Shown: in pieces, positions 1 through 64,000 of the stretch | Position numbering within the stretch: the first letter of the stretch is position 1 | How the letters are laid out: each line of letters begins with the position of its first letter | NCBI GenBank assembly: GCA_020853395.1 | Contig: JADYYY010000007.1 | Coordinates: 186,001-250,000 of the forward strand | DNA length: 64,000 nt | Source of the DNA: Acidobacteriota bacterium | Lineage (GTDB): Bacteria; Acidobacteriota; Vicinamibacteria; Vicinamibacterales; SCN-69-37 | Direction of reading: 5' to 3' | Notes under the pieces: model-generated | Seen by the model: only the letters and a program-made list of their open reading frames with translations | What the model was told of the DNA's origin: nothing | Database searches by the model: none | Translations under genes and position numbers: made by a program

Positions 1-786
1 TCGCGGATGGACGCCGACGCGATCCGCGCGATCGTGCAGGAAGGGCGAGGGCTGATGCGCCCGCTGCTCGAGATCGGATCGCAGGATCTGAACGCCATCG
101 TGGCGTACCTCACGGCGACCAACCCGTTCGGACGTGGCGGCGGTGCGAACGCGGCGGCGATGGGTGGTCCGTCGCTGCCGCCGGGGCCGACCGTCGCCAC
201 GGGCGGCGCTCCGCGGCCCGCGGTGCCGGCGCGCGGCCTTGGGCCTTACTACCCTGGCGCCGGCGGCAACGCCGGCAACATCCCCTGGCCCGACGAGCTG
301 GAGGACAAGAGCTTCCTCCCGCCGACGCGCTTCATGAGCGGCTACAACGTGATGGCGACCTACACCAAGCCGCCGTACACGACGTTGACGGCGTACGATC
401 TCAACAGCGGGACCATCAAGTGGCAGATCGCGCCGGGCGATCATCCGCCCACCGTCGCGCGCGGCGGTCCGCGCGGCACGGGCGGCGTCGGCGCGCGCAA
501 CGGCGTGCTCGTCACCCGATCCGGCATCGTCTTCCACGCCGCCGGCGACTACAAAGTGCGCGCCTACGATGAGGACACCGGCAAGGAACTGTGGTCGGGC
601 GCCATTCCGGGATCGGCGCGTGGCATCCCCACCATGTACATGGCGAACGGCAAGCAGTACCTCGTGATCGCGGTGCCGGCCGGTCAGGTACAACCCGGCG
701 CGGCGCCTGGCGCCGACGCCGAGACCGGCGCGCCCGTCGTCACAGAGACGACGCCGCGCGGGTACGTCGCGTTCGCGCTGCCGTAG
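1..786 (+). CDS. PQQ-dependent dehydrogenase with cytochrome c, C-terminal part (5' end outside window)
   Basis: Frame 1 is open from the first base, so the gene begins before the window. The visible part matches the C-terminal third of the complete gene at 59742-62060. It has the end of a cytochrome-c-like helix region, a Gly/Pro/Ala-rich linker, then PQQ beta-propeller blades with motifs such as YNVMATYTKPPYT, LTAYDLNSGTIKWQ and KVRAYDEDTGKELW, ending in GYVAFALP. Family members oxidise alcohols or sugars in the periplasm and pass electrons to the attached haem. The CXXCH haem site would lie upstream and cannot be seen. The substrate is unknown. The two paralogues at opposite ends of the window suggest a lineage with many such enzymes. 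Confidence 0.85.
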   Translation, partial: SRMDADAIRAIVQEGRGLMRPLLEIGSQDLNAIVAYLTATNPFGRGGGANAAAMGGPSLPPGPTVATGGAPRPAVPARGLGPYYPGAGGNAGNIPWPDELEDKSFLPPTRFMSGYNVMATYTKPPYTTLTAYDLNSGTIKWQIAPGDHPPTVARGGPRGTGGVGARNGVLVTRSGIVFHAAGDYKVRAYDEDTGKELWSGAIPGSARGIPTMYMANGKQYLVIAVPAGQVQPGAAPGADAETGAPVVTETTPRGYVAFALP

Positions 787-1046
787 GCGCAATCGACACA
801 ACCGCGGCGCTGCCGGGCCGCTCGGCTCGGCAGCGCTGCGAGCGCGGCCTCGGCGGGCCGCGATCACCGGCGCGGCACATCTCGCGGAGCCGCGTGGCGT
901 CCCTGCCATGTGACTCCGCGAGGGGGCACTCGACGAATTCGCGCGTGGGTCGCCCTCAGCGCCCAGCGGAGCGAGCGGGACCAGCCGCATGCTAGACTGA
1001 GACGTTCTGCCGCGCCCCGGACCGTTGCCGGGCGTTTCCCGCCAGA

Positions 1047-1122
1047 GCCGGCGTAGCTCAGTTGGTAGAGCAGCTGATTCGTAATCAGCAGGTCATCGGT
1101 TCAAGTCCGATCGCCGGCTCCA
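1047..1122 (+). tRNA. tRNA-Thr (anticodon CGT)
   Basis: A full cloverleaf can be drawn. The acceptor stem GCCGGCG (1047-1053) pairs with CGCCGGC (1112-1118), T1119 is the discriminator base and CCA is encoded at 1120-1122. The D-arm contains AGCTCAGTTGGTAGAGC. The anticodon stem GCTGA/TCAGC (1073-1077/1085-1089) encloses loop TTCGTAA with anticodon CGT at 1080-1082. The T-loop is GGTTCAAGTCC. CGT reads ACG, so this is the threonine isoacceptor for a codon favoured in GC-rich genomes. Confidence 0.97.
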
Positions 1123-1364
1123 GAAAACAGTCGGAACGAACAAGATCGATCGCGTGACGCTGCGCGCCCTGGGGGCTTCGGGCAACGCAGGCGTCACAAA
1201 CCCATCCACCCTTCTCCCCGGGATTCTGGTGCCGATCACGCGAGGTTCCCGGACGACGAGTTGACGGTCATCGCCCTGGCGAGCCTCGACGACAACGCCA
1301 TCGACGAGATCGTCGCTGGCGTTGCCAGGTCCCCATTTATCGCGGCAGACGCCGGCCGACGCGA

Positions 1365-1634
1365 TCACACCGTTCTCGATTCGACTGTCTCGATGATTCA
1401 GGCCTCAGGGTGTCGCATGACAGCTCCTCCCGGTCCGAAGTCTCTCGAGGACGACTCGGCGTCCGCAAGGACGGCGAACTCGGAATCGATCATGACGAAG
1501 TTTGGATCGGCAACCGAACGGTGCACATGGCATCGGCGGACGCCACAGCCCTTCCGGTCGATCGGGTCGCCGTCGAACCCGCGCTTCCACGCCGCGGAGT
1601 TCGGAAGAGCGTGTTGAGCTCGCAAGATTGGCAT
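1365..1634 (-). pseudogene. Small conserved alpha/beta protein interrupted by an in-frame TGA
   Basis: A strong GAGGAG site lies six bases before ATG 1634. The protein begins MPILRAQHALPNSAAWKRGF and contains DPIDRKGCGVRR, HRSVADPNFVMIDSEF and GPGGAVMRHPEA. This resembles a family of roughly 90-residue ferredoxin-like-fold proteins that I recognise but cannot name. After PEA the frame reads TGA, then IIETVESRTV and a second stop at 1365-1367. A Trp (TGG) would be expected at that point in the family, so a single TGG-to-TGA change would explain the early stop and give about 78 residues. It could also be a functional shortened protein. No partner gene is obvious nearby. Confidence 0.55.
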
Positions 1635-1991
1635 GGCAGTCTCCTCATTCCGCGTGAGCGTTCAGTCCAGACGCCATGTGGCCTGACGCGACCTTACGCT
1701 CAGCGACGGTCGTGATCTCGGCGTGCCGAGGCAGGCAACGACGTCAATTCGAGTGGCGTCCCACGCACGTGCGCGCGCGGCGCGAATCGATGCCGCCGTG
1801 GGCAATGGCGGCGCTGCAATTCCCGGTCGGCCGCTGGTTGTCCAGAATTTGACGCTGCACCGGCCTCCGTGTCTTCTCATCGCGCGAGCACACCCGCACG
1901 GCCGTGGCGCCACGGGTCCGGACGTCTGGAAACACCAGGCGGCCAACTCACGCGGCAGGCAACTTGCAGTAGACACGGCAGGAAGGCCGAC
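1635..1991. other. Intergenic region with no supported gene
   Basis: This stretch lies between two divergent small genes, the interrupted gene at 1365-1634 (minus) and the DksA-like gene at 1992 (plus). Several overlapping frames are open on both strands, as expected at this GC content. None has a ribosome-binding site, recognisable motif or plausible composition. It probably holds the promoters of both neighbours. I see no clear repeat or hairpin. Confidence 0.5.
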
Positions 1992-2318
1992 ATGAGAGCA
2001 TTTGGAATCGAGACGGATTGGCCGCCAACCGCGGAATGGGAAGACCAGCAACGAAAGCGCTGCGAATCGGAATTGCTCGATGACATCTGCGCCGCGCTCG
2101 TCCGGATCGGCGATGCCGCCACGCGGAACACGCTCGAAGCCCTGGCCCAACTCGATGCCGGCACCTATGGCTACTGCGTGGACTGCCATCGGCAAATTCC
2201 TGCCGATCGACTCGAGGCATTGAACTTCGCAGTGCGGTGCGCGTCGTGCGCGTTCAGGCACGACGCCGTTCCCAGCGAGGAGGAAACCGAACCGGTGTCG
2301 ATCCCGGCGTGGCAGTGA
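1992..2318 (+). CDS. DksA/TraR-type C4 zinc-finger protein
   Basis: This 108-residue protein has an N-terminal helical region (about 1-65, with an LLDDICAALVRIGDA helix) followed by a four-cysteine zinc finger, CVDCHRQIPADRLEA...CASC, which is the DksA/TraR hallmark. DksA-family proteins insert a coiled coil into the RNA polymerase secondary channel and tune transcription with ppGpp. This one is shorter than classical DksA (about 150 residues) and closer to TraR or short DksA-like proteins. ATG 1992 is preceded by AGGAAGG; a longer in-frame upstream start has no such site. The gene is convergent with the small gene at 2334-2603, 15 bases away. Confidence 0.8.
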   Translation: MRAFGIETDWPPTAEWEDQQRKRCESELLDDICAALVRIGDAATRNTLEALAQLDAGTYGYCVDCHRQIPADRLEALNFAVRCASCAFRHDAVPSEEETEPVSIPAWQ

Positions 2319-2333
2319 GCGCGAGGCCTGTGC

Positions 2334-2603
2334 TCACTCGCCGCGAGTCGGCTCGTCGAGCCGGCCGATCGCGGTATCGAGGTCGGCCAGCGCCCGTTCG
2401 AGCTGGCCGCGCCGATGACGATTGCAGACCGTCTGCAGATCTTGCAGCACCCGCGCCCTCGAGACCGACAACAGCCGGCGCTTCGCGTCGCGCTCGCGCT
2501 CGTCATCGCTGACCGACCTGGCCGCCGTCGCCCGATCCTCGCGTCGTCTGTCCAGCGCGGCAATCTGATCCTCGACCGATTTACTCTCCCACCCCCGCGC
2601 CAT
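2334..2603 (-). CDS. Small conserved hypothetical protein (coiled coil)
   Basis: This 89-residue protein starts MARGWESKSVEDQIAALDRR. It is dominated by charged helices, with motifs RRLLSVSRARVLQDLQ and QLERALADLDTAIGRLDE, and ends TRGE. It has no Cys pairs, signal peptide or membrane segment, so it should be a cytoplasmic helical hairpin. I recognise the sequence pattern as one common in acidobacterial genomes, but I know no function. The 9-bp repeat cluster at 2642-2767 lies immediately upstream of the start, between this gene and the 3' end of the phosphatase gene. Confidence 0.7.
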   Translation of the reverse strand: MARGWESKSVEDQIAALDRRREDRATAARSVSDDERERDAKRRLLSVSRARVLQDLQTVCNRHRRGQLERALADLDTAIGRLDEPTRGE

Positions 2604-2641
2604 AGTCCGATGCTACCGCCCCAAGACCGCACCAGCCACAC

Positions 2642-2767
2642 ATGACCGGCGGTCCGTTCGTTCCTCGGACCTGTCGTACCCGTCGTACCTGTCGTCCCCG
2701 TCAAAGATGACTGCGTCAGTTCGTTCCTTGGACCTGTCGTACCTCTCGTACCAGTCGTACCCGTTGT
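2642..2767. repeat. Dispersed 9-bp (GTACCYGTC) repeat cluster, copy 1
   Basis: Two related units of about 65 bp start at 2642 and 2707 with ATGAC. Each contains GTTCGTTCC, then CTTGGACCTG or a close variant, then three or four 9-bp repeats of the form GTACCYGTC. The 17-mer CTTGGACCTGTCGTACC at 2727-2743 recurs exactly in the block at 31.9-32.8 kb. The cluster ends at the stop codon of the minus-strand phosphatase gene (2768-2770). Confidence 0.85.
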
Positions 2768-3904
2768 CTACCTGACATCCCAACCGAACGCGTTCATCAT
2801 GATCCAGAACAGATCGGTGTTCGCGAGGTAGCCGCGCACGCGATCGGCGCCGGGTCCCGTGGCGGCGACCAGTACTTCCTCACCCGTATGGCTCTCGTTC
2901 ATGCGAAGCGACGGCGTGCGGATGTCGCTGCGCTTCTCTTCCCGGGCCTTGTGCTCCGCTTCCTCCAGCCCCGCGAGCAGGTCGCCACCGCTACCCTCGC
3001 CGGCGACGCGCAAGTCGAACGAGTGGTCGGCCGTGAAGAGCACCAGTGTGTCTTCGCTGACGGTGCGCATCGTCCGCTCGATGACGCGATCGAGCGCCAC
3101 CATGTGATCGAGCCCTTCGCGGACGTCGTCGGTGTGAGTGTCCCACTCGACCATCAGGAAGAAGCCACGGGGATTGCGCCCGAGGATCCCGAGAGTACGC
3201 GCGACGACGTCCCACGGGTCGAAGTCGCCGGTCTCCTGCACGACGAGCGCGCGCGAGTCGGTCGGGCCCATTTCGGCTGCCGACGCGAGCACGGGCCGCC
3301 CTTTCCGCCGTCCAAGCACGTCGAGATCCAGGCCGACGCCGGTGAGCGCTTTCACGATCTCAGGTCGGCCGGCGCCGATGACGACGTCCGGGCCGTCGCC
3401 GAATCCTGGCGCGAGCAACTGCTGGAAGATGGCCGCGGTCATGTCGCGATCGTTGACGTGCGCGTAGAGCGATGCCGGCGTGGCGCCCGTGACCGCGTCG
3501 TTCGTGATGATCCCGGTCGACAGCCCGTACTGTTCCGCGTACCCGAGAATCGTCTTCAGCGGCTGCCCGTCGCGCACCTTCCGCTGGGCCGCGGCCGACT
3601 GGGCGACGACGCCGTTGCGCGTCTTCTGCCCCGTGACGATCGCCGTCATGCCGGCCGACGAATCGGTCACGAATCCGCCGAACGGCGTCGTGTCCGACAG
3701 CGCGATCTGCGGCATGTGCTGGATGAACAACTGTCGCGGCGCGCCGTAGCCGTGGAGGCTGGCCGCGCTGATCGTCCCGATCCCGCCCGCGTCCGCGAGG
3801 AACAACACGACGTTGCGGGCGCGCGGCGCCTGCGCGCCCGACAACGGCAGGCCCGCGACCACTCCGGCCGCGACGAGAGCGACGATGACTCGCGTATGGC
3901 GCAC
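2768..3904 (-). CDS. Exported alkaline phosphatase (PhoA family)
   Basis: This 378-residue metallophosphatase hydrolyses phosphate monoesters, probably in the periplasm. An N-terminal signal peptide (RHTRVIVALVAAGVVAGLPLSGAQA) precedes the alkaline phosphatase core. VVLFLADAGGIG holds the first metal aspartate, TDSSAGMTAIVTG the nucleophilic serine, VEWDTHTDD and FTADHSFD further metal ligands, and NESHTGEEVLV the late histidine motif. It is shorter than E. coli PhoA (about 450-470). The chosen GTG start (3904) lies six bases after GGAG; translation could not begin much further upstream without losing the signal peptide. The repeat cluster at 2642-2767 abuts its stop codon. Substrate specificity is unknown. 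Confidence 0.85.
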   Translation of the reverse strand: MRHTRVIVALVAAGVVAGLPLSGAQAPRARNVVLFLADAGGIGTISAASLHGYGAPRQLFIQHMPQIALSDTTPFGGFVTDSSAGMTAIVTGQKTRNGVVAQSAAAQRKVRDGQPLKTILGYAEQYGLSTGIITNDAVTGATPASLYAHVNDRDMTAAIFQQLLAPGFGDGPDVVIGAGRPEIVKALTGVGLDLDVLGRRKGRPVLASAAEMGPTDSRALVVQETGDFDPWDVVARTLGILGRNPRGFFLMVEWDTHTDDVREGLDHMVALDRVIERTMRTVSEDTLVLFTADHSFDLRVAGEGSGGDLLAGLEEAEHKAREEKRSDIRTPSLRMNESHTGEEVLVAATGPGADRVRGYLANTDLFWIMMNAFGWDVR

Positions 3905-4055
3905 GTGCACCTCCAGTGGCGTTGAGCCAGGGACTGTAGCACGCTGGCGGCGGCGCCGGGACGGGACGCCGCTGGAGCCGCCGTGGCCGCGTACCGCCTC
4001 GGCACGCGCAGGTGCGCCTCCGAGCCGAGACGCGTGTGCTCGACGGCGTTCGGCT

Positions 4056-4514
4056 CTATGCGCCGAGACGCGTACCGATCGTCCCGCGATCGAAGACGAA
4101 TGCCTCGAGCAAGTCCGCGCGCGCCTTCTCGTCGAAGGCCATCGTCCTGAGCAGATCGCGGACAGAGACCATGCCCCGGTAGTCGCCCAACCGGTCGACG
4201 ACGAGCAGGTGATAGATGCTGTGCTCCTCCATGAGACGCAGGCATTCGTCGACCGAAGCATCGGGCGTCACGACCACGAGGCGCGTGCTCATGATCTCGC
4301 TGACGTGCATCCACGCCGGACAGCGGTTCTCCGCCGCCACCTTGTCGGAGATGTCGCTCTGCGAGACGACGCCCGCGAGGTCGCCGCGCGCATCCACGAC
4401 GGCGACCGAACGGATCTGATAGTCGCGCAGATACCGTGCAGCGTCGTGCACGGTCATCTCTGGCGGGATCGAGTACACCTCCGAACGTGAGCCGAGAACG
4501 TCGCGTACGGTCAT
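4056..4514 (-). CDS. CBS-domain pair protein
   Basis: This 152-residue protein consists almost entirely of two CBS motifs: TVHDAARYLRDYQIRSVAVV...GVVSQSDI and SVDECLRLMEEHSIYHLLVV...GMVSVRDLL. Such stand-alone Bateman modules bind adenine nucleotides or S-adenosyl compounds and act as energy or redox sensors. The start at 4514 is well placed behind an AGGACT/GGAGG region. The C-terminal extension (ARADLLEAFVFDRGTIGTRLGA) has no recognisable motif. It resembles the second CBS protein at 13451-13897 in size and layout but is clearly diverged. The ligand is unknown. Confidence 0.88.
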   Translation of the reverse strand: MTVRDVLGSRSEVYSIPPEMTVHDAARYLRDYQIRSVAVVDARGDLAGVVSQSDISDKVAAENRCPAWMHVSEIMSTRLVVVTPDASVDECLRLMEEHSIYHLLVVDRLGDYRGMVSVRDLLRTMAFDEKARADLLEAFVFDRGTIGTRLGA

Positions 4515-4800
4515 GGCAGTCCTCCGAGGAAGACGCGGCCCTGCGAAAGCGGGAGGGAGTGAGGCCACCTTACCACGGGACGCCGCCGGCGACGCCGATT
4601 CCTCGCGATGATTGAAGGTCTGACGACGCGGCAAGGGCCGCCCTGATGCGATCGACGAGCACGGCGGTCCGTTCGGAGCGTCGCGCCATGACGCGTGAAG
4701 TCTTCGAGTCTCGATGATTCAGGGTGAACCGACTGCCGGATGCCAGCGACGCCACCACGTTCTGCGGATCTGCACGGCTTCGTGGTGAATCGTCCGCGCG

Positions 4801-6132
4801 TCAGGACGCCGGGTAGTGCCGAGGCGTGGGCACTGCCGGGGTCGCGGCGCTGGCGGCCGCGTCCCGCGCGGCTGCCTGCCATCGCCATCCCAGCCACCAC
4901 GCGTTCACGATCGAGACGATCGACAGCCCCAGCGCAACGCTGGAGATGCCCGCGATGCCGAATCCGATCGCCGCGAGCGGCGCATACGCCCAGGCGCCGA
5001 TCTGATCGCCGGCGCGATACACGACCGTGTCGATGAACGCTTTGGTCTTGTAGCGGTCCTCTGGCGCCGCCACCGTGAAGAGCACTTCGCGCGCCGGGCG
5101 GTTCACGGCGAAGTTGCCGGCGCGCCGCAGCACCTGGAAGAGCATCAGCACGCCGGTCGTCTGCGCGAGGCCGAGCACGCCGAAGCCGACCAGGCTCAGG
5201 ACGGGGAGGAACAGGAGGGCAGCCGTCAGGCCGAACGCCCGGATGAACCAGCCGGTTGCGAAGGTCTGCGTGACGAGCGCGAGCAGGTTGACGAGCAGGT
5301 CGATGTTCGCGAAGAAGCGCGTGCGGGCGGCTCTGTCGGTGATGGCGGCGTCCACGAGCGTCGCCTGCTGGAAGTACAGGAACGTCGTCAGCACCGTGAA
5401 GAGCAGCATGTGCGTCGTGATGTTGAGGAAGTACGCCGACGTGAAGGTGCGCCGCATCCCCTCCCAGACGCTCCCGCCGACGCCGATCGCCTGGCTGCTC
5501 GCCGGCAGGCGCGCCGCGCCGTCGCGCGCACGGGCGGCGAAGCCGAACAACCGGCGGGCGGCGAGCGCCGCGGCCTCGAGCAGCACGGCCGAGAGCAGCA
5601 GCAGGTTCGCCGCGCCGAGCGGCTCGACGAGCAACGAGGTCAGCGCCGCCCCGGTCAGGCTGCCGATCGTGCCGGCGGCGCCGATCAGTCCAAAGAGCCG
5701 CTTGCCCTGATCGGCGGAGTACACGTCCGCCATCACCGACCAGAAGATCGAGACGACGAACATGTTGAAGATCGAGGTCCAGACGAAGAACGCGCGCGCG
5801 GCCCAGAGCTGCTGGTCGGTCGGCAGCAGGCGCAGCGTCAGGAAGAAGATCGCGAGGTTGAGCGCGAAGAAGCGATACGCGGCGGAGACGAAGACGCGGC
5901 GCGGCAGCCGCGCCGCGATCCAGGCGAACGGCGGGTTGGCCACGAGCATGCCGACGAGCGACCCGGTGAAGAGCCATGGCAGGTTCGCGACGCCGCTCTC
6001 GACGCCCATGTCGTCGCGAATCGGCCTGAGGACGTAGTACGAGGAGAGGACGCTGAAGAAGAACAGCCACGACCAGGCGACGGCCGTGGCTTCGTGATCC
6101 TGTATGCCGAGCCTACGCGTCAGGAAGCGCAT
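4801..6132 (-). CDS. MFS-type carrier, NTP/NDP-exchanger-like (paralogue 1)
   Basis: This 443-residue integral membrane protein has about 12 hydrophobic segments. The opening motif YYVLRPIRDDMGV, the WTSIFNMFVVSIFWSVMADVY segment and FGLIGAAGTIGS are shared with the paralogue at 7099-8484. They resemble the Npt/Tlc-like branch of carriers often annotated as NTP/NDP exchangers. The start ATG (6132) overlaps the last 20 bases of the aldo/keto reductase gene, so the two are translationally coupled. Gene order is carrier, reductase, carrier, all on the minus strand. The transported compound cannot be deduced; a nucleotide is only one possibility. Confidence 0.8.
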   Translation of the reverse strand: MRFLTRRLGIQDHEATAVAWSWLFFFSVLSSYYVLRPIRDDMGVESGVANLPWLFTGSLVGMLVANPPFAWIAARLPRRVFVSAAYRFFALNLAIFFLTLRLLPTDQQLWAARAFFVWTSIFNMFVVSIFWSVMADVYSADQGKRLFGLIGAAGTIGSLTGAALTSLLVEPLGAANLLLLSAVLLEAAALAARRLFGFAARARDGAARLPASSQAIGVGGSVWEGMRRTFTSAYFLNITTHMLLFTVLTTFLYFQQATLVDAAITDRAARTRFFANIDLLVNLLALVTQTFATGWFIRAFGLTAALLFLPVLSLVGFGVLGLAQTTGVLMLFQVLRRAGNFAVNRPAREVLFTVAAPEDRYKTKAFIDTVVYRAGDQIGAWAYAPLAAIGFGIAGISSVALGLSIVSIVNAWWLGWRWQAAARDAAASAATPAVPTPRHYPAS

Positions 6133-7063
6133 CGATGAAGGCGGCCATGCGCCGGCGCATGGCCGCGTCGGGCAGCCGGCCGACGCCACCGCCGAGGTTG
6201 TCGAGCATGTTCTTGGGCTGGCTCGTCGCCGGCGTCACGGCCGTGATGGCCGGGTGCCCGAGCACCCACTTCAGGAAGAACTGCGCCCACGTCTTCGCGT
6301 CGAACTCGGCCGCCCAGTCCGGCAGCGGCCGATCGCCGACGCGGCGGAAGAGGCGCGTGCGCCCGAACGGCGCGTAGGCGAGCACGGCGATCTTCCGCTC
6401 TTGGGCGAGCGGCAGGATCGTCTGCTCCACTTCGCGGCCGTCCACGGCGTAGTCGACGCCGATGAAGTCCAGCGGTTCGCGCCGCATGATCTGAACGAGC
6501 TCGTCGTACTGCTGATCGAAGGTCGTCGTCACGCCCACGTACCGCACGCGCCCGGCCTGCTTGAACTCGCGCAGGATCGGCAGTTGCGTTGGGACGTCGC
6601 CGAGGTTGTGCACCTGGATGAGATCGATCTTCGCCTTGCCGACGCGCGTGAACGACGTCTCCACCTGCTGGCGCGCCGCGGCCGGATTCGCGCCGGCATT
6701 GCCGCGGCCCGCGACGTTGAGCTTGGTCGCCCAGAACACGCGATCGCCCCACGTGTTCTCGCGCACGACCCGGCCGGCGACCTCCTCCGATGCGCCGTAG
6801 CCCGGCGCGGTGTCGAACAACCGGCCGCCGTTGTCCAAGAGCGTCCTGAGCACCTCACGCACGGCGGTGACGTCCTCGCTGCGCGCGACTTGCGAGAAGG
6901 TGGCAGAGCTTCCGAGGCCGACGACCGGCAGCCGCTCGCCGGTGGACGGAATCGCGCGCGTGATCAGCGCGCCCTGGGCGAACAGCGCGGCGGGATTCCA
7001 GGCGAGCGCGGCGCCCGCGCCAGCGGTGAGGGCCAGCCAGTCTCGACGGGTGAGCGTAGACAC
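6113..7063 (-). CDS. Tat-exported aldo/keto reductase
   Basis: This 316-residue aldo/keto reductase has the catalytic tetrad Asp84 and Tyr89 (FDTAPGYGASEE), Lys114 (WATKLN) and His152 (IQVHNL). The N-terminus LTRRDWLALTAGAGAALAW is a twin-arginine signal, unusual for a family that normally uses cytoplasmic NADPH. Folded export with bound cofactor would fit Tat. The GTG start at 7063 follows AGGAGG by eight bases, which is decisive against the longer reading frame. It sits between two paralogous membrane carriers and overlaps the downstream one. Its substrate is unknown. Confidence 0.85.
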   Translation of the reverse strand: MSTLTRRDWLALTAGAGAALAWNPAALFAQGALITRAIPSTGERLPVVGLGSSATFSQVARSEDVTAVREVLRTLLDNGGRLFDTAPGYGASEEVAGRVVRENTWGDRVFWATKLNVAGRGNAGANPAAARQQVETSFTRVGKAKIDLIQVHNLGDVPTQLPILREFKQAGRVRYVGVTTTFDQQYDELVQIMRREPLDFIGVDYAVDGREVEQTILPLAQERKIAVLAYAPFGRTRLFRRVGDRPLPDWAAEFDAKTWAQFFLKWVLGHPAITAVTPATSQPKNMLDNLGGGVGRLPDAAMRRRMAAFIDALPDA

Positions 7064-7098
7064 GATACGACCTCCTGAGCAGGGGTGATGCGAACCAA

Positions 7099-8484
7099 CT
7101 ACGAGGACGCCGCGACCGGAGTTCCACGGTCGGCGGCCGGGCGGCCGGCAGCCGCGTCGGCCGTCTCGCGCGCCAGCCGTTCCTGCCGTCGCCCCAGCCA
7201 CCACGCGTTCGCCACCCATGCGGCGGCCAGCGGCACGGCCGCCCAGGCGATCGCGCCCGCGCCCAGCGTGGCCATCGCGATCCCGGCCGATGCCCAGGCG
7301 CCCACCTGATCGCCGAGCCGGTACACGACGGTGTCGATGAAGCTCTTGGCCTTGTACTTGTCCTCGCGGCTGACGACGGTGAAGAGCACTTCACGCGTGG
7401 GCCGCGCGAACGAGAAGTTCCCCGCGCGGCGCAGGACGGTGAAGCCCACCACCACGGCCGCCGTCGGCACCATCCCGAGCCACAGGAATCCGACGACCGT
7501 GACGGCCGGCACGAACGTCAGCGTCAGCGGCACGCCGGCCGCCTTCATCACGCGGCCGGTCAGGAAGAACTGGCAGCCGAGCGTGAGCGCGTTGACGAGC
7601 AGGTCCACACGCGCGAAGAACGCCGTCCGCGCGCCGCGATCGGCGAAGCTGCGATCCACGATCTCGGCCTGCTGGAAGTACAGGAACGTGGAGAGCACGC
7701 TGTAGAGCAGCATGTAGATCGCGATGTTCAACAGGTACGGCGACGAGATCGCATGGGTCAGCCCAGCCATCACGCTGCCGCCGATCGGACGCTGGGCGCT
7801 GGCGGCCGCAGTTCCGCGTTCGATCGAGTCAGGCGCGGCCGCGGCCGCGCGGCGATCGAAGGCGCCGGACAGCGCGCCGAGACGCCGTGACGCGCGCACG
7901 CCAACCTCGAGCAGCGTGGCCGACACGAGCAGCAGCACCGGCACGCCGACCGTCTGCACGGTGCCGGCCGTGATGCTCGAGCCCGCGATGCCGCCGAGCG
8001 TCGCCGCCGCGGCGATGAAGCCGAACAGCCGCTTGCCCTGCTCGGTCGTGAACACGTCGACCATGAACGCCCAGAAGACCGACACGACGAACAGGTTGAA
8101 GACCGACGTCCAGATGAAGAACACGCGGCCGATCCAGACGTTCGCGCCGGCCGGCGCACTCTGGAACAGCACGAGGAACACGAGCAGGTTCGCGATGAAG
8201 AACCGGTACGTCAGCCCGATGAACCGGCTGCGCGGTAGCCGCTTCACCATGGCGGCGAAGGGCGCGTTGACCGCCATCATCGCGATGAGCGTGCCGCTGA
8301 ACAGCCACGAGAGGTTGTTCACTCCGCCGGCGACGCCCGCCTCGTCGCGGATGGGCCGGATGACGTAGTACGCGCTGAAGACCGCGAACAGGTACAGAAA
8401 CGCCCAGCCGACGTGCCGTACTTCGTCGGGCCGCACGGCGGCAAGGCGGCCCAGCAGCCGCGTGACAATGGCGTGTCGCTGCAT
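7099..8484 (-). CDS. MFS-type carrier, NTP/NDP-exchanger-like (paralogue 2)
   Basis: This protein of about 461 residues has 12 predicted membrane segments and is closely similar to the 4801-6132 product. Shared motifs include YYVIRPIRDEAGV, WTSVFNLFVVSVFWAFMVDVF, LRRAGNFSFARPTREVLFTVV and YKAKSFIDTVVYRLGDQ. It is the first gene of a three-gene minus-strand set and ends 35 bases before the aldo/keto reductase start. ATG 8484 was chosen; a GTG codon immediately before it and a later in-frame GTG are alternatives, and no convincing ribosome-binding site decides. The paralogue pair suggests duplication around or insertion of the reductase gene. Confidence 0.8.
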   Translation of the reverse strand: MQRHAIVTRLLGRLAAVRPDEVRHVGWAFLYLFAVFSAYYVIRPIRDEAGVAGGVNNLSWLFSGTLIAMMAVNAPFAAMVKRLPRSRFIGLTYRFFIANLLVFLVLFQSAPAGANVWIGRVFFIWTSVFNLFVVSVFWAFMVDVFTTEQGKRLFGFIAAAATLGGIAGSSITAGTVQTVGVPVLLLVSATLLEVGVRASRRLGALSGAFDRRAAAAAPDSIERGTAAASAQRPIGGSVMAGLTHAISSPYLLNIAIYMLLYSVLSTFLYFQQAEIVDRSFADRGARTAFFARVDLLVNALTLGCQFFLTGRVMKAAGVPLTLTFVPAVTVVGFLWLGMVPTAAVVVGFTVLRRAGNFSFARPTREVLFTVVSREDKYKAKSFIDTVVYRLGDQVGAWASAGIAMATLGAGAIAWAAVPLAAAWVANAWWLGRRQERLARETADAAAGRPAADRGTPVAASS

Positions 8485-8615
8485 CACGAACCCATACGGC
8501 GCGGAGCGCCCGGATGTTTACGATGACGGCCAGCAGGTTTCGGGCGGCCGCGGCGCGGTCATTCGCACGCCGCACGCGTCCGAGCCGGATGCCGCGCGGC
8601 GTTCGATCGCCCCAT

Positions 8616-9173
8616 TCAATGCACGGTGGGCACGGTGGCGCGGACCGGCACCGCGTACTCACGGTCGTCCCACGCCAGCGTGAGGAATCCGCCGCCGCCG
8701 GCCTGCGGCACGACCGCGAACGTCAACTGCTCCACCGGCGCGGCGAGCATCCTCAACGACATCGGCGTCCGGCCGAGATCGCGGTTGGGGCTGTACTGCG
8801 TGTGGAACTGGCCGGTGCGCGTGTTGATCGTGAGCAGGAACGTCTGCGGATCCGGAACCGTGTAGATCGTGTGCGCGCCGGCCGGCACGGCGATCGTGCC
8901 GATCATCAACGCGCCGGAGGCCGTCATCGTGGTCGCCTCGTCCGCCCCGGGCATCCACCACTGGCCCCAGGGCCGCAGGCCGCCCCAGATCACCCGGCCG
9001 CGCTTCGACGGGCTCCCGTACTCGATCGTGATGCGCACGCCGTCGACCTCCCCGCTCGTCGTCACGCGCGGACTCACCCGCACCTGGCCGCGCGAGTTGC
9101 GCTCCTGCGCCCGGATCGCCGCGGTCGCACACGCGACGATCAGGACCACGGCGAGCACGTGGGCTCTGGGCAT
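8616..9173 (-). CDS. DUF2911 exported protein
   Basis: This 185-residue protein has an N-terminal signal peptide (HVLAVVLIVACATAAIRAQ). The mature part carries the DUF2911 pattern: VSPRVTTSGEVDGVRITIEYGSP, VIWGGLRPWGQWWMPGADEATT, GTIAVPAGAHTIYTVPD and LTLAWDDREYAVPV. The family is common in Bacteroidota and Acidobacteriota and has no established activity; the beta-rich pattern suggests an extracellular or periplasmic binding fold. It is separated by over 90 bases from its neighbours, so it is probably transcribed on its own. Confidence 0.85.
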   Translation of the reverse strand: MPRAHVLAVVLIVACATAAIRAQERNSRGQVRVSPRVTTSGEVDGVRITIEYGSPSKRGRVIWGGLRPWGQWWMPGADEATTMTASGALMIGTIAVPAGAHTIYTVPDPQTFLLTINTRTGQFHTQYSPNRDLGRTPMSLRMLAAPVEQLTFAVVPQAGGGGFLTLAWDDREYAVPVRATVPTVH

Positions 9174-9265
9174 GACTGTGAAAGGCTCGACCCTACTCTA
9201 CAGCAGCGCCGAGCCCCGCGTGAGTCTCGTCAGTAGCGCGTCGATCTCGGATACGTCTCGGCGGG

Positions 9266-9715
9266 TCATCTGTTCCGCTCGTAGTAGGCGGTCAACATCG
9301 CCGACGCGAGCAGCGCGTCGGCGAGCGCCGCGTCGAACTGCCGCCGCGAGAAGCCGCGTTTCAGGCGCAGCGGACGGCTGAGTGCGTGCACCTGAAAGCG
9401 GTATCGGTGACGGCCGTGGCCGCGCGGGGGGCAGGGCCCGCCCCACGCTGCCTTCCCGAAGTCGTTCGTACCCAGCACACCGAGCGGCTCGTCGCGCTCC
9501 ACCGCGCGCGTCGCCTCCGGAATGTCAGCGAGCATCCAGTGCGTGAACACCCCGCCCGGTGCGTCCGGATCGTCCACGACGAGCGCGAAGGCGCGCGTCC
9601 CGCGCGGCGGATCCGCCCAGGCGAGCGGCGGCGACAGGTCCTCGCCGTCGCATGTGTGCACCTCGGGCACGAGCTGCCCGTCCGCAAGCGCGGCGCTCGT
9701 TACGCTGAACGCCAC
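9266..9715 (-). CDS. YbhB/YbcL-type PEBP (Raf-kinase-inhibitor-like) protein
   Basis: This 149-residue protein has the PEBP ligand pocket: DGEDLSPPLAWADPP, LVVDDPDAPGGVFTHWMLADIP, and GPCPPRGHGRHRYRFQVHAL. PEBP proteins of bacteria bind anionic ligands; the true role of YbhB-like proteins is not settled. The GTG start at 9715 sits seven bases after GGAGG and overlaps the end of the nitroreductase gene by 16 bases, which indicates translational coupling. It has no signal peptide. It is the last gene of the minus-strand stress island. Confidence 0.87.
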   Translation of the reverse strand: MAFSVTSAALADGQLVPEVHTCDGEDLSPPLAWADPPRGTRAFALVVDDPDAPGGVFTHWMLADIPEATRAVERDEPLGVLGTNDFGKAAWGGPCPPRGHGRHRYRFQVHALSRPLRLKRGFSRRQFDAALADALLASAMLTAYYERNR

Positions 9716-10236
9716 GACACCACCTCCGCAGGTTTGCGTCCGATCGGCGTCGGCGTCGTCGCCGGATGGCCCACGATGATCGCGGCCACGGCCGTCACAC
9801 CGGCCGGCAGGGCCAGCTCGCGTCTCGTCTCGGCCGCGTTCAGCGCGCTGAGCGCGAGGCCGATGCAGCAGGTGCCCAGCCCGAACGCATGCGCCGCGAG
9901 CATGAGGTTTTCCGCCGCCAGCCAGCAATCCGCGGTGATGAACTGCCCTTCACCGCGGCTGGCGATCACCACGAGCGTGCTCGCGTTGTAGAAGATGTTG
10001 AAGCCGGACGGGAAACGCGAGAGGAGCGCCGGCGGCAGCATCTGCCGCGCCCGATCCGAGATGCGATGCAGCAAGGCCAGATCCTGAACGACGGCGAACA
10101 CCCACGGCTCGGTGTGCATCGCGGTCGGTGCCTGCACGGCCGCGTCGAGCAGCGCCCGCACCGTGGATTCCTCGACGACCGCCGGCGTGTAGTCGCGCAC
10201 CGAGCGGCGTCCGTAGATGGCCTCCATGACCGTCAT
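9700..10236 (-). CDS. Nitroreductase-family flavoprotein
   Basis: This 178-residue FMN-dependent oxidoreductase has typical features: EAIYGRRSVRDYTP (N-terminal FMN-phosphate-binding Arg/Ser motif), AVQAPTAMHTEPWVF, DCWLAAENLMLAAHAFGLGTCCIG, and IIVGHP near the C-terminus. Such enzymes reduce nitro compounds or quinones with NAD(P)H; the physiological substrate is unknown. ATG 10236 lies two bases after the groEL stop, with its GGAGG site inside the groEL 3' end, and its own 3' end overlaps the PEBP gene. The tight packing supports a groEL-nitroreductase-PEBP operon. Confidence 0.9.
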   Translation of the reverse strand: MTVMEAIYGRRSVRDYTPAVVEESTVRALLDAAVQAPTAMHTEPWVFAVVQDLALLHRISDRARQMLPPALLSRFPSGFNIFYNASTLVVIASRGEGQFITADCWLAAENLMLAAHAFGLGTCCIGLALSALNAAETRRELALPAGVTAVAAIIVGHPATTPTPIGRKPAEVVSWRSA

Positions 10237-10238
10237 GG

Positions 10239-11858
10239 TCACGCCTCCTCCGGCGCTGGCGGCCGCTCCGGCGTCTTCTCCCTGACCTCGGTCAGCGTCG
10301 CCTCCGCGAGCAGGAGCGTGCCCGCGACCGACACGGCGTTCTCGAGCGCGAGCCGCACGACCTTCAGCGGATCGACGATGCCGGCCTCCACCAGGTCGAC
10401 GTACTGTCCGCGCGCTGCGTCGAACCCGAACTGCCCGCTCCCCGTCCGCATGCGATCGACCACGACGCCGCCATCGGCGTTCGAGTTGACGGCAATCTGG
10501 CGCGTCGGCGTCTCGAGCGCGCGGCGCAGCAGCAGCACGCCCGTGCGCTCGTCGCCCGTGCACGCCGCCGCCTCGCGCTCCACCGCGTCGATCGCGCGCA
10601 GCAGCGACAGGCCAGCGCCCGGCACGATCCCTTCGGCGATCGCGGCCTTCGTCGCCGACACCGCGTCGTCGAACGCCTCCTTCCGGCTCTTCAGCTCGGT
10701 CTCGGACGGCGCGCCGACGCGCACGACCGCGACGCCGCCGGAGAGCTTCGCGAGACGCTCCTCCAGCTTCTCCTTGTCGTAGTCGGAGCTCGCCTTTTCG
10801 ATCTGGCGACGGAGCTCCTGGCATCGGCCTTCGATCGCCGCACGCGTCCCGCCGCCGCCGACGATGGTGGTGGTGTCCTTGTCGATGACGATCCGGTGCG
10901 CCTTGCCGAGGTCCTCCAACTGCACCTTGTCCAGACGCAGGCCGGCCTCCTCGGTGATCACGCGACCGCCCGTCAGGATCGCGATGTCCTCGAGCATCGC
11001 CTTGCGCCGATCGCCGAACCCCGGCGCCTTGACGGCGGCGCAAGCCAGCACGCCACGCAGCTTGTTGACCACGAGCGTCGCGAGCGCTTCGCCCTCGATC
11101 TCCTCGGCGACCACCAGCAGGCCGCGGCCCATCTTCACGACCTCCTGGAGCAGGGGCAACAGATCGGCGAGCGTCCCAATCTTCCGGTCGGAGAGCAGCA
11201 CGAGCGCGTCCTCGAGCCCAACCTGCATCTTCTCGGAATCCGACACGAAATACGGCGACAGGTACCCGCGATCGAACTGCAGGCCTTCCACGACGTCGAG
11301 CGAGGTCTCGGTACCCTTCGCTTCTTCCACCGTGACGGCACCTTCGGGCCCGACCTTCGTCACGGCCTCGGCGACCATGTTGCCGATAGCAGCGTCGCCG
11401 TGCGCCGAGATGGTTGCCACCTGGGCCTTCGCGATCTCGGACGCGACCGGCCGGGCCTGCTGCCTGACGGCGTCGATCGCTGCGGTCAGCCCGCGCTGCA
11501 AACCGCGACGCAGGTCGATGCCGCTCGCACCCGCCGCGATGTTCTTCACACCCTCGGCGTAGATCTCGAAGGCGAGGAGCGTCGCCGTGGTCGTACCGTC
11601 GCCGACGCGATCGCCCGTGCGCTCCGCGGCCTGGCGCAACATCTGCGCGCCGAGGTTCTCGTCCGGATCCTTCAACTCGACTTCCTTGGCGATCGTGACC
11701 CCGTCGTCGGAGACGAGCGGCCGGCCCCACTTCCGCTCGAGCAGCACGCAGCGGGACTTCGGACCGAGCGTGATGCGCACGGCGTCGGCGAGGGTGGCCG
11801 CGCCGCGCAGCACCCGCTCTCTCGCGTCGGCCCGGAACCGAATCTGTTTGGCGGCCAT
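10239..11858 (-). CDS. groEL: Chaperonin GroEL-like, solo copy without groES
   Basis: This 539-residue chaperonin ATPase has nearly the canonical length (about 545). It retains [39 protein letters not shown] (catalytic Asp), [31 protein letters not shown] and [13 protein letters not shown]. It lacks the Gly-Gly-Met tail of housekeeping GroEL and ends [10 protein letters not shown]. No groES lies nearby; instead it is flanked by the nitroreductase and the BCAM0308-like zinc protein, so it is probably an accessory stress copy that uses GroES encoded elsewhere. Start ATG 11858 is eight bases from the upstream stop. Confidence 0.93.
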
Positions 11859-11866
11859 GACGGCAC

Positions 11867-12388
11867 CTACTCGTCGCGCATCCAGGTGACGTGCGCGAAC
11901 TTGTTCTCGTGCGAGAAGCCGTAGTGCACGGTGCCGTGATAGGCCTTGTGCAACGCCTCGCCGAGGCGCTTGGCGAGGTGTTCGGTCGTGGTCCTGACGA
12001 TCAGGCGATCGGGCGCCTCGAAGGTCATCGACAGGATCCTCGCCATCGGATTGTCTTCGGCGGCGCGCCCCGCTTCGCCCCGGATGAGATGTTCGATGTC
12101 GGCGTGGTGGGTCGCGAGAAACGCGCCGCCGGTCCGAACCTCGCCGGCGAACCGCCCGTCGGCCGCCATCCGGCACGCCGGGCACACGACCATCTTTGGC
12201 GCCGCGAGCGTCTTCACGCTCTCGACCTGCGGCACTCCGGCGGCCACCCAGCGGCGCTTGATGTACGCCGCGCCGCACCGCTCGCAGACCTGCGGTCCGG
12301 CGCCTGTCTGCACGGGCCGATGGCGGCCGGCCTCGTGGTCGACACGCCGCGTGAACGTCGTGTTCGTGTAGGGCTTGGAGGTACGCAT
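11867..12388 (-). CDS. BCAM0308-like zinc-ribbon protein
   Basis: This 173-residue protein has two CXXC knuckles, [13 protein letters not shown] and [12 protein letters not shown], that form a likely zinc ribbon. A following alpha/beta region includes [32 protein letters not shown]. It matches what I remember of the BCAM0308 family, named after a Burkholderia cenocepacia low-oxygen-activated locus gene. The zinc ribbon resembles the N-terminus of ribosome-binding NMD3, so a ribosome-related role is possible but unproven. ATG 12388 has GAGGTGA upstream. It is the first gene of a four-gene minus-strand run with groEL. Confidence 0.7.
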
Positions 12389-12557
12389 GGTGTCACCTCG
12401 CCCGCGGTGACTGCAACGAACTTGCCGGTCGAACGTCACCGGCACGAACGAGAAAGCCGCGCGATTCGTGGCGGACGAGCCGGTGGCGTGCGGAATAGTC
12501 CGGCCACGCCTGCCGGACAGGCGGAGCATCGTGGTTTCGAAGATCGAGACGAACGTT

Positions 12558-13211
12558 TCAGTGAGGTTGGGCGAGCGTGCCGGCGGCGTGCTCTTTCAAA
12601 TGACGCAGCACCTCGTCGTCGGTCACCTGAGAGAAATCCACGAAGAACTGTCCGACGGCGTCGAACTCTTCCGGCGTGTCGAGGCACACGACCGCATCCG
12701 CTTCCCGCTCGAGGAGTCGCACGGTCGTGGGTGGTGCCACGGCCGCCGCCACCACGACGACGGCGGCGCCTTCGGCCCGGACAGCTCTCGCGGCCGCGAT
12801 CGCCGTCGCCCCGGTCGCCAGCCCGTCGTCGACGAGAATCACGACGCGGCCCTTGCGGCTGAGACGCGGCTGAACCGGCGCGTAGGTCTGGCGGCGCGCC
12901 GCCAGCGTGGCCATCTGCGCGCGCTTCTCCTCTTCGAGCGCTTCGCCGTCCAGGCCCATCGAGGCGGCGAACGGCCCCAGATAGACGTGCCCGGCGTCGT
13001 CCACGGATCCGAGCGCCAGTTCTGGCTGAAAGGGCGCGCTGAGCTTGTGCACGAGCACGACGTCGAGGTCGGCGCGCAGATGCTCGGCCACGATCCGGGC
13101 CATGGGGACGCCGCCACGCGGGATGCCGAGCACCAGCGGGTGCCGCTCACGATATTCGCCCAGGCGCTGGGCCAGGAGCCGCGCCGCTTCTTCTCGATTC
13201 TGGAACCGCAT
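12558..13211 (-). CDS. Phosphoribosyltransferase-domain protein
   Basis: This 217-residue type I phosphoribosyltransferase fold has the PRPP loop VVILVDDGLATGATA at about residues 123-137. The N-terminal LVLGIPRGGVPMARIVAEHL and DLDVVLVHKLSAPF motifs are typical of the stand-alone family found in stress and dormancy loci. A C-terminal segment reads VGQFFVDFSQVTDDEVLRHL. The reaction is unknown; some such proteins fused to hydrolases modify small thiols or nucleotides. ATG 13211 has GGGAGG six bases upstream. It is divergent from the CBS gene at 13451 across 239 bases that should hold both promoters. Confidence 0.88.
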   Translation of the reverse strand: MRFQNREEAARLLAQRLGEYRERHPLVLGIPRGGVPMARIVAEHLRADLDVVLVHKLSAPFQPELALGSVDDAGHVYLGPFAASMGLDGEALEEEKRAQMATLAARRQTYAPVQPRLSRKGRVVILVDDGLATGATAIAAARAVRAEGAAVVVVAAAVAPPTTVRLLEREADAVVCLDTPEEFDAVGQFFVDFSQVTDDEVLRHLKEHAAGTLAQPH

Positions 13212-13450
13212 ATCACGCCTCCCCGAGGGCCTCGGAGGTGACGGAGCATCTCTAGCAAGGCCGCTGCCACACGGCTCGCGTCATCGCCTTCTCCCGATGC
13301 CACGTCGTCACCGCGTTTTCCCGCTGTCGCCGCGCAGCATTCCGCATCGGCGCGCCGCGGCCGGCTGCAGCGTGCCGGGCACCGCAAGGCCCGGCGTCTC
13401 GAGTGCTGGCACCGGTCCTGCTGGCTCAACCGCGACGAGGAAGGTGCGCG

Positions 13451-13897
13451 ATGACGGTCGGCGAGATCTGCACGAGTTTCGTGGTCACGGCGCGTCCGGA
13501 CGAGATCGTCGCCGAGGCGGCACGCCGGATGCGGAACGAACACGTCGGCGATGTGGTCGTGGTCGATGGCGAAGGGCGCCCGATCGGCATGCTGACGGAC
13601 CGGGATATCGTCGTCAGCGCCGTCGCACAGAGCTCAGACAAGCTCGACGTGCTGCTCATCGGCGACGTGATGAGCCAGCCGCCCGTCACGGCCCGGGCCA
13701 CCGAGACGGTGGACGAAGCCCTCAAGAAGATGCGGGCACGCGGCATTCGACGGCTGCCTGTGGTCTCGGCGGATGGCCGGCTGGAAGGGCTCGTGTCGCT
13801 CGACGACGTCCTCCGATGGACGGCCGATCGGCTCCACGACGCCGTCGGCCTCGTGGCGCACCAACAACGGCGCGAGCGGCAGGTCCGAAAAGGCTGA
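13451..13897 (+). CDS. CBS-domain pair protein (Hrp1-like)
   Basis: This 148-residue protein is built of two CBS motifs, EIVAEAARRMRNEHVGDVVVV...GMLTDRDIV and TVDEALKKMRARGIRRLPVV...GLVSLDDVLR. It has the size and layout of hypoxic response protein 1 of mycobacteria. Such modules sense adenylate or related ligands. ATG 13451 follows GAGGAAGG. It is transcribed away from the phosphoribosyltransferase gene, and its 3' end faces the GH20 gene 42 bases away. Its place beside a nitroreductase, phosphoribosyltransferase and BCAM0308-like gene supports a stress role. Confidence 0.88.
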   Translation: MTVGEICTSFVVTARPDEIVAEAARRMRNEHVGDVVVVDGEGRPIGMLTDRDIVVSAVAQSSDKLDVLLIGDVMSQPPVTARATETVDEALKKMRARGIRRLPVVSADGRLEGLVSLDDVLRWTADRLHDAVGLVAHQQRRERQVRKG

Positions 13898-13939
13898 CGA
13901 CGTCCGCGCGCGATCGGCAGCGCCGCGCGCCGGTCCGGT

Positions 13940-15508
13940 TCATCTGGACCAGGGAATCTCCGGCGCGCGGTAGAAGTTCACGCCGAGCGCCGCCCACCGC
14001 GGCGCCTGCGCGCCGAGGCGGCGGGCGAAGTCGTCCCAGCGGCGGCTGGCCTGCGGCGTCCACGCCACCTCCGCAATCGCCGCGAGGCGCGGAAACGCCA
14101 TGAACTCGACGTCCGCGATCGTCGCCAGGGTCTCGGTCCAGATCGGTGCCTCGACGCCGATGATGGCAGCCGCAGGCACGCCGGCGGCCACCGTCGCCGG
14201 ATCCCAATCGTACGCGTCGCGAACGGCGATGCGCGCCGCCCAGTCTTGACCGATGGCTGTCGCCTCGTCGTACTTCATGTCGAGGTACGCGCGGCTCGCC
14301 ACCGAGATGATCACCTTGGCGCCCTTCTCGACCGCGGTCGTCGACGCGCCATCCGGCCGCCAGTGCTGCACCAGCGTCGTCGGAAGCAGCGCCGCCGGCG
14401 CGATCTCGTCCCAGCCGATCATCTGCTTGCCGTGCGCCTGCACGATCTTCTGGACGCGTTCGATGAACGCGATGTACTGCGGCGGCGTCAGCGTCTTCAC
14501 CTCGTCGCCGCCGATGTGGAAGCACGGGCCCGGCGTCACCGCCGCGATCTCGCGGACGACATCGTCGATGAACTTGTAGGTGAGGTCTTTCTCGACGCAG
14601 AAGGCGCTGAACCCGACCTCGACGCCGGTGTACGGCGGCCGCGCCACGCCATCGCAGTTCAGCTCGCCGTACGAGGCCAGCGCGGCGTTCGTATGGCCCG
14701 GCATGTCGATCTCGGGCACGATCGTCACGAACCGATCGGCCGCATACGCAGCCAGTTCCGCGTACTGCGCCTGCGTGTAGTACCCGCCCGGGCCTCCGCC
14801 GACCTCCGTCATGCCGCCTTTCATCGCGAGGTTGGGCCACGATTTGATCTCGATCCGCCAGCCCTGGTCGTCGGAGAGGTGCAGGTGCAGGCGGTTGAAC
14901 TTGTAGAGCGCAGCGAGATCGATGTAGCGCTCGACCTCGTCGACGCTGAAGAAGTGCCGGGCCACGTCGAGCATCGCGCCGCGTGACGCAAAGCGCGGGC
15001 GGTCGACGATCCGCGCCGCGGGAATGCGGATCGGCCGGTTCTCGTCGGCGCGCACGGCCTCGTGATCGATCCAGCCCGGCATCAGTTGACGCAGCGTCTG
15101 GACACCGTAGAAGAGGCCGGCGGGATCGCCCGCCGCGACGACGATGCGCTCGGACGAGACCGTCAGCTCGTAGGCCTCGCTGCCCGGCACGGCCGGGCTG
15201 GCCAGCCGCAGTTGGATGACGCCGGTCGACGCCGCGCTGCCGGCGTTCACCGCGGGCGGCGCGTCACCGGCCGCAAGACCGACGAGCTCCGAAAGGTACC
15301 GGCCGATCCATGCAGCGCGCTCGTTGCCTGACGGCACGCTGATCGTGGTCGCGCCGGTGAGCAGGAACCCGTCGCCCGCCGGCCATTCCACGGTCTCGGG
15401 CAGCGGGACGAGCGCGTGCGCGGCAGCAGCCGGCGCCGCCTCCTCACGGCCGCGCCCGCAGGACACGATGGCGACACAGCACAACGAGACGAGGAGCAAA
15501 CGGATCAC
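13940..15508 (-). CDS. Beta-N-acetylhexosaminidase, GH20 lipoprotein
   Basis: This 522-residue GH20 glycosidase is anchored as a lipoprotein: signal IRLLLVSLCCVAIVS is followed by the lipobox cysteine and GRG. A GH20 N-terminal domain precedes the catalytic barrel. The catalytic Asp-Glu pair is in FHIGGDEVKTL (near residue 333), with upstream RFASRGAMLDVARHFF and HLHLSDDQGWRIEIKSWP. It releases terminal GlcNAc or GalNAc from chitin, peptidoglycan or glycan fragments, outside the cytoplasm. The GTG start (15508) lies just after GGAGG. Two genes upstream, in the same direction, is lgt, which makes the lipid anchor used here. Confidence 0.92.
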   Translation of the reverse strand: MIRLLLVSLCCVAIVSCGRGREEAAPAAAAHALVPLPETVEWPAGDGFLLTGATTISVPSGNERAAWIGRYLSELVGLAAGDAPPAVNAGSAASTGVIQLRLASPAVPGSEAYELTVSSERIVVAAGDPAGLFYGVQTLRQLMPGWIDHEAVRADENRPIRIPAARIVDRPRFASRGAMLDVARHFFSVDEVERYIDLAALYKFNRLHLHLSDDQGWRIEIKSWPNLAMKGGMTEVGGGPGGYYTQAQYAELAAYAADRFVTIVPEIDMPGHTNAALASYGELNCDGVARPPYTGVEVGFSAFCVEKDLTYKFIDDVVREIAAVTPGPCFHIGGDEVKTLTPPQYIAFIERVQKIVQAHGKQMIGWDEIAPAALLPTTLVQHWRPDGASTTAVEKGAKVIISVASRAYLDMKYDEATAIGQDWAARIAVRDAYDWDPATVAAGVPAAAIIGVEAPIWTETLATIADVEFMAFPRLAAIAEVAWTPQASRRWDDFARRLGAQAPRWAALGVNFYRAPEIPWSR

Positions 15509-15567
15509 GTGGCCTCCGGACGTCGCATGCGGACGGCTCATTCTACGCGCGACCCGGCGGCCGGCCG

Positions 15568-16407
15568 CTACTGATAGACCACGACCGACGGCGTCGGTTG
15601 GAGGGCCAGCACCTCGGCCGGCGACATCAGATCGGTGTCCTGCTTGTAGAACAGCTTGAATCCCGTGTAGGCCAGCGGCTCGCGCATCACGAAGCGCCAC
15701 GTCGAGCGCTTGAGCGACGGCGAGCCGAACCCGTCCATGTTGAGGACGACGTCGACGAGCGAGCTCCGGCGGATGGCGGGCTTGTCCGGAAGCATGTTGT
15801 GCGTGAACTGGTGCACGATCAGCATCTTGCGCGGTAACCGTCGGGTGCGGACGATCGATTCGAGCGCATCGATCGCCGCGTTGACGTCGGCAGCCCGCAT
15901 CGTGCCGATCTTGCGGCCCGGCGGCGTCTCGTCCGGCATGGTGAACTCGGGATCGAGCGCGAGGTCCACCTCGGGCTCGCCGAGAAACGGCGCGAGCGCC
16001 TGGACCTCCTCGGCCACGGTGGAATGGCCGGGTTGGATGTCGAGCACGAGGCGGAAGCCGTTGGCTCGCGCCTCGTCGAGCATGGCCTGAATCGTCTCAC
16101 GCGTCTCCCGCCGCCGATAGCGTCCATCGCGGCCGGGATCGGGCTGGGCGATCACCGCGATCAAGTGGTAGGCCATCACGATGCGCTTGGGCGTGAGCGC
16201 GGCGTATTCTTTCGCCTGCCGCCGCAGGCTCTCGGCGCGCTCCGGCCCGCTCGTCGCGCCGAGCACGCCCATGCGCGACGTCCGCGGATTGCCGTACCAC
16301 GTCACGACGAGGTGATCGTCGAGGAACGCGCCGCTGCCCGGCGCCTGCGCCGCGGTCACGGGGCCCAGCAGCAGGCCGGCGAGGATGACGATGGCGGTGC
16401 ACTTCAC
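15568..16407 (-). CDS. Exported TIM-barrel-like protein of unknown function
   Basis: This 279-residue protein has a signal peptide (TAIVILAGLLLGPVTAAQA). Conserved-looking motifs are LVVTWYGNPRTSRMGVLG, MAYHLIAVIAQ, FRLVLDIQPGHSTV, VDLALDPEFTMP, and KMLIVHQFTHNM. Alternating hydrophobic strands ending in acidic residues suggest a TIM barrel like a glycoside hydrolase or polysaccharide deacetylase relative. I recall similar uncharacterised cell-surface proteins in Actinobacteria. It starts 21 bases after lgt ends and precedes the GH20 gene by 59 bases, so an envelope sugar role is plausible but not shown. Confidence 0.7.
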   Translation of the reverse strand: MKCTAIVILAGLLLGPVTAAQAPGSGAFLDDHLVVTWYGNPRTSRMGVLGATSGPERAESLRRQAKEYAALTPKRIVMAYHLIAVIAQPDPGRDGRYRRRETRETIQAMLDEARANGFRLVLDIQPGHSTVAEEVQALAPFLGEPEVDLALDPEFTMPDETPPGRKIGTMRAADVNAAIDALESIVRTRRLPRKMLIVHQFTHNMLPDKPAIRRSSLVDVVLNMDGFGSPSLKRSTWRFVMREPLAYTGFKLFYKQDTDLMSPAEVLALQPTPSVVVYQ

Positions 16408-16428
16408 GTCGACCTCGACACGATCATC

Positions 16429-17235
16429 TCAGCGGGCGCGCGACGCCGCGGATCGCCCCGACGAGGAACGCGGCCGCCCGCGAGACGAGGTTCGCACGAC
16501 GAGACACGTCACACCCGCCAGCGCGGTCACGAGCGCCGCGACGTGTGCGACGGTCAGCGGGCCGAGCACGCGCTCGTTGACCCGAATGAACTCGATGGCG
16601 AAGCGAAGGACGCCGACAGCGACGAGGTAGCGCCCGAGGACGATCCGATCCGACACGCCAGCCCGCCGCCAGCGCAGGAGCAGCAGCGCGAGCGGGACCA
16701 GCACGACCGCTTCGTACAACTGCGTCGGGTGGACGCGTTCAGTCGTCGGCGGCAGCCCCTCGGGAAACGCGACGCCCCACGGCAGGCTCGTCGGCCGGCC
16801 GTAATCGTCGCCCACGAGAAAACAGCCCACGCGTCCGAGGGCGTGGCCGATGGCCAGCGCGGGCGTGGCCGCGGAGAGCACCGGCAGCACCGGCACCCGG
16901 TGCAGGCGCATGTAGGCCAGGCCGGCGCCGAGCCCGCCGGCGAAGCCGCCGAACCAGCTCAAGCCGCCGCGGCTGAAGAGCAGCGAGGCGAGCGGCGCCT
17001 CGCCGACGTGCTCGGCCGTCCAGAGCAGCTTCGCGCCGGCGAAGCCGCCCACGAGTCCTGCGACGGCCGCGTCGAGCGCGGCCTCGGGCAATCCGCTGCG
17101 CCGGAGCTCACGCTGCAGCACCCAGAGCCCGGCCAGTGCGCCGAGCGCGACGAACAACCCGAAGGACGTGATCTCGAACGTGCCGATGCGGAAGACGACG
17201 GGATACACGGAGGTGCCGTCTGCATTATCCCGCAC
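16429..17235 (-). CDS. lgt: Prolipoprotein diacylglyceryl transferase
   Basis: This 268-residue inner-membrane enzyme transfers diacylglycerol from phosphatidylglycerol to the lipobox cysteine of prolipoproteins. About seven membrane segments are visible. The Lgt signature region is GHALGRVGCFLVGDDYGRP, followed by HPTQLYEA and a late EFIRVNERVLGPLTVAH segment. The length matches the family. GTG 17235 is used as start; an in-frame GTG ten codons later is an alternative. It is the first gene of a minus-strand set with the TIM-barrel-like protein and the GH20 lipoprotein. The C-terminal RGRPRSSSGRSAASRAR tail is unusually basic. Confidence 0.93.
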   Translation of the reverse strand: MRDNADGTSVYPVVFRIGTFEITSFGLFVALGALAGLWVLQRELRRSGLPEAALDAAVAGLVGGFAGAKLLWTAEHVGEAPLASLLFSRGGLSWFGGFAGGLGAGLAYMRLHRVPVLPVLSAATPALAIGHALGRVGCFLVGDDYGRPTSLPWGVAFPEGLPPTTERVHPTQLYEAVVLVPLALLLLRWRRAGVSDRIVLGRYLVAVGVLRFAIEFIRVNERVLGPLTVAHVAALVTALAGVTCLVVRTSSRGRPRSSSGRSAASRAR

Positions 17236-17362
17236 GTCCGGCCAATTCTCCGGAAGGTCGAGGCGGCCAGGCCGTCAATCGAGTGAATGGGCCGCGACGA
17301 CGCGCGCTGAGTCGTGGAACGCCAGTTGCTCTTCGTCGAAGTGCCAGCGCCGGGAACACGAC

Positions 17363-18400
17363 ATGAGACGAACCATCCTGATTGGCATCACGCTTCTCAC
17401 GGTCACGGCGGCTTCGCCCGGTTGGCCCGTCGCCAGCGCGGCGGGCCAGGCTCGGCCGCGCAGCCAGGACACGAGCCCGCCCGCGGCCCAGCCGCCGCCA
17501 CGCTCGGCTGCGCCGCGATCCTCGGAACCGAAGGCGCCTGAACCGAAAGCCGAACCCGACCGCGCGCAACCTCGCTCAACGCCGCAGTCAACGGCGCAGC
17601 CTCGGAACGCCGAACCGCGGCCGGCTCCCGATCAGCGCGCGAAGCCACGGCCCACCGAGCCGCGTCACCGTCCGTCGCCGCCGCCGCGCGTCCCGCCGCC
17701 GACGTACTACGCGCCGCCACATCGCTACTACTTCCCACCGGTGAGCGTCCACCGGGGCTTCTACTACCACCCGTATTTCGGGTTCTACTACGGCCCGTAC
17801 TACGGTCCGTTCTATCCGTACCCCGGCCCGTTCGCCGGCCAGGCGCGGTACGCGGTGAGCGCGTTGAGGACGCGCGTGAAGCCTGTCGACACGGAGGTGT
17901 ACGTGAACGGCTACTACGCCGGCCTCGTCGACGACTTCGACGGCGTCTTCCAGCGGCTCTATCTCCCTGCGGGCGAGCACGAGGTCACGTTCCGCCTCGA
18001 CGGCTACGAAACCTGGCGCGAGCGGCTCTACCTGCAGCCGGGCGACACGCGCGACGTCGTGCACGTCATGCGCCGGCTGAGAGCCGGCGAGGCCGCGGCA
18101 CCGCTCGCGGCACCGCGAGCGGTGCCGGAGAGCTGGACGACGCCCTCAGCCGAATCGGGCGATCGCCCCGCATCACCGTTTGGGATCCTGACGCTGCGCG
18201 TGACGCCGGCCGACGCGCACGTGGTCATCGACGGCGAGGTCTGGCTGGACCTCGACGGCCGGTCCGAGCTCGTCGTGCACGTTCCGGCCGGTGCGCATCA
18301 ACTCGAAGTCCGCCGCGAGGGCTACCAGGCGTTCAAGACGGGCATCGAGCTGTCCGAAGGCGCGGCCACGAAGCTCGACGTGACGCTGCAGGCCCGCTGA
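17363..18400 (+). CDS. Exported PEGA-domain protein with Pro/Tyr-rich linker
   Basis: This 345-residue protein has a signal peptide (RRTILIGITLLTVTAASPGWPVASA), then a disordered Pro/Ala/Arg/Glu-rich stretch (about 30-110) and a Tyr/Pro/Gly-rich stretch (YYHPYFGFYYGPYYGPFYPY). Two PEGA domains follow, at about 165-236 (VDTEVYVNGYYAGLVDDFDG, LPAGEHEVTFRLDGYETW) and 273-345 (VVIDGEVWLDLDG, VPAGAHQLEVRREGYQAF). PEGA domains are small beta folds of cell-surface and S-layer-type proteins and have no known catalytic role. The ribosome-binding site is weak (GGGAA). It faces the small membrane gene at 18428 across an 18-bp perfect hairpin. Confidence 0.85.
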   Translation: MRRTILIGITLLTVTAASPGWPVASAAGQARPRSQDTSPPAAQPPPRSAAPRSSEPKAPEPKAEPDRAQPRSTPQSTAQPRNAEPRPAPDQRAKPRPTEPRHRPSPPPRVPPPTYYAPPHRYYFPPVSVHRGFYYHPYFGFYYGPYYGPFYPYPGPFAGQARYAVSALRTRVKPVDTEVYVNGYYAGLVDDFDGVFQRLYLPAGEHEVTFRLDGYETWRERLYLQPGDTRDVVHVMRRLRAGEAAAPLAAPRAVPESWTTPSAESGDRPASPFGILTLRVTPADAHVVIDGEVWLDLDGRSELVVHVPAGAHQLEVRREGYQAFKTGIELSEGAATKLDVTLQAR

Positions 18401-18427
18401 CGCGATGAGTCGACGGCATCCGCGCCA

Positions 18428-18613
18428 TCATCGCTCGCGTGGTGGCGATCGCCGCCGAACAAGGGCGGCGATCGCCACCACGATCAGCACCCAGTAGCCT
18501 CCGTCCCAGATCCAACGCGGCTCCGGCAGCGCGCCGGGATCCGAACGCCGGACGAACAAGAGCGCCGAGGCCGCGGCCAGACAGCCGAGCACGATCCAGT
18601 GGCGTGACTTCAT
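18428..18613 (-). CDS. Small membrane protein (two predicted segments)
   Basis: This predicted 61-residue protein (MKSRHWIVLGCLAAASALLF...WDGGYWVLIVVAIAALVRRR) has two hydrophobic segments at about 6-20 and 41-54 and a basic C-terminus. It starts ten bases downstream of the histidine phosphatase stop and is probably cotranscribed with it. It has no recognised family. Its 3' end contains the 18-bp inverted repeat described at 18439-18481. Confidence 0.5.
   Translation of the reverse strand: MKSRHWIVLGCLAAASALLFVRRSDPGALPEPRWIWDGGYWVLIVVAIAALVRRRSPPRER
18439..18481. terminator. 18-bp perfect inverted repeat between convergent genes
   Basis: Bases 18439-18456 (GTGGTGGCGATCGCCGCC) pair perfectly with 18464-18481 around a 7-base loop (GAACAAG). 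No U-tract follows on either strand. The hairpin lies just past the PEGA gene stop (18400) and inside the last codons of the 18428-18613 gene, so it could act as a bidirectional terminator. GCGATCGC is also a common octamer in some bacteria, so part of this may be a repeat motif. Confidence 0.5.
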
Positions 18614-18623
18614 CGCTGGCGCC

Positions 18624-19262
18624 TCATTTGGGGCCCGCGCCAGCGGTGGATGGTGCAACCTGCGCGTGCGGCGCCGGCGCGCAGGCGCCGGCGCCCGGCG
18701 GGTCGGGTGTGCCGTAGTGCGTGCGGATGAGGCGGGACGCCGCGCCCGGCTGGCTGGCCAGTTCCATCACGAACATCGTCGCGTACTCGTTGTCGCAAAG
18801 ATCGGGCAGCCTGGGGCCTCCCAGCGCGTGCACGATCGCCGGCACCGTGTTGCTGTGTCCCACGACGAGCACGAGCCCGCCAGGCTGGCGGCGGACGGCG
18901 GCCGCCACATTCGCGACCTGAACGTCGAGACCCTCGGCGACGCCGACGATCTCCGGCGCCAGATGCCGCGCCTCCAGCAGCGGGCGCGCGGTATCGGTGG
19001 TCCGCCGGCGGGACGAGGTGATGACGGTCGTCACGTGCGCGTCGGCGAGCGCGGCCGCGAGCGCCCGCGCTCGCACCTCTCCGATGTCGCTGATCGGCGG
19101 ATCGTCGGCGGGCAGCGCCGCGCGCTCCGCGTGGCGCACCAGCACGACGATCGTGGCGGCGGGCGCCTGAGCGCCCGCGGCCGACACCCCCGCCGCGATC
19201 GCGAGCGCCACGGCCGCTTGCGACCCAAGCGCGCGGACGACCTGCCGAAACGAACGGACCAT
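18624..19262 (-). CDS. Exported histidine phosphatase (phosphoglycerate-mutase-like)
   Basis: This 212-residue protein has a signal peptide (VVRALGSQAAVALAIAAGVSAAGA) and a compact histidine phosphatase domain. VVLVRHAER carries the phosphorylated His, followed by ITSSRRRTTDTARPLL and the second catalytic His in LVLVVGHSNTVPAIV. These are phosphomonoesterases of varied substrate; export suggests a periplasmic phosphatase. It is shorter than phytase-type relatives and ends in a Pro/Ala-rich tail. It is divergent from the phosphodiesterase gene at 19341; the 78-base gap holds a pyrimidine-rich stretch (19265-19290) and both promoters. Confidence 0.85.
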   Translation of the reverse strand: MVRSFRQVVRALGSQAAVALAIAAGVSAAGAQAPAATIVVLVRHAERAALPADDPPISDIGEVRARALAAALADAHVTTVITSSRRRTTDTARPLLEARHLAPEIVGVAEGLDVQVANVAAAVRRQPGGLVLVVGHSNTVPAIVHALGGPRLPDLCDNEYATMFVMELASQPGAASRLIRTHYGTPDPPGAGACAPAPHAQVAPSTAGAGPK

Positions 19263-19340
19263 CAGTCCTCCTCTTCCGTCTTCCCTCTTCCGTGGTTGAC
19301 TTCGCGGAAGTCGAGCCGTAGAACAGTCGAGCGCTTCAGC

Positions 19341-20996
19341 ATGGCACGTTCACCAGCCTCGGCCGCCGAGCCTCGTTCGTCGCGCACGGATGGACGCGCA
19401 GCACGCCGCTCGCCGATCCGGCGCGGCGTCGCGTTGCTCGTGCTGGCGGCGCTTGCCGGCTGGACCGCCCTGGGCGCCCAGTCGGACCGCGAGACGGCTC
19501 GCCGGCGCTTCGCGATCTTCGTCGTCGACGGGCTGCGGCCGGACGCCATCACGCCGGGCATCACGCCCACGCTCGCGAGGTTGCGCGACGAGGGCGTCGA
19601 GTACGCCAACAGCCACTCCGTGTTCCCCACCGTCACGCGGCTGAACGCGGCGACGCTGTCGACCGGCACGTACCCGTCTCGTCACGGGATCGTCGGCAAC
19701 AGCATGTTCGTCGCGAGCGTCGACGTGCGCACGCCGTTCGACACCGGCGACTATCGCCGACTGCTGGCGCTCGATGCAACCGCCGGGCGCGTCGTCACGA
19801 CCGAGACGCTCGGCGAACTTTTGCGGCGCCACGGCCGCACGCTCGTGACCGTCAGTTCCGGATCGACCGGCAACGGCTTCCTGCTCAATCCGGAGGCGCG
19901 GCACGGAGCCGGCGTGGTGATTCACGGGTTGTTCGAGCGCGGCACGACGGCCGCCTATCCGCCGGCCGTGAGCGACGCCGTCCTCACACGCTTCGGCGCG
20001 CCACCGCCCGATCCGGACGACCTCGGGCAGATGCGGTGGACCGACACGGTGCTGCGCGAGCTCGTGCTGCCGGATCTCCGTCCGGACGTCGTCATCGACT
20101 GGCTGGGGCCGCTCGACTCCGCGCAGCACGCCGACGGCGTCGGCTCGCCGGCGGCGATCTCGGCGCTCAGGGAGATCGACGCGAGCATCGGCCACACGCT
20201 GGCGGTGCTCGCGTCGCGCGGCGAGCTGGCCGTGACCAACGTGATCGTCACCTCGGACCACGGGTTCGCGCGTCATGCCGACGGCGTCGACGCCGTCGGC
20301 GCGCTCGTCGCTGCGGGCCTGAAAGCCGACCGCACGTCCACCGACGTCATCGTCGCCAGCCAGAGCGAGTCGCTGCTCGTTCACGTGGCCGGGCACGACC
20401 GCGCGCGGATCGCCGCGATCGTCGGCTGGCTGCAGCGCGCGCCGTGGGCCGACGTGATCTTCACGGCGGGCGGGCGCAATGGCGAGGGCGGCGTGCCGGG
20501 CACGTTTTCGTTCGACGTGCTGCAGATCGCGCACCCCACGCGCGCCCCGGACGTCATCGTCTCGCTGCCGTGGTCGGACGCGCCGAACGCCTTCGGCGTG
20601 CCGGGCAGCCACACGATCGCCAGCGCGGCGACCGGCCCGGTCGCCGGCGGCGCCAGCGGACACGGCGGCCTCTCGCCGTGGGTCGTCCGCAACACGTTCA
20701 TCGCGGCAGGGCCGGACTTCAAACGGCGTGCGCGTATCGACGCGCCGGTCTCGCTCGCCGACGTCGCCCCGACCATCCTGCAGGTCTTCGGCCTCTCGAC
20801 CGCCGTGCCGGGCCCGGCCGCCGGACGCGGACGCGTGCTGCGTGAGCTGCTGCACGATGGACCGATGCCGCGCGCGACCCGCCGGACGATCCGCACGGCG
20901 TCGGGCGCCTATCGAGCGGAACTGGATCTGTCGGCGATCGACGGCCACGAGTACGTCGATGCCGGACGGCGGCTACGGCCGGTTGACCGGCCGTGA
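19341..20996 (+). CDS. Alkaline-phosphatase-superfamily phosphodiesterase (nucleotide pyrophosphatase type)
   Basis: This 551-residue exported metallohydrolase has a signal anchor (RRGVALLVLAALAGWTALGAQ). The first metal site is IFVVDGLRPDAITPG and the nucleophilic Thr is in SVFPTVTRLNAATLSTG. YPSRHGIVGN and SDHGFARHAD supply further metal ligands, followed by a late GGASGHGGLSPW and a C-terminal ADVAPTILQVFG. This layout is that of the NPP and type I phosphodiesterase branch, not PhoA. It may hydrolyse nucleotide or phospholipid phosphodiesters. A small hairpin (20975-20994) spans the stop, before the convergent P-type ATPase gene. Confidence 0.88.
   Translation: MARSPASAAEPRSSRTDGRAARRSPIRRGVALLVLAALAGWTALGAQSDRETARRRFAIFVVDGLRPDAITPGITPTLARLRDEGVEYANSHSVFPTVTRLNAATLSTGTYPSRHGIVGNSMFVASVDVRTPFDTGDYRRLLALDATAGRVVTTETLGELLRRHGRTLVTVSSGSTGNGFLLNPEARHGAGVVIHGLFERGTTAAYPPAVSDAVLTRFGAPPPDPDDLGQMRWTDTVLRELVLPDLRPDVVIDWLGPLDSAQHADGVGSPAAISALREIDASIGHTLAVLASRGELAVTNVIVTSDHGFARHADGVDAVGALVAAGLKADRTSTDVIVASQSESLLVHVAGHDRARIAAIVGWLQRAPWADVIFTAGGRNGEGGVPGTFSFDVLQIAHPTRAPDVIVSLPWSDAPNAFGVPGSHTIASAATGPVAGGASGHGGLSPWVVRNTFIAAGPDFKRRARIDAPVSLADVAPTILQVFGLSTAVPGPAAGRGRVLRELLHDGPMPRATRRTIRTASGAYRAELDLSAIDGHEYVDAGRRLRPVDRP
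20975..20994. terminator. GC-rich hairpin at the junction of convergent genes
   Basis: ACGGCCGGT (20975-20983) and ACCGGCCGT (20986-20994) are perfect complements. With a realistic loop the stem is about seven base pairs. It overlaps the stop codon of the phosphodiesterase gene and lies 26 bases from the 3' end of the convergent ATPase gene. No U-tract is present, so any terminator function is uncertain. Confidence 0.3.
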
Positions 20997-21020
20997 GCCC
21001 ACCGCCCGGTGCGCACCCGC

Positions 21021-23450
21021 TCAGAGGCTGACGCGCCGCAGGCGCAGAGCGTTCGTGATCACGCACACGGAGCTGAACGTCATCGCCACGCTCGCGATCA
21101 TCGGGCTGAGGAGCAGGCCGACGACCGGATAGAGCACACCGGCCGCCACCGGCACGCCGATCACGTTGTAGACGAACGCGAAGAAGAGGTTCTGGCGGAT
21201 GTTGCGCAGCGTCGCGCGGCTGAGGCGCCGCGCGCGAACGATCCCGCGGATGTCGCCGCGGACGAGCGTGACGGCGGCGCTCTCCATGGCGACGTCGGTG
21301 CCGGTGCCCATCGCGATGCCGACGTCGGCCTGCGCGAGCGCCGGCGCGTCATTGATGCCGTCGCCGGCCATCGCGACCTTCGCGCCCTGCTCCTGAAGCC
21401 GCCTCACGACGGCGGCTTTGCGCTCCGGCAGCACGTCGGCCTCGATCTCGTCGATGCCGAGCTGCCGCGCCACCGCCTCCGCCGTGGTCCTGTTGTCGCC
21501 CGTCAGCATCATGACGCGCACGCCCTCGCGGTGAAGCGCGTCGACGGCCTCGCGGGCCGTGGACTTGATCGGATCCGCCACGCCGACGAATCCGGCCGGC
21601 GTGCCGTCGATGGCGACGAACATCACCGTCTCGCCCTCGCGCCGGCGCGCTTCGCCCATCGGGACGAGCGCGGCCATCGACACGGATCGCTCCTCGAAGA
21701 GCGCGAGGTTGCCCGCCAGCACCTGCCGGCCGTCCACGATGCCGGCGACACCCCGTCCCGTGATCGACTCGAACTCGCGGACGTCGGCGAGCGCCAGGCC
21801 TCGCTCGCGCGCGGCGCGGACGATCGCGCCGGCCAGCGGATGCTCGCTCGCATGCTCGAGGCTCGCCACACGCTGCAGCAACTCGTCGTCGCGGCCCGTG
21901 ACCGCGACGATCGTCGCGAGCGACGGCCGGCCCTCCGTGAGCGTGCCGGTCTTGTCGACGACGACGACCGTCACCTGCTCCATGACCTCGAGCGCTTCGG
22001 CGCGACGGACCAGCACGCCCGCTTCGGCGCCCCGCCCGGTGCCGACCATGATGGACATCGGCGTGGCGAGCCCCAGCGCGCACGGGCACGCGATGATGAG
22101 CACGGCAACGGCGTTGACGAGCGCGTGCGACAACTGCGGAGCGGGCCCCACGACGAGCCACACGACGAACGTCGCCGCCGACGCCGCGATGACCGCCGGC
22201 ACGAACCACGCGGAGACCGTGTCGGCCAGGCGCTGGATCGGGGCGCGCGATCGCTGCGCTTCGGTGACCAGGCGCACGATCCGCGCGAGCAGCGTGTCGC
22301 GCCCCACGCGTTCGGCCATCATCACGACGCTGCCGGTGCCGTTGACGGTGCCGCCCGTGACCTTCGCGCCGGCGGGCTTCTCCACCGGCACCGGCTCGCC
22401 GGTCAACATCGATTCGTCGACCGTCGTCACGCCGTCGACGACGACGCCGTCCACCGGCACGCGCTCACCAGGCCGGACGCGCAACCGGTCGCCGACGCGC
22501 ACGTCGGCCAGCGGGATCGGCGCCTCGTGTCCCGCAGCGTCGAGACGGTGCGCCACGGGCGGCGCGAGGCTGAGCAGGCCGCGGATTGCCGCGCTCGTGC
22601 GCGAGCGCGCGCGCAGCTCCAGGACCTGGCCGAGCAGCACGAGCACGACGATGACCGCCGCAGGCTCGAAGTACGTCGGCACCTCGCCCATGACGCGCAC
22701 CGACGCCGGGAACGCGCCCGGCGCGACGGTCGCGACCACGCTGTCGCCGAACGCCGCGCCGACGCCGAGCGCGATCAACGTGAACATGTTGAGGCTGCGG
22801 TTCCGTACGGACGTCCAGGCGCGCTCGAAGAACGGCCGGCCGCCCCAGATCACGACCGGCGCGGCACACACGAGCTGGATCCAGTTGCGCGAGCCGTGCG
22901 GCAGCGCATGGACCACGGGTTGCCCCGGCAGCAGGTCGGCGATCATGAAGGCGAGGAGCGGCGCCGTGAACGCCAGCGACGTCCAGAACCGGCGCGTCAT
23001 GTCGTCGAGCTCCGGATTGCGCTCGTCCACCGAGACGGTACGCGGCTCGAGCGCCATGCCGCAGACCGGGCAGGCACCAGGCGCGTCGCGGACGATGTCC
23101 GGGTGCATCGGGCACGTCCACTCCGTCCTCGTGAGCGGCGCCGCCTCGACCGGCTCGAGCGCCATGCCGCACTTCGGACAGGGGCCAGGCCCGAGCTGGC
23201 AGATCTCCGGATCCATCGGGCAGGTGTACTCGCGGGCCGCGTCCTCGGCGCTCACCGGCGCGGGCGGGCCGGGGTCGAGAAACGCGCGGGGGTCCTCGCC
23301 GAACCGCTCGAGGCAGCTCTCGGCGCAGAAGTAGTAGGTGCGGCCCTCGAACTCGAGATGGCCGACGGCGTCGGCCGGCGAGATCGTCATCCCGCACACG
23401 GGATCGACGACCTCGTCGGGCGGCGCGCTGGTCGACGAAGGGGTCGCCAT
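21021..23450 (-). CDS. Copper-type P1B ATPase with N-terminal YHS and two metal-ribbon domains
   Basis: This 809-residue heavy-metal exporter has an unusual N-terminus. A YHS domain (residues 16-53: [10 protein letters not shown]...[12 protein letters not shown]) is followed by two short metal-binding ribbons of the form TCPM-P-x-CPxCGMALEP at about 77-100 and 113-136. It lacks the usual HMA CXXC domains. The core has the CPC ion site (455-457, IIACPCALG), TGE (350-352), phosphorylated Asp499 in [11 protein letters not shown], the SEHPLA motif and [13 protein letters not shown] with these elements points to Cu(I) or Ag(I) efflux. ATG 23450 follows a GTG; either could serve. A YHS-only gene lies 25 bases upstream on the same strand. 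Confidence 0.93.
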
Positions 23451-23475
23451 CACGACGCGGACCGCCGGCCCCGCG

Positions 23476-23619
23476 TCACTTCACGTACTGCTGCGGGTTC
23501 GCGTCGAACTTCGTCTTGCACACCTTCGCGCAGAAGTAATAGGTCTTGCCGTTGTACACGCTGCTGCCGGCCGCCTTGGCCGGATCGACCATCATGCCGC
23601 ACACCGGGTCTTTCTCCAT
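23476..23619 (-). CDS. Stand-alone YHS-domain metal-binding protein
   Basis: This 47-residue protein is a single YHS domain: [17 protein letters not shown], then [17 protein letters not shown]. It has three cysteines in the same positions as the YHS domain at the N-terminus of the adjacent ATPase. ATG 23619 has a strong AAGGAGG seven bases upstream, which decides this short start. It is probably cotranscribed with the ATPase and may act as a copper chaperone for it. That role is inferred from context. The 9-bp repeat cluster begins about 30 bases upstream. Confidence 0.85.
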
Positions 23620-23647
23620 CGAATACCTCCTTCGCTGCTTCGTCCAT

Positions 23648-23725
23648 CGTACGACAGGTCTGCGGCGGGTACGACAGGCACGGGCGGGTACGACGGGTAC
23701 GACAGGTACGAATGGTACGACAGGC
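23648..23725. repeat. Dispersed 9-bp repeat cluster, copy 2 (degenerate)
   Basis: About seven degenerate copies of GACGGGTAC, the reverse complement of the GTACCYGTC unit, occupy this stretch (for example GTACGACGGGTACGACAGG near 23690). It lies upstream of the YHS gene (minus strand) and before a long pyrimidine tract. It matches the clusters at 2642-2767 and 31917-32790 in unit but lacks the 17-mer CTTGGACCTGTCGTACC. Confidence 0.8.
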
Positions 23726-23750
23726 GACATGAACGGACTCACGCTGGCCC

Positions 23751-23882
23751 ACGTTCTTCTCTCTCCTTCTCTCCTTCTCCCCTTCTCCCCTTCTCTCCTT
23801 CTCCTTTCTCCCTTTCTCCTTTCCCCCTCCCTTTCCCCTTTCCCCTCTACCTTTGCCCTTTGCCCTCTGCCCTTTGCCCTTG
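23751..23882. repeat. 130-bp polypyrimidine tract
   Basis: The plus strand is almost pure C/T for about 130 bases, built from imperfect units such as CCTTCTCC, CCCTTTCC and later TTTGCCC. Only isolated purines interrupt it, mostly the G of TTTGCCC near the end. It is the only extended homopyrimidine stretch in the window; a shorter one (about 26 bases) lies at 19265-19290. It separates the repeat cluster from the small gene starting at 23913. Confidence 0.9.
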
Positions 23883-23912
23883 TATGGTTCTCCTCTCCAC
23901 AAAGGGGGGCTC

Positions 23913-24212
23913 ATGTTTCTCGTGCGAGACATCATGTACTGCAAGCCTGGCAAGGCCCGTCAGATGGTCGACAAGTTCCTGGCGCTCTCGAAGCTCAGTG
24001 AGCAGATGGGCTTCGGGAAGATGCGGGTGATGACCGATGTGAGCGCGGAACGTTACTGGACGGTCGTCTCGGAAATGGAGGTCCGCAGTCTCGAGGAGTA
24101 CACGAAGACGTCGCGCGAATCGGCGCAGATGAAGGAGTTCCAGGACGCGATGAAGGGGTATCACGATCTCATCGATCACGGACGCCGCGAGATCTACATG
24201 GTCGAGTCGTAG
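23913..24212 (+). CDS. Small conserved protein, ferredoxin-like (dimeric alpha/beta barrel) candidate
   Basis: This 99-residue protein begins [20 protein letters not shown] and includes [21 protein letters not shown]. An initial strand, helix, two strands, helix pattern is visible, as in dimeric alpha/beta-barrel proteins such as NIPSNAP or DUF-type monooxygenase relatives. No catalytic residue can be named. ATG 23913 is preceded by AAGGGGGG. A 12-bp hairpin follows the stop. It sits alone between the repeat/pyrimidine region and the nitrate module. Confidence 0.75.
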
Positions 24213-24222
24213 GCGCGTCGAT

Positions 24223-24254
24223 ACCCCGCGGCGCACCGATGCGCGCCGCGGGGT
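24223..24254 (+). terminator. 12-bp GC-rich hairpin terminator
   Basis: ACCCCGCGGCGC (24223-24234) pairs perfectly with GCGCCGCGGGGT (24243-24254) around an 8-base loop. It starts 11 bases after the stop of the 23913-24212 gene and is followed by GTCTTGAC, so the U-tract is poor. An ATG in its loop (24239) is in frame with the carrier gene downstream but is an unlikely start for that reason. Confidence 0.65.
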
Positions 24255-24316
24255 GTCTTGACAGCCTGTGGGCCGCAGATCAGACTGAAGGCTCCCCAGC
24301 GCAATCGTTCCGGCGC

Positions 24317-26566
24317 GTGTGTGACCCGCGCCGCCGCGAGGTCGTCATCGACGCACGACACGAACAGCAGGCGCTGTGGTTGGCGACAGCGTCGTTCGCG
24401 CTGTCATTCGCCGCGTGGGGGCTCATCAGCGGCCTGGCCCCCGAGTTCCAGGCGCTGTACGGCCTGAACGCCACAGAGACGGGGTTGCTCGTCGCCGTGC
24501 CGGTGCTGCTCGGATCCACGGCCAGGCTGCCGGTCGGCATCCTCGCGGATCGCGTCGGTGGCCGCGTCGTCTTCGTCGTCCTGCTCGTCGTCTCCGCTGC
24601 CAGCGCGTGGCTCGTGTCGATGACGACGAGCTACCACAGCCTGATCGCGGCGCTCTTCGTTCTCGGCCTCGCCGGATCGACGTTCTCGGTCGGCGTGGTC
24701 TTCGTCTCGCGGTGGACGCCGCCCGACCGGCAGGGCCTCGCGCTGGGGCTCTACGGCCTCGGCACGGCCGGCCAGTCGATGGCCGTCGCGTTCGGTCCGC
24801 TCGCCGCCGCCCGCATCGGATGGGCAGGCACGTTCCGCCTGACGGCGGCCGTGCTGATCGTCTGGGCGATCGCCTTCGCTGTCCTTGCGCGAAACGCGCC
24901 GGCTCGCCCCGCGCCCGCCCCGCCGCCGTCGCTCATCGCCCTCCTGCGCGGCGCGCCGTCGGCGTGGGTGCTCGGCGGTGCTTACTTCCTTACGTTCGGC
25001 GGCTTCGTCGCGCTCGCGCTGTACCTGCCGACGTTGCTCGCCACGCTCGGCGTCTCGGCCGAGGATGCCGGCCTCCGGACGGCCGGTTTCGTCGCGCTCG
25101 CGACGGCGGTGCGGCCACTCGGCGGCTGGCTGGCCGATCGGATCGGCGGCGCCGAAGTGCTGTCGTGGGCGCTCGGCGGCATCGCCGTCTTCGGATTGCT
25201 GCTGGCCTGGCCGTCGATGGTGCCGCTCACGGTGGGCGCGCTCGTTTGCGCCGCGTTCATGGGGCTCGGCAACGGCGCGGTGTTCCGGCTCGTGCCGGAG
25301 CACTTTCCCGCGGCGACCGGCGTCGTCACCGGCCTCGTCGGCGCGCTCGGCGGGCTCGGCGGCTTCTTCCCGCCGCTGCTGCTCGGCGGGTTCCGCGATG
25401 CGCTCGGCACGTACTGGCCGGGGTTCGTGCTGCTGTCGGCGACCGCGCTCGCGCTGCGCGCGGCCACGCGGCGCATGTTCCGGCCCACCGACGTGATCCG
25501 GCACCAGGCGCTGCCGATCGACCTGCGGCAGCGCGTCGAGCGTGTGCGCGCGGCGGCCTGGGGTGCGCTGCTCGCCCTCGCGCTCGCCGCCGCCGTCGTG
25601 ATCGGCTCGCGCAACCTGCAGCACTTCGATGCGGCGCTCGTCGGCTACACGTTCGCCACACTCTTCGCAACGTTCGGGATCACGTACCGGTACGCGATGT
25701 GGCTGGACCGGCCGCCGACGCGCATGTACTGGCGGCGGGGCTGGGAAGCCTTCCTGGGGCGCCGGCGCGGCTGGCCGCAGGCGTGGAAGCTCGCCGGGCG
25801 GGCCGTCGCCGACGTGGCCGGCAATCGGTTCATCTTCCGCCGCGGCGCCCTGCGCGGCGCCGCGCACTGGCTGATCATGTGGGGCTGCGTGCTGGCCGCG
25901 GCGATCACGTTCCCGCTCGTCTGGGGCTGGATCCACTTCGAGACCGTCCCGGGCGATCTCGAGCGCTACCGCGCGTTCCTGTTCGGCGTGCCGGTGCAGG
26001 AATTCCCCGTCGAGTCGCCGATCGCGTTCCTGCTGTTCCACGGCCTCGTGTGGTCGTCGCTGCTCGTCATCGCCGGGGTCGTCATCGCGTTCCGCCGGCG
26101 CATGATCGATCACGGCGCCGTCGCGACGCAGCAGTTCGGCCAGGACATCCTGCCGCTGCTGCTGCTCTTCGCGATCAGCGTGACGGGGCTGATGCTGACC
26201 GCCAGCTACACGTGGATGCGGGGGTACGCGTACGACTTCCTCGCGATCCTGCACGCCAGCACCGTCATCCTGACGCTGCTCTGGCTGCCGTTCGGCAAGC
26301 TCTTCCACGTGTTCCAGCGCCCGGCGCAGCTCGGCGTCGGCGTCTACAAGGACGCGATCGCCAACGGCGAGGCGGCGCGGTGCCGGCGCTGCGGCGCCGC
26401 GTACGCGGCGGCGCCGCTCGTCGACGACCTCACCGTCGTGGAACGCGAGCTGGGTTTCCGCTACGAGATGCCGGACGGCAGCCACTACCAGCAGATCTGC
26501 CCGCGCTGCCGCCGCGCGCTGTTCGGCCTGGCGCAGGGCGCGCTCTGGGCCGGGATCAAGGACTGA
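24317..26566 (+). CDS. Nitrate/nitrite MFS carrier fused to cytochrome-b-like and zinc-ribbon domains
   Basis: This protein of about 749 residues has three parts. Residues 15-400 form a 12-segment NarK/NasA-type MFS carrier ([58 protein letters not shown]). Residues 410-700 add about six membrane segments with histidines placed like haem b ligands ([33 protein letters not shown]), resembling NarI/HdrE-type quinol-oxidising subunits. The tail has a two-CXXC ribbon ([17 protein letters not shown]). The start is uncertain: GTG 24317 was chosen because ATG 24239 lies in a terminator loop, and neither has a good ribosome-binding site. It heads the nitrate module and ends nine bases before the molybdoenzyme gene. 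Confidence 0.82.
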
Positions 26567-26575
26567 TCAGGAGAG

Positions 26576-28849
26576 ATGGCGACCCTTCCGGCGGATCCTC
26601 AGCAAATCATCGAACGCTTCGGCCCGCACCTCTCGTCGATGAGCGGCGTTCGGCTCTCCACGAGCGTCGAGCCGGAGCGGCTGGTGAAGACGCACTGCTG
26701 CTTCTGCGGCCAGCAGTGCGGCATCCAGCTCAAGACGCGCGACAACGTCGTGATCGGGTTCGAGCCGTGGGAGGACTTCCCGTTCAACCGCGGCATGCTC
26801 TGTCCGAAGGGTGTCAAGCGCTACCTGCAGGGCGCGCATCCCGACCGGCTGCTCACCGCGCTCGAGCGATCGCCGTCGTCGCCCGGCGGCTTCCGATCCG
26901 TGCCATACGCGGACGCCATCGCCCGCGTCGCGCGCGAGATCGAGCGGCTGCAGACGGTGCATGGGCCTGACGCCGTGGGCGTGCTCGGCGGCGCCAGCCT
27001 CACGACCGAGAAGACCTACCTGCTCGGCAAGTTCGCCCGCATGTGCCTGCGCACGCGCTACATCGACTACAACGGCCGCCTGTGCATGGTGAGCGCCGGC
27101 GCCGCCAACAAGAAGGCGTTCGGCATCGATCGCACGACGAGCCCGTGGTCCGACATGGTCGGCACCGAGGTGATTTGGGTCGCCGGATCGAACGTCGCCG
27201 AGTGCTCGCCGATCACGACGAACTATCTCTGGCAGGCGCGCGAGCAGGGCGCGCGCATCATCATCCAGGATCCGCGAATCACCCCGGTCGCCCGGACGTG
27301 CGATCTGTACCTGCCGGTCAGACCCGGCCGCGACGCCGCGCTCTTCGCCGGCGTCCTTCGGATCATGATCGAACGCGACTGGATCGACCACGCGTTCATC
27401 GAGGCGTCGACGACCGGCTTCGACGAGGTCGCCGCGTACTGCCGGGAATGGCCGCTGGCCCGCACGGCGGACGTCACGGGCGTGCCGGCGCGGAGCATCC
27501 TGCAGGCCGCCGAATGGTGGGGCACCGCGACGTCGAGCTTCCTCTTCCACGCGCGCGGCATCGAACATCACTCCAACGGCGTTCAGAACGCCCTCGGCAC
27601 GATCAACCTCGTGCTGGCCAGCGGCCGGATCGGCACGCCCAAGAGCGGCTACGGCACCATCGTCGGCCAGGCCAACGGGCAAGGCGGCCGCGAGCACGGC
27701 CAGAAGTGCGACCAGTTGCCCGGATGGCGCGACATCTCGGTCCCGGAGCATCGGCACTACATCGCGGGCGTCTGGGGCATGGACGAGCGCGACCTGCCGG
27801 GCCCTGGCGTGGACGCGTACGAGATGTTCCGCAAGATCGATGCGGGCGAGATCAAGGCGCTCGTCGCGATCTGCTTCAACCCGAAGATCTCGCTGCCCGA
27901 CGCGTCGTTCGTCACGCGCGCGCTCGACAAGCTCGAGTTCTTCACCGCGATCGATTTCTTCCTCAGCGACACCGCACGGCACGCCGACGTCGTGCTGCCG
28001 GGCAGCCTGCAGGAGGAGGACGAAGGCACGGTGACGCAGGTCGAGGGCCGGATCATCAAGATCAACAAGGCCATTCCGTGCCCGGGCGAGGCGCGCGAGG
28101 ACTGGCGGATCGTCCAGGACGTCGCACGCGCGCTCGGCCGCGAGCGCGGCTTCACGTTCGACTCGCCACGCGCCATCTTCGAGGAGCTGCGCGTTGCGAG
28201 CAAGGGCGGCGTCGCCGACTACTCCGGCGTGACCTACGAGAAGGTCGAGCGCGAGATGGGCGTCTTCTGGCCCTGCTACAGCGAAGACCCGCGCTCCGGT
28301 GCGCCGCTCGCCGATCATCCGGGCACGCCGCGCCTCTTCGAGCCGGGCAGCTACAACCCCGTCGCCAAGGGCGCCGGTCCCTTCTACTTCCCCGACGGCC
28401 GTGCGCGCTTCAACGTCGCCGAGTACCGCCCGCCGGTCGACGACGCGAGCGAGGAGTACCCGGTGCTGCTGACGACCGGCCGGGTCGTGAGCCAGTTCCT
28501 GTCCGGCACGCAGACGCGCCGCATCGGGCCGCTCGTGCGCCAGTACCCCGAGCCGCGCGTCGAGATGCACCCGCGCCTCGCCGGCACCCTCGGGATCGCC
28601 GACGGCGATTGGACGACGGTCGAGACACGGCGAGGGTCGATGACGGTGCGTGCCTCGGTCGTGACGACGATCCGCCCCGACACGGTGTTCGTTCCCTATC
28701 ACTGGGCCGGACCGAAGAGCGTCAACCAGCTCACCGTCGCGGCCCAGGATCCGATCAGCCGCATCCCGCAATACAAGGTCTGCGGATGCCGCGTGCGCAA
28801 GGCGGACGGCCCGCCGCCGTACGCCGCCGCGCTCGAACCTCAGCAGTGA
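26576..28849 (+). CDS. Molybdopterin oxidoreductase, Nas/Nap-type nitrate reductase catalytic subunit
   Basis: This 757-residue Mo-bis-MGD enzyme has the N-terminal [4Fe-4S] motif at Cys41, Cys44, Cys48 and Cys76 ([21 protein letters not shown]). Cys170 in [11 protein letters not shown] is the expected Mo ligand. Further motifs are [54 protein letters not shown] and the C-terminal VFVPYHWAG. It most resembles assimilatory (NasA/NarB) and periplasmic (NapA) nitrate reductases. It has no Tat signal, so it should be cytoplasmic. A ribosome-binding site AGGAGAG precedes ATG 26576. Nitrate as substrate is inferred from the carrier next door. Confidence 0.85.
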
Positions 28850-28858
28850 TGGCACGCC

Positions 28859-29560
28859 ATGGCCAAGCCCGACTCCCTCTTCTTCTTCATCGATCCGAGC
28901 CGCTGCATCGGTTGCCAGGCCTGTGTGCACGCCTGCACGGAGTGCGACACGCATCGCGGCGACTCGATGATCCACCTCGAGTACGTCGATCGATCGCGCA
29001 GCACGCAGACGGTACCGGTCGTCTGCATGCACTGCGAGCAGCCGACCTGCGCGGAGGTGTGCCCGGCCGATGCGATCAAACGCACGGCCGACGGCGTCGT
29101 GCAGTCGGCGCGCAAGCCGCGCTGCATCGCGTGCGGCAACTGCGTGCTGGCGTGCCCGTTCGGCGTCCCCGAGCTCTACGACGAGCGCAAGATCATGATG
29201 AAGTGTGACATGTGCTACGACCGGACCAGCGCCGGCAAGAAGCCCATGTGCGCCACCGTCTGCCCGAGCCAGGCGCTCTTCTTCGGCACGCGCGAGCAGA
29301 TCGATCAGCTTCGGCCGCAATCGATCCCGACGAACCGCTTTCAGTTCGGCGGCCAGGCGATCACGACCGGCGTCTTCGTCATGGCGCCGCGCCGTCTGGC
29401 GGCGCCGGCGCCCCTCGTCGACGTGACCGCCGCCCTCGACGATCGACCGCCGGCCCGCGCCGTCCGCCTGACGCTCGTGCCGCCGCCAGCATCGGACCGC
29501 ACCGGCGCCGCGCCGGCCGATGCGACCGATCCGTTTGCGGCCGTGGAGGTGCCCTCGTGA
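28859..29560 (+). CDS. Multi-[4Fe-4S] ferredoxin electron-transfer subunit
   Basis: This 233-residue iron-sulfur protein has four cysteine groups: [11 protein letters not shown] (16-26), [28 protein letters not shown] and CDMCYDRTS...CATVCP. This is the arrangement of DmsB/NrfC/NarH-type subunits that carry four cubane clusters. No signal peptide is present, so it is cytoplasmic like the molybdoenzyme and should feed electrons to it. A C-terminal stretch (about 185-233) is Pro/Ala-rich and of no known function. It starts nine bases after the molybdoenzyme gene, and its stop overlaps the Rieske start. Confidence 0.9.
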
Positions 29561-30198
29561 GCACGCGACCCGTGGATGCTGGGGCGATCGACGCCCGGCT
29601 CGATTCGGCCAGGCGGGAAGGCCTCGCCGGGACGACGCCGGCGAACGTGTACACGCCACCGGCCACCGAGCACATCAGCGTGGCGCCCGACTTCCAGCCG
29701 CCCGACGCCCAGCCGGCATGGCGCCAGGATTTTCCGATCGACTGGCCCGTCGACCAGCACGTCGAGCGGCGCGACTTCCTGAAGTTCCTCGTGCTGACGA
29801 GCGCGGCCATGACGGCCGGCCAGATCTGGATCGCGGTGCAGGCGTGGCTGCACCGGCGCGCCGACGTGCTGCCCGCGCGCCGCATCACGTCGCTGGACGA
29901 TCTCGACGTCGGCGGCGTGCTCGCCTTCACCTACCCGACCGAGCACGACCCGTGTCTGCTGATTCGCGTCGGCGAGTCGGATCTGGTCGCCTACAGCCAG
30001 AAGTGCACGCACCTCTCGTGCGCGGTGGTGCCCCGTCCCGAGGAGGGCATCCTCCACTGCCCCTGTCACAACGGCGCGTTCGCGCTCGACGACGGGCGGC
30101 CGATCGCCGGACCACCGTCCCGGCCGCTGCCCGCGGTAGAGCTCGAGGTCCGAGGCCGCGACGTGTATGCGGTGGGCGTCACCGTGAGGACGGTGTGA
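29557..30198 (+). CDS. Membrane-anchored Rieske [2Fe-2S] protein
   Basis: This 213-residue protein has a soluble N-terminal stretch (1-70), then [18 protein letters not shown], a Tat-like or anchor segment, then a Rieske domain. Cluster ligands are Cys150 and His152 (CTHLSC) and Cys168 and His171 (CPCHNGAF), with Cys155 and Cys170 as the disulphide pair. Its GTG start overlaps the ferredoxin stop (GTGA), with GGAGG upstream, so the two are translationally coupled. It should relay electrons between quinol and the ferredoxin or reductase. Whether its domain faces the periplasm or the cytoplasm is unclear. Confidence 0.9.
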
Positions 30199-30199
30199 C

Positions 30200-30439
30200 G
30201 TGCCGCTCCGCCGCCCCTTCACCCGCGATCAGCGCACGACGATCGTCTACGGCATGCTCGGCTTCGTCGTCATCATCGTCATCCTGCAGCTCTGGCTGCT
30301 CACGGCCACGATGAACGCGTACCTCGGCGGCGACGACGCGGTCGTGTGGCCGGCGGCGCTGGCGAGCGCCGTGTGTCTCGGCCTGAACGCCGGCTTGCTG
30401 CGCTATCTCGGGCGGATCAACCGGACGCGGCCACGCTGA
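30200..30439 (+). CDS. Small two-segment membrane protein of the nitrate module (DUF6755-like)
   Basis: This 79-residue protein has two hydrophobic segments (VYGMLGFVVIIVILQLWLL and VVWPAALASAVCLGLNAGLL) and a conserved-looking ATMNAYLGGDDA between them. I associate this pattern with a small-protein family (DUF6755) found beside Rieske and ferredoxin genes of molybdoenzyme loci; that is from memory. The GTG start is one base after the Rieske stop. Its last 23 bases overlap the 3' end of the convergent ABC ATPase gene. It is probably a membrane subunit of the electron-transfer complex. Confidence 0.75.
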   Translation: MPLRRPFTRDQRTTIVYGMLGFVVIIVILQLWLLTATMNAYLGGDDAVVWPAALASAVCLGLNAGLLRYLGRINRTRPR

Positions 30440-31979
30440 CGGATTCGACGCCCGCCATCAGGCGCATGAGCCGATCCTGCGTCGCCTGAGCGCGCGAGAG
30501 CTCGCCGGCGATCCGGCCGTCGCGGAAGACCAGAATGCGGGTCGACAGATGCAGGATCTCTGGCATCTCGCTCGAGATCAACAGGATGGCGGTGCCGTTC
30601 GCCGCCAGCTCGTCGACGAGCGCGTGGATCTCCGCTTTGGCACCGACGTCGACGCCGCGCGTCGGCTCGTCGATGATGAGCAGCGAACAGCGGGCCGCCA
30701 GCCACTTCGTCAGCACGACCTTCTGCTGATTGCCGCCCGACAGCGCGGCGACCGGCGCGTCGAGCGTTTTCGCTCGCACGCCGAGACGCGAGAACCAGGG
30801 CGCCACGATTCGATCTTCGACCGTGCGGGTGACGATGCCCAGCCGGGCGTGGCGGCCGATGACCGACAGCGCGCCGTTCGCGCGCACGCTCATCGAGGGC
30901 ACGAGCCCCTGGCGTTTGCGGTCCTCGGGGACGAGGCCGATGCCGAGCGCGATCGCGTCGGCGGCGGAGCCCGGGTCGATCGGCGTGCCGCGCAGGAACA
31001 CGCGCCCCGCGGCGCGCGGATCGACGCCGAAGATGGCGCGCGCGACCTCCGACCGGCCGGCACCGACGAGCCCGGCGCAGCCGACCACCTCACCGGCGCG
31101 GACGACGAACGACACGTCGGCGAAGCCGGACGGCGCGCTCAGCCCGTCGACGCGCAGGATCTCGTCGCCCGGCGTGCCCTGCACGTGCGCGGGAAAGTAC
31201 TCGTCGAGCCGGCGGCCGATCATCAGCTCGACGAGCGCCGCCCGATCGAGCGACGCGGCAGGCTGAGTCGCGACGTGCCGGCCGTCGCGCAGCACCGTGA
31301 TCGTGTCGGCGAGCCGGAACACCTCCTCGAGCCGGTGGCTGACGTACAGGCACGTCACGCCGCGCGCGCGGAGCGCGGCGATCAGCTCGTACAGCCGGTC
31401 GGCCTCGTGCTGCGACAGGCTGCTCGTCGGCTCGTCGAAGATCACGACGCGGGCGCCCCGGCCCAGCGCGGCGGCGATCTGCACGAGCTGCTGCTGCGCG
31501 ATCGTCAGCTCGCCGACCGGCCGATCCACGTCGAGCGAGGCACCGATCGCGGCCAGGTGCGCCTCGGCCCGGCGCCGCGTCGCTGCGCGATCGACGACGC
31601 CTCCGCGCCGCGGCATCCGACCGAGGCAAAGGTTCTCGGCGACCGACAGGTTCTCGCAGAACGACAGCTCCTGGTGCACCATCGCGATGCCCGCCGCGAG
31701 CGCGTCGGTCGGCCCACCGAACCGCACCGGCACGCCGTCGATCCGCAGCTCGCCCGCGTCCGGCTGGTGGATGCCGGCCAGCACTTTCGCGAGCGTGCTC
31801 TTGCCGGCGCCGTTCTCTCCGCAGAGCGCGTGACAACTTCCCCGCTCGACCGCCACGCTCACGTCGTCGAGCGCGAGCACGCCGGGAAAGCGCTTCGTGA
31901 TGGAACGGAATTCGGAGACAACGGGGACGACAGGTACGAGGGGTACGACAGGTCCAAGGTGGGCGCTATCGCTGGTCAT
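30417..31979 (-). CDS. Sugar ABC transporter ATPase, duplicated (RbsA-type), with repeat-derived N-terminus
   Basis: This 520-residue protein has two ABC domains. The first has Walker A GENGAGKSTLAK, signature-like LTIAQQQLVQIAAAL and Walker B VVIFDEPTSSLS. The second has degenerate Walker A GLVGAGRSEVAR, ALSGGNQQKVVLTKWL and LLIIDEPTRGVD. This is the RbsA/XylG/MglA type. The only in-frame ATG near the domain is 31979, inside the 9-bp repeat block, so residues 9-21 (GPVVPLVPVVPVV) are repeat-encoded and precede the usual FRSITKRFPGV start. No permease gene is next to it. Its 3' end overlaps the convergent small gene by 23 bases. Confidence 0.88.
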   Translation of the reverse strand: MTSDSAHLGPVVPLVPVVPVVSEFRSITKRFPGVLALDDVSVAVERGSCHALCGENGAGKSTLAKVLAGIHQPDAGELRIDGVPVRFGGPTDALAAGIAMVHQELSFCENLSVAENLCLGRMPRRGGVVDRAATRRRAEAHLAAIGASLDVDRPVGELTIAQQQLVQIAAALGRGARVVIFDEPTSSLSQHEADRLYELIAALRARGVTCLYVSHRLEEVFRLADTITVLRDGRHVATQPAASLDRAALVELMIGRRLDEYFPAHVQGTPGDEILRVDGLSAPSGFADVSFVVRAGEVVGCAGLVGAGRSEVARAIFGVDPRAAGRVFLRGTPIDPGSAADAIALGIGLVPEDRKRQGLVPSMSVRANGALSVIGRHARLGIVTRTVEDRIVAPWFSRLGVRAKTLDAPVAALSGGNQQKVVLTKWLAARCSLLIIDEPTRGVDVGAKAEIHALVDELAANGTAILLISSEMPEILHLSTRILVFRDGRIAGELSRAQATQDRLMRLMAGVESVSVAASG

Positions 31980-32212
31980 CTTCGTCTCGGAAAGGCGCTT
32001 GTCGTACGACGGGTACGACTGGTTCGACGGGTACGACAGGTTCAAGGGGGGCGCTGTCGCGGGTCATCTTCTTCCTCGGAACGGCGCGTGTCGTACGACG
32101 GGTACGACTGGTTCGACGGGTACGACTGGTTCAAGGGGGGCGCTGTCGCGGGTCATCTTCTTCCTCGGAAAGGCGCTTGTCGTACGACGGGTACGATTGG
32201 TTCGACGATGAC
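31917..32212. repeat. Repeat block, left half: 88-89 bp units with 9-bp repeats
   Basis: Three units begin with GGTCATCTTC at 31974, 32062 and 32151 (periods 88 and 89). Each carries CTCGGAAAGGCGCTTGTCG or a variant, GTACGACGGGTACGA and GGTTCAAGGGGGGCGCTGTC. The 17-mer shared with copy 1 occurs here in reverse at 31942-31958. The first 60 or so bases encode the N-terminus of the ABC ATPase. Orientation is opposite to the right half, with the turnover at about 32212-32222. Confidence 0.9.
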
Positions 32213-32221
32213 TTCAACCTA

Positions 32222-32790
32222 GAACCTGTCGCACCTGTCGTCCCTGCTCGTACCTGACGAAGATGACAACCGGACGCGACAAGCGCCTCTTCGCGACAAC
32301 GACGCCTACCTTGGACCTGTCGTACCCCTCGTACCCGTCGTACCTGGTCGTACCCGACGAAGATGACCACCGGACGCGGCAAGCGCCTGTCCACGGCAAC
32401 GTATAGCTACCTCGAACCCGTCGTCCCTGTCGTACGACGAGCGCCTCACCGAGATGAAGATGACAGCGGACGCGACGAGCGCTTCTCCTCGACGACCAAC
32501 ACCTACCTGGGACCCGTCGTACCCGTCGCACCCGTCGTCCCTGTCGTACAACGACCGCCTCACCGAGAAGAAGATGACAGCGAACGCGACGAGCGCTTCT
32601 CCGCGACGACCGACACCTACCTTGGACCTGTCGTACCCGTCGCACCCGTCGTCCCTGTCGTACAACGACCGCCTCACCGAGAAGAAGATGACAGCGGACG
32701 CGACGAGCGCTTCTCCTCGACGACCAACACCTACCTGGAACCTGTCGTACCCGTCGTACCGGTCGTACCGGTCGTACCCGTCAGAAACCG
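32222..32790. repeat. Repeat block, right half: 114-bp units with 9-bp repeats
   Basis: At least three tandem units with a period of exactly 114 bp are marked by TGACAGCG at 32461, 32575 and 32689. More diverged units lie before 32461. Each has GATGACAGCGGACGCGACGA, CGCTTCTCC, ACACCTACCTTGG, four to five GTACCYGTC-type 9-mers and CCGCCTCACCGAGAA. The 17-mer CTTGGACCTGTCGTACC occurs at 32310-32326 and 32621-32637. Since 9 and 114 are multiples of three and the unit lacks stops in several frames, long spurious frames run through. The last unit encodes the C-terminus of the substrate-binding protein. Confidence 0.92.
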
Positions 32791-33861
32791 CTCCGGCACG
32801 TCGGTGAATCCCCAGTCCTTGAGCTGCCGCGCCCATTGACCGAGGTTGTCCTTCGACACGCGGACGAGATCCATTGGGATGATCTCCGGGACGTCCTGCT
32901 TCAGCCGTACCTTGTCGAAGATGCGCTGCACCGAGACGTAGCCCCACAGGTAGGTCGGCTGCGCGAGCAGCACGGGGGCGAGGCCCTTCTCCACGTAGGC
33001 CAGCTCCGCCGGCAGCGCGTCGACGGCCACGATCTTCACCTTCGAAGGATCGAGATCCGAGAGCAGCGTCTGCGTGAACAGCGGCCAGCCGCCGATCATC
33101 GCCCAGCCCTGGATCTGCGGATACGCGTTCTGGACGCGGATCACCTCCGCCGCGGCGTCCTGTGGCGTCTCGATGTGGTAGAAGGTGTCGACGATGCGGA
33201 TCTTCGGATACTTCTTCGCCGCGTCCTTGACGCCGTCCACGCGGCGCCGCAGGTTCGGGGCGTTCTGATTGCCGGCGAGGATCGCGATCGCGCCCTGCTC
33301 GTGCATCTGCGCCGCCAGCTCGTCCATCACGGCCTGGCCGGTCTTCAGATCGTCGACGCCGTAGAACGCGAAGCGCTTCGACCCGGCCGCGTCGCTGTCG
33401 AACGTCATGACCGGCACGCCGCGCGCCGCGGCGTCGTCGATGGCGCCGGTGACCTTGCCGGCATCCGAACATGAGATCAAGATCGCCTGCGCGCCTTCGT
33501 TCACGGCCTGCGCGATGCGCTGCGCCTGTACCTGACCGTCTTCAGTCGGCGGCGTCATCCAGACGATCTCGACCGGCACGCTGTGCTTCGCCGACAGCTC
33601 CTTGGCCGCCGCTTCCGCACCAGTGCGCGCCGACAGGAACACGGGGTTGGTGGAGCTCTTCGCGATCAGGGCGATCCGCAGGCCAGCCGGGGCCGCAGCA
33701 CCGCCACCAGCGGGCGCAGGCGATCCGCACGCGGAGGCCACCAGCGCCGCCAGCGTGACGATCGTCCATAGCCGCCACGGCGCCTTCAGTCGCAAGCCTC
33801 GGCGCGATTCTCGACGGACGTCTGGGGTTACGGAGCTCGAGCAGGGAATCTCCTGGGACAT
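32731..33861 (-). CDS. Sugar ABC transporter substrate-binding lipoprotein with repeat-encoded tail
   Basis: This 376-residue periplasmic-binding-protein type I (RbsB-like) protein has signal WTIVTLAALVASAC with a lipobox Cys, then IALIAKSSTNPVFLSARTGAEAAA, AVNEGAQAILISCSDA, GVPVMTFDSDAAGS, IAILAGNQNAPNLRRRVDGV and WAMIGGWPLF. The last 16 residues, TGTTGTTGTTGTTGSR, are encoded by 9-bp repeats (GGTACGACG type), and the stop TAG lies in the repeat block. ATG 33861 leaves a long n-region; a TTG nearer the signal is possible. It is the first gene of the pair with the ATPase, 750 bases upstream of it, and no permease gene is present. Confidence 0.88.
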   Translation of the reverse strand: MSQEIPCSSSVTPDVRRESRRGLRLKAPWRLWTIVTLAALVASACGSPAPAGGGAAAPAGLRIALIAKSSTNPVFLSARTGAEAAAKELSAKHSVPVEIVWMTPPTEDGQVQAQRIAQAVNEGAQAILISCSDAGKVTGAIDDAAARGVPVMTFDSDAAGSKRFAFYGVDDLKTGQAVMDELAAQMHEQGAIAILAGNQNAPNLRRRVDGVKDAAKKYPKIRIVDTFYHIETPQDAAAEVIRVQNAYPQIQGWAMIGGWPLFTQTLLSDLDPSKVKIVAVDALPAELAYVEKGLAPVLLAQPTYLWGYVSVQRIFDKVRLKQDVPEIIPMDLVRVSKDNLGQWARQLKDWGFTDVPERFLTGTTGTTGTTGTTGSR

Positions 33862-33870
33862 GCCGTCGAT

Positions 33871-33913
33871 TCTCTCTCAGAACTCAGGACTCACGACCGA
33901 CAACTGACAATCC
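33871..33913. repeat. Short dispersed repeat (ACTCACGACTCA-like), copy A
   Basis: The sequence has CTCAGAACTCAGGACTCACGACC then GACAACTGACAA, a run of degenerate 8-10 bp units. It lies just upstream of the start codon of the substrate-binding protein. Similar runs are at 52457-52486 and 55834-55866, each upstream of a minus-strand gene, so this is a second small repeat family. Orientation here is reversed relative to the other two. Confidence 0.55.
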
Positions 33914-34063
33914 ACGGCACAACGCGAGGCCAGGCCGGAGTGAGCCGCGGTATGGCCGGAATCGGCCAGGACGGCCGTGCGCGCGAGCGCCGCCGATCGG
34001 TGCTGCGGCAGTGGAGAGCGTCGATGGACGGCGAGAGGACGCCGGCCGAGAGCGGATTGGGGC

Positions 34064-34417
34064 TCAGCGCGCGAAGAACGCCGTGAGGATGGTGCCGATC
34101 ATCGCCGCGAATATCGTGATCTGGACGCCGAGCATCCAGAGGAACTCGAGCGACATCTTCGCGTCGACCTCGCTGAAGCGCCGGTCCATTGTCGCGTCGA
34201 GCGTCGCCAACCGCTGGTCGACGGTGCTGAAGCGCTGGTCCATTCGGACCTCCAACGCGGCGACGCGCTGGTCGACGCCGGCAATCCCGTGCCGCAGACC
34301 GTCGACCGCAGACGAGAGCTCGCTCACGCGCCCCTCGACGAACGCCAGCCGTTCTGCCGCTTTCTGCACATCGTCCGCCGGATCGATCGTCGTCGCTGTT
34401 TGAAATGCAAGAGCCAC
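34064..34417 (-). CDS. Small coiled-coil protein with C-terminal membrane anchor
   Basis: This 117-residue protein has a heptad-patterned helix from about residue 15 to 85 (AAERLAFVEGRVSELSSAVD, GVDQRVAALEVRMDQRFSTV), followed by one hydrophobic segment (FLWMLGVQITIFAAMIGTIL) at the C-terminus. Such tail-anchored coiled coils (DUF1640-like or bacteriophage-holin-like) are common small proteins of unknown role. The VDQRLATL and MDQRF units form an imperfect internal repeat. It has a GTG start at 34417. It is isolated between the ABC genes and the FG-GAP gene. Confidence 0.75.
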   Translation of the reverse strand: MALAFQTATTIDPADDVQKAAERLAFVEGRVSELSSAVDGLRHGIAGVDQRVAALEVRMDQRFSTVDQRLATLDATMDRRFSEVDAKMSLEFLWMLGVQITIFAAMIGTILTAFFAR

Positions 34418-34596
34418 CGGATCACCGTGTTAGCACGAGGGATGCCACGTCGCAACCCGGCGGGAAGCACGGCCGGATGCCGGCGTTCGCCACGCCTGCC
34501 GCCCGGCGATCTCCTCGGCGCTGGCCCCGCCTGCCCGACTTGCGCTATCGTGGCCGGCATCGCGTTCGATCTCGAACCGACCTGTGAGGTCCCCCT

Positions 34597-36576
34597 ATGA
34601 GAACGTCTCCCACTGTCATCCGCGCGGCCGCGGCTGTGGCGCTGGCGCTCGGCGCCCTGGTGCCGGTCCTGCGCGCGGCCGATCCGCCGAACTTCAAACC
34701 CGACGGCACCTTCACCGGCTCGACCCTGGCCGGGTGGCACGTCGTCGGCGCCGCCGACTGGAAGGCTCAGAGCGGCGAGCTCATCGGCACGGCAAGGCCT
34801 GGCGGCGGCTGGCTCGTCATGGACAAGAGCTTCCAGGACATCGATTTCTTCACGAACTACAAGTGCGTGGGTTCCTGCACGGCCGGCATCCTGCTACGAG
34901 CCCAGAAGACGCCGGACGGTGGAATGCGCGGCATCTACCTGTCGCTGAGCGACGGGGATCTCGGCACGTACGCGGTGACGATCGACGCGCAGGGCAAGGA
35001 AACCGGCCGTGAACGGATCGCGCCGGCTGGTCGTGGCGGCGGCGGGGGTGGCGGCGGCCAGGGCGGCGGCGCAGCGCGTGCCGGCGGCGCGGCGGGCGCC
35101 GCGGCGCCCGCCGGTGGCGGTGGCGGCCAGGGCGGTGGTGCCGCGCGCGGCGGTGGGCAGGGCCAGGGTGGCGGCGCGGCGCCAGCAGCCGCCGGTGGCG
35201 GCGGAGGCGGCGGCCGGGGCGGCCAGCCCGCACTGAAAGCCAACGACTGGAACCCGATCGAGGTGATCGTGTCGAACACGACCCTGCGCGCGGTGCCGGG
35301 TGGTGGCGGCCCGATCGGCGAGGCCGACGCGGCCGGGTTCGGTCCCGTCGCGCTCTTCGTGGGCAGCGGTGAGGTGCACTTCAAGGACGTGGCGTGGAAG
35401 GATCTGATCGCGATCGCCGATCCGCGGCCGGTGACGTCCGCGCGCTACAACGCGATCGAAATCAACAGCTTCTACTACGGCTGGTCCGCCGCCGCGTCCG
35501 ACATCAACCACGACGGCAACCTTGACGTCGTGGCGGGACCGTTCTGGTTCCCCGGCCCGAGCTTCACCGAACGGCGCATCTACCGCGATGACCGGATGTA
35601 CAACCCCGCCGTCGAGTACGCGCCCGACATGGTCAACCTGACCGCTGACTTCACGGGCGACGGATGGCCCGACATCCTCGCGTCGGGCATGACCGGCGGG
35701 CGCCCGATGGATCTCTACGTCAACCCGAAGGGCGAATCGCGGCGCTGGACGAAGCATCGCGTGCTGCCGACCATCAACACCGAGATCGTGCTGCTCAAGG
35801 ATCTCGACAAGGACGGCAAACCGGAGGTGCTCTTCGGCGGTGGCGGCGCCTACAACTGGGCGCATCCGGATCCAGCCAATCCGACGGGCGTCTGGACGTC
35901 TCATCCGATCTCCGTCGCGGGCCAGCAGACCGTCACCGTGCACGGGCTCGGCGTTGGCGACGTCAACAGCGATGGACGCCTCGACGTCGTCATGCCCCTC
36001 GGCTGGTTCGAGCAGCCGGCGGGCGGCATCGAGACGACGCCCTGGACGTTCCACAAGGCGTTCTGGCCGGCGAACGAATTCAGCAACGGCGGCGGCGAGA
36101 TGGGCGTGTACGACGTCAACGGCGACGGGCTCACCGACGTCATCGGCGGATCGGCCCACGCATGGGGTCTCGTCTGGTTCGAGCAGAAGAAGGACGGATC
36201 GTTCGTCCAGCACCAGATCGCCGGTGATCTGTCCGCGAAGAATCCGGGCGGCGTGGCGTTCTCCGAGTCACACGCCGAACGCTTCGCCGACATGAACGGC
36301 GACAAGATCCCCGACATGATCGTCGGCAAGCGCTACTGGTCGCACCTCGAGAACTACGGCGGCCCGGATCCGTACGGCCCGGCGGTCCTCTACATCTACC
36401 GGACCGTCCGCAATCCGAAGGCGGAAGGCGGTGCGGAGTTCGTCCCCGAGCTGGTGCACAACAAGTCCGGCGTGGGCTCGAGCTTCGAGGTCGCCGACCT
36501 CAACAAGGACGGCGTGCCCGACATCGCGACGTCCGGTGCCTACGGCGTGTACGTGTTCCTGAGCAAGAGCAAGTAG
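34597..36576 (+). CDS. Exported DUF1080 (3-keto-disaccharide hydrolase-type) / FG-GAP repeat protein with Gly-rich insert
   Basis: This 659-residue secreted protein has a signal peptide (VIRAAAAVALALGALVPVLRA). A DUF1080 beta-jelly-roll domain (about 30-285: FTGSTLAGWHVVGAADWKAQ, GILLRAQKTPDGGMRGIYL, NDWNPIEVIVSNTTLRAV) follows. Then come FG-GAP/VCBS repeats with calcium-binding-like motifs (DINHDGNLDVVAG, DVNSDGRLDVVMP, DVNGDGLTDVIGG, DLNKDGVPDIATSG). Residues 146-209 are an inserted Gly/Ala/Gln tract between two DUF1080 strands. The family includes glycan-degrading enzymes and uncharacterised exported proteins; no substrate can be named. A GAGG site precedes ATG 34597, and a perfect 14-bp terminator follows. 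Confidence 0.88.
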   Translation: MRTSPTVIRAAAAVALALGALVPVLRAADPPNFKPDGTFTGSTLAGWHVVGAADWKAQSGELIGTARPGGGWLVMDKSFQDIDFFTNYKCVGSCTAGILLRAQKTPDGGMRGIYLSLSDGDLGTYAVTIDAQGKETGRERIAPAGRGGGGGGGGQGGGAARAGGAAGAAAPAGGGGGQGGGAARGGGQGQGGGAAPAAAGGGGGGGRGGQPALKANDWNPIEVIVSNTTLRAVPGGGGPIGEADAAGFGPVALFVGSGEVHFKDVAWKDLIAIADPRPVTSARYNAIEINSFYYGWSAAASDINHDGNLDVVAGPFWFPGPSFTERRIYRDDRMYNPAVEYAPDMVNLTADFTGDGWPDILASGMTGGRPMDLYVNPKGESRRWTKHRVLPTINTEIVLLKDLDKDGKPEVLFGGGGAYNWAHPDPANPTGVWTSHPISVAGQQTVTVHGLGVGDVNSDGRLDVVMPLGWFEQPAGGIETTPWTFHKAFWPANEFSNGGGEMGVYDVNGDGLTDVIGGSAHAWGLVWFEQKKDGSFVQHQIAGDLSAKNPGGVAFSESHAERFADMNGDKIPDMIVGKRYWSHLENYGGPDPYGPAVLYIYRTVRNPKAEGGAEFVPELVHNKSGVGSSFEVADLNKDGVPDIATSGAYGVYVFLSKSK

Positions 36577-36611
36577 CCGCGCGCGAACGCGCGCCGCTGG
36601 CGATTCACACC

Positions 36612-36652
36612 ACGACGCCATGCCGGTCCTTCCTGGATCGGCATGGCGTCGT
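36612..36652. terminator. 14-bp perfect hairpin terminator
   Basis: ACGACGCCATGCCG (36612-36625) pairs perfectly with CGGCATGGCGTCGT (36639-36652) around a 13-base loop and is followed by CATTTGG. It lies between the stop of the FG-GAP gene (36576) and the 3' end of the convergent ferritin-like/CDGSH gene (36724). It could terminate transcription from both sides. Confidence 0.8.
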
Positions 36653-36723
36653 CATTTGGCCTCGGCTCACCGAACCTTCCTCACGTAGTAGCGGTAGCCG
36701 ACCCACTCCGGCCCGCACCGGGC

Positions 36724-38469
36724 TCATCCGTCCTTGAACTCGTCGAGGACGTGGCTGCCGTCGCAGAGCGGCTTGGTCGACGATCGGCCGCAGCGGCACA
36801 GCTCGACGCGATTGCGCGTCTCGAGCATCCGTCCGTCCGACAGCGTCACCGGAATTCCGCCGGTCACCCAGTAAGGGCCATCCCTCGTGACGGCGATCGC
36901 CGCTGGCAGATCCGGCTCGATCGGGCCGTTCCCCAGCTCGTAGGCGAGGCGTCCCGACGGGCACCGCTCGACGCGCTGGATGATCTCGAACCGCGTGCGG
37001 CTGTCGCCGGCGCGCTCGAGCATCTTCCACACCTTCTCGACGCGGTTGCCGCAGAACCCTGCGTGCGTGCACAGCACCACGTCGTCCGTGACCGTGATGC
37101 GGTCCGCCTCGAGACGCTCGCGCCGCGTGTCGCTGGGCTCGATGGGCGCGGTCTCGGTGCCGTCGAAGCGAATGCCCGTATGGGTGCCGTCGCAGTACGG
37201 CTTCCGGGCGGACTGCCCGCACCGGCAGAGCCGGTAGCGCGCGCGGACCGGCAGCGAGGCATCCTTGCGCCACGACATCGGTTCATGGAACTCGGAGTAG
37301 ACGATCGACTTGCGCGTCAGCGGCACGCCGCCTTCCACGACGTAGGGTCCGTTCGCTTCGACGCTGATCCGGAACGCGGGCGGCTCGCCCGCTGCTTCCC
37401 GAGCCTCGGCAGCCGGGACGTACTCGAAGGACGGCCCGGCGGTCGTGACGCCGTCACCGCTCGGCATCTGCATCAACGCTTGCGCGCGCGCCCTGAGGTC
37501 CGGCATGGCCGCGACGGCCGCGAACATCTGCGCCGGCTCGCCGTTGAACGCGCGCTGCAGGAGGCGCAGGACGTCCGAGTACCGCAGGTTGAACGCCTGC
37601 ATCGCTTCGCGCACCGGGCTGCCGGCCGGATAGTCGTCCGTGCGCGGGTTGTCGCGCATGGGATGGACCGCGTCCCAATCCACCGTGAATCGCGGGCCGC
37701 GCGGCCCCGTGGCCGGCGTATCGCCGCGCTGGTAGAGCTGGCCGAGCCGCAGCTCCTGGAAGCGGAAGTAGTGGGCCACTTCCTCCAGCTCCGGGTGGAA
37801 CATGTCGCGGTCACCGTCCCAGACCTCGCGCGGCGTGAGGCCCTCGCCCTGTTCCTCGATCTCGTCGATCGCCGCGAGCGCGGACGTGAGGTCGTAGACC
37901 GGGATGACCTTGCCGCTTCCCGTGTAGTCGAGAACGGCCGGCGTGATCTGGCGGGCCGGATCTCCGGTGAACACGGCGCCTTCGCCGAGCGTTGTGCACA
38001 ACGCCCGCAGACCCTGCTCGATCGCAAGATAGAACTGCCCGATCGTGTGGTACCGGTCGGCCTCGGGCGTGGCATCGAGCGCCTCGGGGTTCTCGATCTT
38101 CATGAACGTCTCGACAGCCGTCTTCGAGAAGCGGCTGAGCGGGACGAGGAACGCGTCGGCGCTGTGCGGCAGGTACGCCGGATAGCGCGCGATGAAGCCG
38201 GGCGTGTCGAGCACGGGCGCACCGCCGATCGCGTTCAGCACATTGGCGGCGAGCGTCATGTGCAGCATCTCCTCGATGAACACCGACGTGAGCGCCTCGA
38301 CCGCCTCGCGGTTGTGCCCGGGCTCGATCGAATACAGCGCGCAGAGATAGGGCGGCAGCGTCGCGTGTTCGAGCTCGATCGCCCACTGCAGGTGCGCGCG
38401 AAGATCGTCGAGCGTGCTGATCGTGGAAGGCACCGGAGTTCTCTGGCTCAACCGAAATGCGACCGACAC
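36724..38469 (-). CDS. Ferritin-like (VioB/iminophenyl-pyruvate dimer synthase type) fusion with CDGSH iron-sulfur domains
   Basis: This 581-residue cytoplasmic protein has three parts. Residues 18-310 form a ferritin-like di-iron bundle of the VioB family (WAIELEHATLPPYLCALYSI, VFIEEMLHMTLAANVLNAIG, ELEEVAHYFRFQELRLGQLY). Two CDGSH [2Fe-2S] sites lie at 415-430 (CRCGQSARKPYCDGTH) and 558-573 (CRCGRSSTKPLCDGSH). Between them is a divergent iron-sulfur-like segment (CTHAGFCGN at 467, CPSGRL at 503). VioB-type domains couple iminophenylpyruvate in violacein biosynthesis, but many relatives are uncharacterised. The GTG start is at 38469. No biosynthetic partner gene is beside it, so the product is unknown. 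Confidence 0.9.
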   Translation of the reverse strand: MSVAFRLSQRTPVPSTISTLDDLRAHLQWAIELEHATLPPYLCALYSIEPGHNREAVEALTSVFIEEMLHMTLAANVLNAIGGAPVLDTPGFIARYPAYLPHSADAFLVPLSRFSKTAVETFMKIENPEALDATPEADRYHTIGQFYLAIEQGLRALCTTLGEGAVFTGDPARQITPAVLDYTGSGKVIPVYDLTSALAAIDEIEEQGEGLTPREVWDGDRDMFHPELEEVAHYFRFQELRLGQLYQRGDTPATGPRGPRFTVDWDAVHPMRDNPRTDDYPAGSPVREAMQAFNLRYSDVLRLLQRAFNGEPAQMFAAVAAMPDLRARAQALMQMPSGDGVTTAGPSFEYVPAAEAREAAGEPPAFRISVEANGPYVVEGGVPLTRKSIVYSEFHEPMSWRKDASLPVRARYRLCRCGQSARKPYCDGTHTGIRFDGTETAPIEPSDTRRERLEADRITVTDDVVLCTHAGFCGNRVEKVWKMLERAGDSRTRFEIIQRVERCPSGRLAYELGNGPIEPDLPAAIAVTRDGPYWVTGGIPVTLSDGRMLETRNRVELCRCGRSSTKPLCDGSHVLDEFKDG

Positions 38470-38676
38470 ACTAGCACATCGTGTTCGTCCTCGGCCCCAC
38501 CCGAGCGCCGCTGGCGATCTGCCCTGCCCGATGGTCGCTCAGCGGCCCGCGGCGGCTCGAGCCGCGCTGACGGTCGTCAGGACGCCGGCGCGTTCGCACC
38601 GCGCAGAGTCCGTCGCGACACGCGCCGGCCTGCGAACGGACGATGCAGGCGGATGCGACACGCCTCGGATCAGGCG

Positions 38677-39141
38677 TCATCGCCGCGACGACCGAGCCGG
38701 TCGGCGCGGCTGCCGCACGATCCGCTCGCCACGGGCCGCAGGCCTCTTGCCGGCCGCGCTGCGTACGGGCCGTTTCGGCCCGGCCTTCGTGACCGTCTCG
38801 GCGGCCCTGAGCTTCGCGACGGCCGCGATGAGGCGCATCGGCACCGGCTCGTCGAGCGGGAAGCGGATGGTGCCTTTGCTGACCTCGTACGGCGCGAGCG
38901 CCTGCCGGAAGACTTCGGTCACCGATCCGGTGGCCGGGTAGATCGCGACATGCTCCTTCCACGCGGCGAAGTAGATCACGACGCGGCCGTCGACCCGGTA
39001 GGCCGGCATCGAGTAGCCGATGCCTTCCTCGGCGCGGGGCAGGGCCCGTTGGATCGTCTGGCGCATACGCTGGAGCACGTCGCGCACGCGCGGATCGAAT
39101 CGCGCGATGTACTCGTCCACCGAGGCCGGCCGTTTCGTCAT
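38677..39141 (-). CDS. DUF1801 (YdhG-like) protein
   Basis: This 154-residue protein has the DUF1801 pattern: SVDEYIARFDPRVRDVLQRM, EGIGYSMPAYRVDGRVVIYF, KEHVAIYPATGSVTEVF and APYEVSKGTIRFPLDEPVP. Members are related to the YdhG/frataxin-like fold and have no firm activity; some are proposed metal-binding. The last 35 residues are very basic and Arg/Pro-rich and may be disordered. It follows the GNAT gene by nine bases on the same strand, so the two form an operon. Confidence 0.85.
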   Translation of the reverse strand: MTKRPASVDEYIARFDPRVRDVLQRMRQTIQRALPRAEEGIGYSMPAYRVDGRVVIYFAAWKEHVAIYPATGSVTEVFRQALAPYEVSKGTIRFPLDEPVPMRLIAAVAKLRAAETVTKAGPKRPVRSAAGKRPAARGERIVRQPRRPARSSRR

Positions 39142-39150
39142 CGCGTGTCC

Positions 39151-39615
39151 TCACGCACGATCGCGCCGCTCGACGAACGTGTAGCGATAGACGTTCGTCT
39201 CCCGCGTGTGGAATCCCAGCCGGCGGTACAGCCGGTTCGCCGACTCGCGCGACGGTCGCGACGTGAGCTCGACGGTGCGCGCGCCTCTCGACTCGGCGAT
39301 CTGCAGCGCCTCGCGGCACAGCGCTTCGCCGACGCCCCGTCCGCGCGCCTCGCCATCCACGACGACGTCTTCGATCCATGCGCGGATGCCGGTCGGCAGC
39401 CGAAACACCGCCAGCGTGAGGCTGCCGACGATGACGCCGCCCGCGGCGTCGTCGCGGGCCACGAGCAGCATCGTCGACGGGCTGCCGACGACCGCCGCGA
39501 GCCCGGCGGAGTCGGGCGGCGGCGCCGACGAGCCGAGCTGCGGGATGAGCCGCTGCATCGCGTCGATCAGCTCGGCGCTCACCATCGTGACCAACGAGAT
39601 CCGGATGTCGCTCAT
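39151..39615 (-). CDS. GNAT-family N-acetyltransferase
   Basis: This 154-residue protein has the GNAT core. AWIEDVVVDGEARGRGVGEAL carries the acetyl-CoA-binding Q/RxxGxG/A motif (RGRGVG), followed by AESRGARTVELTS and the C-terminal SRESANRLYRRLGF pattern. Such enzymes acetylate amines of small molecules or protein residues; the acceptor here is unknown. ATG 39615 is the first in-frame Met and gives the usual family length. Nine bases separate it from the downstream DUF1801 gene. It has no signal peptide, so it is cytoplasmic. Confidence 0.9.
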   Translation of the reverse strand: MSDIRISLVTMVSAELIDAMQRLIPQLGSSAPPPDSAGLAAVVGSPSTMLLVARDDAAGGVIVGSLTLAVFRLPTGIRAWIEDVVVDGEARGRGVGEALCREALQIAESRGARTVELTSRPSRESANRLYRRLGFHTRETNVYRYTFVERRDRA

Positions 39616-39671
39616 CGCGCGCCTCCCACCCGACCGGCTCGACCGGCCCGCCCGACGCAGCCGTCCGGCGG

Positions 39672-40598
39672 CTATCGTGCGCCGCCGCAACGCACGCGCG
39701 CCGTCGAAGCCGGAACGGCGAGCGGCGACGCCGAGACCGTGCCGGCCGCCGCGAGCTCGTCGAAGGCCACCTGCTGCAGCGCCTTGACCTGCGGCTGCGT
39801 GAAGCCCAGCTCGTAGCCCGAGCACTCCTGCTCGCCGAGCGATCGCGGATCGTGGCCGGTGACGCTGCCGAAGACGACGAGCGCTTCGAGGTAGTAGCCG
39901 TACGCGCTCGCATGGTAGTGGTCGTGCGTCCAGAGGTCGATTTTGCCCGGCTCGAGGCCATCGTACGGGTTCGCATCGGCCACTCCCGCGGCCATCGCCC
40001 GATTCCACGCGTCGCCGACCGGAATCACGCGCGCGGCGCCGGACGCCGCGGCCGCCTTGTCGTACGCGGCCCGTACGTCGCGCGCCATCTGTGCGATCGG
40101 CTTGCCGGCCCAGGCGCCGTCGGACGGATACGTCTGGTCCGCCCGCGACCAGGTCGCCGTCAGGAAGAGCTGGACGCGCGGATTGCGGCCGCGAAGGAAC
40201 TCGGCCATCTGCACCGCCGTGCGGATCAGCTTCGCCGGATCGCCGGGCGCGTCGAAATCGAGGGTGCTCTGGCCGTGCATCACGACCTGATCCCACGGCC
40301 GCCGGCCGATCACGCCGAGCTTGTCCTGCAAGTGGAACTCGAGACCGCTTCCGCCGCGCGTCTCGAGCGCGACGTCGTAGTCGAGGCCTGCCTGATCGGC
40401 GAACGACTTGACGAGCGCCGGCACGCCGCCGATCCCCTCGTGGTTGAGGTCCGTCACCGTTTCGGCGCGGTAGAACATGACGGGCGAACCCGCGCCGTAC
40501 GTGAAGCTGTTGCCGATGAACAGCAGGCTCGTGCCGACCGCCGCCCGTACCGGAGCGAGGGCCACGACGACGGCCACGAGCGCGGAGACGAGCTTCAT
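39672..40598 (-). CDS. Exported SGNH-type hydrolase
   Basis: This 308-residue secreted protein has a signal peptide (KLVSALVAVVVALAPVRA) and the first SGNH block LLFIGNSFTYGAGSPV with the Ser nucleophile. A central block (VVMHGQSTLDFD) and a late HDHYHASAYGYYLEAL stretch supply the Asp/His pair. The length and motifs match uncharacterised GDSL-like esterases; some relatives deacetylate sugars. The C-terminus has two Cys (near residues 256 and 304) that could form a disulphide. A strong AGGAGA site precedes ATG 40598. The gene stands alone, 56 bases upstream of the GNAT gene and 63 bases downstream of the cytochrome c gene. Confidence 0.78.
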   Translation of the reverse strand: MKLVSALVAVVVALAPVRAAVGTSLLFIGNSFTYGAGSPVMFYRAETVTDLNHEGIGGVPALVKSFADQAGLDYDVALETRGGSGLEFHLQDKLGVIGRRPWDQVVMHGQSTLDFDAPGDPAKLIRTAVQMAEFLRGRNPRVQLFLTATWSRADQTYPSDGAWAGKPIAQMARDVRAAYDKAAAASGAARVIPVGDAWNRAMAAGVADANPYDGLEPGKIDLWTHDHYHASAYGYYLEALVVFGSVTGHDPRSLGEQECSGYELGFTQPQVKALQQVAFDELAAAGTVSASPLAVPASTARVRCGGAR

Positions 40599-40661
40599 GA
40601 TCGCGCCTTTCTCTCCTGCCTCAGCGCGGACTCGGCACTGACGCCGCGCGGCCGGTTCGCG

Positions 40662-41129
40662 TCAGCGCAGCGATCGGAGGTACGCGACGACCGCTTCGGC
40701 GTCTGCGCGCTCCATGCGGAACGGCGGCATCGGCGGCGAGGGCGGCCGCCGGCCGGTGGCCTTGCCGGTCATGAGCAGCGTGACGACCTGCTCGTCGGTG
40801 AAGCCCGGCAAGCCCGCGAGGCTGGGCGCCTGTGCGGCGAACTTCTTGGCCGGCCAGGGTGACTGCACCGGAATCGGGCCCCCGTGGAACTTCTCGCTGT
40901 CGATGAGATCGCCGTGCCGATCGCGGCCCGAGTGGCACTGCACGCACATGGCAACGCGCGTCGTGAGGTACTCACCACGGGCGATCGCACCCGAGGCACC
41001 GGCCGGGCGGGCGGCCTGCGGTGTCGCCGCCTGTGCCGCGGCCATGACCGGCCGATCGGCCAGGCTCGACAGCGAGATCACGACGAGCAGCAACCAGCAC
41101 ACACGAACGGACATCATCGGAACATTCAT
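40662..41129 (-). CDS. Exported class I cytochrome c
   Basis: This 155-residue cytochrome c has a signal peptide (SVRVCWLLLVVISLSSLADRPVMA) and a single CVQCH haem site at 62-66. A likely Met ligand lies in SPPMPPFRM near residue 135, and the terminal helix is AEAVVAYLRSLR. It is encoded 28 bases after the sugar dehydrogenase on the same strand, so it should accept that enzyme's electrons in the periplasm. ATG 41129 was chosen because it gives a clean signal peptide; a start six codons upstream is possible. Confidence 0.88.
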   Translation of the reverse strand: MNVPMMSVRVCWLLLVVISLSSLADRPVMAAAQAATPQAARPAGASGAIARGEYLTTRVAMCVQCHSGRDRHGDLIDSEKFHGGPIPVQSPWPAKKFAAQAPSLAGLPGFTDEQVVTLLMTGKATGRRPPSPPMPPFRMERADAEAVVAYLRSLR

Positions 41130-41157
41130 GGCTCGATAGCTTGCCACAGACCGGCGC

Positions 41158-42543
41158 CTACGGTCGCGGATCGTACGTGAAGGCGAGGATCGCCCCTGGA
41201 TGAGCTCGCGAGCTGCTGTCGGTCGCCACGAAGATCGTCCGCCCGTCCGGATGCACGAGCACGTCGCGGTACCGGTTGTCGGTCTTGAAGTAGGCCAACG
41301 GCTCGCCCGCCGCGCTCTCGCCGCGGCCGTCGAGCTTCACGCGGTACACGACGCCGCGAATCAGGCTCGTCACGAGGATCGATCGGCGCCATCCTGGAAT
41401 GCCGCGCTCGCTGTCGTAGACGTCGACGCCCGACGGCGCGATCGTCGCGTTGCCGGCTTCGTTGAACCGGTAGTCCGGGCCGACGGTGAAGAACGTCTGG
41501 AGCGGCGGCACGAAGGCCGGGTCGTTCCAGGCGCTCTCCTGCTGCTGCGGCACCGACGGCGGCGCGACGATCGCATCGAACTTCAGCGACGCGCAGGGCG
41601 CCGGTGCCGACTTCGACCAGTCGGCATACGCGTAGACGCGATCGTCCTTGTAGCCGGCGACGAACGGCCAGCCGTAGTTGCCGCCAGCGCGGATGCGATT
41701 GACCTCGTCGTCCATGCTGGGTCCGTGCTCGGATTCGTACAGCGCGCCATCGGCCGCCTGCGCGAGCCCTTGCGGATTGCGATGGCCGTAGCTGTAGATG
41801 TGGCTGCGCACGCCGTTGAACGACGGGTTGTCGGCCGGGATCGATCCGTCGAGATTCAGCCGCAGGATCTTGCCCTGATACTTCGGCGGCCAGTTGCGGG
41901 CCGCCACGTCCTCGGCCGTCGGGAGGTCCTGCGCGAGGATGGGCGAGCAGTACAGCGCGAGCTGGTTGTATCCCTGATCGCCCAATGAGAGGTACAGCGT
42001 GTCGTCGCGGCCGAAGACGAGCCGCGCGGCCACGTGGTCGGCGCCGGCCGGCAAGTTGTCGATGAGGTCCACCGGCTCGCCGAGCGTGCCGATCGCCGCG
42101 TCGTAAGTGTAGCGCCGCACCTTCAGCCGCCGCACCTCGCCCGCACCGGGATCGGCGTCGTACGTGAACGCGACGAACACGTGGTCTCGTCCGACGCGGC
42201 GCAGGAAGTCACGGTGAAACGCGAGGCCGAGCACACCGTCCTGCGCGTGCCGCTGGATGGCCTCCGGGATGGTCGTGACCACGGTGATCCGGCCATCGTC
42301 CGGATTCATCCGGACGATGCGGCGGGCGACGCGCTCGGTCACCCACAAGCTGCCGTCTGGCGCCCAGCGCATCTGCCACGGCGCGCCGAGCCCGGCCGCG
42401 ACGAGCCGCATCCGAAACGGCTCCGGGCCAGTGGCGACGTTCTGCGCCGACAGGGCCACGACCGCCGCGGCGACGCTCAGCACCGCGCAGATCGGTCCCG
42501 TCCTCGACGTGCGTCCTCGACGGCGTGCCATTGGCAGGTTCAT
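41158..42543 (-). CDS. PQQ-dependent aldose/sorbosone dehydrogenase (GSDH type)
   Basis: This 461-residue exported beta-propeller has the soluble glucose/sorbosone dehydrogenase pattern: LGAPWQMRWAPDGSLWVTER, QDGVLGLAFHRDFL, YSYGHRNPQGLA (Arg/Asn near PQQ), ESEHGPSMDDEVNRIRAGG, NYGWPFVAGY and VTSLIRGVVYRV. The signal is TGPICAVLSVAAAVVALSAQ. It oxidises an aldose in the periplasm and reduces a haem acceptor, here most likely the cytochrome c encoded 28 bases downstream. It is longer than the bare propeller because of loops around 205-290. It is divergent from the PHP gene across only 37 bases. Confidence 0.9.
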   Translation of the reverse strand: MNLPMARRRGRTSRTGPICAVLSVAAAVVALSAQNVATGPEPFRMRLVAAGLGAPWQMRWAPDGSLWVTERVARRIVRMNPDDGRITVVTTIPEAIQRHAQDGVLGLAFHRDFLRRVGRDHVFVAFTYDADPGAGEVRRLKVRRYTYDAAIGTLGEPVDLIDNLPAGADHVAARLVFGRDDTLYLSLGDQGYNQLALYCSPILAQDLPTAEDVAARNWPPKYQGKILRLNLDGSIPADNPSFNGVRSHIYSYGHRNPQGLAQAADGALYESEHGPSMDDEVNRIRAGGNYGWPFVAGYKDDRVYAYADWSKSAPAPCASLKFDAIVAPPSVPQQQESAWNDPAFVPPLQTFFTVGPDYRFNEAGNATIAPSGVDVYDSERGIPGWRRSILVTSLIRGVVYRVKLDGRGESAAGEPLAYFKTDNRYRDVLVHPDGRTIFVATDSSSRAHPGAILAFTYDPRP

Positions 42544-42580
42544 TGTAGCGAACCTGCCGGGCGCGCCATAGCATAGCGGC

Positions 42581-43612
42581 ATGCATCGCTCCGATCGGGC
42601 TCGGCTCGGCGTGCTCGCCCTCCTCGTCTCGGCCGCGCTCGTCCCGCTCGGCCGCCGCGCCGGTGCGGTCCCTTCGCCGCACGCGATCCAGTCGCAGCCC
42701 GGCGCCCTGCGCTGGTTCAAAGGCAACACGCACACGCACACGATCAACAGCGACGGCGACAGCACGCCCGACGACGTCGTCCGCTGGTATCGCGAGCACG
42801 GCTACCAGTTCGTCGTGCTGACGGATCACAACTACCTGACCAGCACGGACGGGTTGAACGCGCTGCACGGCGCCGACGACAAGTTCCTCGTGGTGCGCGG
42901 CGAGGAGGTCACCGACGCCATCGGGGACAAGTCGCTCCACATCAACGGGCTGAACCTCGCCACGAAGGTCGAGCCGCAGCACGGCGCGTCGGTGCTGGAC
43001 ATCCTCCAGCGGAACGTGGACGCGATCCGTCGCGCCGCCGGCGTGCCGCACATCAACCACCCGAACTTCCGGTGGTCGGTCACGGCCGACGAGCTGCGAC
43101 AGGTGAAGAACAACCGCCTGTTCGAGATCTACAATGGCCATCCCGAGGTCAACAACGGCGGGGGCGGCGGCGTTCCGGGCCTCGAGGAGGTCTGGGACGC
43201 GATCCTCTCGCGCGGCACGCTGCTCTACGGCATCGCGGTCGACGACGCGCATCACTTCAAGCGGCCGGGTGATCCCAACGCGTCCGGCCCCGGCCGGGGA
43301 TGGGTGGTCGTGCGGGCCACGGCGCTCGATCCGGCGGCCGTCACTCGCGCGCTCGATCAGGGCGAGTTCTACGCGTCGACCGGCGTGGAGCTGAACGCGT
43401 ACGAGGCCACCGACACCGGCATCACGGTGTCGGTCAAGCCTACGACCTTCTCGAAATACCGCATCCAGTTCGTGGGCAAGGAGGGACGGCTGCTCGCCGA
43501 GAGCGCGACGCCGTCGGCGACCTACACGTTCCGCGGCGGCGAGGGCTACGTCCGCGCGCGCGTGCTCGAGAGCAACGGCCGGATGGCGTGGACGCAGCCG
43601 GTGATGCGATGA
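42581..43612 (+). CDS. Exported PHP-domain metal-dependent phosphoesterase
   Basis: This 343-residue protein has a signal peptide (GVLALLVSAALVPLG) and a PHP fold. Metal ligands are in WFKGNTHTHTINSDG, FVVLTDHNY, VRGEEVT, GVPHINHPNF and VDDAHHF. The last 90 residues form a beta-sandwich-like region (ITVSVKPTTFSKYRIQFVGK, YVRARVLES). PHP proteins hydrolyse phosphoesters with two or three metal ions; the exported variant is common in Bacteroidota and Acidobacteriota and has no known substrate. Its start is 37 bases from the divergent sugar dehydrogenase start, so the two share a promoter region. Confidence 0.85.
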   Translation: MHRSDRARLGVLALLVSAALVPLGRRAGAVPSPHAIQSQPGALRWFKGNTHTHTINSDGDSTPDDVVRWYREHGYQFVVLTDHNYLTSTDGLNALHGADDKFLVVRGEEVTDAIGDKSLHINGLNLATKVEPQHGASVLDILQRNVDAIRRAAGVPHINHPNFRWSVTADELRQVKNNRLFEIYNGHPEVNNGGGGGVPGLEEVWDAILSRGTLLYGIAVDDAHHFKRPGDPNASGPGRGWVVVRATALDPAAVTRALDQGEFYASTGVELNAYEATDTGITVSVKPTTFSKYRIQFVGKEGRLLAESATPSATYTFRGGEGYVRARVLESNGRMAWTQPVMR

Positions 43613-43642
43613 CTCGCCGCGCGCGGCCGGGCCGCCGGCGCA

Positions 43643-44527
43643 CTACGGACGGCAGGCGCCCGGCTTCGGTCTGACGTAGTAGCTCTTGTAGTTCGACGCC
43701 TTCGGGTCCATGCATCCCTCGAGCTCGAGCAATTCGATCTTGCGGAAGTCGGCTGGCGCCGTTTCGGCCTGAATCGAGATGAAGCCGCCGGCGAGCGGCG
43801 TGCCGTCGACCTTCACGGCCGGATCGACCGGGTTCACCGATCCGCCGCCGATCTGCGGCCGCGTGTACTCGAGCACGGCCTGTCCGTCGATCAGGTGCTG
43901 GATCGCCTCGTCGCCCTTGACGAGCACTTCGACCCGCACCCACTGGTCGCCGTCGTACGTCTTCGAGCTCGAGTTCAGACAGTGCGTCGTCGTCAGCAGG
44001 CCTTTCATGACGATGTTGGTGCCGGGCGTGCAGACGTTGGCGGTCGTGCGCGGCTTGCCGTCGCCGAGGCCGCCGAGCAACTGCACCTCGATTGAGATCG
44101 GGAAATCCTGATCGCGCAGCATCGTCCGCGGATCGGGACTGCTCAGCATGAGCCCGTTGTTGCGCATCGCCCAGGCCGGCCCGCCGGGCACCTGCTGCCC
44201 CACGAACCGGTACTCGGCGGCGAGCAGGTAGTACGAGAACGGCTGCCCGTAGAAGAGGTGGCCGAACTCTCCGTCGAACTTCGTCCACTTGTCGTAGCGG
44301 ACTTTCAGCAACCCGTCTTCGACACGGAACGTGTCGTTGAAATTCTCGCCGAGCGGGTGCTTCGTGAACTTCGGCGTCCAGCCGCCGAGATCGCGCCCGT
44401 TGAAGAGCTGAATCCAGGCCTTCTCGTCGGCCTGTGCCTGCGAGGCCGCCGGCGCCGACCGGCCGGCGATGGCCGACGCGCCGAGTCCGGCCAGGACGAT
44501 CCCGAGCGTCCATCCTGCTCGCTTCAT
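43643..44527 (-). CDS. Exported DUF1080 (3-keto-disaccharide hydrolase-type) protein
   Basis: This 294-residue protein has a signal peptide (GWTLGIVLAGLGASAIAGRS) and one DUF1080 jelly-roll: WIQLFNGRDLGGWTPKFTKH, YYLLAAEYRFVGQQVPGGP, RNNGLMLSSPDP, FPISIEVQLLGG and YTRPQIGG. A conserved C-terminal GFISIQAETAPADFRKIELL motif is typical. A short Cys pair region follows (GCMDPKASNYKSYY ... GACRP). It is probably a periplasmic glycan-related hydrolase or binding protein. ATG 44527 has GAGG just upstream. It is convergent with the PHP gene 30 bases away. Confidence 0.85.
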   Translation of the reverse strand: MKRAGWTLGIVLAGLGASAIAGRSAPAASQAQADEKAWIQLFNGRDLGGWTPKFTKHPLGENFNDTFRVEDGLLKVRYDKWTKFDGEFGHLFYGQPFSYYLLAAEYRFVGQQVPGGPAWAMRNNGLMLSSPDPRTMLRDQDFPISIEVQLLGGLGDGKPRTTANVCTPGTNIVMKGLLTTTHCLNSSSKTYDGDQWVRVEVLVKGDEAIQHLIDGQAVLEYTRPQIGGGSVNPVDPAVKVDGTPLAGGFISIQAETAPADFRKIELLELEGCMDPKASNYKSYYVRPKPGACRP

Positions 44528-44620
44528 ACGCACCTCGACGACAGAGAGACGAGGGGGACTATACGACAGAACGGGCGAGGGGTTGCCACGTCCGAGCGCG
44601 GCCCGCTAGCATGCCCTGCT

Positions 44621-45676
44621 GTGCCGCGTCCGCGTCTCGATCCCTCCGTCTTCAATCTGCCCGTCGAGCGCATGCGCAGCGGGTACTACTCCGACAAGTA
44701 CTTCGTGCGCACGCGGGACGTGCTGCACCGCGAGGGCCACGCGCCGCGCGTGCTGATGCAGGTGTTCGGCAAGTCGCGGGCGTACCTCGGCGGCATCGAC
44801 GAAGCCATCGCGATCCTCAAGCTCTGCGCCGACGACTGGCACGCGCTCGAGGTGCACGCGCTCTACGACGGCGACGAGATCGCGCCGTACGAAACCGTCA
44901 TGACGATCGAAGGGCCGTACCCGTCGTTCGCCGTGCTCGAGACGCTGTATCTCGGCGTGCTCGCGCGCCGCACGCGCGTCGGTACCAACACGCGGCTCGT
45001 GGTCGACGCCGCCCGGCCCAAGACCGTGATGTTCTTCCCGGCGCGCCACGATCATTGGCTCGTGCAGACGGGCGACGGCTACGCGGCGCACATCGCCGGC
45101 GCCATCGGCGTCTCGACCGACGCGCAGGCGAGCTGGTGGGGATCGTCCGGCATCGGCACGGTGCCGCACGCGCTCGTCGCGGCGTACGGCGGCGACACCG
45201 TGCGCGCGACGCAGGCCTTCGCCGAGGCGACCGGCCCCGATGTGCAGATCGTCACGCTCGTCGACTACGAGAACGACTGCGTCCGCACGTCGCTCGAGGT
45301 CGCGCGCGCGCTCGGCGCCCGGCTCTGGGGCGTGCGGCTCGATACGTCCGAGAACCTCGTGGACCGGTCGATCATCCCGCAGATGGGCGCGTTCCGGCCG
45401 ACGGGCGTGATCCCGCAGCTCGTCCGCAACGTGCGCGAGGCGCTCGACCGCGACCGCTTCCGCTCCGTCCGGATCGTGGCCTCCGGCGGGTTCACGGTCG
45501 AGAAGATCCGCCAGTTCGAGGAACAAGGCGTGCCGGTGGACTCGTACGGCGTCGGCTCGTCGCTCTTCGGCGGCCGCTACGATTTCACCGCCGACATCGT
45601 GATGGTCGAGGACCGCCCGCAGGCCAAGGTCGGCCGCCGCTACCGGCCGAACCCGAGGCTCACACGAGTGGACTAG
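44621..45676 (+). CDS. Nicotinate phosphoribosyltransferase family protein
   Basis: This 351-residue protein has the NAPRTase fold: MRSGYYSDKYFVRTRDVL, EGPYPSFAVLETLYLGVLAR, KTVMFFPARHDHWL, STDAQASWWGSSGIGTVPHALVAAYGGD, GVRLDTSENLVDRS and IVASGGFTVEKIRQFEE. It makes nicotinate mononucleotide from nicotinate, PRPP and ATP in NAD salvage. It is shorter than E. coli PncB (400) and closer to the archaeal/Thermotoga-type enzymes. The GTG start at 44621 gives family length; the frame is open far upstream but without motifs. It is convergent with the HpaI-aldolase gene 18 bases away. Confidence 0.88.
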   Translation: MPRPRLDPSVFNLPVERMRSGYYSDKYFVRTRDVLHREGHAPRVLMQVFGKSRAYLGGIDEAIAILKLCADDWHALEVHALYDGDEIAPYETVMTIEGPYPSFAVLETLYLGVLARRTRVGTNTRLVVDAARPKTVMFFPARHDHWLVQTGDGYAAHIAGAIGVSTDAQASWWGSSGIGTVPHALVAAYGGDTVRATQAFAEATGPDVQIVTLVDYENDCVRTSLEVARALGARLWGVRLDTSENLVDRSIIPQMGAFRPTGVIPQLVRNVREALDRDRFRSVRIVASGGFTVEKIRQFEEQGVPVDSYGVGSSLFGGRYDFTADIVMVEDRPQAKVGRRYRPNPRLTRVD

Positions 45677-45694
45677 CTGTCGCCCCCGACGCGA

Positions 45695-46459
45695 TCACTT
45701 CCGGAGCGTCGTGAGACAGTCCTGGAGTCCGGCGCGCAGGGCACCGCCGTCCGATCCGAGCGCGACGAACGAGTAGCCCCAGTCGCGGCATCGCGGCACG
45801 AGCGCGGGGTCGTGCACGAGGATGCCGGCCGCCTTGCCGTGCGCGCGGGCCGAGGCGCTCACGCGACGGAGCGCCTCGACGAAGCGCGGATGATCGTACT
45901 GGTCCGGCAGGCCGAGGGTGTACGAGAGGTCGGTCGGTCCCACGAACAGAACGTCGGCGCCGTCGACGGCGGCGATCGCGTCGACGTGATCGACGGCGGC
46001 GGGCGTCTCGATCTGCAGCACCGCGAGCAGCCGCTCGTGCGCGTGCGCGAAGTACTCGCCGAACGCCGCGCCGAATGCCGATCCGCGATGGAACTTCGCC
46101 ACGCCCCGCACGCCCCTGGGCGGATAACGCATCGCGGCGACCGCGCGCGCCGCCTCGTCCGGCGTGCTCACGTACGGCACCATCACGCCGCAGGCGCCCG
46201 CGTCGAGCACCCGCTTGACGCGCGCCGCGTCGTTCGCGGCGATGCGCACAATCGGCACGGCGGGCGTCGCCGACGCTGCCTGCAACTGATGCAGCAGCGT
46301 GTCCTCGCCTCCCGGCCCGTGCTCGTGATCGATCAAGAGGAAGTCGAAGCCGACCAGGCCGGCGATTTCGACGACGAGCGGCGACGCCAGGTTCAGGAAC
46401 GTGCCGCACGTCCACTCACCGGCGAGCACCCGCGCGCGGAATTCCGGCGATGGTTTCAT
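45695..46459 (-). CDS. HpcH/HpaI-type class II aldolase
   Basis: This 254-residue aldolase of the HpcH/HpaI/GarL family cleaves 2-keto-3-deoxy or 4-hydroxy-2-oxo acids to pyruvate and an aldehyde with a divalent metal. Motifs are LVGFDFLLIDHEHGP (catalytic His), GACGVMVPYVSTPDEA, RGVRGVAKFHRGSAF, LLAVLQIETPAAVD (metal Glu), DVLFVGPTDLSYTLGLP (metal Asp) and a final VALGSDGGALRAGL. No signal peptide is present, so it is cytoplasmic. The start, ATG 46459, lies 141 bases from the divergent GGDEF-EAL gene. Confidence 0.9.
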   Translation of the reverse strand: MKPSPEFRARVLAGEWTCGTFLNLASPLVVEIAGLVGFDFLLIDHEHGPGGEDTLLHQLQAASATPAVPIVRIAANDAARVKRVLDAGACGVMVPYVSTPDEAARAVAAMRYPPRGVRGVAKFHRGSAFGAAFGEYFAHAHERLLAVLQIETPAAVDHVDAIAAVDGADVLFVGPTDLSYTLGLPDQYDHPRFVEALRRVSASARAHGKAAGILVHDPALVPRCRDWGYSFVALGSDGGALRAGLQDCLTTLRK

Positions 46460-46599
46460 GCGCGCGCATCGTACACCGGCCGCGTTCAAAATTGTGGACG
46501 ACCGTGCGTTTCTGTCGGCGGCGCCGGTGCGGTCCCGTGCAGAAACGTGATCGCCGCTTCCCGGCCCGAGGGCACACCTCTTGCTCCCTCCCGCGGCCG

Positions 46600-49377
46600 A
46601 TGCCGTCCGTCCATCCCCCCTTTCAAACCCCGCCAGGCTCCTCCGGCTCCTCCGCCCCTGACCACGCGTCGTCACCCGGCGATGGCGGAGACCTCCACAC
46701 GACGCTCGAGCGGCTGCATCGCCAGTTCGATGCGCTCGGCCAGGCGGCGCAGATGGACACCATCATCGGCGGCGACGTGGACGCCGCCGCCCGCGCGCTC
46801 GTCGAGCTCGCGACGCGCGCCATGGCGTGCGAGCGCGTGAACGCCTGGCTCTTCAACGAAGCCGAGTCGGAGCTGCACTGCATCGCCTGCTACGAGGCCA
46901 CGCCAGGGCGGCACTCGTCCGGCATGGTGCTCTGCGAGCCCGACTTCCGCAACGAGTTCCAGGCGCTCAAGGACGCGCGCTACGTCGACGCGCACGATCC
47001 GTTGACCGATCCGCGCACGGCGGGCTACGTCGAGTCGTACTTGAAGCCGCTCGGCATCACCTCCATGCTCGACGCGGTCATTCGCGCCTCGGGCCGCAAT
47101 CTCGGCCTGCTCTGCTTCGAGCACGTCGGCCGGCCGCATCGCTGGACGAAGGACGAGATCGCGTTCGCCTGTCAGCTCGCCGACAAACTCGGCCTCGCCC
47201 TGCTCACGCGCGAGCGGCTCGGCGCCGCCGAACGGCTGCGCGACAGCGAGGCCGCGCTCGCCGAGGCGCAGGCGATCGCGCGCGTGGGGAGCTGGGAGTT
47301 CGATCTCGTCCGACGGACGCTGCGCTGGTCGCGCGAAACGTACCGCATCTTCGGCGTGACGCGCGCGACGTTCGTGCCGACCTACGAGGCCATGCTGACG
47401 CGGCTCCATCCCGACGATCGGGACCGGGTGGACGTGGACTTCCAGGCCTCCGTCCGGACCCGGACGCTGCTCGCGCTCGATTTGCGGATCGTGCAGGACG
47501 ACGGCCAGATCAGGCACGTGCACGCGCGCGGCCGCACGTCCTACGACGCCCAGGGCCGGCCGACGCGCGCGGTCGGCACCGTGCAGGACATCACCGAACG
47601 CAAGCGCATCGAGGACGACCAGCAGTTCACCAACACGCTGCTGCGCACGCAGATGGAGACCTCGCCCGACGCGATCCTCGTCGTGGGGACCCATGGGCGC
47701 ATCATCGCGGCCAACCAGCGTTTCGCGGACATGTTCCTCACGAGCGTCGATCGACTCCTCGGCGCCGACGGCGACCAGGTCCTCACCGCGGCGGCGTCGC
47801 ACATGAAGTCGGCCGACGCCTTCCTCACCCGGCTGCGCCAACTGCACACGCCCAGCGACGAGATGGGTCACGACGAGCTCGAGACGACCGACGGCCGCTA
47901 CTTCGAACGCCACACGGCGCTGCTCCGCACGCCGGCCGGCACCGAGCTCGGCCGCGTGTGGTTCTTCCGTGAGATCACCGCGCGTAAATCCGCCGAGCTG
48001 CAGATCCTCCATGCCGCGCGGCACGACGCGCTCACGGGCCTGCCGAACCGCCGGGTCTTCGTCGAGGAGCTGCGGCACGCGATCGCCCGGGTGACGCGCG
48101 GCGCCAAACCCTTCGCCGTGCTGTACCTCGATCTCGACTACTTCAAGGACGTCAACGATACGCTCGGCCATCCGGTCGGCGACGAGCTGCTGCGGGTGGT
48201 GGCGGCGCGGCTGCGCGCCACGGTCAGAGACACCGATCTCGTCGCGCGCTTCGGCGGCGACGAGTTCGCCGTCGTGGTCTCCGAGATCGACCAGCCGGTG
48301 GACGCCGCCATCGTCGCCAGCCACATCGCCAAGGCCATCAGCGAGCCGTGCTGGGTGCAGGAGAGCGAGATTCGGCTCGGCGCCAGCATCGGGATATCCG
48401 TGCACGGCCCGCAGTACCTCGATCCGGAGATGCTGCTGGCGCACGCGGACGTCGCGCTCTACCGCGCGAAGGCCGAACGGCGCGGCTTCTACCGGTTCTT
48501 CACCGAGGCGATGGACACCGACGTGCGCACGCGCGTCACCCTGCGCAGCGAGCTCCGTCGCGCGATCGACGACGGCCAGCTCTTTCTCGTGTATCAGCCG
48601 CAGATCGACCTCGAGTCAGGGCGGATCACCGGCGTCGAGGCGCTCGTGCGATGGCGTCATCCCGAGCGAGGCGTGCTGGATCCGGGCGTGTTCATTCCCG
48701 TTGCCGAGGACAGCGGCCTCGTCGTCGCGCTCAGCCACTGGGTGCTGCGCGACGCGTGTCACCGGACGCGCGCATGGCTCGACGAAGGCATCCCGCTGTC
48801 GCGGGTCAGCGTCAACCTGTCGGCGGTGCAGTTCAAGATGGCCCTGGAGCTCGAGGCCGAAATCGCGGCCGCACTGGTCGACTCGAGCCTGGCGGCCCAC
48901 TATCTCGAGCTCGAGCTGACCGAGTCGGTGCTCATGGCGGCCTCGCGCGAACACAACGACGTGCTCGCCCGCCTGCGCGCCAACGGCATGACGCTCGCGA
49001 TCGACGACTTCGGCACCGGCTACTCGTCGCTCGGGTACCTCCGGCGGTTCCCGGTCGATCGGATCAAGATCGCGCGCGAGTTCGTCTCGCGCATCCTCGA
49101 CGATGCGGGGAGCGCGGCGATCGTGAAGGCAACGATCAGCCTGGCCCGCGAGCTGGGCATGGCGGTGATCGCCGAAGGCGTCGACTCGCCGGCGCAGGTC
49201 GGATTGCTCAGCCAGTGGGGCTGCCGCGAGGCGCAGGGGTTCTTCTTCGCGAAGCCGCTCAGCGGCGACGAGATCACGCCGCTGCTCCGGCGCGGCCACA
49301 CGATGTCGTTCGTCCCTCCGCCGCGCCGGCGGCGGCTGCGGGACGGCTCCGACGTACCGACCCCATCGGTCCACTAG
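46600..49377 (+). CDS. GAF-PAS-PAS-GGDEF-EAL c-di-GMP signalling protein
   Basis: This 925-residue cytoplasmic protein has, in order, a GAF domain (about 45-205), two PAS domains (about 215-345 and 350-470), a GGDEF domain and an EAL domain. The GGDEF domain is intact (HDALTGLPNRR, RFGGDEFAVVV) and has an RxxD inhibitory site (RDTD) five residues before GGDEF. The EAL domain is also intact (GVEALVRWRHPE, NLSAVQFK, LELTESVLM, DDFGTGYSSLGYL, AEGV). It could therefore both make and break c-di-GMP, with the sensory domains setting the balance. It has no membrane segment. ATG 46600 has only a weak ribosome-binding site; earlier in-frame starts would add about 50 unconserved residues. Confidence 0.92.
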   Translation: MPSVHPPFQTPPGSSGSSAPDHASSPGDGGDLHTTLERLHRQFDALGQAAQMDTIIGGDVDAAARALVELATRAMACERVNAWLFNEAESELHCIACYEATPGRHSSGMVLCEPDFRNEFQALKDARYVDAHDPLTDPRTAGYVESYLKPLGITSMLDAVIRASGRNLGLLCFEHVGRPHRWTKDEIAFACQLADKLGLALLTRERLGAAERLRDSEAALAEAQAIARVGSWEFDLVRRTLRWSRETYRIFGVTRATFVPTYEAMLTRLHPDDRDRVDVDFQASVRTRTLLALDLRIVQDDGQIRHVHARGRTSYDAQGRPTRAVGTVQDITERKRIEDDQQFTNTLLRTQMETSPDAILVVGTHGRIIAANQRFADMFLTSVDRLLGADGDQVLTAAASHMKSADAFLTRLRQLHTPSDEMGHDELETTDGRYFERHTALLRTPAGTELGRVWFFREITARKSAELQILHAARHDALTGLPNRRVFVEELRHAIARVTRGAKPFAVLYLDLDYFKDVNDTLGHPVGDELLRVVAARLRATVRDTDLVARFGGDEFAVVVSEIDQPVDAAIVASHIAKAISEPCWVQESEIRLGASIGISVHGPQYLDPEMLLAHADVALYRAKAERRGFYRFFTEAMDTDVRTRVTLRSELRRAIDDGQLFLVYQPQIDLESGRITGVEALVRWRHPERGVLDPGVFIPVAEDSGLVVALSHWVLRDACHRTRAWLDEGIPLSRVSVNLSAVQFKMALELEAEIAAALVDSSLAAHYLELELTESVLMAASREHNDVLARLRANGMTLAIDDFGTGYSSLGYLRRFPVDRIKIAREFVSRILDDAGSAAIVKATISLARELGMAVIAEGVDSPAQVGLLSQWGCREAQGFFFAKPLSGDEITPLLRRGHTMSFVPPPRRRRLRDGSDVPTPSVH

Positions 49378-49510
49378 CCGCGAGCCGACTGCCAAGCTCA
49401 CGGAGGCGCGTGCGCACGTCCCGGGCGGCAAAGGGCGCGCCGGCCGAGTCGCCGCGCCCGCGATTCCGGGGCCGCCTGCGGTGGCGTAGAATGCGCCGCG
49501 GGAGTCAACC

Positions 49511-50866
49511 ATGACCGCCATTCCGCGCCGCAGCCTTCTGAAACTCTTCGGGGGCGCCGGGTTCGCCGGCGTCTCGACGCGCCGGATGCTCGCCGCCGAG
49601 GCGGCCGCCGCGCAGGCCACGCGCGCGCTGCCCACGCCGCGCATCCGCGACGTGAGCGTGATCGAGACCGCGCCGGGCGGCGTGAGGCTCACGGTCGTCA
49701 AGATCACGACCGACCAGGACGGCCTCTACGGCTACGGCTGCGCGACCTTCACGCAGCGCGCCGATCTCGTCAGGCCGGCCGTCGAGCGCTATCTCAAACC
49801 GTTCCTCGTGGGTAGACCGGCCGATCGCATCGACGACACCTGGCAGGCGCTGTACTTCAGCTCGTACTGGCGCAACGGGCCGGTGCTGAACAACGCGATC
49901 AGCGGCGTGGACCAGGCGCTCTGGGACATCAAGGGCCGTCAGGCCGGCATGCCCGTGTACCAGTTGCTCGGCGGCAAGTGCCGCGAGGCCGTCGACTGCT
50001 ACGGACACGCAGCCGGCAACGAGATCCCGCAGGTCATCGAGAACGCGAAGAACTACATCGCGCAGGGCTTCCGTCACGTCCGCGTCCAGGTCGGCGTGCC
50101 GGGCATGGCCGGCTACGGCGCGGGTGGCGGTGCGGCGGCGGCGCAGGCCGCGCTCCACAACGCGCCGGTCTTCGAGCCGATGGCGTACTACCGGCGCGCC
50201 ATGCGGCTCTTCGACGCGTGCCGCACCGAGCTCGGCGACGAGATCGAGCTGCTCCACGACGTGCACGAGCGCGTGTCGCCCAACCAGGGCGTCCAGTTCT
50301 GCAAGGACGCCGAGCGGTTCAAGCTCTTCTTCGTCGAGGACCCGGTGTCGCCAGAAGACATCGCGTACTTCCGCCAGATTCGACAGCAGTGCAGCACGCC
50401 GCTCGCCATGGGCGAGCTGTTCAACAGCCCGCACGAGTGGCAGCCGCTCATCGCCGAGCGGCTGATCGACTACATCCGCATCCACGTCTCGCAGGCCGGC
50501 GGTCTCACGCCCTGCCGGAAGATCGCTGCCTTCGCCGAGCAGTTCGGCGTGAAGACGGCCTGGCACGGGCCCGGCGACGTCTCGCCCGTCGGCCACATGG
50601 CGAACGTCACGCTCGGCATCGCGTGCTACAACTTCGGCATCAACGAATACTCGGCGTTCAACCAGAATCACCAGGAGGTCTTCAAGGGCTGCCCGGTGAT
50701 GAAGAACGGCTACCTGTGGGTGAACGAGTCGCCGGGATGGGGCATCGAGATCGACGAGAAGGCCGCGGCGAAGTTCCCGTTCGGACGCGAGACCGGCGAG
50801 CGCGGCCAGCTCAACGGCGGATGGGGCGAGGTGCGTCGCCGGGACGGCACGGTGATCAAGCAGTAG
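49511..50866 (+). CDS. Tat-exported enolase-superfamily dehydratase (mannonate-dehydratase/RspA-like)
   Basis: This 451-residue protein of the mandelate racemase/enolase superfamily is closest by motif to ManD/RspA: ISGVDQALWDIKGRQAGMPVY, LGGKCREAVDCYGHAAG, ELLHDVHERVSPNQ (metal Asp plus catalytic region), FFVEDPVSPED (metal Glu), PLAMGELFNSPHEW (metal Glu) and TAWHGPGDVSPVGHMAN. The N-terminus IPRRSLLKLFGGAGFAG is a twin-arginine signal, so it should act in the periplasm, unlike classical ManD. ATG 49511 follows GGAG. A sugar acid is the likely substrate but cannot be specified. Its 3' end overlaps the convergent glycosyltransferase gene by 11 bases. Confidence 0.87.
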   Translation: MTAIPRRSLLKLFGGAGFAGVSTRRMLAAEAAAAQATRALPTPRIRDVSVIETAPGGVRLTVVKITTDQDGLYGYGCATFTQRADLVRPAVERYLKPFLVGRPADRIDDTWQALYFSSYWRNGPVLNNAISGVDQALWDIKGRQAGMPVYQLLGGKCREAVDCYGHAAGNEIPQVIENAKNYIAQGFRHVRVQVGVPGMAGYGAGGGAAAAQAALHNAPVFEPMAYYRRAMRLFDACRTELGDEIELLHDVHERVSPNQGVQFCKDAERFKLFFVEDPVSPEDIAYFRQIRQQCSTPLAMGELFNSPHEWQPLIAERLIDYIRIHVSQAGGLTPCRKIAAFAEQFGVKTAWHGPGDVSPVGHMANVTLGIACYNFGINEYSAFNQNHQEVFKGCPVMKNGYLWVNESPGWGIEIDEKAAAKFPFGRETGERGQLNGGWGEVRRRDGTVIKQ

Positions 50867-52364
50867 ACGCGGCGATGGTCCTGAGCCGCCGGGCGCGCGT
50901 CCACAGCGCCGGCCATGCCTCGACGAGCGCGCCGAAACGCCGAACGAAGCCGGCGAGCGCGCGATAGCCCGCGTCGATGCCGGCGCGATCGTGGAACTCG
51001 ATCGGCAGCGCAAACCACGGGGAGTCTGCCGCGGCTGCCACCCGGCGCCGGCAGTCCGCGAGCGCGTCGCGCCAGTACTGCGGACAGCCCTGCGTGAGGG
51101 CGTCACGCTCCGCCGCGTCGATCTGCTGGAACCTCGCGGTCCGCATCACGCCCGCGACGAACGCCTTGAACTCGAGAGGCTTCCACCCGGCGACGTCCTG
51201 CAGCCCCGCGCCGACGTCGCGAAGCCGCGCCGCTGGCGATTGGCGTGCAGACGTCCGGGCGAGACGGCGGATCAGCACGATCAGCAACTCGGCGACCCGC
51301 ACCTGCGTCACGCCGCGACGTTCGGCCTCGGTGTACGGCGACCGGCGCGCCGAATCGTGTAGCACGCCGACTGCCAGATGGCCGAACAGCGCGGCCGCGT
51401 CGGTCGCCGCGAGAAGCGCGCCGAAGACGCCGTCCTCGTTGCGGGAGATCGGCGGAAACGGCGGCGCGAGCCGGCGGTTCTCCAGAGCCAGGCACCCGGC
51501 GGGCGTATTGGCGGCGTGCGTGGCGTAGCTCGCAACGGCGACGCGGCGCTCTTCCCGGCTCGTCATCGCGGTCCTGAATTCGCGGGCACTCGACCAGAGC
51601 CGCTCGCGTAACGATCCGCGGCTGAAGAGCAAGCGATCGGGCGCCGGACGCCCGGCGTCTCCGGCCATGCCCGCGCAGGTCACGCGCACGGTCATCGGAC
51701 GTCCCTGGGCCACCCGCGCCTTCAAGTGCGCGCACGCGTCATTCAGGTCGGGCAGGTCGAGCGCCGCATCCGTCGGCACGGCCCCGACCTGCCGGCCCAG
51801 CAACTCCTCGTGCGCGCCGAGGAGGTCTATCGGCGGGCGCGTCACCAACGCGAGCGCCGCACGGCGGGTTGGAAAGAACCTGAACTCGCGGCGCTCGTCG
51901 TGCCCGGCGACTGTCCATCCATGCCGCCGATCCGGCAGCTCCCACGGCTCCAGCACGATGTCGTCGTCGACGAACAGCACCTGTCGGCCCGCAGTGAGCA
52001 ACAGGAGCAGATTGCGATTCGCCCCGGCGCTTCCCGGCGTGAGCGACGACGCGAGCGCGCGCGGCACGCGCCACGCTCGCCGCAGCCGCGCAGCTTTCGC
52101 GGCACCGATGTAGATGAACGCCATCTTCGAGTGCTTCGTCGCGCGCGTGACCACCGCCCGCGTCTCGCGACGCCCGCGTGCCGTCCGTGAGCCGTCGACA
52201 ACGACAGCTCGAAGCCGGCGGCCTGGAGGCGCAGCGGCGACGACCGATGCCAGCGTCCGTGCGAGGCTCGCGGGCCGATCGGCCGTCACCACGCCGATGT
52301 CCGTGATTGGAGAGACGCTGGCCACGGGGCTCCACCGGCCAGCGTGCCTGGCCGCACAAAGCAC
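50856..52364 (-). CDS. Glycosyltransferase-like (GT2/GT-A fold) protein
   Basis: This protein of about 502 residues opens like a family 2 glycosyltransferase: [47 protein letters not shown] (111-126) and the DXD-type metal/sugar-nucleotide motif VLFVDDDIVLEP (129-140). The rest (about 200-502) is alpha-helical with FPPISRNEDGVFGALLAATD and no family I can name. No membrane segment is present. The GTG start at 52364 is uncertain; an in-frame GTG 13 codons later is an alternative. It is the third gene of the minus-strand kinase / Cys-rich small protein / glycosyltransferase unit, 213 bases after the Cys-rich gene, so it may glycosylate that product. Confidence 0.72.
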   Translation of the reverse strand: MLCAARHAGRWSPVASVSPITDIGVVTADRPASLARTLASVVAAAPPGRRLRAVVVDGSRTARGRRETRAVVTRATKHSKMAFIYIGAAKAARLRRAWRVPRALASSLTPGSAGANRNLLLLLTAGRQVLFVDDDIVLEPWELPDRRHGWTVAGHDERREFRFFPTRRAALALVTRPPIDLLGAHEELLGRQVGAVPTDAALDLPDLNDACAHLKARVAQGRPMTVRVTCAGMAGDAGRPAPDRLLFSRGSLRERLWSSAREFRTAMTSREERRVAVASYATHAANTPAGCLALENRRLAPPFPPISRNEDGVFGALLAATDAAALFGHLAVGVLHDSARRSPYTEAERRGVTQVRVAELLIVLIRRLARTSARQSPAARLRDVGAGLQDVAGWKPLEFKAFVAGVMRTARFQQIDAAERDALTQGCPQYWRDALADCRRRVAAAADSPWFALPIEFHDRAGIDAGYRALAGFVRRFGALVEAWPALWTRARRLRTIAASTA

Positions 52365-52456
52365 TACTCGACGCGACGGACCTCGTCAGACGCACTGGCC
52401 CACGCTGTCGACTTCGACATCGTCGAGTCGTATGTGCTGAGCCGCAACTGACGGCG

Positions 52457-52486
52457 TTGTGAGTCGTGAGCTCTGAGTTGTGAGGC
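52457..52486. repeat. Short dispersed repeat (ACTCACGACTCA-like), copy B
   Basis: The plus strand reads TTGTGAGTCGTGAGCTCTGA followed by GTTGTGAGG, a run of about three degenerate 9-10 bp units. It lies in the 213-base gap upstream of the glycosyltransferase-like gene and downstream of the Cys-rich small gene. It resembles the runs at 33871-33913 (reverse orientation) and 55834-55866. Confidence 0.55.
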
Positions 52487-52577
52487 CGGACGGCGGCCAC
52501 ACTCGAGACGCACTCTCAGAGCTCGAGATCGCGCCACGGGCAACGGCTCATGGGCGTGACGTCGGGGTGCGCCGAGA

Positions 52578-52883
52578 TCAGGAGCAGAGATCGGGCATGT
52601 CGCAGTGATCGCCGCAGTCGACGAACGGATGCCGGCAATCCTGCCCGCGCGCGCTGGACGTTGGCGGTTGGCGGTACTTGTGCCGGATGTCCTGGACGAA
52701 CGTGCCGAGATCCTTGAACAACGACAGCATCTTCGTGTGCTTCCTGTCGTCGCCCGAGTAGATCGAGATCCCTTCCCGCTCGATCGCCAGCACGTACTGA
52801 CGCAAGCCGGCGAGAATGGTCGCATCGCTTCCCGTCCGTGACCGTTGGACGGTCCGTGCCCGATTCGAAGGACGCTTGGCCAT
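52578..52883 (-). CDS. Small Cys-rich-tail protein, candidate modified-peptide precursor
   Basis: This 101-residue protein has a basic N-terminus (MAKRPSNRARTVQRSR), a helical middle (ILAGLRQYVLAIEREG, HTKMLSLFKDLGTFVQDI), and a C-terminal tail GQDCRHPFVDCGDHCDMPD followed by LCS. Cysteines are at 83, 90, 94 and 100 only, all in the last 20 residues, with several Asp and two His. It has no signal peptide. A leader-like helical part followed by a short Cys-rich tail is the layout of some ribosomal peptide precursors; a metal-binding protein is the main alternative. ATG 52883 has AGAGGAGA six bases upstream. It starts 46 bases after the kinase stop and precedes the glycosyltransferase-like gene. 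I recognise no family. Confidence 0.6.
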   Translation of the reverse strand: MAKRPSNRARTVQRSRTGSDATILAGLRQYVLAIEREGISIYSGDDRKHTKMLSLFKDLGTFVQDIRHKYRQPPTSSARGQDCRHPFVDCGDHCDMPDLCS

Positions 52884-52929
52884 CAGGTCTCCTCTGCTGG
52901 GTGAACGCCGCCGCGCGCGGAGAATAGCA

Positions 52930-55815
52930 CTATCGGCCTGCCATCGCCATGAGCCAGATGTCGTTCTTCTGCTCGGCGCGCGACGCGAGCAGGGTTCCGT
53001 CGGGCAACGGCGCGAGGCCCGCGAACGTCACGCCCGCCAGCCTGTTGTCGGTCATCTTCCGGCCGCGGCCCCCCTTCAGCGGATACTCGACGACGTTGTG
53101 CACGCCGGCCTCGACGACGGTGGCGTAGATCGCTCGCGCGGCACCATCGAGCCGCGTCGTCGGACCGAAGACGCCGGCAAGGCGCAGCACCACGTCGGCC
53201 GTGTCGGGAGGCCTGACGACCAGCACGTCGACGTCGGCCGATCGGTCCTCGTGCACCACGCGCGATCGCACGACGACGACGCCCTGTGAATCGGCCAGCC
53301 ATCCGCGCATGAAGGTCGAACCGGATCCTTCCAAGCGGACGTCTCGCGACGCCCGCTGTTCGAGGTCGATCAGACGCGCGAACGAGGCACCACGGCGCGA
53401 GACCAGGAGCGCAAGCCATCGCCCGTCCGGCGACACGCTCAGACCGTGGAAGACCTCCTGCGCGTCGGCCTGGGCCAGCGGTGCGTCTGGAGCGGACGCG
53501 CCGATGACGTACCGGCGTACGACCCAGCCCTGGCTCTCGTCGATGACGAACAACGCCGCGCCATCCGGCGCCCAGGCCACGTGCGGTTCCGTCCAATCCG
53601 AAGGAAACGTCGCGTACCCCGGAACACGTCCGGTCGAGCTGACCTGCGTCTTCTGATCGGAGGAGAGATCGAGGACGAAGACCGCCGCGTGCGCGCCGTC
53701 CGGCGCCATCCGGTGATAGGCGATGCGGCGGCCATCGGGCGAGACGATCGGCGCGAACCCGTCGGTCAGCGCGCGCGGCGCCGCCACGGGCTGACCGCGC
53801 TGGATCGCGCCGGTGAACAGCACCGCGTCGAGCGACTCATTGCCTTCGCGCGTGACCGCGGGGTTGCGCTGGAACACCACACGTGCGCCGTCGCGGGCGA
53901 CGCTCGGCGACGAATCCCGCAGCGCGTCGTCGGTCACCTGGCGGCCTGCGGCGCCGTCGACGATCCAGAGATGTGCGGCCTGCGACGTCTGCTGGAAGCT
54001 CACGAGCCGCCCGTCGGGCGATGTGCTGTCGGGCAGCTCCACGGTCGGGCTCGACGTGAGCGGCGAGGATCGACCCGACGACAGCGAGGTTTCCCAGAGG
54101 TCCACCTGTCCGCTGCGGTTCGTCTGGTAGATCACCGTGTCGTCCCGGCCGGCCCAGATCGGATGGCGTTCGAAGAACTGGTCGTTCGTCACGCGACGCA
54201 TCGACGAGCCGTCGAGGTTCGCCGTCCAGAGATCCTCCTGGCCGGCGATCGCCATCGAGAACACGACGCGGCCGTCGGCCGGACGCACGTCGAACTCCTC
54301 GGGCGTGCCGTCCACGCGCCAGGCGGCGCTGACGGGCTGAAAGGTGCCCGCGTCCAGGTCGACCTTCCAGAGCGATCGTCCCCGCGCGTCGCTGACCTGC
54401 ACGTACACGATGTGGCCAATCCAGCGCAGCAGCTTGAAGGGCGCGGAGCCGGCGGCCATCGCCACGCTGGCGACCGGCGTGCCGCCGAAGAACGCCGGCA
54501 CGACCACGAGGCGCGACGCTGACGCCTGCCGGACGACGTACGCGATCCGCGCGCCGTCGGGCGACCAGACCTGGCTCACGACCGTGCCGTCGGAGGTCGC
54601 GACGCGTTGCGCGTCGCCTCCATCCACGCGCCGTACTTTCAGCTCGGTGAGCCCGGCCGCGCTGGAGATGAACGACACCCACTGCGCGTCGGGCGAGATT
54701 CGGCTCTCGAACTCCTCCGCCGACGTCGTGACGAACGGGCGGTGCATCCAGACGGGCGCCGGATTCGCGTCTCGCCCCGCGATCCACGCGAGCGCGATCG
54801 CCATCGCTCCAAGCGCACCGGCCCACAGCCACCGCTGGACGTGTGTCCGGCGCCGCACGGCGCCGGCGGTTTCTGCGTTGCCGCCGATGCCGCTGCTGCT
54901 CAGCCCGCCGGCGATCCGGCGAAGCTCGGCCACCACCTCTCCGGCCGACGCGGGGCGGTCGGCCGGGACCTTCTCGAGGCAGGCGTCCACGAGGCGCGCG
55001 AGGTCGGCCGGCACGGCGGGCGCGATCCGATCCAGGCGGATCGGCGGATCCGACTGGATCCGGCGCACGTAGTCGTACGCGTTGCTGCCGCGAAACGGCA
55101 GCCGTCCGCTCAGGCACTCGAAGAGGACCACGCCGAACGAGAAGAGATCGGCGCGCGCGGTTACGGGCCGTCCCGCGGCTTGCTCCGGCGCCATGTAGTG
55201 CGGTGTGCCGGCGAAGGCATCGCTCAGCGGCGGCGCGATGCGCGTCTCGCCAGCCGTCGGATCCGCGAGCGCGAGACCGAAGTCCAGCAGCTTGACGTGG
55301 CCATGGGTGGTGATGACGACGTTGGCGGGCTTGACGTCACGATGGACGAGCCCGTGTGCGTGCGCGGCGGCCAGCCCTTCGGCGATCTCGATCGCGACCC
55401 GCACCGTGGCCTCGATGGACGGCACGCCGCGCGCCAACACGGCCGCGAGCGTCTCGCCCTCGACGAACTCCATGACGATGAGCGGCTCGCTGCCCGTGTC
55501 GACGAGCTCGTAGATCTTGCAGATGTAGGGATGGTCGAGCGATGCGGCGGCCAGGGCTTCGGCCCGCAGCCTGGCCGCGCCGCGCGTGTCGAGCAACTGC
55601 GCGCCGTGGAGCGCCTTGATCGCCACCGGCCGCGCGAGGCGTGTGTCGACGGCCTTGTAGACTGCCCCGATGCCGCCCGAACCGACGAGCGAGACGACCT
55701 CGTAGTGCGCCGACCGCCCTGCTGCCGCGATGAGCGCCCGGATGTGCTCCAACCCCGGCGGCGGCGAATCACCCCGGCCTCCGGCCGGCGGCGCGACAGG
55801 CGGATCGGCGCTCAT
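52930..55815 (-). CDS. Transmembrane Ser/Thr protein kinase with TolB-like propeller
   Basis: This 961-residue receptor-type kinase has a cytoplasmic Hanks-type kinase at about 38-300: GSGGIGAV (45-52), Lys67, HRDVKPAN (158-165), DFG (178-180) and APE (209-211), so it should be active. One membrane segment (about 329-347, RWLWAGALGAMAIALAWIAG) follows. The periplasmic part is PD40/TolB-like beta-propeller repeats (SPDAQWVSFISS, SPDGARIAYVV, SPDGRRIAYHRMAPDGA, SPDGRWLALLV). This architecture is common in Acidobacteriota and a likely sensor. It is the first gene of a minus-strand set with the Cys-rich small protein (46 bases on). A repeat run lies just upstream (55834-55866). Confidence 0.92.
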   Translation of the reverse strand: MSADPPVAPPAGGRGDSPPPGLEHIRALIAAAGRSAHYEVVSLVGSGGIGAVYKAVDTRLARPVAIKALHGAQLLDTRGAARLRAEALAAASLDHPYICKIYELVDTGSEPLIVMEFVEGETLAAVLARGVPSIEATVRVAIEIAEGLAAAHAHGLVHRDVKPANVVITTHGHVKLLDFGLALADPTAGETRIAPPLSDAFAGTPHYMAPEQAAGRPVTARADLFSFGVVLFECLSGRLPFRGSNAYDYVRRIQSDPPIRLDRIAPAVPADLARLVDACLEKVPADRPASAGEVVAELRRIAGGLSSSGIGGNAETAGAVRRRTHVQRWLWAGALGAMAIALAWIAGRDANPAPVWMHRPFVTTSAEEFESRISPDAQWVSFISSAAGLTELKVRRVDGGDAQRVATSDGTVVSQVWSPDGARIAYVVRQASASRLVVVPAFFGGTPVASVAMAAGSAPFKLLRWIGHIVYVQVSDARGRSLWKVDLDAGTFQPVSAAWRVDGTPEEFDVRPADGRVVFSMAIAGQEDLWTANLDGSSMRRVTNDQFFERHPIWAGRDDTVIYQTNRSGQVDLWETSLSSGRSSPLTSSPTVELPDSTSPDGRLVSFQQTSQAAHLWIVDGAAGRQVTDDALRDSSPSVARDGARVVFQRNPAVTREGNESLDAVLFTGAIQRGQPVAAPRALTDGFAPIVSPDGRRIAYHRMAPDGAHAAVFVLDLSSDQKTQVSSTGRVPGYATFPSDWTEPHVAWAPDGAALFVIDESQGWVVRRYVIGASAPDAPLAQADAQEVFHGLSVSPDGRWLALLVSRRGASFARLIDLEQRASRDVRLEGSGSTFMRGWLADSQGVVVVRSRVVHEDRSADVDVLVVRPPDTADVVLRLAGVFGPTTRLDGAARAIYATVVEAGVHNVVEYPLKGGRGRKMTDNRLAGVTFAGLAPLPDGTLLASRAEQKNDIWLMAMAGR

Positions 55816-55833
55816 GGGACTAGGGCAGCGACG

Positions 55834-55866
55834 GACTCTGAGTCATGAATGGTGAGCCGTGAGCCT
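55834..55866. repeat. Short dispersed repeat (ACTCACGACTCA-like), copy C
   Basis: The plus strand reads ACTCTGAGTCATGAATGGTG then AGCCGTGAGCC, a degenerate run of units like TGAGTCGTGAG. It starts 18 bases upstream of the kinase start codon. With the runs at 33871-33913 and 52457-52486 it forms a small dispersed family, in every case upstream of a minus-strand gene. Confidence 0.5.
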
Positions 55867-55947
55867 GCGCGCGTCGCGCCGAGGCGCGGTCGGGAACACA
55901 GGGCTCAGCCGGGGCGCCGGCCCAGCGACCCGGGCCGAGCGCCGTCG

Positions 55948-56415
55948 TCAGATATACGCCACGCAATCGATCTCGACGAGGCCGCCGTCGGGCATCACGA
56001 CGCCGCCGATCGTCGTGCGGGTCGGGAACACCGGTCCGAAGCGCTGCCGATAGACGGCGTTCATGGCGTCGAAGTGCCGGATGTCCGCGAGGTACACGTT
56101 GACCTTGAGGACCTTGTCGAGCGCCGAGCCGGCGGCCTTCAGCGACTCCTCGACGTTGTCGATCGTCTTCGTCACCTGCGCGGTGATGTCGCCCTGGAAA
56201 CCGGCGCCGACGCCCTTGCCGGAGATGAAGAGCAGGTTGCCGTAGGCGACCTCCGGGCTGTACGGCGGCGGAGGGTTGCCGGGAGACTGACGGAAGAAGC
56301 GACGCTCCTGTCGGGCGCCGCCGGCGGGGGTTTGCGCTGCAGCCGCGGCGGGCGCGCCGACGGCCAGCGCGGGGAGTCCGGCGGTGAGGAACGTTCGGCG
56401 AGTCTTCTTTGGCAT
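55948..56415 (-). CDS. Tat-exported RidA-family protein
   Basis: This 155-residue protein has a twin-arginine signal (KKTRRTFLTAGLPALAVGA) before a RidA/YjgF domain: SPGNPPPPYSPEVAYGNLLF, FISGKGVGAGFQGDITAQVT, TIDNVEESLKAAGSALDKVL, NVYLADIRHFDAMNAVY, FPTRTTIGGVVMPDGGLVEI (catalytic Arg and Glu region). RidA hydrolyses 2-aminoacrylate-type enamines or imines that PLP enzymes release, normally in the cytoplasm. This one is exported and is encoded 22 bases after an exported PLP enzyme, so a joint periplasmic pathway is likely. ATG 56415 gives the cleanest Tat signal. Confidence 0.88.
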   Translation of the reverse strand: MPKKTRRTFLTAGLPALAVGAPAAAAAQTPAGGARQERRFFRQSPGNPPPPYSPEVAYGNLLFISGKGVGAGFQGDITAQVTKTIDNVEESLKAAGSALDKVLKVNVYLADIRHFDAMNAVYRQRFGPVFPTRTTIGGVVMPDGGLVEIDCVAYI

Positions 56416-56437
56416 CGACGGGCCTCGAAAATGGATG

Positions 56438-58129
56438 CTATCCGGCAGAGCGGGCACTGCCGGACGCGCGGCGTTTCGCGGTCCAGGTCGCCTTGAGGTA
56501 CTCGCCCATGTCGAGCGCGCCCGACATCGCGTCACCTGCGAGCGTGCCCGTGAACCGGTAGCTGAGCGAATCCCCGTGCCGCTCGGTCACGGTGCTGCCG
56601 AACGCCACGGCGTCGCCGCTCACCGTCCCGGTGAGGTCGCGGCTCTGGAAGTCGCCCTGATGGACTCCGGTCAGGCGGCCGTTGTTCTGGAACACGGAGA
56701 TGGTGTGCGTCGAGGCGCTCGCGACGTACTTGATCTGGACGTCCCAGACGCCGGTCAGATCGCCGGCAGGAGGCAGCACCGGCGCTGGCGGCTTCAGCGT
56801 GTGGGCCGCCGACAGCACGGCCGCGAGCCGATCGGCGACGATCTTCTCGTCGCCGGGCGCCATCGTCGACGGCACGAGCGCGATGCCGGTGTCGCCGGCG
56901 AGCGGTGGGCCGCCGCCACGCCCGCCGTTGCCGCCGCTCGCGCTGAGCAGGATGCGCGGATCGGTGCTGTCGAGCAGTTGCACCACGTCGGCCCCGGTGA
57001 GGCCCAGCTTCTGCGCTTCCCAGCGCACGGTGAGCTGCGGGCTGCGGTTGCTCCGGCCGCCGGGCTCGGTGCGAAGGTTCGTCGTGACGCCGGCGATGGT
57101 CGACACGCGATCGGCGATGAACCGGCACCGGGCGATCCAGTCGCGCCACTGCGCCTCGTGATCGCGCGCCGCCCAGCTCTCGACGGCCACGAGCATCCCG
57201 ATCATCTCCTCGCGGCCGACCTTCATCGCGCGCGCATAGCCGTGGTGCGGCGCGCTGTGCACCCAGGCCGCCTGCACGAGGTCCTTGCGGCCGAGCAGCA
57301 AGCCGGCGCTCTGCGGCCCGCGGATGAACTTGCCGCCGCTGTACGCGACGAGCGTGGCGCCGCGCTGGAGGTGGAGGTTCGGGATCGTCAGCACTTCGGC
57401 TGCCGCGTCGACGAGCACCGGCACGTCGTGGCGCTTCGCGACGGCCGCGATGGCCTCGGTGCCCATGGGCCCGCTCTCGTTCTCCGGCTTCGCGAAGATG
57501 TAGATCATCGCGGTCCGCGGGCCGATCGCCCGTTCGAGCTCGTCCGGCGTGTCGACCTCGACGATCCGCACGCCCACCGCGCGAATGGCCGCGTCGTAGA
57601 CGTTGCGCGAGCTGCCCGGGATGATCACCTCGTCCTTCGCGAATCCCTCGAGGTTCGGGATGCGAACGTGCCGGTCCGGATTGCCGCCCGCGACGCACGC
57701 GGCCGTCGCGTGCGACATCGCCGCCGCGCAGCCGGCGCTCACCATGCCCCACTCGGCGCCGGTGAGCTCAGCCAGCCGCTGCCCCACGGCGTGCATCACC
57801 TCGTCGAGCTGCGCGTGCTGGAGGTTGGCCCGCGTCTTCGCCGCCTGCACTTCGGGCAGCTCGATGTTGCCGCCCAGCACGGTGAGCGTGCCGCGGCAGT
57901 TGACGAACGGCCGCACGCCGATGGCTTCGTAGACGTTCGGCGCCGCCGCGATGGTGCTCCCGCCGATCTTCTGCGCGGCCTGGTCCATCGCCCCCGGCAT
58001 CGTTGCGGCCGCCGCGGGATTGCGACCGGCGAACCACCCCATGCCGCCGGCCAGGCCCGCCCATCCGAAGAGCTGCCGCCGGTTCAACTGTCGCAGGGAC
58101 TTCGGCACCCAAGAGTCCGGGGTGGACAT
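56438..58129 (-). CDS. Tat-exported SelA/DgaE-like PLP enzyme with C-terminal beta domain
   Basis: This 563-residue protein starts with a twin-arginine signal (LRQLNRRQLFGWAGLAGGMG). Its PLP-dependent core belongs to the SelA/D-glucosaminate-6-phosphate ammonia-lyase branch: RGTLTVLGGNIELPEV, GMVSAGCAAAMSHATAACVA, IPGSSRNVYDAAIRAVGV, LVDAAAEVLTIPNL (Asp241 near the PLP ring N) and VAYSGGKFIRGPQSAG (Lys267, Schiff base). Residues 455-560 are an extra lipocalin-like beta region (DLTGVWDVQIKYVASASTHT). The family usually works in the cytoplasm, so export is odd. ATG 58129 has GAGGAGG upstream. It precedes the exported RidA gene and is divergent from the exported amidohydrolase gene. Confidence 0.87.
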   Translation of the reverse strand: MSTPDSWVPKSLRQLNRRQLFGWAGLAGGMGWFAGRNPAAAATMPGAMDQAAQKIGGSTIAAAPNVYEAIGVRPFVNCRGTLTVLGGNIELPEVQAAKTRANLQHAQLDEVMHAVGQRLAELTGAEWGMVSAGCAAAMSHATAACVAGGNPDRHVRIPNLEGFAKDEVIIPGSSRNVYDAAIRAVGVRIVEVDTPDELERAIGPRTAMIYIFAKPENESGPMGTEAIAAVAKRHDVPVLVDAAAEVLTIPNLHLQRGATLVAYSGGKFIRGPQSAGLLLGRKDLVQAAWVHSAPHHGYARAMKVGREEMIGMLVAVESWAARDHEAQWRDWIARCRFIADRVSTIAGVTTNLRTEPGGRSNRSPQLTVRWEAQKLGLTGADVVQLLDSTDPRILLSASGGNGGRGGGPPLAGDTGIALVPSTMAPGDEKIVADRLAAVLSAAHTLKPPAPVLPPAGDLTGVWDVQIKYVASASTHTISVFQNNGRLTGVHQGDFQSRDLTGTVSGDAVAFGSTVTERHGDSLSYRFTGTLAGDAMSGALDMGEYLKATWTAKRRASGSARSAG

Positions 58130-58209
58130 GCACGCCTCCTCTGGCGGGAGCGACAAGAAAAACACCTCGGCCTGGGTTTGTCAATCGTCAGCATCGCGCG
58201 TCGGCATGG

Positions 58210-58272
58210 CCGATCTCCCGATGCCCCGCAGCGCGATGCCCCGATGTCCCGATACCCGATGTCCCGATGCCA
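58210..58272. repeat. Tandem degenerate (CCCGATG)-type repeats in a divergent promoter
   Basis: About six imperfect copies of CCCGATG/CCCCGATG occur in tandem, for example CCCGATGCCCCGCAGCGCG, then GATGCCCCGATGTCCCGATA and CCCGATGTCCCGATGCC. They fill much of the 180-base gap between the divergent PLP-enzyme (start 58129) and amidohydrolase (start 58310) genes. The spacing of 7-10 bp could make these regulator-binding sites or simple-sequence DNA; which is not clear. Confidence 0.6.
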
Positions 58273-58309
58273 GTGTGTTACCATCCGCTCCTCTTCCGGG
58301 AATGGCTGA

Positions 58310-59632
58310 ATGAGACGTGTCGCCGTGTGCCTGCTCGGTCTTGCGCTGGGGCCGGCGACGAGCGCCCAGCAGCCAGCCTACGATCTACTGCTCAAAGGCG
58401 GCCACGTCGTGGACGGCCGCAGCTCGCTCAGCGCGATCCGCGACGTCGCCATCAAAGGTCGAACGATCGCGGCGATCGCCGAGAACATCCCGGCCGCGCG
58501 GGCGGCGCGCACCGTGGACGCGCGCGGCCTGTACGTCGCGCCCGGCCTGATCGACATCCACGTCCACGTGTTCACCGGCGAGAAGACCGCGACCTACGCG
58601 GGCGGCGACCTGAGCGTCTGGCCGGACAACTACGGCCTGCGCACGTGCACCACGACCATGGTCGACGCGGGCAGCTCGGGGTGGCGCAGCTTCGAGGACT
58701 TCAAACGCCGCGTGATCGATCGGTCGAAGACGCGCGTCCTCGCGTTCCTCAACATCGTCGGCGTCGGCATGCGCGAGGGGCAGCTCGAGCAGAACGTCGA
58801 GGACATGGACGCGCAGGCGACGGCCGACATGGCCCAGAAGTACAAAGACCTCGTTGTCGGCATCAAGAGCGCGCACTACAACGGCCCAGGGTGGACGCCG
58901 TACGAGCGGGCCGAAGCGGCCGGCCGCATGGCGAACGTGCCCGTCATGGTGGACTTCGGCGGCAACGTCCGGAACGGCCGGAGCATCATGGAGCTCTTCA
59001 CGAAGTACTTCCGGCCGGGAGACATCTACACGCACATGTACGGCGGCGTCCGCGGCGAGCAGGACGCCGCGACGCGGGGGCCCAGCGCCGCGTTCATCGA
59101 AGGACGCAAGCGCGGCATCGTCCTCGACGTGGGCCACGGCGGGGGAAGCTTCCGGTGGAGCGCGGCGGTGCCGATGGTCGAGGCGGGGCTGCTGCCCGAT
59201 TCGATCTCGACCGACCTGCACACGTCGAGCTCGCAGTCGGGCATGAAGGACCTGCTCGACGTCATGAGCAAGTTCCTGGCGCTCGGTCTGTCGGTCGAGG
59301 ACGTGCTCGTCCGCGCGACCTGGAATCCCGCGCGGGAGATCAAGCGCGACACGCTCGGGCATCTCTCGGTCGGCGCACCGGCCGACGTCGCCGTGCTCCG
59401 CGTCGAGGACGGGCAGTTCGGCTTCTACGATCAGGTCAACGCGCGCGTGGCCGGCACGCGCCGGTTCGCGTGTGAGATCACGCTGCGCGACGGGACGGCC
59501 GTCTGGGACGCGAACGCGCGGGCGAAGGACGCCTTCGATCCTCAGGCGCCGCTGCCGGCGCCCGGTGCCGGGCTGTCGTTTCCGGCCGCGTCACCGGCCG
59601 GTTCGCCCGCCACTCCGCCGCCGGCGCGCTGA
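58310..59632 (+). CDS. Exported amidohydrolase (deacetylase-type)
   Basis: This 440-residue amidohydrolase-superfamily protein has a signal peptide (RRVAVCLLGLALGPATSAQ). The first metal site is GLIDIHVHVFTGE (His84 and His86), and the core includes VVGIKSAHYNGPGW (candidate bridging Lys), YTHMYGG, VLDVGHGGGSF and SISTDLHTSSSQS with the catalytic Asp. The C-terminus has GAPADVAVLRVEDG and a Pro/Ala tail. It most resembles the amidohydrolases encoded with SelA-like enzymes in the D-glucosaminate-6-phosphate pathway of enterococci. Here too the gene is beside such an enzyme, but both products are exported. The start follows GGGAATGGCTGA with weak complementarity. Confidence 0.87.
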   Translation: MRRVAVCLLGLALGPATSAQQPAYDLLLKGGHVVDGRSSLSAIRDVAIKGRTIAAIAENIPAARAARTVDARGLYVAPGLIDIHVHVFTGEKTATYAGGDLSVWPDNYGLRTCTTTMVDAGSSGWRSFEDFKRRVIDRSKTRVLAFLNIVGVGMREGQLEQNVEDMDAQATADMAQKYKDLVVGIKSAHYNGPGWTPYERAEAAGRMANVPVMVDFGGNVRNGRSIMELFTKYFRPGDIYTHMYGGVRGEQDAATRGPSAAFIEGRKRGIVLDVGHGGGSFRWSAAVPMVEAGLLPDSISTDLHTSSSQSGMKDLLDVMSKFLALGLSVEDVLVRATWNPAREIKRDTLGHLSVGAPADVAVLRVEDGQFGFYDQVNARVAGTRRFACEITLRDGTAVWDANARAKDAFDPQAPLPAPGAGLSFPAASPAGSPATPPPAR

Positions 59633-59677
59633 TGCCCACGCCCTCCGTCTCGCTCGCGCCCGTCGTCTCATCACCGT

Positions 59678-59702
59678 CCGTTCGTTCGCTCGTTCGTTCG
59701 TG
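59678..59702. repeat. GTTC tetranucleotide microsatellite
   Basis: About five GTTC/GCTC units (CCGTTCGTTCGCTCGTTCGT then TCGTG) lie 40 bases upstream of the PQQ dehydrogenase start, in the 109-base gap after the amidohydrolase gene. Length variation of such a tract by slippage could alter promoter spacing; that is speculation. Confidence 0.6.
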
Positions 59703-59741
59703 TCGTCATCCATCCCTATCGTGTCGTTCCAGGAGTCATCG

Positions 59742-62060
59742 ATGTCCGATCGCACTTCGTCTTCTCGACAGCGAAGCCACGTGACGTTCGCCGTCGCCGC
59801 CGTCGCGCTCACCGCGATGGCCGCCGGCGGCGCGCTCACGGCCGCCCGATCCACCAACTGGTGGTGGGACAATCTCGGCGGCCCCGACAGCTCGCACTTT
59901 TCCGCGCTCGATCAGATCAACAAGTCCAACGTGAACCAGTTGCAGGTCGCCTGGTTCTATCCGCACGGCACCACCGGCTTCAACCCGATCGTCGCCGACG
60001 ACATGATGTTCGTCAGCGGCCGGAACAGCTCGCTCATCGCGCTCGACCCGACCACCGGCAAGGAGATCTGGATTCACGAGAACATCCCCGGCCTGTCGGT
60101 GCGCGGCGTGAACTACTGGCAGAGCGAGGACGGGAAAGACAAGCGGCTGATTTTCACGACCACGCCCGGCCCGTTCCTCCAGGAGATCGACGCCCGCACC
60201 GGCAAGTCGATCACGAGCTTCGGCACCAACGGGTACGTGGACCTGCGGGAGGGTCTGCGCAATGCCGGCATCGGCTTCCGCGTGCCCAATCCCGGCAAGG
60301 TCTACAAGAACACGATCATCCTCGGCTCGGCGACGGGCGAGGCCTGGATCTCGCCGCCGGGCGATCTCCGCGCGTTCGACGTGGTCACGGGCAAACGGCT
60401 CTGGCAGTTCCACACCGTCCCGGAGCCGGGCGAGTTCGGCTACGAGACGTGGCCGAAGGATGCCTACAAGTACGTCGGCGGCGCGAACACCTGGGGCGAG
60501 ATCGCGATCGACGAGGAGCGCGGCATCGGGTACTTCCCGACCGGCTCGCCGACCTACGACTTCTACGGCGCCGACCGCGCCGGTCAGAACCTCTTCGGCA
60601 ACTGCCTCATCGCGCTCGATCTCAAGACCGGCAAGCGCCTGTGGCACTTCCAGACGATCCACCACGACCTCTGGGATCTCGACAACGTGTCGGCGCCTCA
60701 GCTCGTCACCGTGCGACAGAACGGCCGCCGCATCGACGCCGTGGCGCACGCCGGCAAGACGGGCTTCCTGTACGTCTTCAATCGCGTCACGGGCGAGCCG
60801 CTCTGGCCCATCGAGGAGCGCGCCGTGCCGAAGAGCGACGTGCCCGGCGAGCAGTCGTGGCCGACCCAGCCGTTCCCGACGAAGCCCGAGCCGTTCGCGC
60901 GGCAGAGCTTCACGGCCGACGACATCAACAAGTGGCTCCTCACGCCCGAGCAGCAGGCCGAGCTGCGCGAGCGGGTCTTGAAGGCGCGCAACGGCACCGG
61001 CCCGCAGGGCGGCATCTTCATCCCGCCCGCGGTCGGCGAGGACTCCATCTCGATGCCAGGCAATCAGGGCGGCTCCAACTGGGGCACGACCGCCGCCGAT
61101 CCCGACAAGGGCCTCGTCTTCGTGCTCGGCATCGACGAGGTCGCGATCCTGAAGCTCGTCAACGTGAAGGACGCGGGCGCGGCCGGGCGCGGCGGGTTCG
61201 GCAACCAGGCCGGCGCGCAGGCCTATGCGCAGTACTGCGCGGCCTGCCACGGCCAGAACCTCCAGAACCCGCTCCCCGGCGTGCCGAACCTCACCGGCGT
61301 GACGACGCGCGTCGCCGACGATGTGATCCGGACGATGGTCACGTCGGGCGGCGGCCAGATGAGGCCGGTGCCGGGCATCACGGATCTCGAGCTCGCGGCG
61401 GTCATTCAGTTCCTCTCGGCCGGCGCGGGCCGCGGCGGCGGCTTCGGACGCGGCGGCGCGAACGTCGTGTTCCCGCCCGGACCGGTCGTCGCCTCAGGCG
61501 GCGTGCCGACACCCGCGCTCGCGCCCGACACCCGGCCGGAATTCGGCGGCCGCGGGCCGACGGGCGGCAACGCCGCGTATCCTGCCGGCGTCGAGGCGCC
61601 GGCAATGCGCTTCGCGACCGGCTACAACGTCATGGGAACATCGACCAGCCCGCCGTACTCGCGACTCACGGCGTACGACCTCAATACCGGCACGATCAAG
61701 TGGCAGGTGCCGGTCGGCGATGACCCGCAGACCGTCGCGCGCGGCGGCCCGGCCAACACCGGCGCGGTCGGCCTGCGCACCGGCATCATGCCCACCAAGG
61801 CCGGCCTCGTGTTTCTCGCCGACGGCGACGGCAAGGTACGCGCCTACGACGAGGAGACCGGCAAGGTGCTGTGGACCGGGACGACACCCGCCGGATCGCG
61901 CGGCGTGCCGGCCGTCTATCAAGCCAAGGGCAAGCAGTACCTCGTCGTCGTCGCCCAGCCCGGCGGCGGCCGAAACGGGGGCGGACGCGGCGGCGAGGCC
62001 CCGACCCTCGCGCCGGATGCGCCGCGCGGCTACATCGCCTTCGCGCTGCCGTCGAAGTGA
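59742..62060 (+). CDS. PQQ-dependent dehydrogenase with inserted cytochrome c domain
   Basis: This 772-residue exported quinohaemoprotein has a signal anchor (VTFAVAAVALTAMAAGGALTA) and PQQ propeller blades (GGPDSSHFSALDQINKSNV, IALDPTTGKEIWIHENIP, GKRLWHFQTIHHDLWDLDN). A cytochrome c insert has CAACH at 499-503, and the last blades follow (LTAYDLNTGTIKWQVPVGD, GKVRAYDEETGKVLW). A Gly/Arg-rich linker flanks the haem domain. It oxidises an alcohol, aldehyde or sugar in the periplasm and feeds electrons to the respiratory chain. A GGAG site precedes ATG 59742. It shares order with the exported amidohydrolase upstream and the RraA-like gene 10 bases downstream. Confidence 0.92.
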   Translation: MSDRTSSSRQRSHVTFAVAAVALTAMAAGGALTAARSTNWWWDNLGGPDSSHFSALDQINKSNVNQLQVAWFYPHGTTGFNPIVADDMMFVSGRNSSLIALDPTTGKEIWIHENIPGLSVRGVNYWQSEDGKDKRLIFTTTPGPFLQEIDARTGKSITSFGTNGYVDLREGLRNAGIGFRVPNPGKVYKNTIILGSATGEAWISPPGDLRAFDVVTGKRLWQFHTVPEPGEFGYETWPKDAYKYVGGANTWGEIAIDEERGIGYFPTGSPTYDFYGADRAGQNLFGNCLIALDLKTGKRLWHFQTIHHDLWDLDNVSAPQLVTVRQNGRRIDAVAHAGKTGFLYVFNRVTGEPLWPIEERAVPKSDVPGEQSWPTQPFPTKPEPFARQSFTADDINKWLLTPEQQAELRERVLKARNGTGPQGGIFIPPAVGEDSISMPGNQGGSNWGTTAADPDKGLVFVLGIDEVAILKLVNVKDAGAAGRGGFGNQAGAQAYAQYCAACHGQNLQNPLPGVPNLTGVTTRVADDVIRTMVTSGGGQMRPVPGITDLELAAVIQFLSAGAGRGGGFGRGGANVVFPPGPVVASGGVPTPALAPDTRPEFGGRGPTGGNAAYPAGVEAPAMRFATGYNVMGTSTSPPYSRLTAYDLNTGTIKWQVPVGDDPQTVARGGPANTGAVGLRTGIMPTKAGLVFLADGDGKVRAYDEETGKVLWTGTTPAGSRGVPAVYQAKGKQYLVVVAQPGGGRNGGGRGGEAPTLAPDAPRGYIAFALPSK

Positions 62061-62070
62061 GATCGCCATC

Positions 62071-62799
62071 ATGCTGAGATCGTTCACCGTCTTCATCGTC
62101 GTCGTCCTCGCGCTCGCAGTCACGGTACACCGGCCGCTGGCCCAGACCGATCCGCTCATCGCCGGGTTCAAGAAGACGTACCCGGCGTCCGTGTCGGACG
62201 CGGTCGAGATCGTGACCGGCCGCAACGGCGCGATGGGGCACGACATGAAGCTGGTGAACGGCACGTCGATCGTGGGGCGGGCCGTGACGGCGCTCGTCAG
62301 GCCCGCCCCGCCCGAGCAGGCCACGCCGGCGCTCGCGACGAAGCACTCGGTCGAGATGATCGACAACGCGCGCGTCGGCGACGTCGGCGTGATCGTGATG
62401 GAGGGCACGCTCGACATCGCGGCGATGGGCAACCTGATGGCCACCGGCGCCAAGGCGCGCGGCATGGCGGGCGTCGTCCTCGACGGCGCCATCCGCGACG
62501 TCTGGGACATCCGGCGCATGGGCCTGACGGTCTTCGCGCGCTCGGTGTCGCCGCGCACGGCGGTGGGCCACTACGCCACGGTCGCCCGCGATGTGCCGGT
62601 CGAATGCGGCGGCATCACCGTTCGGCCCGGCGACATCATCGTCGGCGACGAGGACGGCGTGGTCGTCGTACCCCAGGAACGCGCGGCCGAGGTGCTCAAG
62701 GCCGCCCAAGATATCGACGCCCGCGAATCCGGCATGTTCCCGTTCATCCGCAGGTTCAAGTCGCTGCAGAAGGCGATCGAGACGTTCAACAGAATCTGA
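62071..62799 (+). CDS. Exported RraA/HMG-aldolase-like protein
   Basis: This 242-residue protein has a signal peptide (RSFTVFIVVVLALAVTVHRPLAQ) and the RraA fold: ASVSDAVEIVTGRNGAM, IVGRAVTALVRP, DVGVIVMEGTLDIAAMGNLMATGAKARGM, VVLDGAIRDVWDI (catalytic Arg-Asp) and GDEDGVVVVPQERA. Family members include 4-hydroxy-4-methyl-2-oxoglutarate/oxaloacetate aldolases and RNase E inhibitors; export makes the enzyme role more likely. It starts ten bases after the PQQ dehydrogenase stop, so the two are cotranscribed. The substrate is unknown. Confidence 0.87.
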   Translation: MLRSFTVFIVVVLALAVTVHRPLAQTDPLIAGFKKTYPASVSDAVEIVTGRNGAMGHDMKLVNGTSIVGRAVTALVRPAPPEQATPALATKHSVEMIDNARVGDVGVIVMEGTLDIAAMGNLMATGAKARGMAGVVLDGAIRDVWDIRRMGLTVFARSVSPRTAVGHYATVARDVPVECGGITVRPGDIIVGDEDGVVVVPQERAAEVLKAAQDIDARESGMFPFIRRFKSLQKAIETFNRI

Positions 62800-62934
62800 A
62801 CGCTCACCGACCGACCCGCAGTCGACCCAAACCTCCGCACCAGCCGCAGCGCCTCGAGGAGCGCATTCCACGTGACGGGGCGGACGGTCGTCATCGGCAC
62901 GAGCGGCGGTGGATCGATCATGCGCGGGAGTGCG

Positions 62935-64000
62935 ATGATGTGCCCACTGCACGCCATGAGCCGTCCACGCGGATCGCCGTTCGCGCTCGCCGTCGTCGTC
63001 GTGCTGTATCTCGCGGTGCAGGCGACGGCGCAGTCGCCGCGCTACACGGCGCGCCAGATCGGTGACATCGTCGAACTGCGCGACGCGCGGGCCGACGTGA
63101 AGGTGTCGGTGCTGACGCCGGTCAGCAACGCCTACGAGATCGTCGTCAAAGGCCAGGACATCCTGCGCAAGCCGTTCGCGTCGCTCGACCAGTTGCGCGC
63201 GAGCCCCGGGCTGAACGGCGTGCCGCTGCTCTGGCCGTTCGCGAACCGGCTCGATGAGCAGGCGTTCTACGCGAACGGCACGAAGTACTCGTTCGATCCA
63301 GGGATCGGCAACACCGGGCGCGGCGCGATCCCGATCCATGGATACCTGACGAGCGCGCGCGACTGGAAGGTCGTCGAGGCCAACGCCGGCGCCAGCGGCG
63401 CGTGGGTCACGAGCCGGCTCGAGTTCTTCCGCAATCCCCGATACATGAAGCAGTTCCCGTTCGCCCACGTCCTGACGATGACGTATCGGCTGTCGGACGG
63501 CCGGCTGGAAGTGCGCACGAGAATCGAGAACCTGAGCCAGGAGCCGCTGCCGGTGACGATCGGGTTCCATCCGTACTGCCAGCTCACCGACTCGGCGCGC
63601 GACGCGTGGACGCTCTCGCTCGCGGCGCGCACGCACTGGCGGCTCGACGACCGAAAGATCCCGACGGGCGAAAACGAGCCGATCGAGCGCCTGCTGCCGG
63701 CGCCCGCCCGCGTGCCGCTCGCCGGCGTGGCGCTCGACGACGTCTTCAGCGATCTCGTGCGCGACGCGGACGGACGCGCCACCATGACGCTCTCCGGCGT
63801 GCGGCAGGCGATCGACGTCGCGCTCGGTCCGAAGTTCCGGACCGTCGTCGTCTACACGCCGCCACTCGGCGGCCGGGGTGCGACAGGCTCGCCCGCCGAA
63901 GCGCGCGGCAGCATCGCGATCGAACCGATGGCCGGCATCACGGATGCGATGAACCTGGCCCATCGCGGGCTTTACAGGGATCTGCAGAGCATCCCGCCGG
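62935..64000 (+). CDS. Exported aldose 1-epimerase-like protein (3' end outside window)
   Basis: The frame from ATG 62935 is open to the end of the window (355 codons seen). It has a signal peptide (RGSPFALAVVVVLYLAVQATA) and the mutarotase pattern: VPLLWPFANRLDEQAFYANG, GAIPIHGYL (His), VTIGFHPYCQL (catalytic His) and SIAIEPMAGITDAMN (catalytic Glu). Aldose 1-epimerases interconvert alpha and beta sugar anomers. ATG 62935 has GGGAG five bases upstream; ATG 62920 and ATG 62956 are alternatives. It lies 135 bases after the RraA-like gene and may continue the exported catabolic cluster. Confidence 0.85.
   Translation, partial: MMCPLHAMSRPRGSPFALAVVVVLYLAVQATAQSPRYTARQIGDIVELRDARADVKVSVLTPVSNAYEIVVKGQDILRKPFASLDQLRASPGLNGVPLLWPFANRLDEQAFYANGTKYSFDPGIGNTGRGAIPIHGYLTSARDWKVVEANAGASGAWVTSRLEFFRNPRYMKQFPFAHVLTMTYRLSDGRLEVRTRIENLSQEPLPVTIGFHPYCQLTDSARDAWTLSLAARTHWRLDDRKIPTGENEPIERLLPAPARVPLAGVALDDVFSDLVRDADGRATMTLSGVRQAIDVALGPKFRTVVVYTPPLGGRGATGSPAEARGSIAIEPMAGITDAMNLAHRGLYRDLQSIPP

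Follow-up and report, generated by a model that had tools for sequence, protein, structure and literature searches.

The window, by which we mean the whole 64,000-nucleotide stretch of acidobacterial DNA that was analyzed, carries near its end two divergent gene units (Table 1). The minus-strand unit reads PLP enzyme then RidA, and the plus-strand unit reads amidohydrolase, quinohemoprotein and RraA-like protein. All five genes of the original prediction were found within 55948-62799, and Pfam and NCBIfam agreed on their families. In the region between the two units, positions 58210-58271 form a degenerate CCCGATGC tandem repeat, and a search of that region for a sigma-70-like promoter found none. 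The genome to which the window belongs (4.28 Mb, 99.9% complete) has one full-length copy of the amidohydrolase and three matches to PF01042, of which the RidA of this locus is the best by far. The aldose 1-epimerase-like protein downstream is possibly a neighbor only.

Table 1. Features of the locus and its surroundings in the window
Feature	Position	Strand	Remarks
MR_MLE (enolase-superfamily) sugar-acid dehydratase-like protein	49511-50866	+	Tat-type leader
RidA (Rid/YjgF/L-PSP family)	55948-56415	-	Own Tat signal peptide (TRRTFLTAG)
SelA/DgaE-like PLP enzyme	56438-58129	-	Tat signal LNRRQLFGWAG, RR codons 58076-58081
Intergenic region between divergent units	58130-58309		180 bp
cog3964/PRK09237 amidohydrolase/deacetylase	58310-59632	+	Sec signal
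Quinoprotein with export signal; PQQ beta-propeller into which a cytochrome c domain (CAACH) is inserted	59742-62060	+	Pfam, NCBIfam
RraA-like aldolase family protein	62071-62799	+	Sec signal; optional partner
Exported aldose 1-epimerase-like protein	62956-64000, continuing beyond the window end (L005:8957-10048)	+	PF01263

Export signals

The leaders of RidA (MPKKTRRTFLTAGLPALAVGAPAAAAAQ) and of the PLP enzyme (which includes LNRRQLFGWAGLAGGMGWFAGRNPAAAA) are Tat-like, and the N-termini of the amidohydrolase, the PQQ-type dehydrogenase and the RraA-like protein are Sec-like. Export was judged by the conservation of leader features across relatives. In all 23 aligned homologues of the PLP enzyme, which have 35-64% identity to the first sequence, R17 and R18 are invariant while the remainder of the leader differs among them, and this takes the Tat reading of the protein beyond chance. 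In a wider set of 46, made up of the window protein plus 45 proteins of named genomes, the two arginines are kept in 45/46 and 44/46, one protein having RK and one having no aligned start. The twin-arginine pair is likewise kept in 34-35 of 38 partner RidAs; additional RidA copies in these neighborhoods carry, in some cases, Sec-like leaders instead. Where the N-terminus of a partner amidohydrolase is intact, its leader is Sec-like, and TatC was found in the window's genome. The earlier expectation of export signals on all five proteins, of the Tat type on the PLP enzyme and RidA, was thus borne out, and the designation of these two as predicted Tat substrates is well supported.

Conservation of the neighborhood

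Neighborhoods were compared in 81 loci, i.e., the window locus and 80 from named genomes of Acidobacteriota, Bacteroidota, Actinomycetota (Nonomuraea, Actinomadura, Streptomyces niveus), a Balneolaceae and one labelled Litorilinea. Among named genomes, those of Acidobacteriota hold the nearest relatives of the PLP enzyme, whose gene is patchily distributed in that phylum (9 of 149 genomes when the cut-off is strict). In 41 of the 81 loci an amidohydrolase of the same subfamily lies near the PLP gene, and in 21 RidA does; roughly half of the PLP loci have neither in the sequence covered, many of the contigs being short. Median gaps to the PLP gene are 191 bp for the amidohydrolase and 257 bp for RidA, and the strand is shared in 56/61 and 18/22 cases, respectively. 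RidA was present in 12 of 20 PLP-centered regions of relatives versus none of 20 arbitrary regions (Fisher p = 4.5e-5) and the amidohydrolase in 9 of 20 versus none (Fisher p = 0.0012), comparisons in which the controls were 20-kb regions from only two of the relatives' genomes and several PLP-centered regions came from one genus or one genome.

The complete trio occurs in 22 loci, a duplicate being counted (L044 and L134 seem to be one locus). A lack of conservation of the gene neighborhood, which had been named as a refutation of the original prediction, was looked for and not seen: the neighborhood is conserved well outside Acidobacteriota, and at least three phyla, Acidobacteriota, Bacteroidota and Actinomycetota, have the exported trio. 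We are highly confident that the locus contains a conserved exported triad. The conserved core of amidohydrolase, PLP enzyme and RidA is smaller than the five genes first proposed. The quinoprotein was found near PLP genes in 4 of 20 regions and in 4 of 20 controls; it was consequently rejected as a core member, and neither the oxidation step that had been assigned to it nor in situ oxidation of an aldose is supported. Its scores were 335.7 bits for TIGR03074 (cut-off 832.65) and 218.5 bits for TIGR03075 (cut-off 480.05), and PqqD-type domains are present in the genome. If oxidation is part of the pathway at all, it would suit a position before deacetylation (aldose to aldonate) better than one after it. 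Membership of the RraA-like protein is faintly suggested by its presence in 3 of 20 regions of relatives versus 0 of 20 controls (p = 0.23) and in 9 of the 81 loci.

Families and catalytic residues of the triad

The PLP enzyme scored 163.3 and 157.9 bits against NCBIfam models, below every curated cut-off for DgaE and SelA models (385.3 for TIGR01437), with the DgaE models preferred. Its PLP lysine, K267 in the motif SGGK (codon 57329-57331), is invariant in 46/46 homologues. An apparent presence of in-frame stops in several homologues, L002 and L010 among them, was not retained as a feature; a check of L002 showed its gene to run through to the natural stop codon. A structure search with the AlphaFold model (pLDDT 86.7) returned 7lc0 (DGL) first, with a TM (target) of 0.87, and 8t7j (Cap15) second with a nearly equal score. 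The window enzyme is homologous to DGL/DgaE (7lc0; PMC9529869) over residues 63-385, sharing its fold and PLP lysine. It differs in its Tat leader, in an extra C-terminal all-beta domain of ~95 residues (460-553) and in having only 28% identity in the structural alignment.

DGL acts on D-glucosaminate-6-P; its His163 is the proton donor to C-3 of the product, the mutant H163A releasing enamine instead of imine, and its Arg301 sits near the docked substrate phosphate (PMC9529869). The His162/163 pair is replaced in the window enzyme, and a histidine occurs in that region in only 3 of the 46 homologues. The position of Arg301 is occupied by Q, as would be expected for an unphosphorylated extracellular substrate, and positions 332 and 346 fall outside the aligned part. 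The carboxylate-site Arg226 is kept in just 25 of 46. A PLP family lacking the proton-donor histidine of DgaE would explain a dedicated RidA.

The RidA of the locus scored 81 bits for PF01042, above the gathering score of 27.3, and 77.4 bits for TIGR00004, below the curated cut-off of 106.25. The catalytic arginine (R105) is required for the enamine/imine deaminase activity of RidA; its equivalent here is R134, and arginine is kept at this position in all 37 aligned members without a gap. The glutamate equivalent to E120 is also retained. Based on the presence of the catalytic arginine, the protein is a putative enamine/imine deaminase.

The amidohydrolase exceeds the cut-off for PRK09237 (418.4 bits versus 371) and falls below that of the EF_0837 model, and its closest structure is 2ogj. 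All residues of its HxH, Lys, His, His, Asp metal site are present, and in the family they are found in 65, 65, 57, 65, 56 and 65 of 65 members. An identity as an OngB-type deacetylase was rejected: PpOngB matched the N-terminal 67 residues only (E 6.7e-6), with no full-length homology, and the window protein has Lys186 and not a Cys/His/His site.

Relation to known systems

Deacetylases, SelA/DgaE-type PLP enzymes and RidA usually work inside the cell, and research on RidA has treated it as protecting the cytoplasm from reactive enamines. Tat export of a PLP enzyme has a precedent in PvdN of pyoverdine maturation, which is a siderophore-tailoring enzyme from another branch of fold type I than the window enzyme and for which we know of no amidohydrolase or RidA partner. 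Amidohydrolases of the EF_0837 type adjoin SelA-like genes, in line with the original prediction. EF_0837 and Atu3266 (cog3964) belong to the same subfamily as the window amidohydrolase, which is distinguished from them by its Sec signal and its score below the EF_0837 cut-off.

The nearest functional counterpart is the proven GlcNAc1A pathway of Pseudoalteromonas prydzensis (OngB, OngC, OngD = RidA, KdgK), which acts on chitin-derived GlcNAc1A and in which RidA is essential, with a role stated there as unknown (PMC9537276). Both systems combine an amidohydrolase-superfamily deacetylase, a PLP enzyme (a deaminase in P. prydzensis) and RidA, and the product in P. prydzensis is 2-keto-3-deoxy-gluconate (KDG). 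However, its enzymes are predicted to be cytoplasmic, whereas the trio in the window has export signals. In addition, OngB belongs to the D-aminoacylase-type subtype V amidohydrolases (Cys/His/His) and OngC has been described as deaminating D-amino acids, whereas their counterparts in the window are a cog3964 enzyme with lysine in the metal site and a DgaE/SelA-like enzyme. Set against known systems, the trio would be an exported version, assembled from other subfamilies, of catabolic chemistry of a known type. A search of open-licence papers found none on the joint export of RidA and a SelA-like enzyme, which is weak evidence of absence.

Proposed pathway and alternative explanations

From the genes, families, conserved export signals, neighborhood and catalytic residues that we observed, we infer the following route. 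The Sec-exported amidohydrolase would take the acyl group off an N-acyl alpha-amino acid of D configuration. The DgaE-like enzyme would fold and load PLP in the cytoplasm, be exported by Tat and eliminate water from the resulting beta-hydroxy-alpha-amino acid, and, without the proton-donor histidine, it would probably let go of an enamine that the Tat-exported RidA would hydrolyze to a 2-keto acid and ammonia. The step "eliminate ammonia" in the original prediction was loosely worded, as DgaE-type enzymes eliminate water and ammonia departs on hydrolysis of the enamine or imine. The likeliest substrate would be a 2-acetamido-2-deoxy-aldonic acid, for instance N-acetyl-glucosaminate (GlcNAc1A) or its galacto epimer, with acetate, ammonia and KDG or 2-keto-3-deoxy-galactonate as products. 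The 2-keto-3-deoxy-aldonate might then be imported and phosphorylated, or cut by the RraA-like protein; any part played in this species by that protein, the quinoprotein or the epimerase is hypothetical. A search for a KDG kinase in the window's own genome gave just weak sugar-kinase matches, the best one covering two thirds of the query at 33% identity.

Conversion of a 2-acetamido-2-deoxy-aldonate to a 2-keto-3-deoxy-aldonate by the exported trio is the best single explanation, and we judge the chance that it is correct to be about even. The pointers to a sugar acid are the GlcNAc1A pathway, the nearest PLP structures and several genes of other loci. In all four actinobacterial loci the RraA-like gene adjoins a PfkB kinase that, among solved structures, matches a KDG kinase best, two of the four also have a galactonate-type MFS transporter, and homologues of MR_MLE sugar-acid dehydratases and gluconolactonase-like (SGL) genes occur in seven and five named loci, respectively. 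The MR_MLE gene of the window itself points the same way. Against this reading are the retention of Arg226 in only 25 of 46 homologues, the KDG-type kinase, which across the neighborhoods was found in none outside the four (related) actinobacterial loci, and the amidohydrolase, which is not of the OngB subfamily. The lack of enrichment of the quinoprotein, the scarcity of GH18 and GH20 around the PLP genes and the many PLP loci with neither partner in the sequence covered also count against it. The earlier idea of an exported catabolic route thus survives as an exported deacylase/PLP/RidA module with a sugar-acid context in other loci, and without the quinoprotein step.

A plain D-amino acid is also a possible substrate. 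Other cog3964 enzymes act on N-acetyl-D-amino acids and acetyl-mandelate, and the triad could degrade N-acyl-D-amino acids with a beta-leaving group (e.g., N-acetyl-D-serine or D-threonine from peptides and cell walls) by deacylation, dehydration to 2-aminoacrylate-like enamines and conversion by RidA to pyruvate-type keto acids. Such enamines are classic RidA substrates (PMC12172467), and no sugar enzyme is constant among the neighbors. We nevertheless consider this account rather unlikely, as the nearest PLP relatives use polyhydroxylated beta-hydroxy-amino acids and as the kinase, transporter, MR_MLE and SGL genes noted above argue against it.

The near-equal structural score of Cap15 raises another explanation, namely that the PLP enzyme is an O2-dependent oxygenase/decarboxylase working in an oxygen-exposed periplasm, with RidA treating an imine by-product. 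PLP oxygenases are established, and Cap15 shares the fold and the SelA-like family of the window enzyme; its substrate is a uridine-derived beta-hydroxy-alpha-amino acid on a sugar frame. Cap15 is a PLP- and O2-dependent monooxygenase-decarboxylase that is biosynthetic and oxygen-using, unlike the role we propose, and to our knowledge it is neither known to be exported nor described with a RidA partner. The preference of NCBIfam for DgaE models speaks against this explanation, and since Cap15 yields a carboxamide with no described enamine release, the conserved RidA would be left unexplained; we regard it as very unlikely. The same low standing applies to the PLP enzyme being a racemase, transaminase or other non-lyase, with RidA serving general detoxification and the neighborhood reflecting shared regulation only. 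The catalytic diversity of fold-type I PLP enzymes and the scores below every curated cut-off are consistent with this, but across phyla the PLP gene lies in tight, operon-like spacing to those of RidA and the amidohydrolase, and this, together with the matched export signals of all three proteins, makes it highly improbable.

The aldonate reading extends to a more general proposal, to which we give tentative and somewhat less than even credence: an extracytoplasmic pathway, present in at least three phyla, that converts N-acetyl-2-amino-aldonic acids to 2-keto-3-deoxy-aldonates and in which a histidine-less PLP ammonia-lyase, delivered by Tat, obligately passes free enamine to a RidA delivered in the same way. 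If so, enamine chemistry would also be run and guarded outside the cytoplasm, by an exported RidA and PLP lyase. This would be a pathway in which the partner of RidA is known and the need for RidA, through the missing histidine, is directly testable, and the exported trio may help explain the part of RidA in the cytoplasmic GlcNAc1A pathway. In this way, soil Acidobacteriota, Bacteroidota and Actinomycetota could strip nitrogen and acetyl groups from oxidized amino sugars extracytoplasmically.

Other genes near the triad

Across the neighborhoods, GH18 and GH20 were not enriched, GH18 being found in L055 only. Given this lack of enrichment, a linkage to chitin was retained only as a hint. The GH18 gene adjoins the L055 locus, and the only GH20 detected in the genome lies at 13940-15700 of the window, 41 kb off. 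The MR_MLE protein encoded in the window is 56-57% identical to homologues in the PLP/amidohydrolase loci L034 and L035.

Variation among PLP enzymes

P0002, the SelA/DgaE-like PLP enzyme of the triad, ends in an all-beta domain (residues 460-553) whose eight strands are mostly predicted with high confidence, and a Pfam search of the protein returned no match to these residues. Alignment revealed that this domain is shared by the long PLP homologues and missing from the short ones. In the short homologues of loci L026, L027 and L033 a possible lipobox follows the Tat motif, which suggests from sequence that they may be membrane-anchored versions. The Bacteroidota loci L093, L097 and L100 are arrays in which three PLP genes and between four and six copies of the amidohydrolase gene are intermingled, a multiplication suggestive of expansion to serve several substrates. 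The window's genome encodes a second Tat-type PLP paralogue (47% identity), for which neither an amidohydrolase nor RidA was seen among the neighbours inspected.

Other features of the window

The GH20 gene, the sole one detected in the genome, lies 41 kb from the triad. The HpcH/HpaI family includes 2-keto-3-deoxy-sugar-acid aldolases; no signal peptide was evident in the window's member. A sugar ABC transporter lies near the two longer tandem repeats, and a short, similar GTACGACGG-like unit recurs elsewhere.

Coordinates of features (window positions unless a locus is named)
Feature	Position	Strand	Remark
C-terminal domain of P0002	56471-56752	-	
Second PLP paralogue	L004:8938-10647	-	
GH20 beta-N-acetylhexosaminidase	13940-15700	-	
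HpcH/HpaI-family aldolase	45695-46465	-	family match
GSDH-type (glucose/sorbosone dehydrogenase) protein	41158-42765	-	family match
89-bp tandem repeat	31921-32207		3.2 copies, 91-92% match
114-bp tandem repeat	32412-32777		3.2 copies, 91-92% match
GTACGACGG-like unit	around 23649-23721		
Degenerate CCCGATGC repeat	58210-58271		triad's divergent intergenic region
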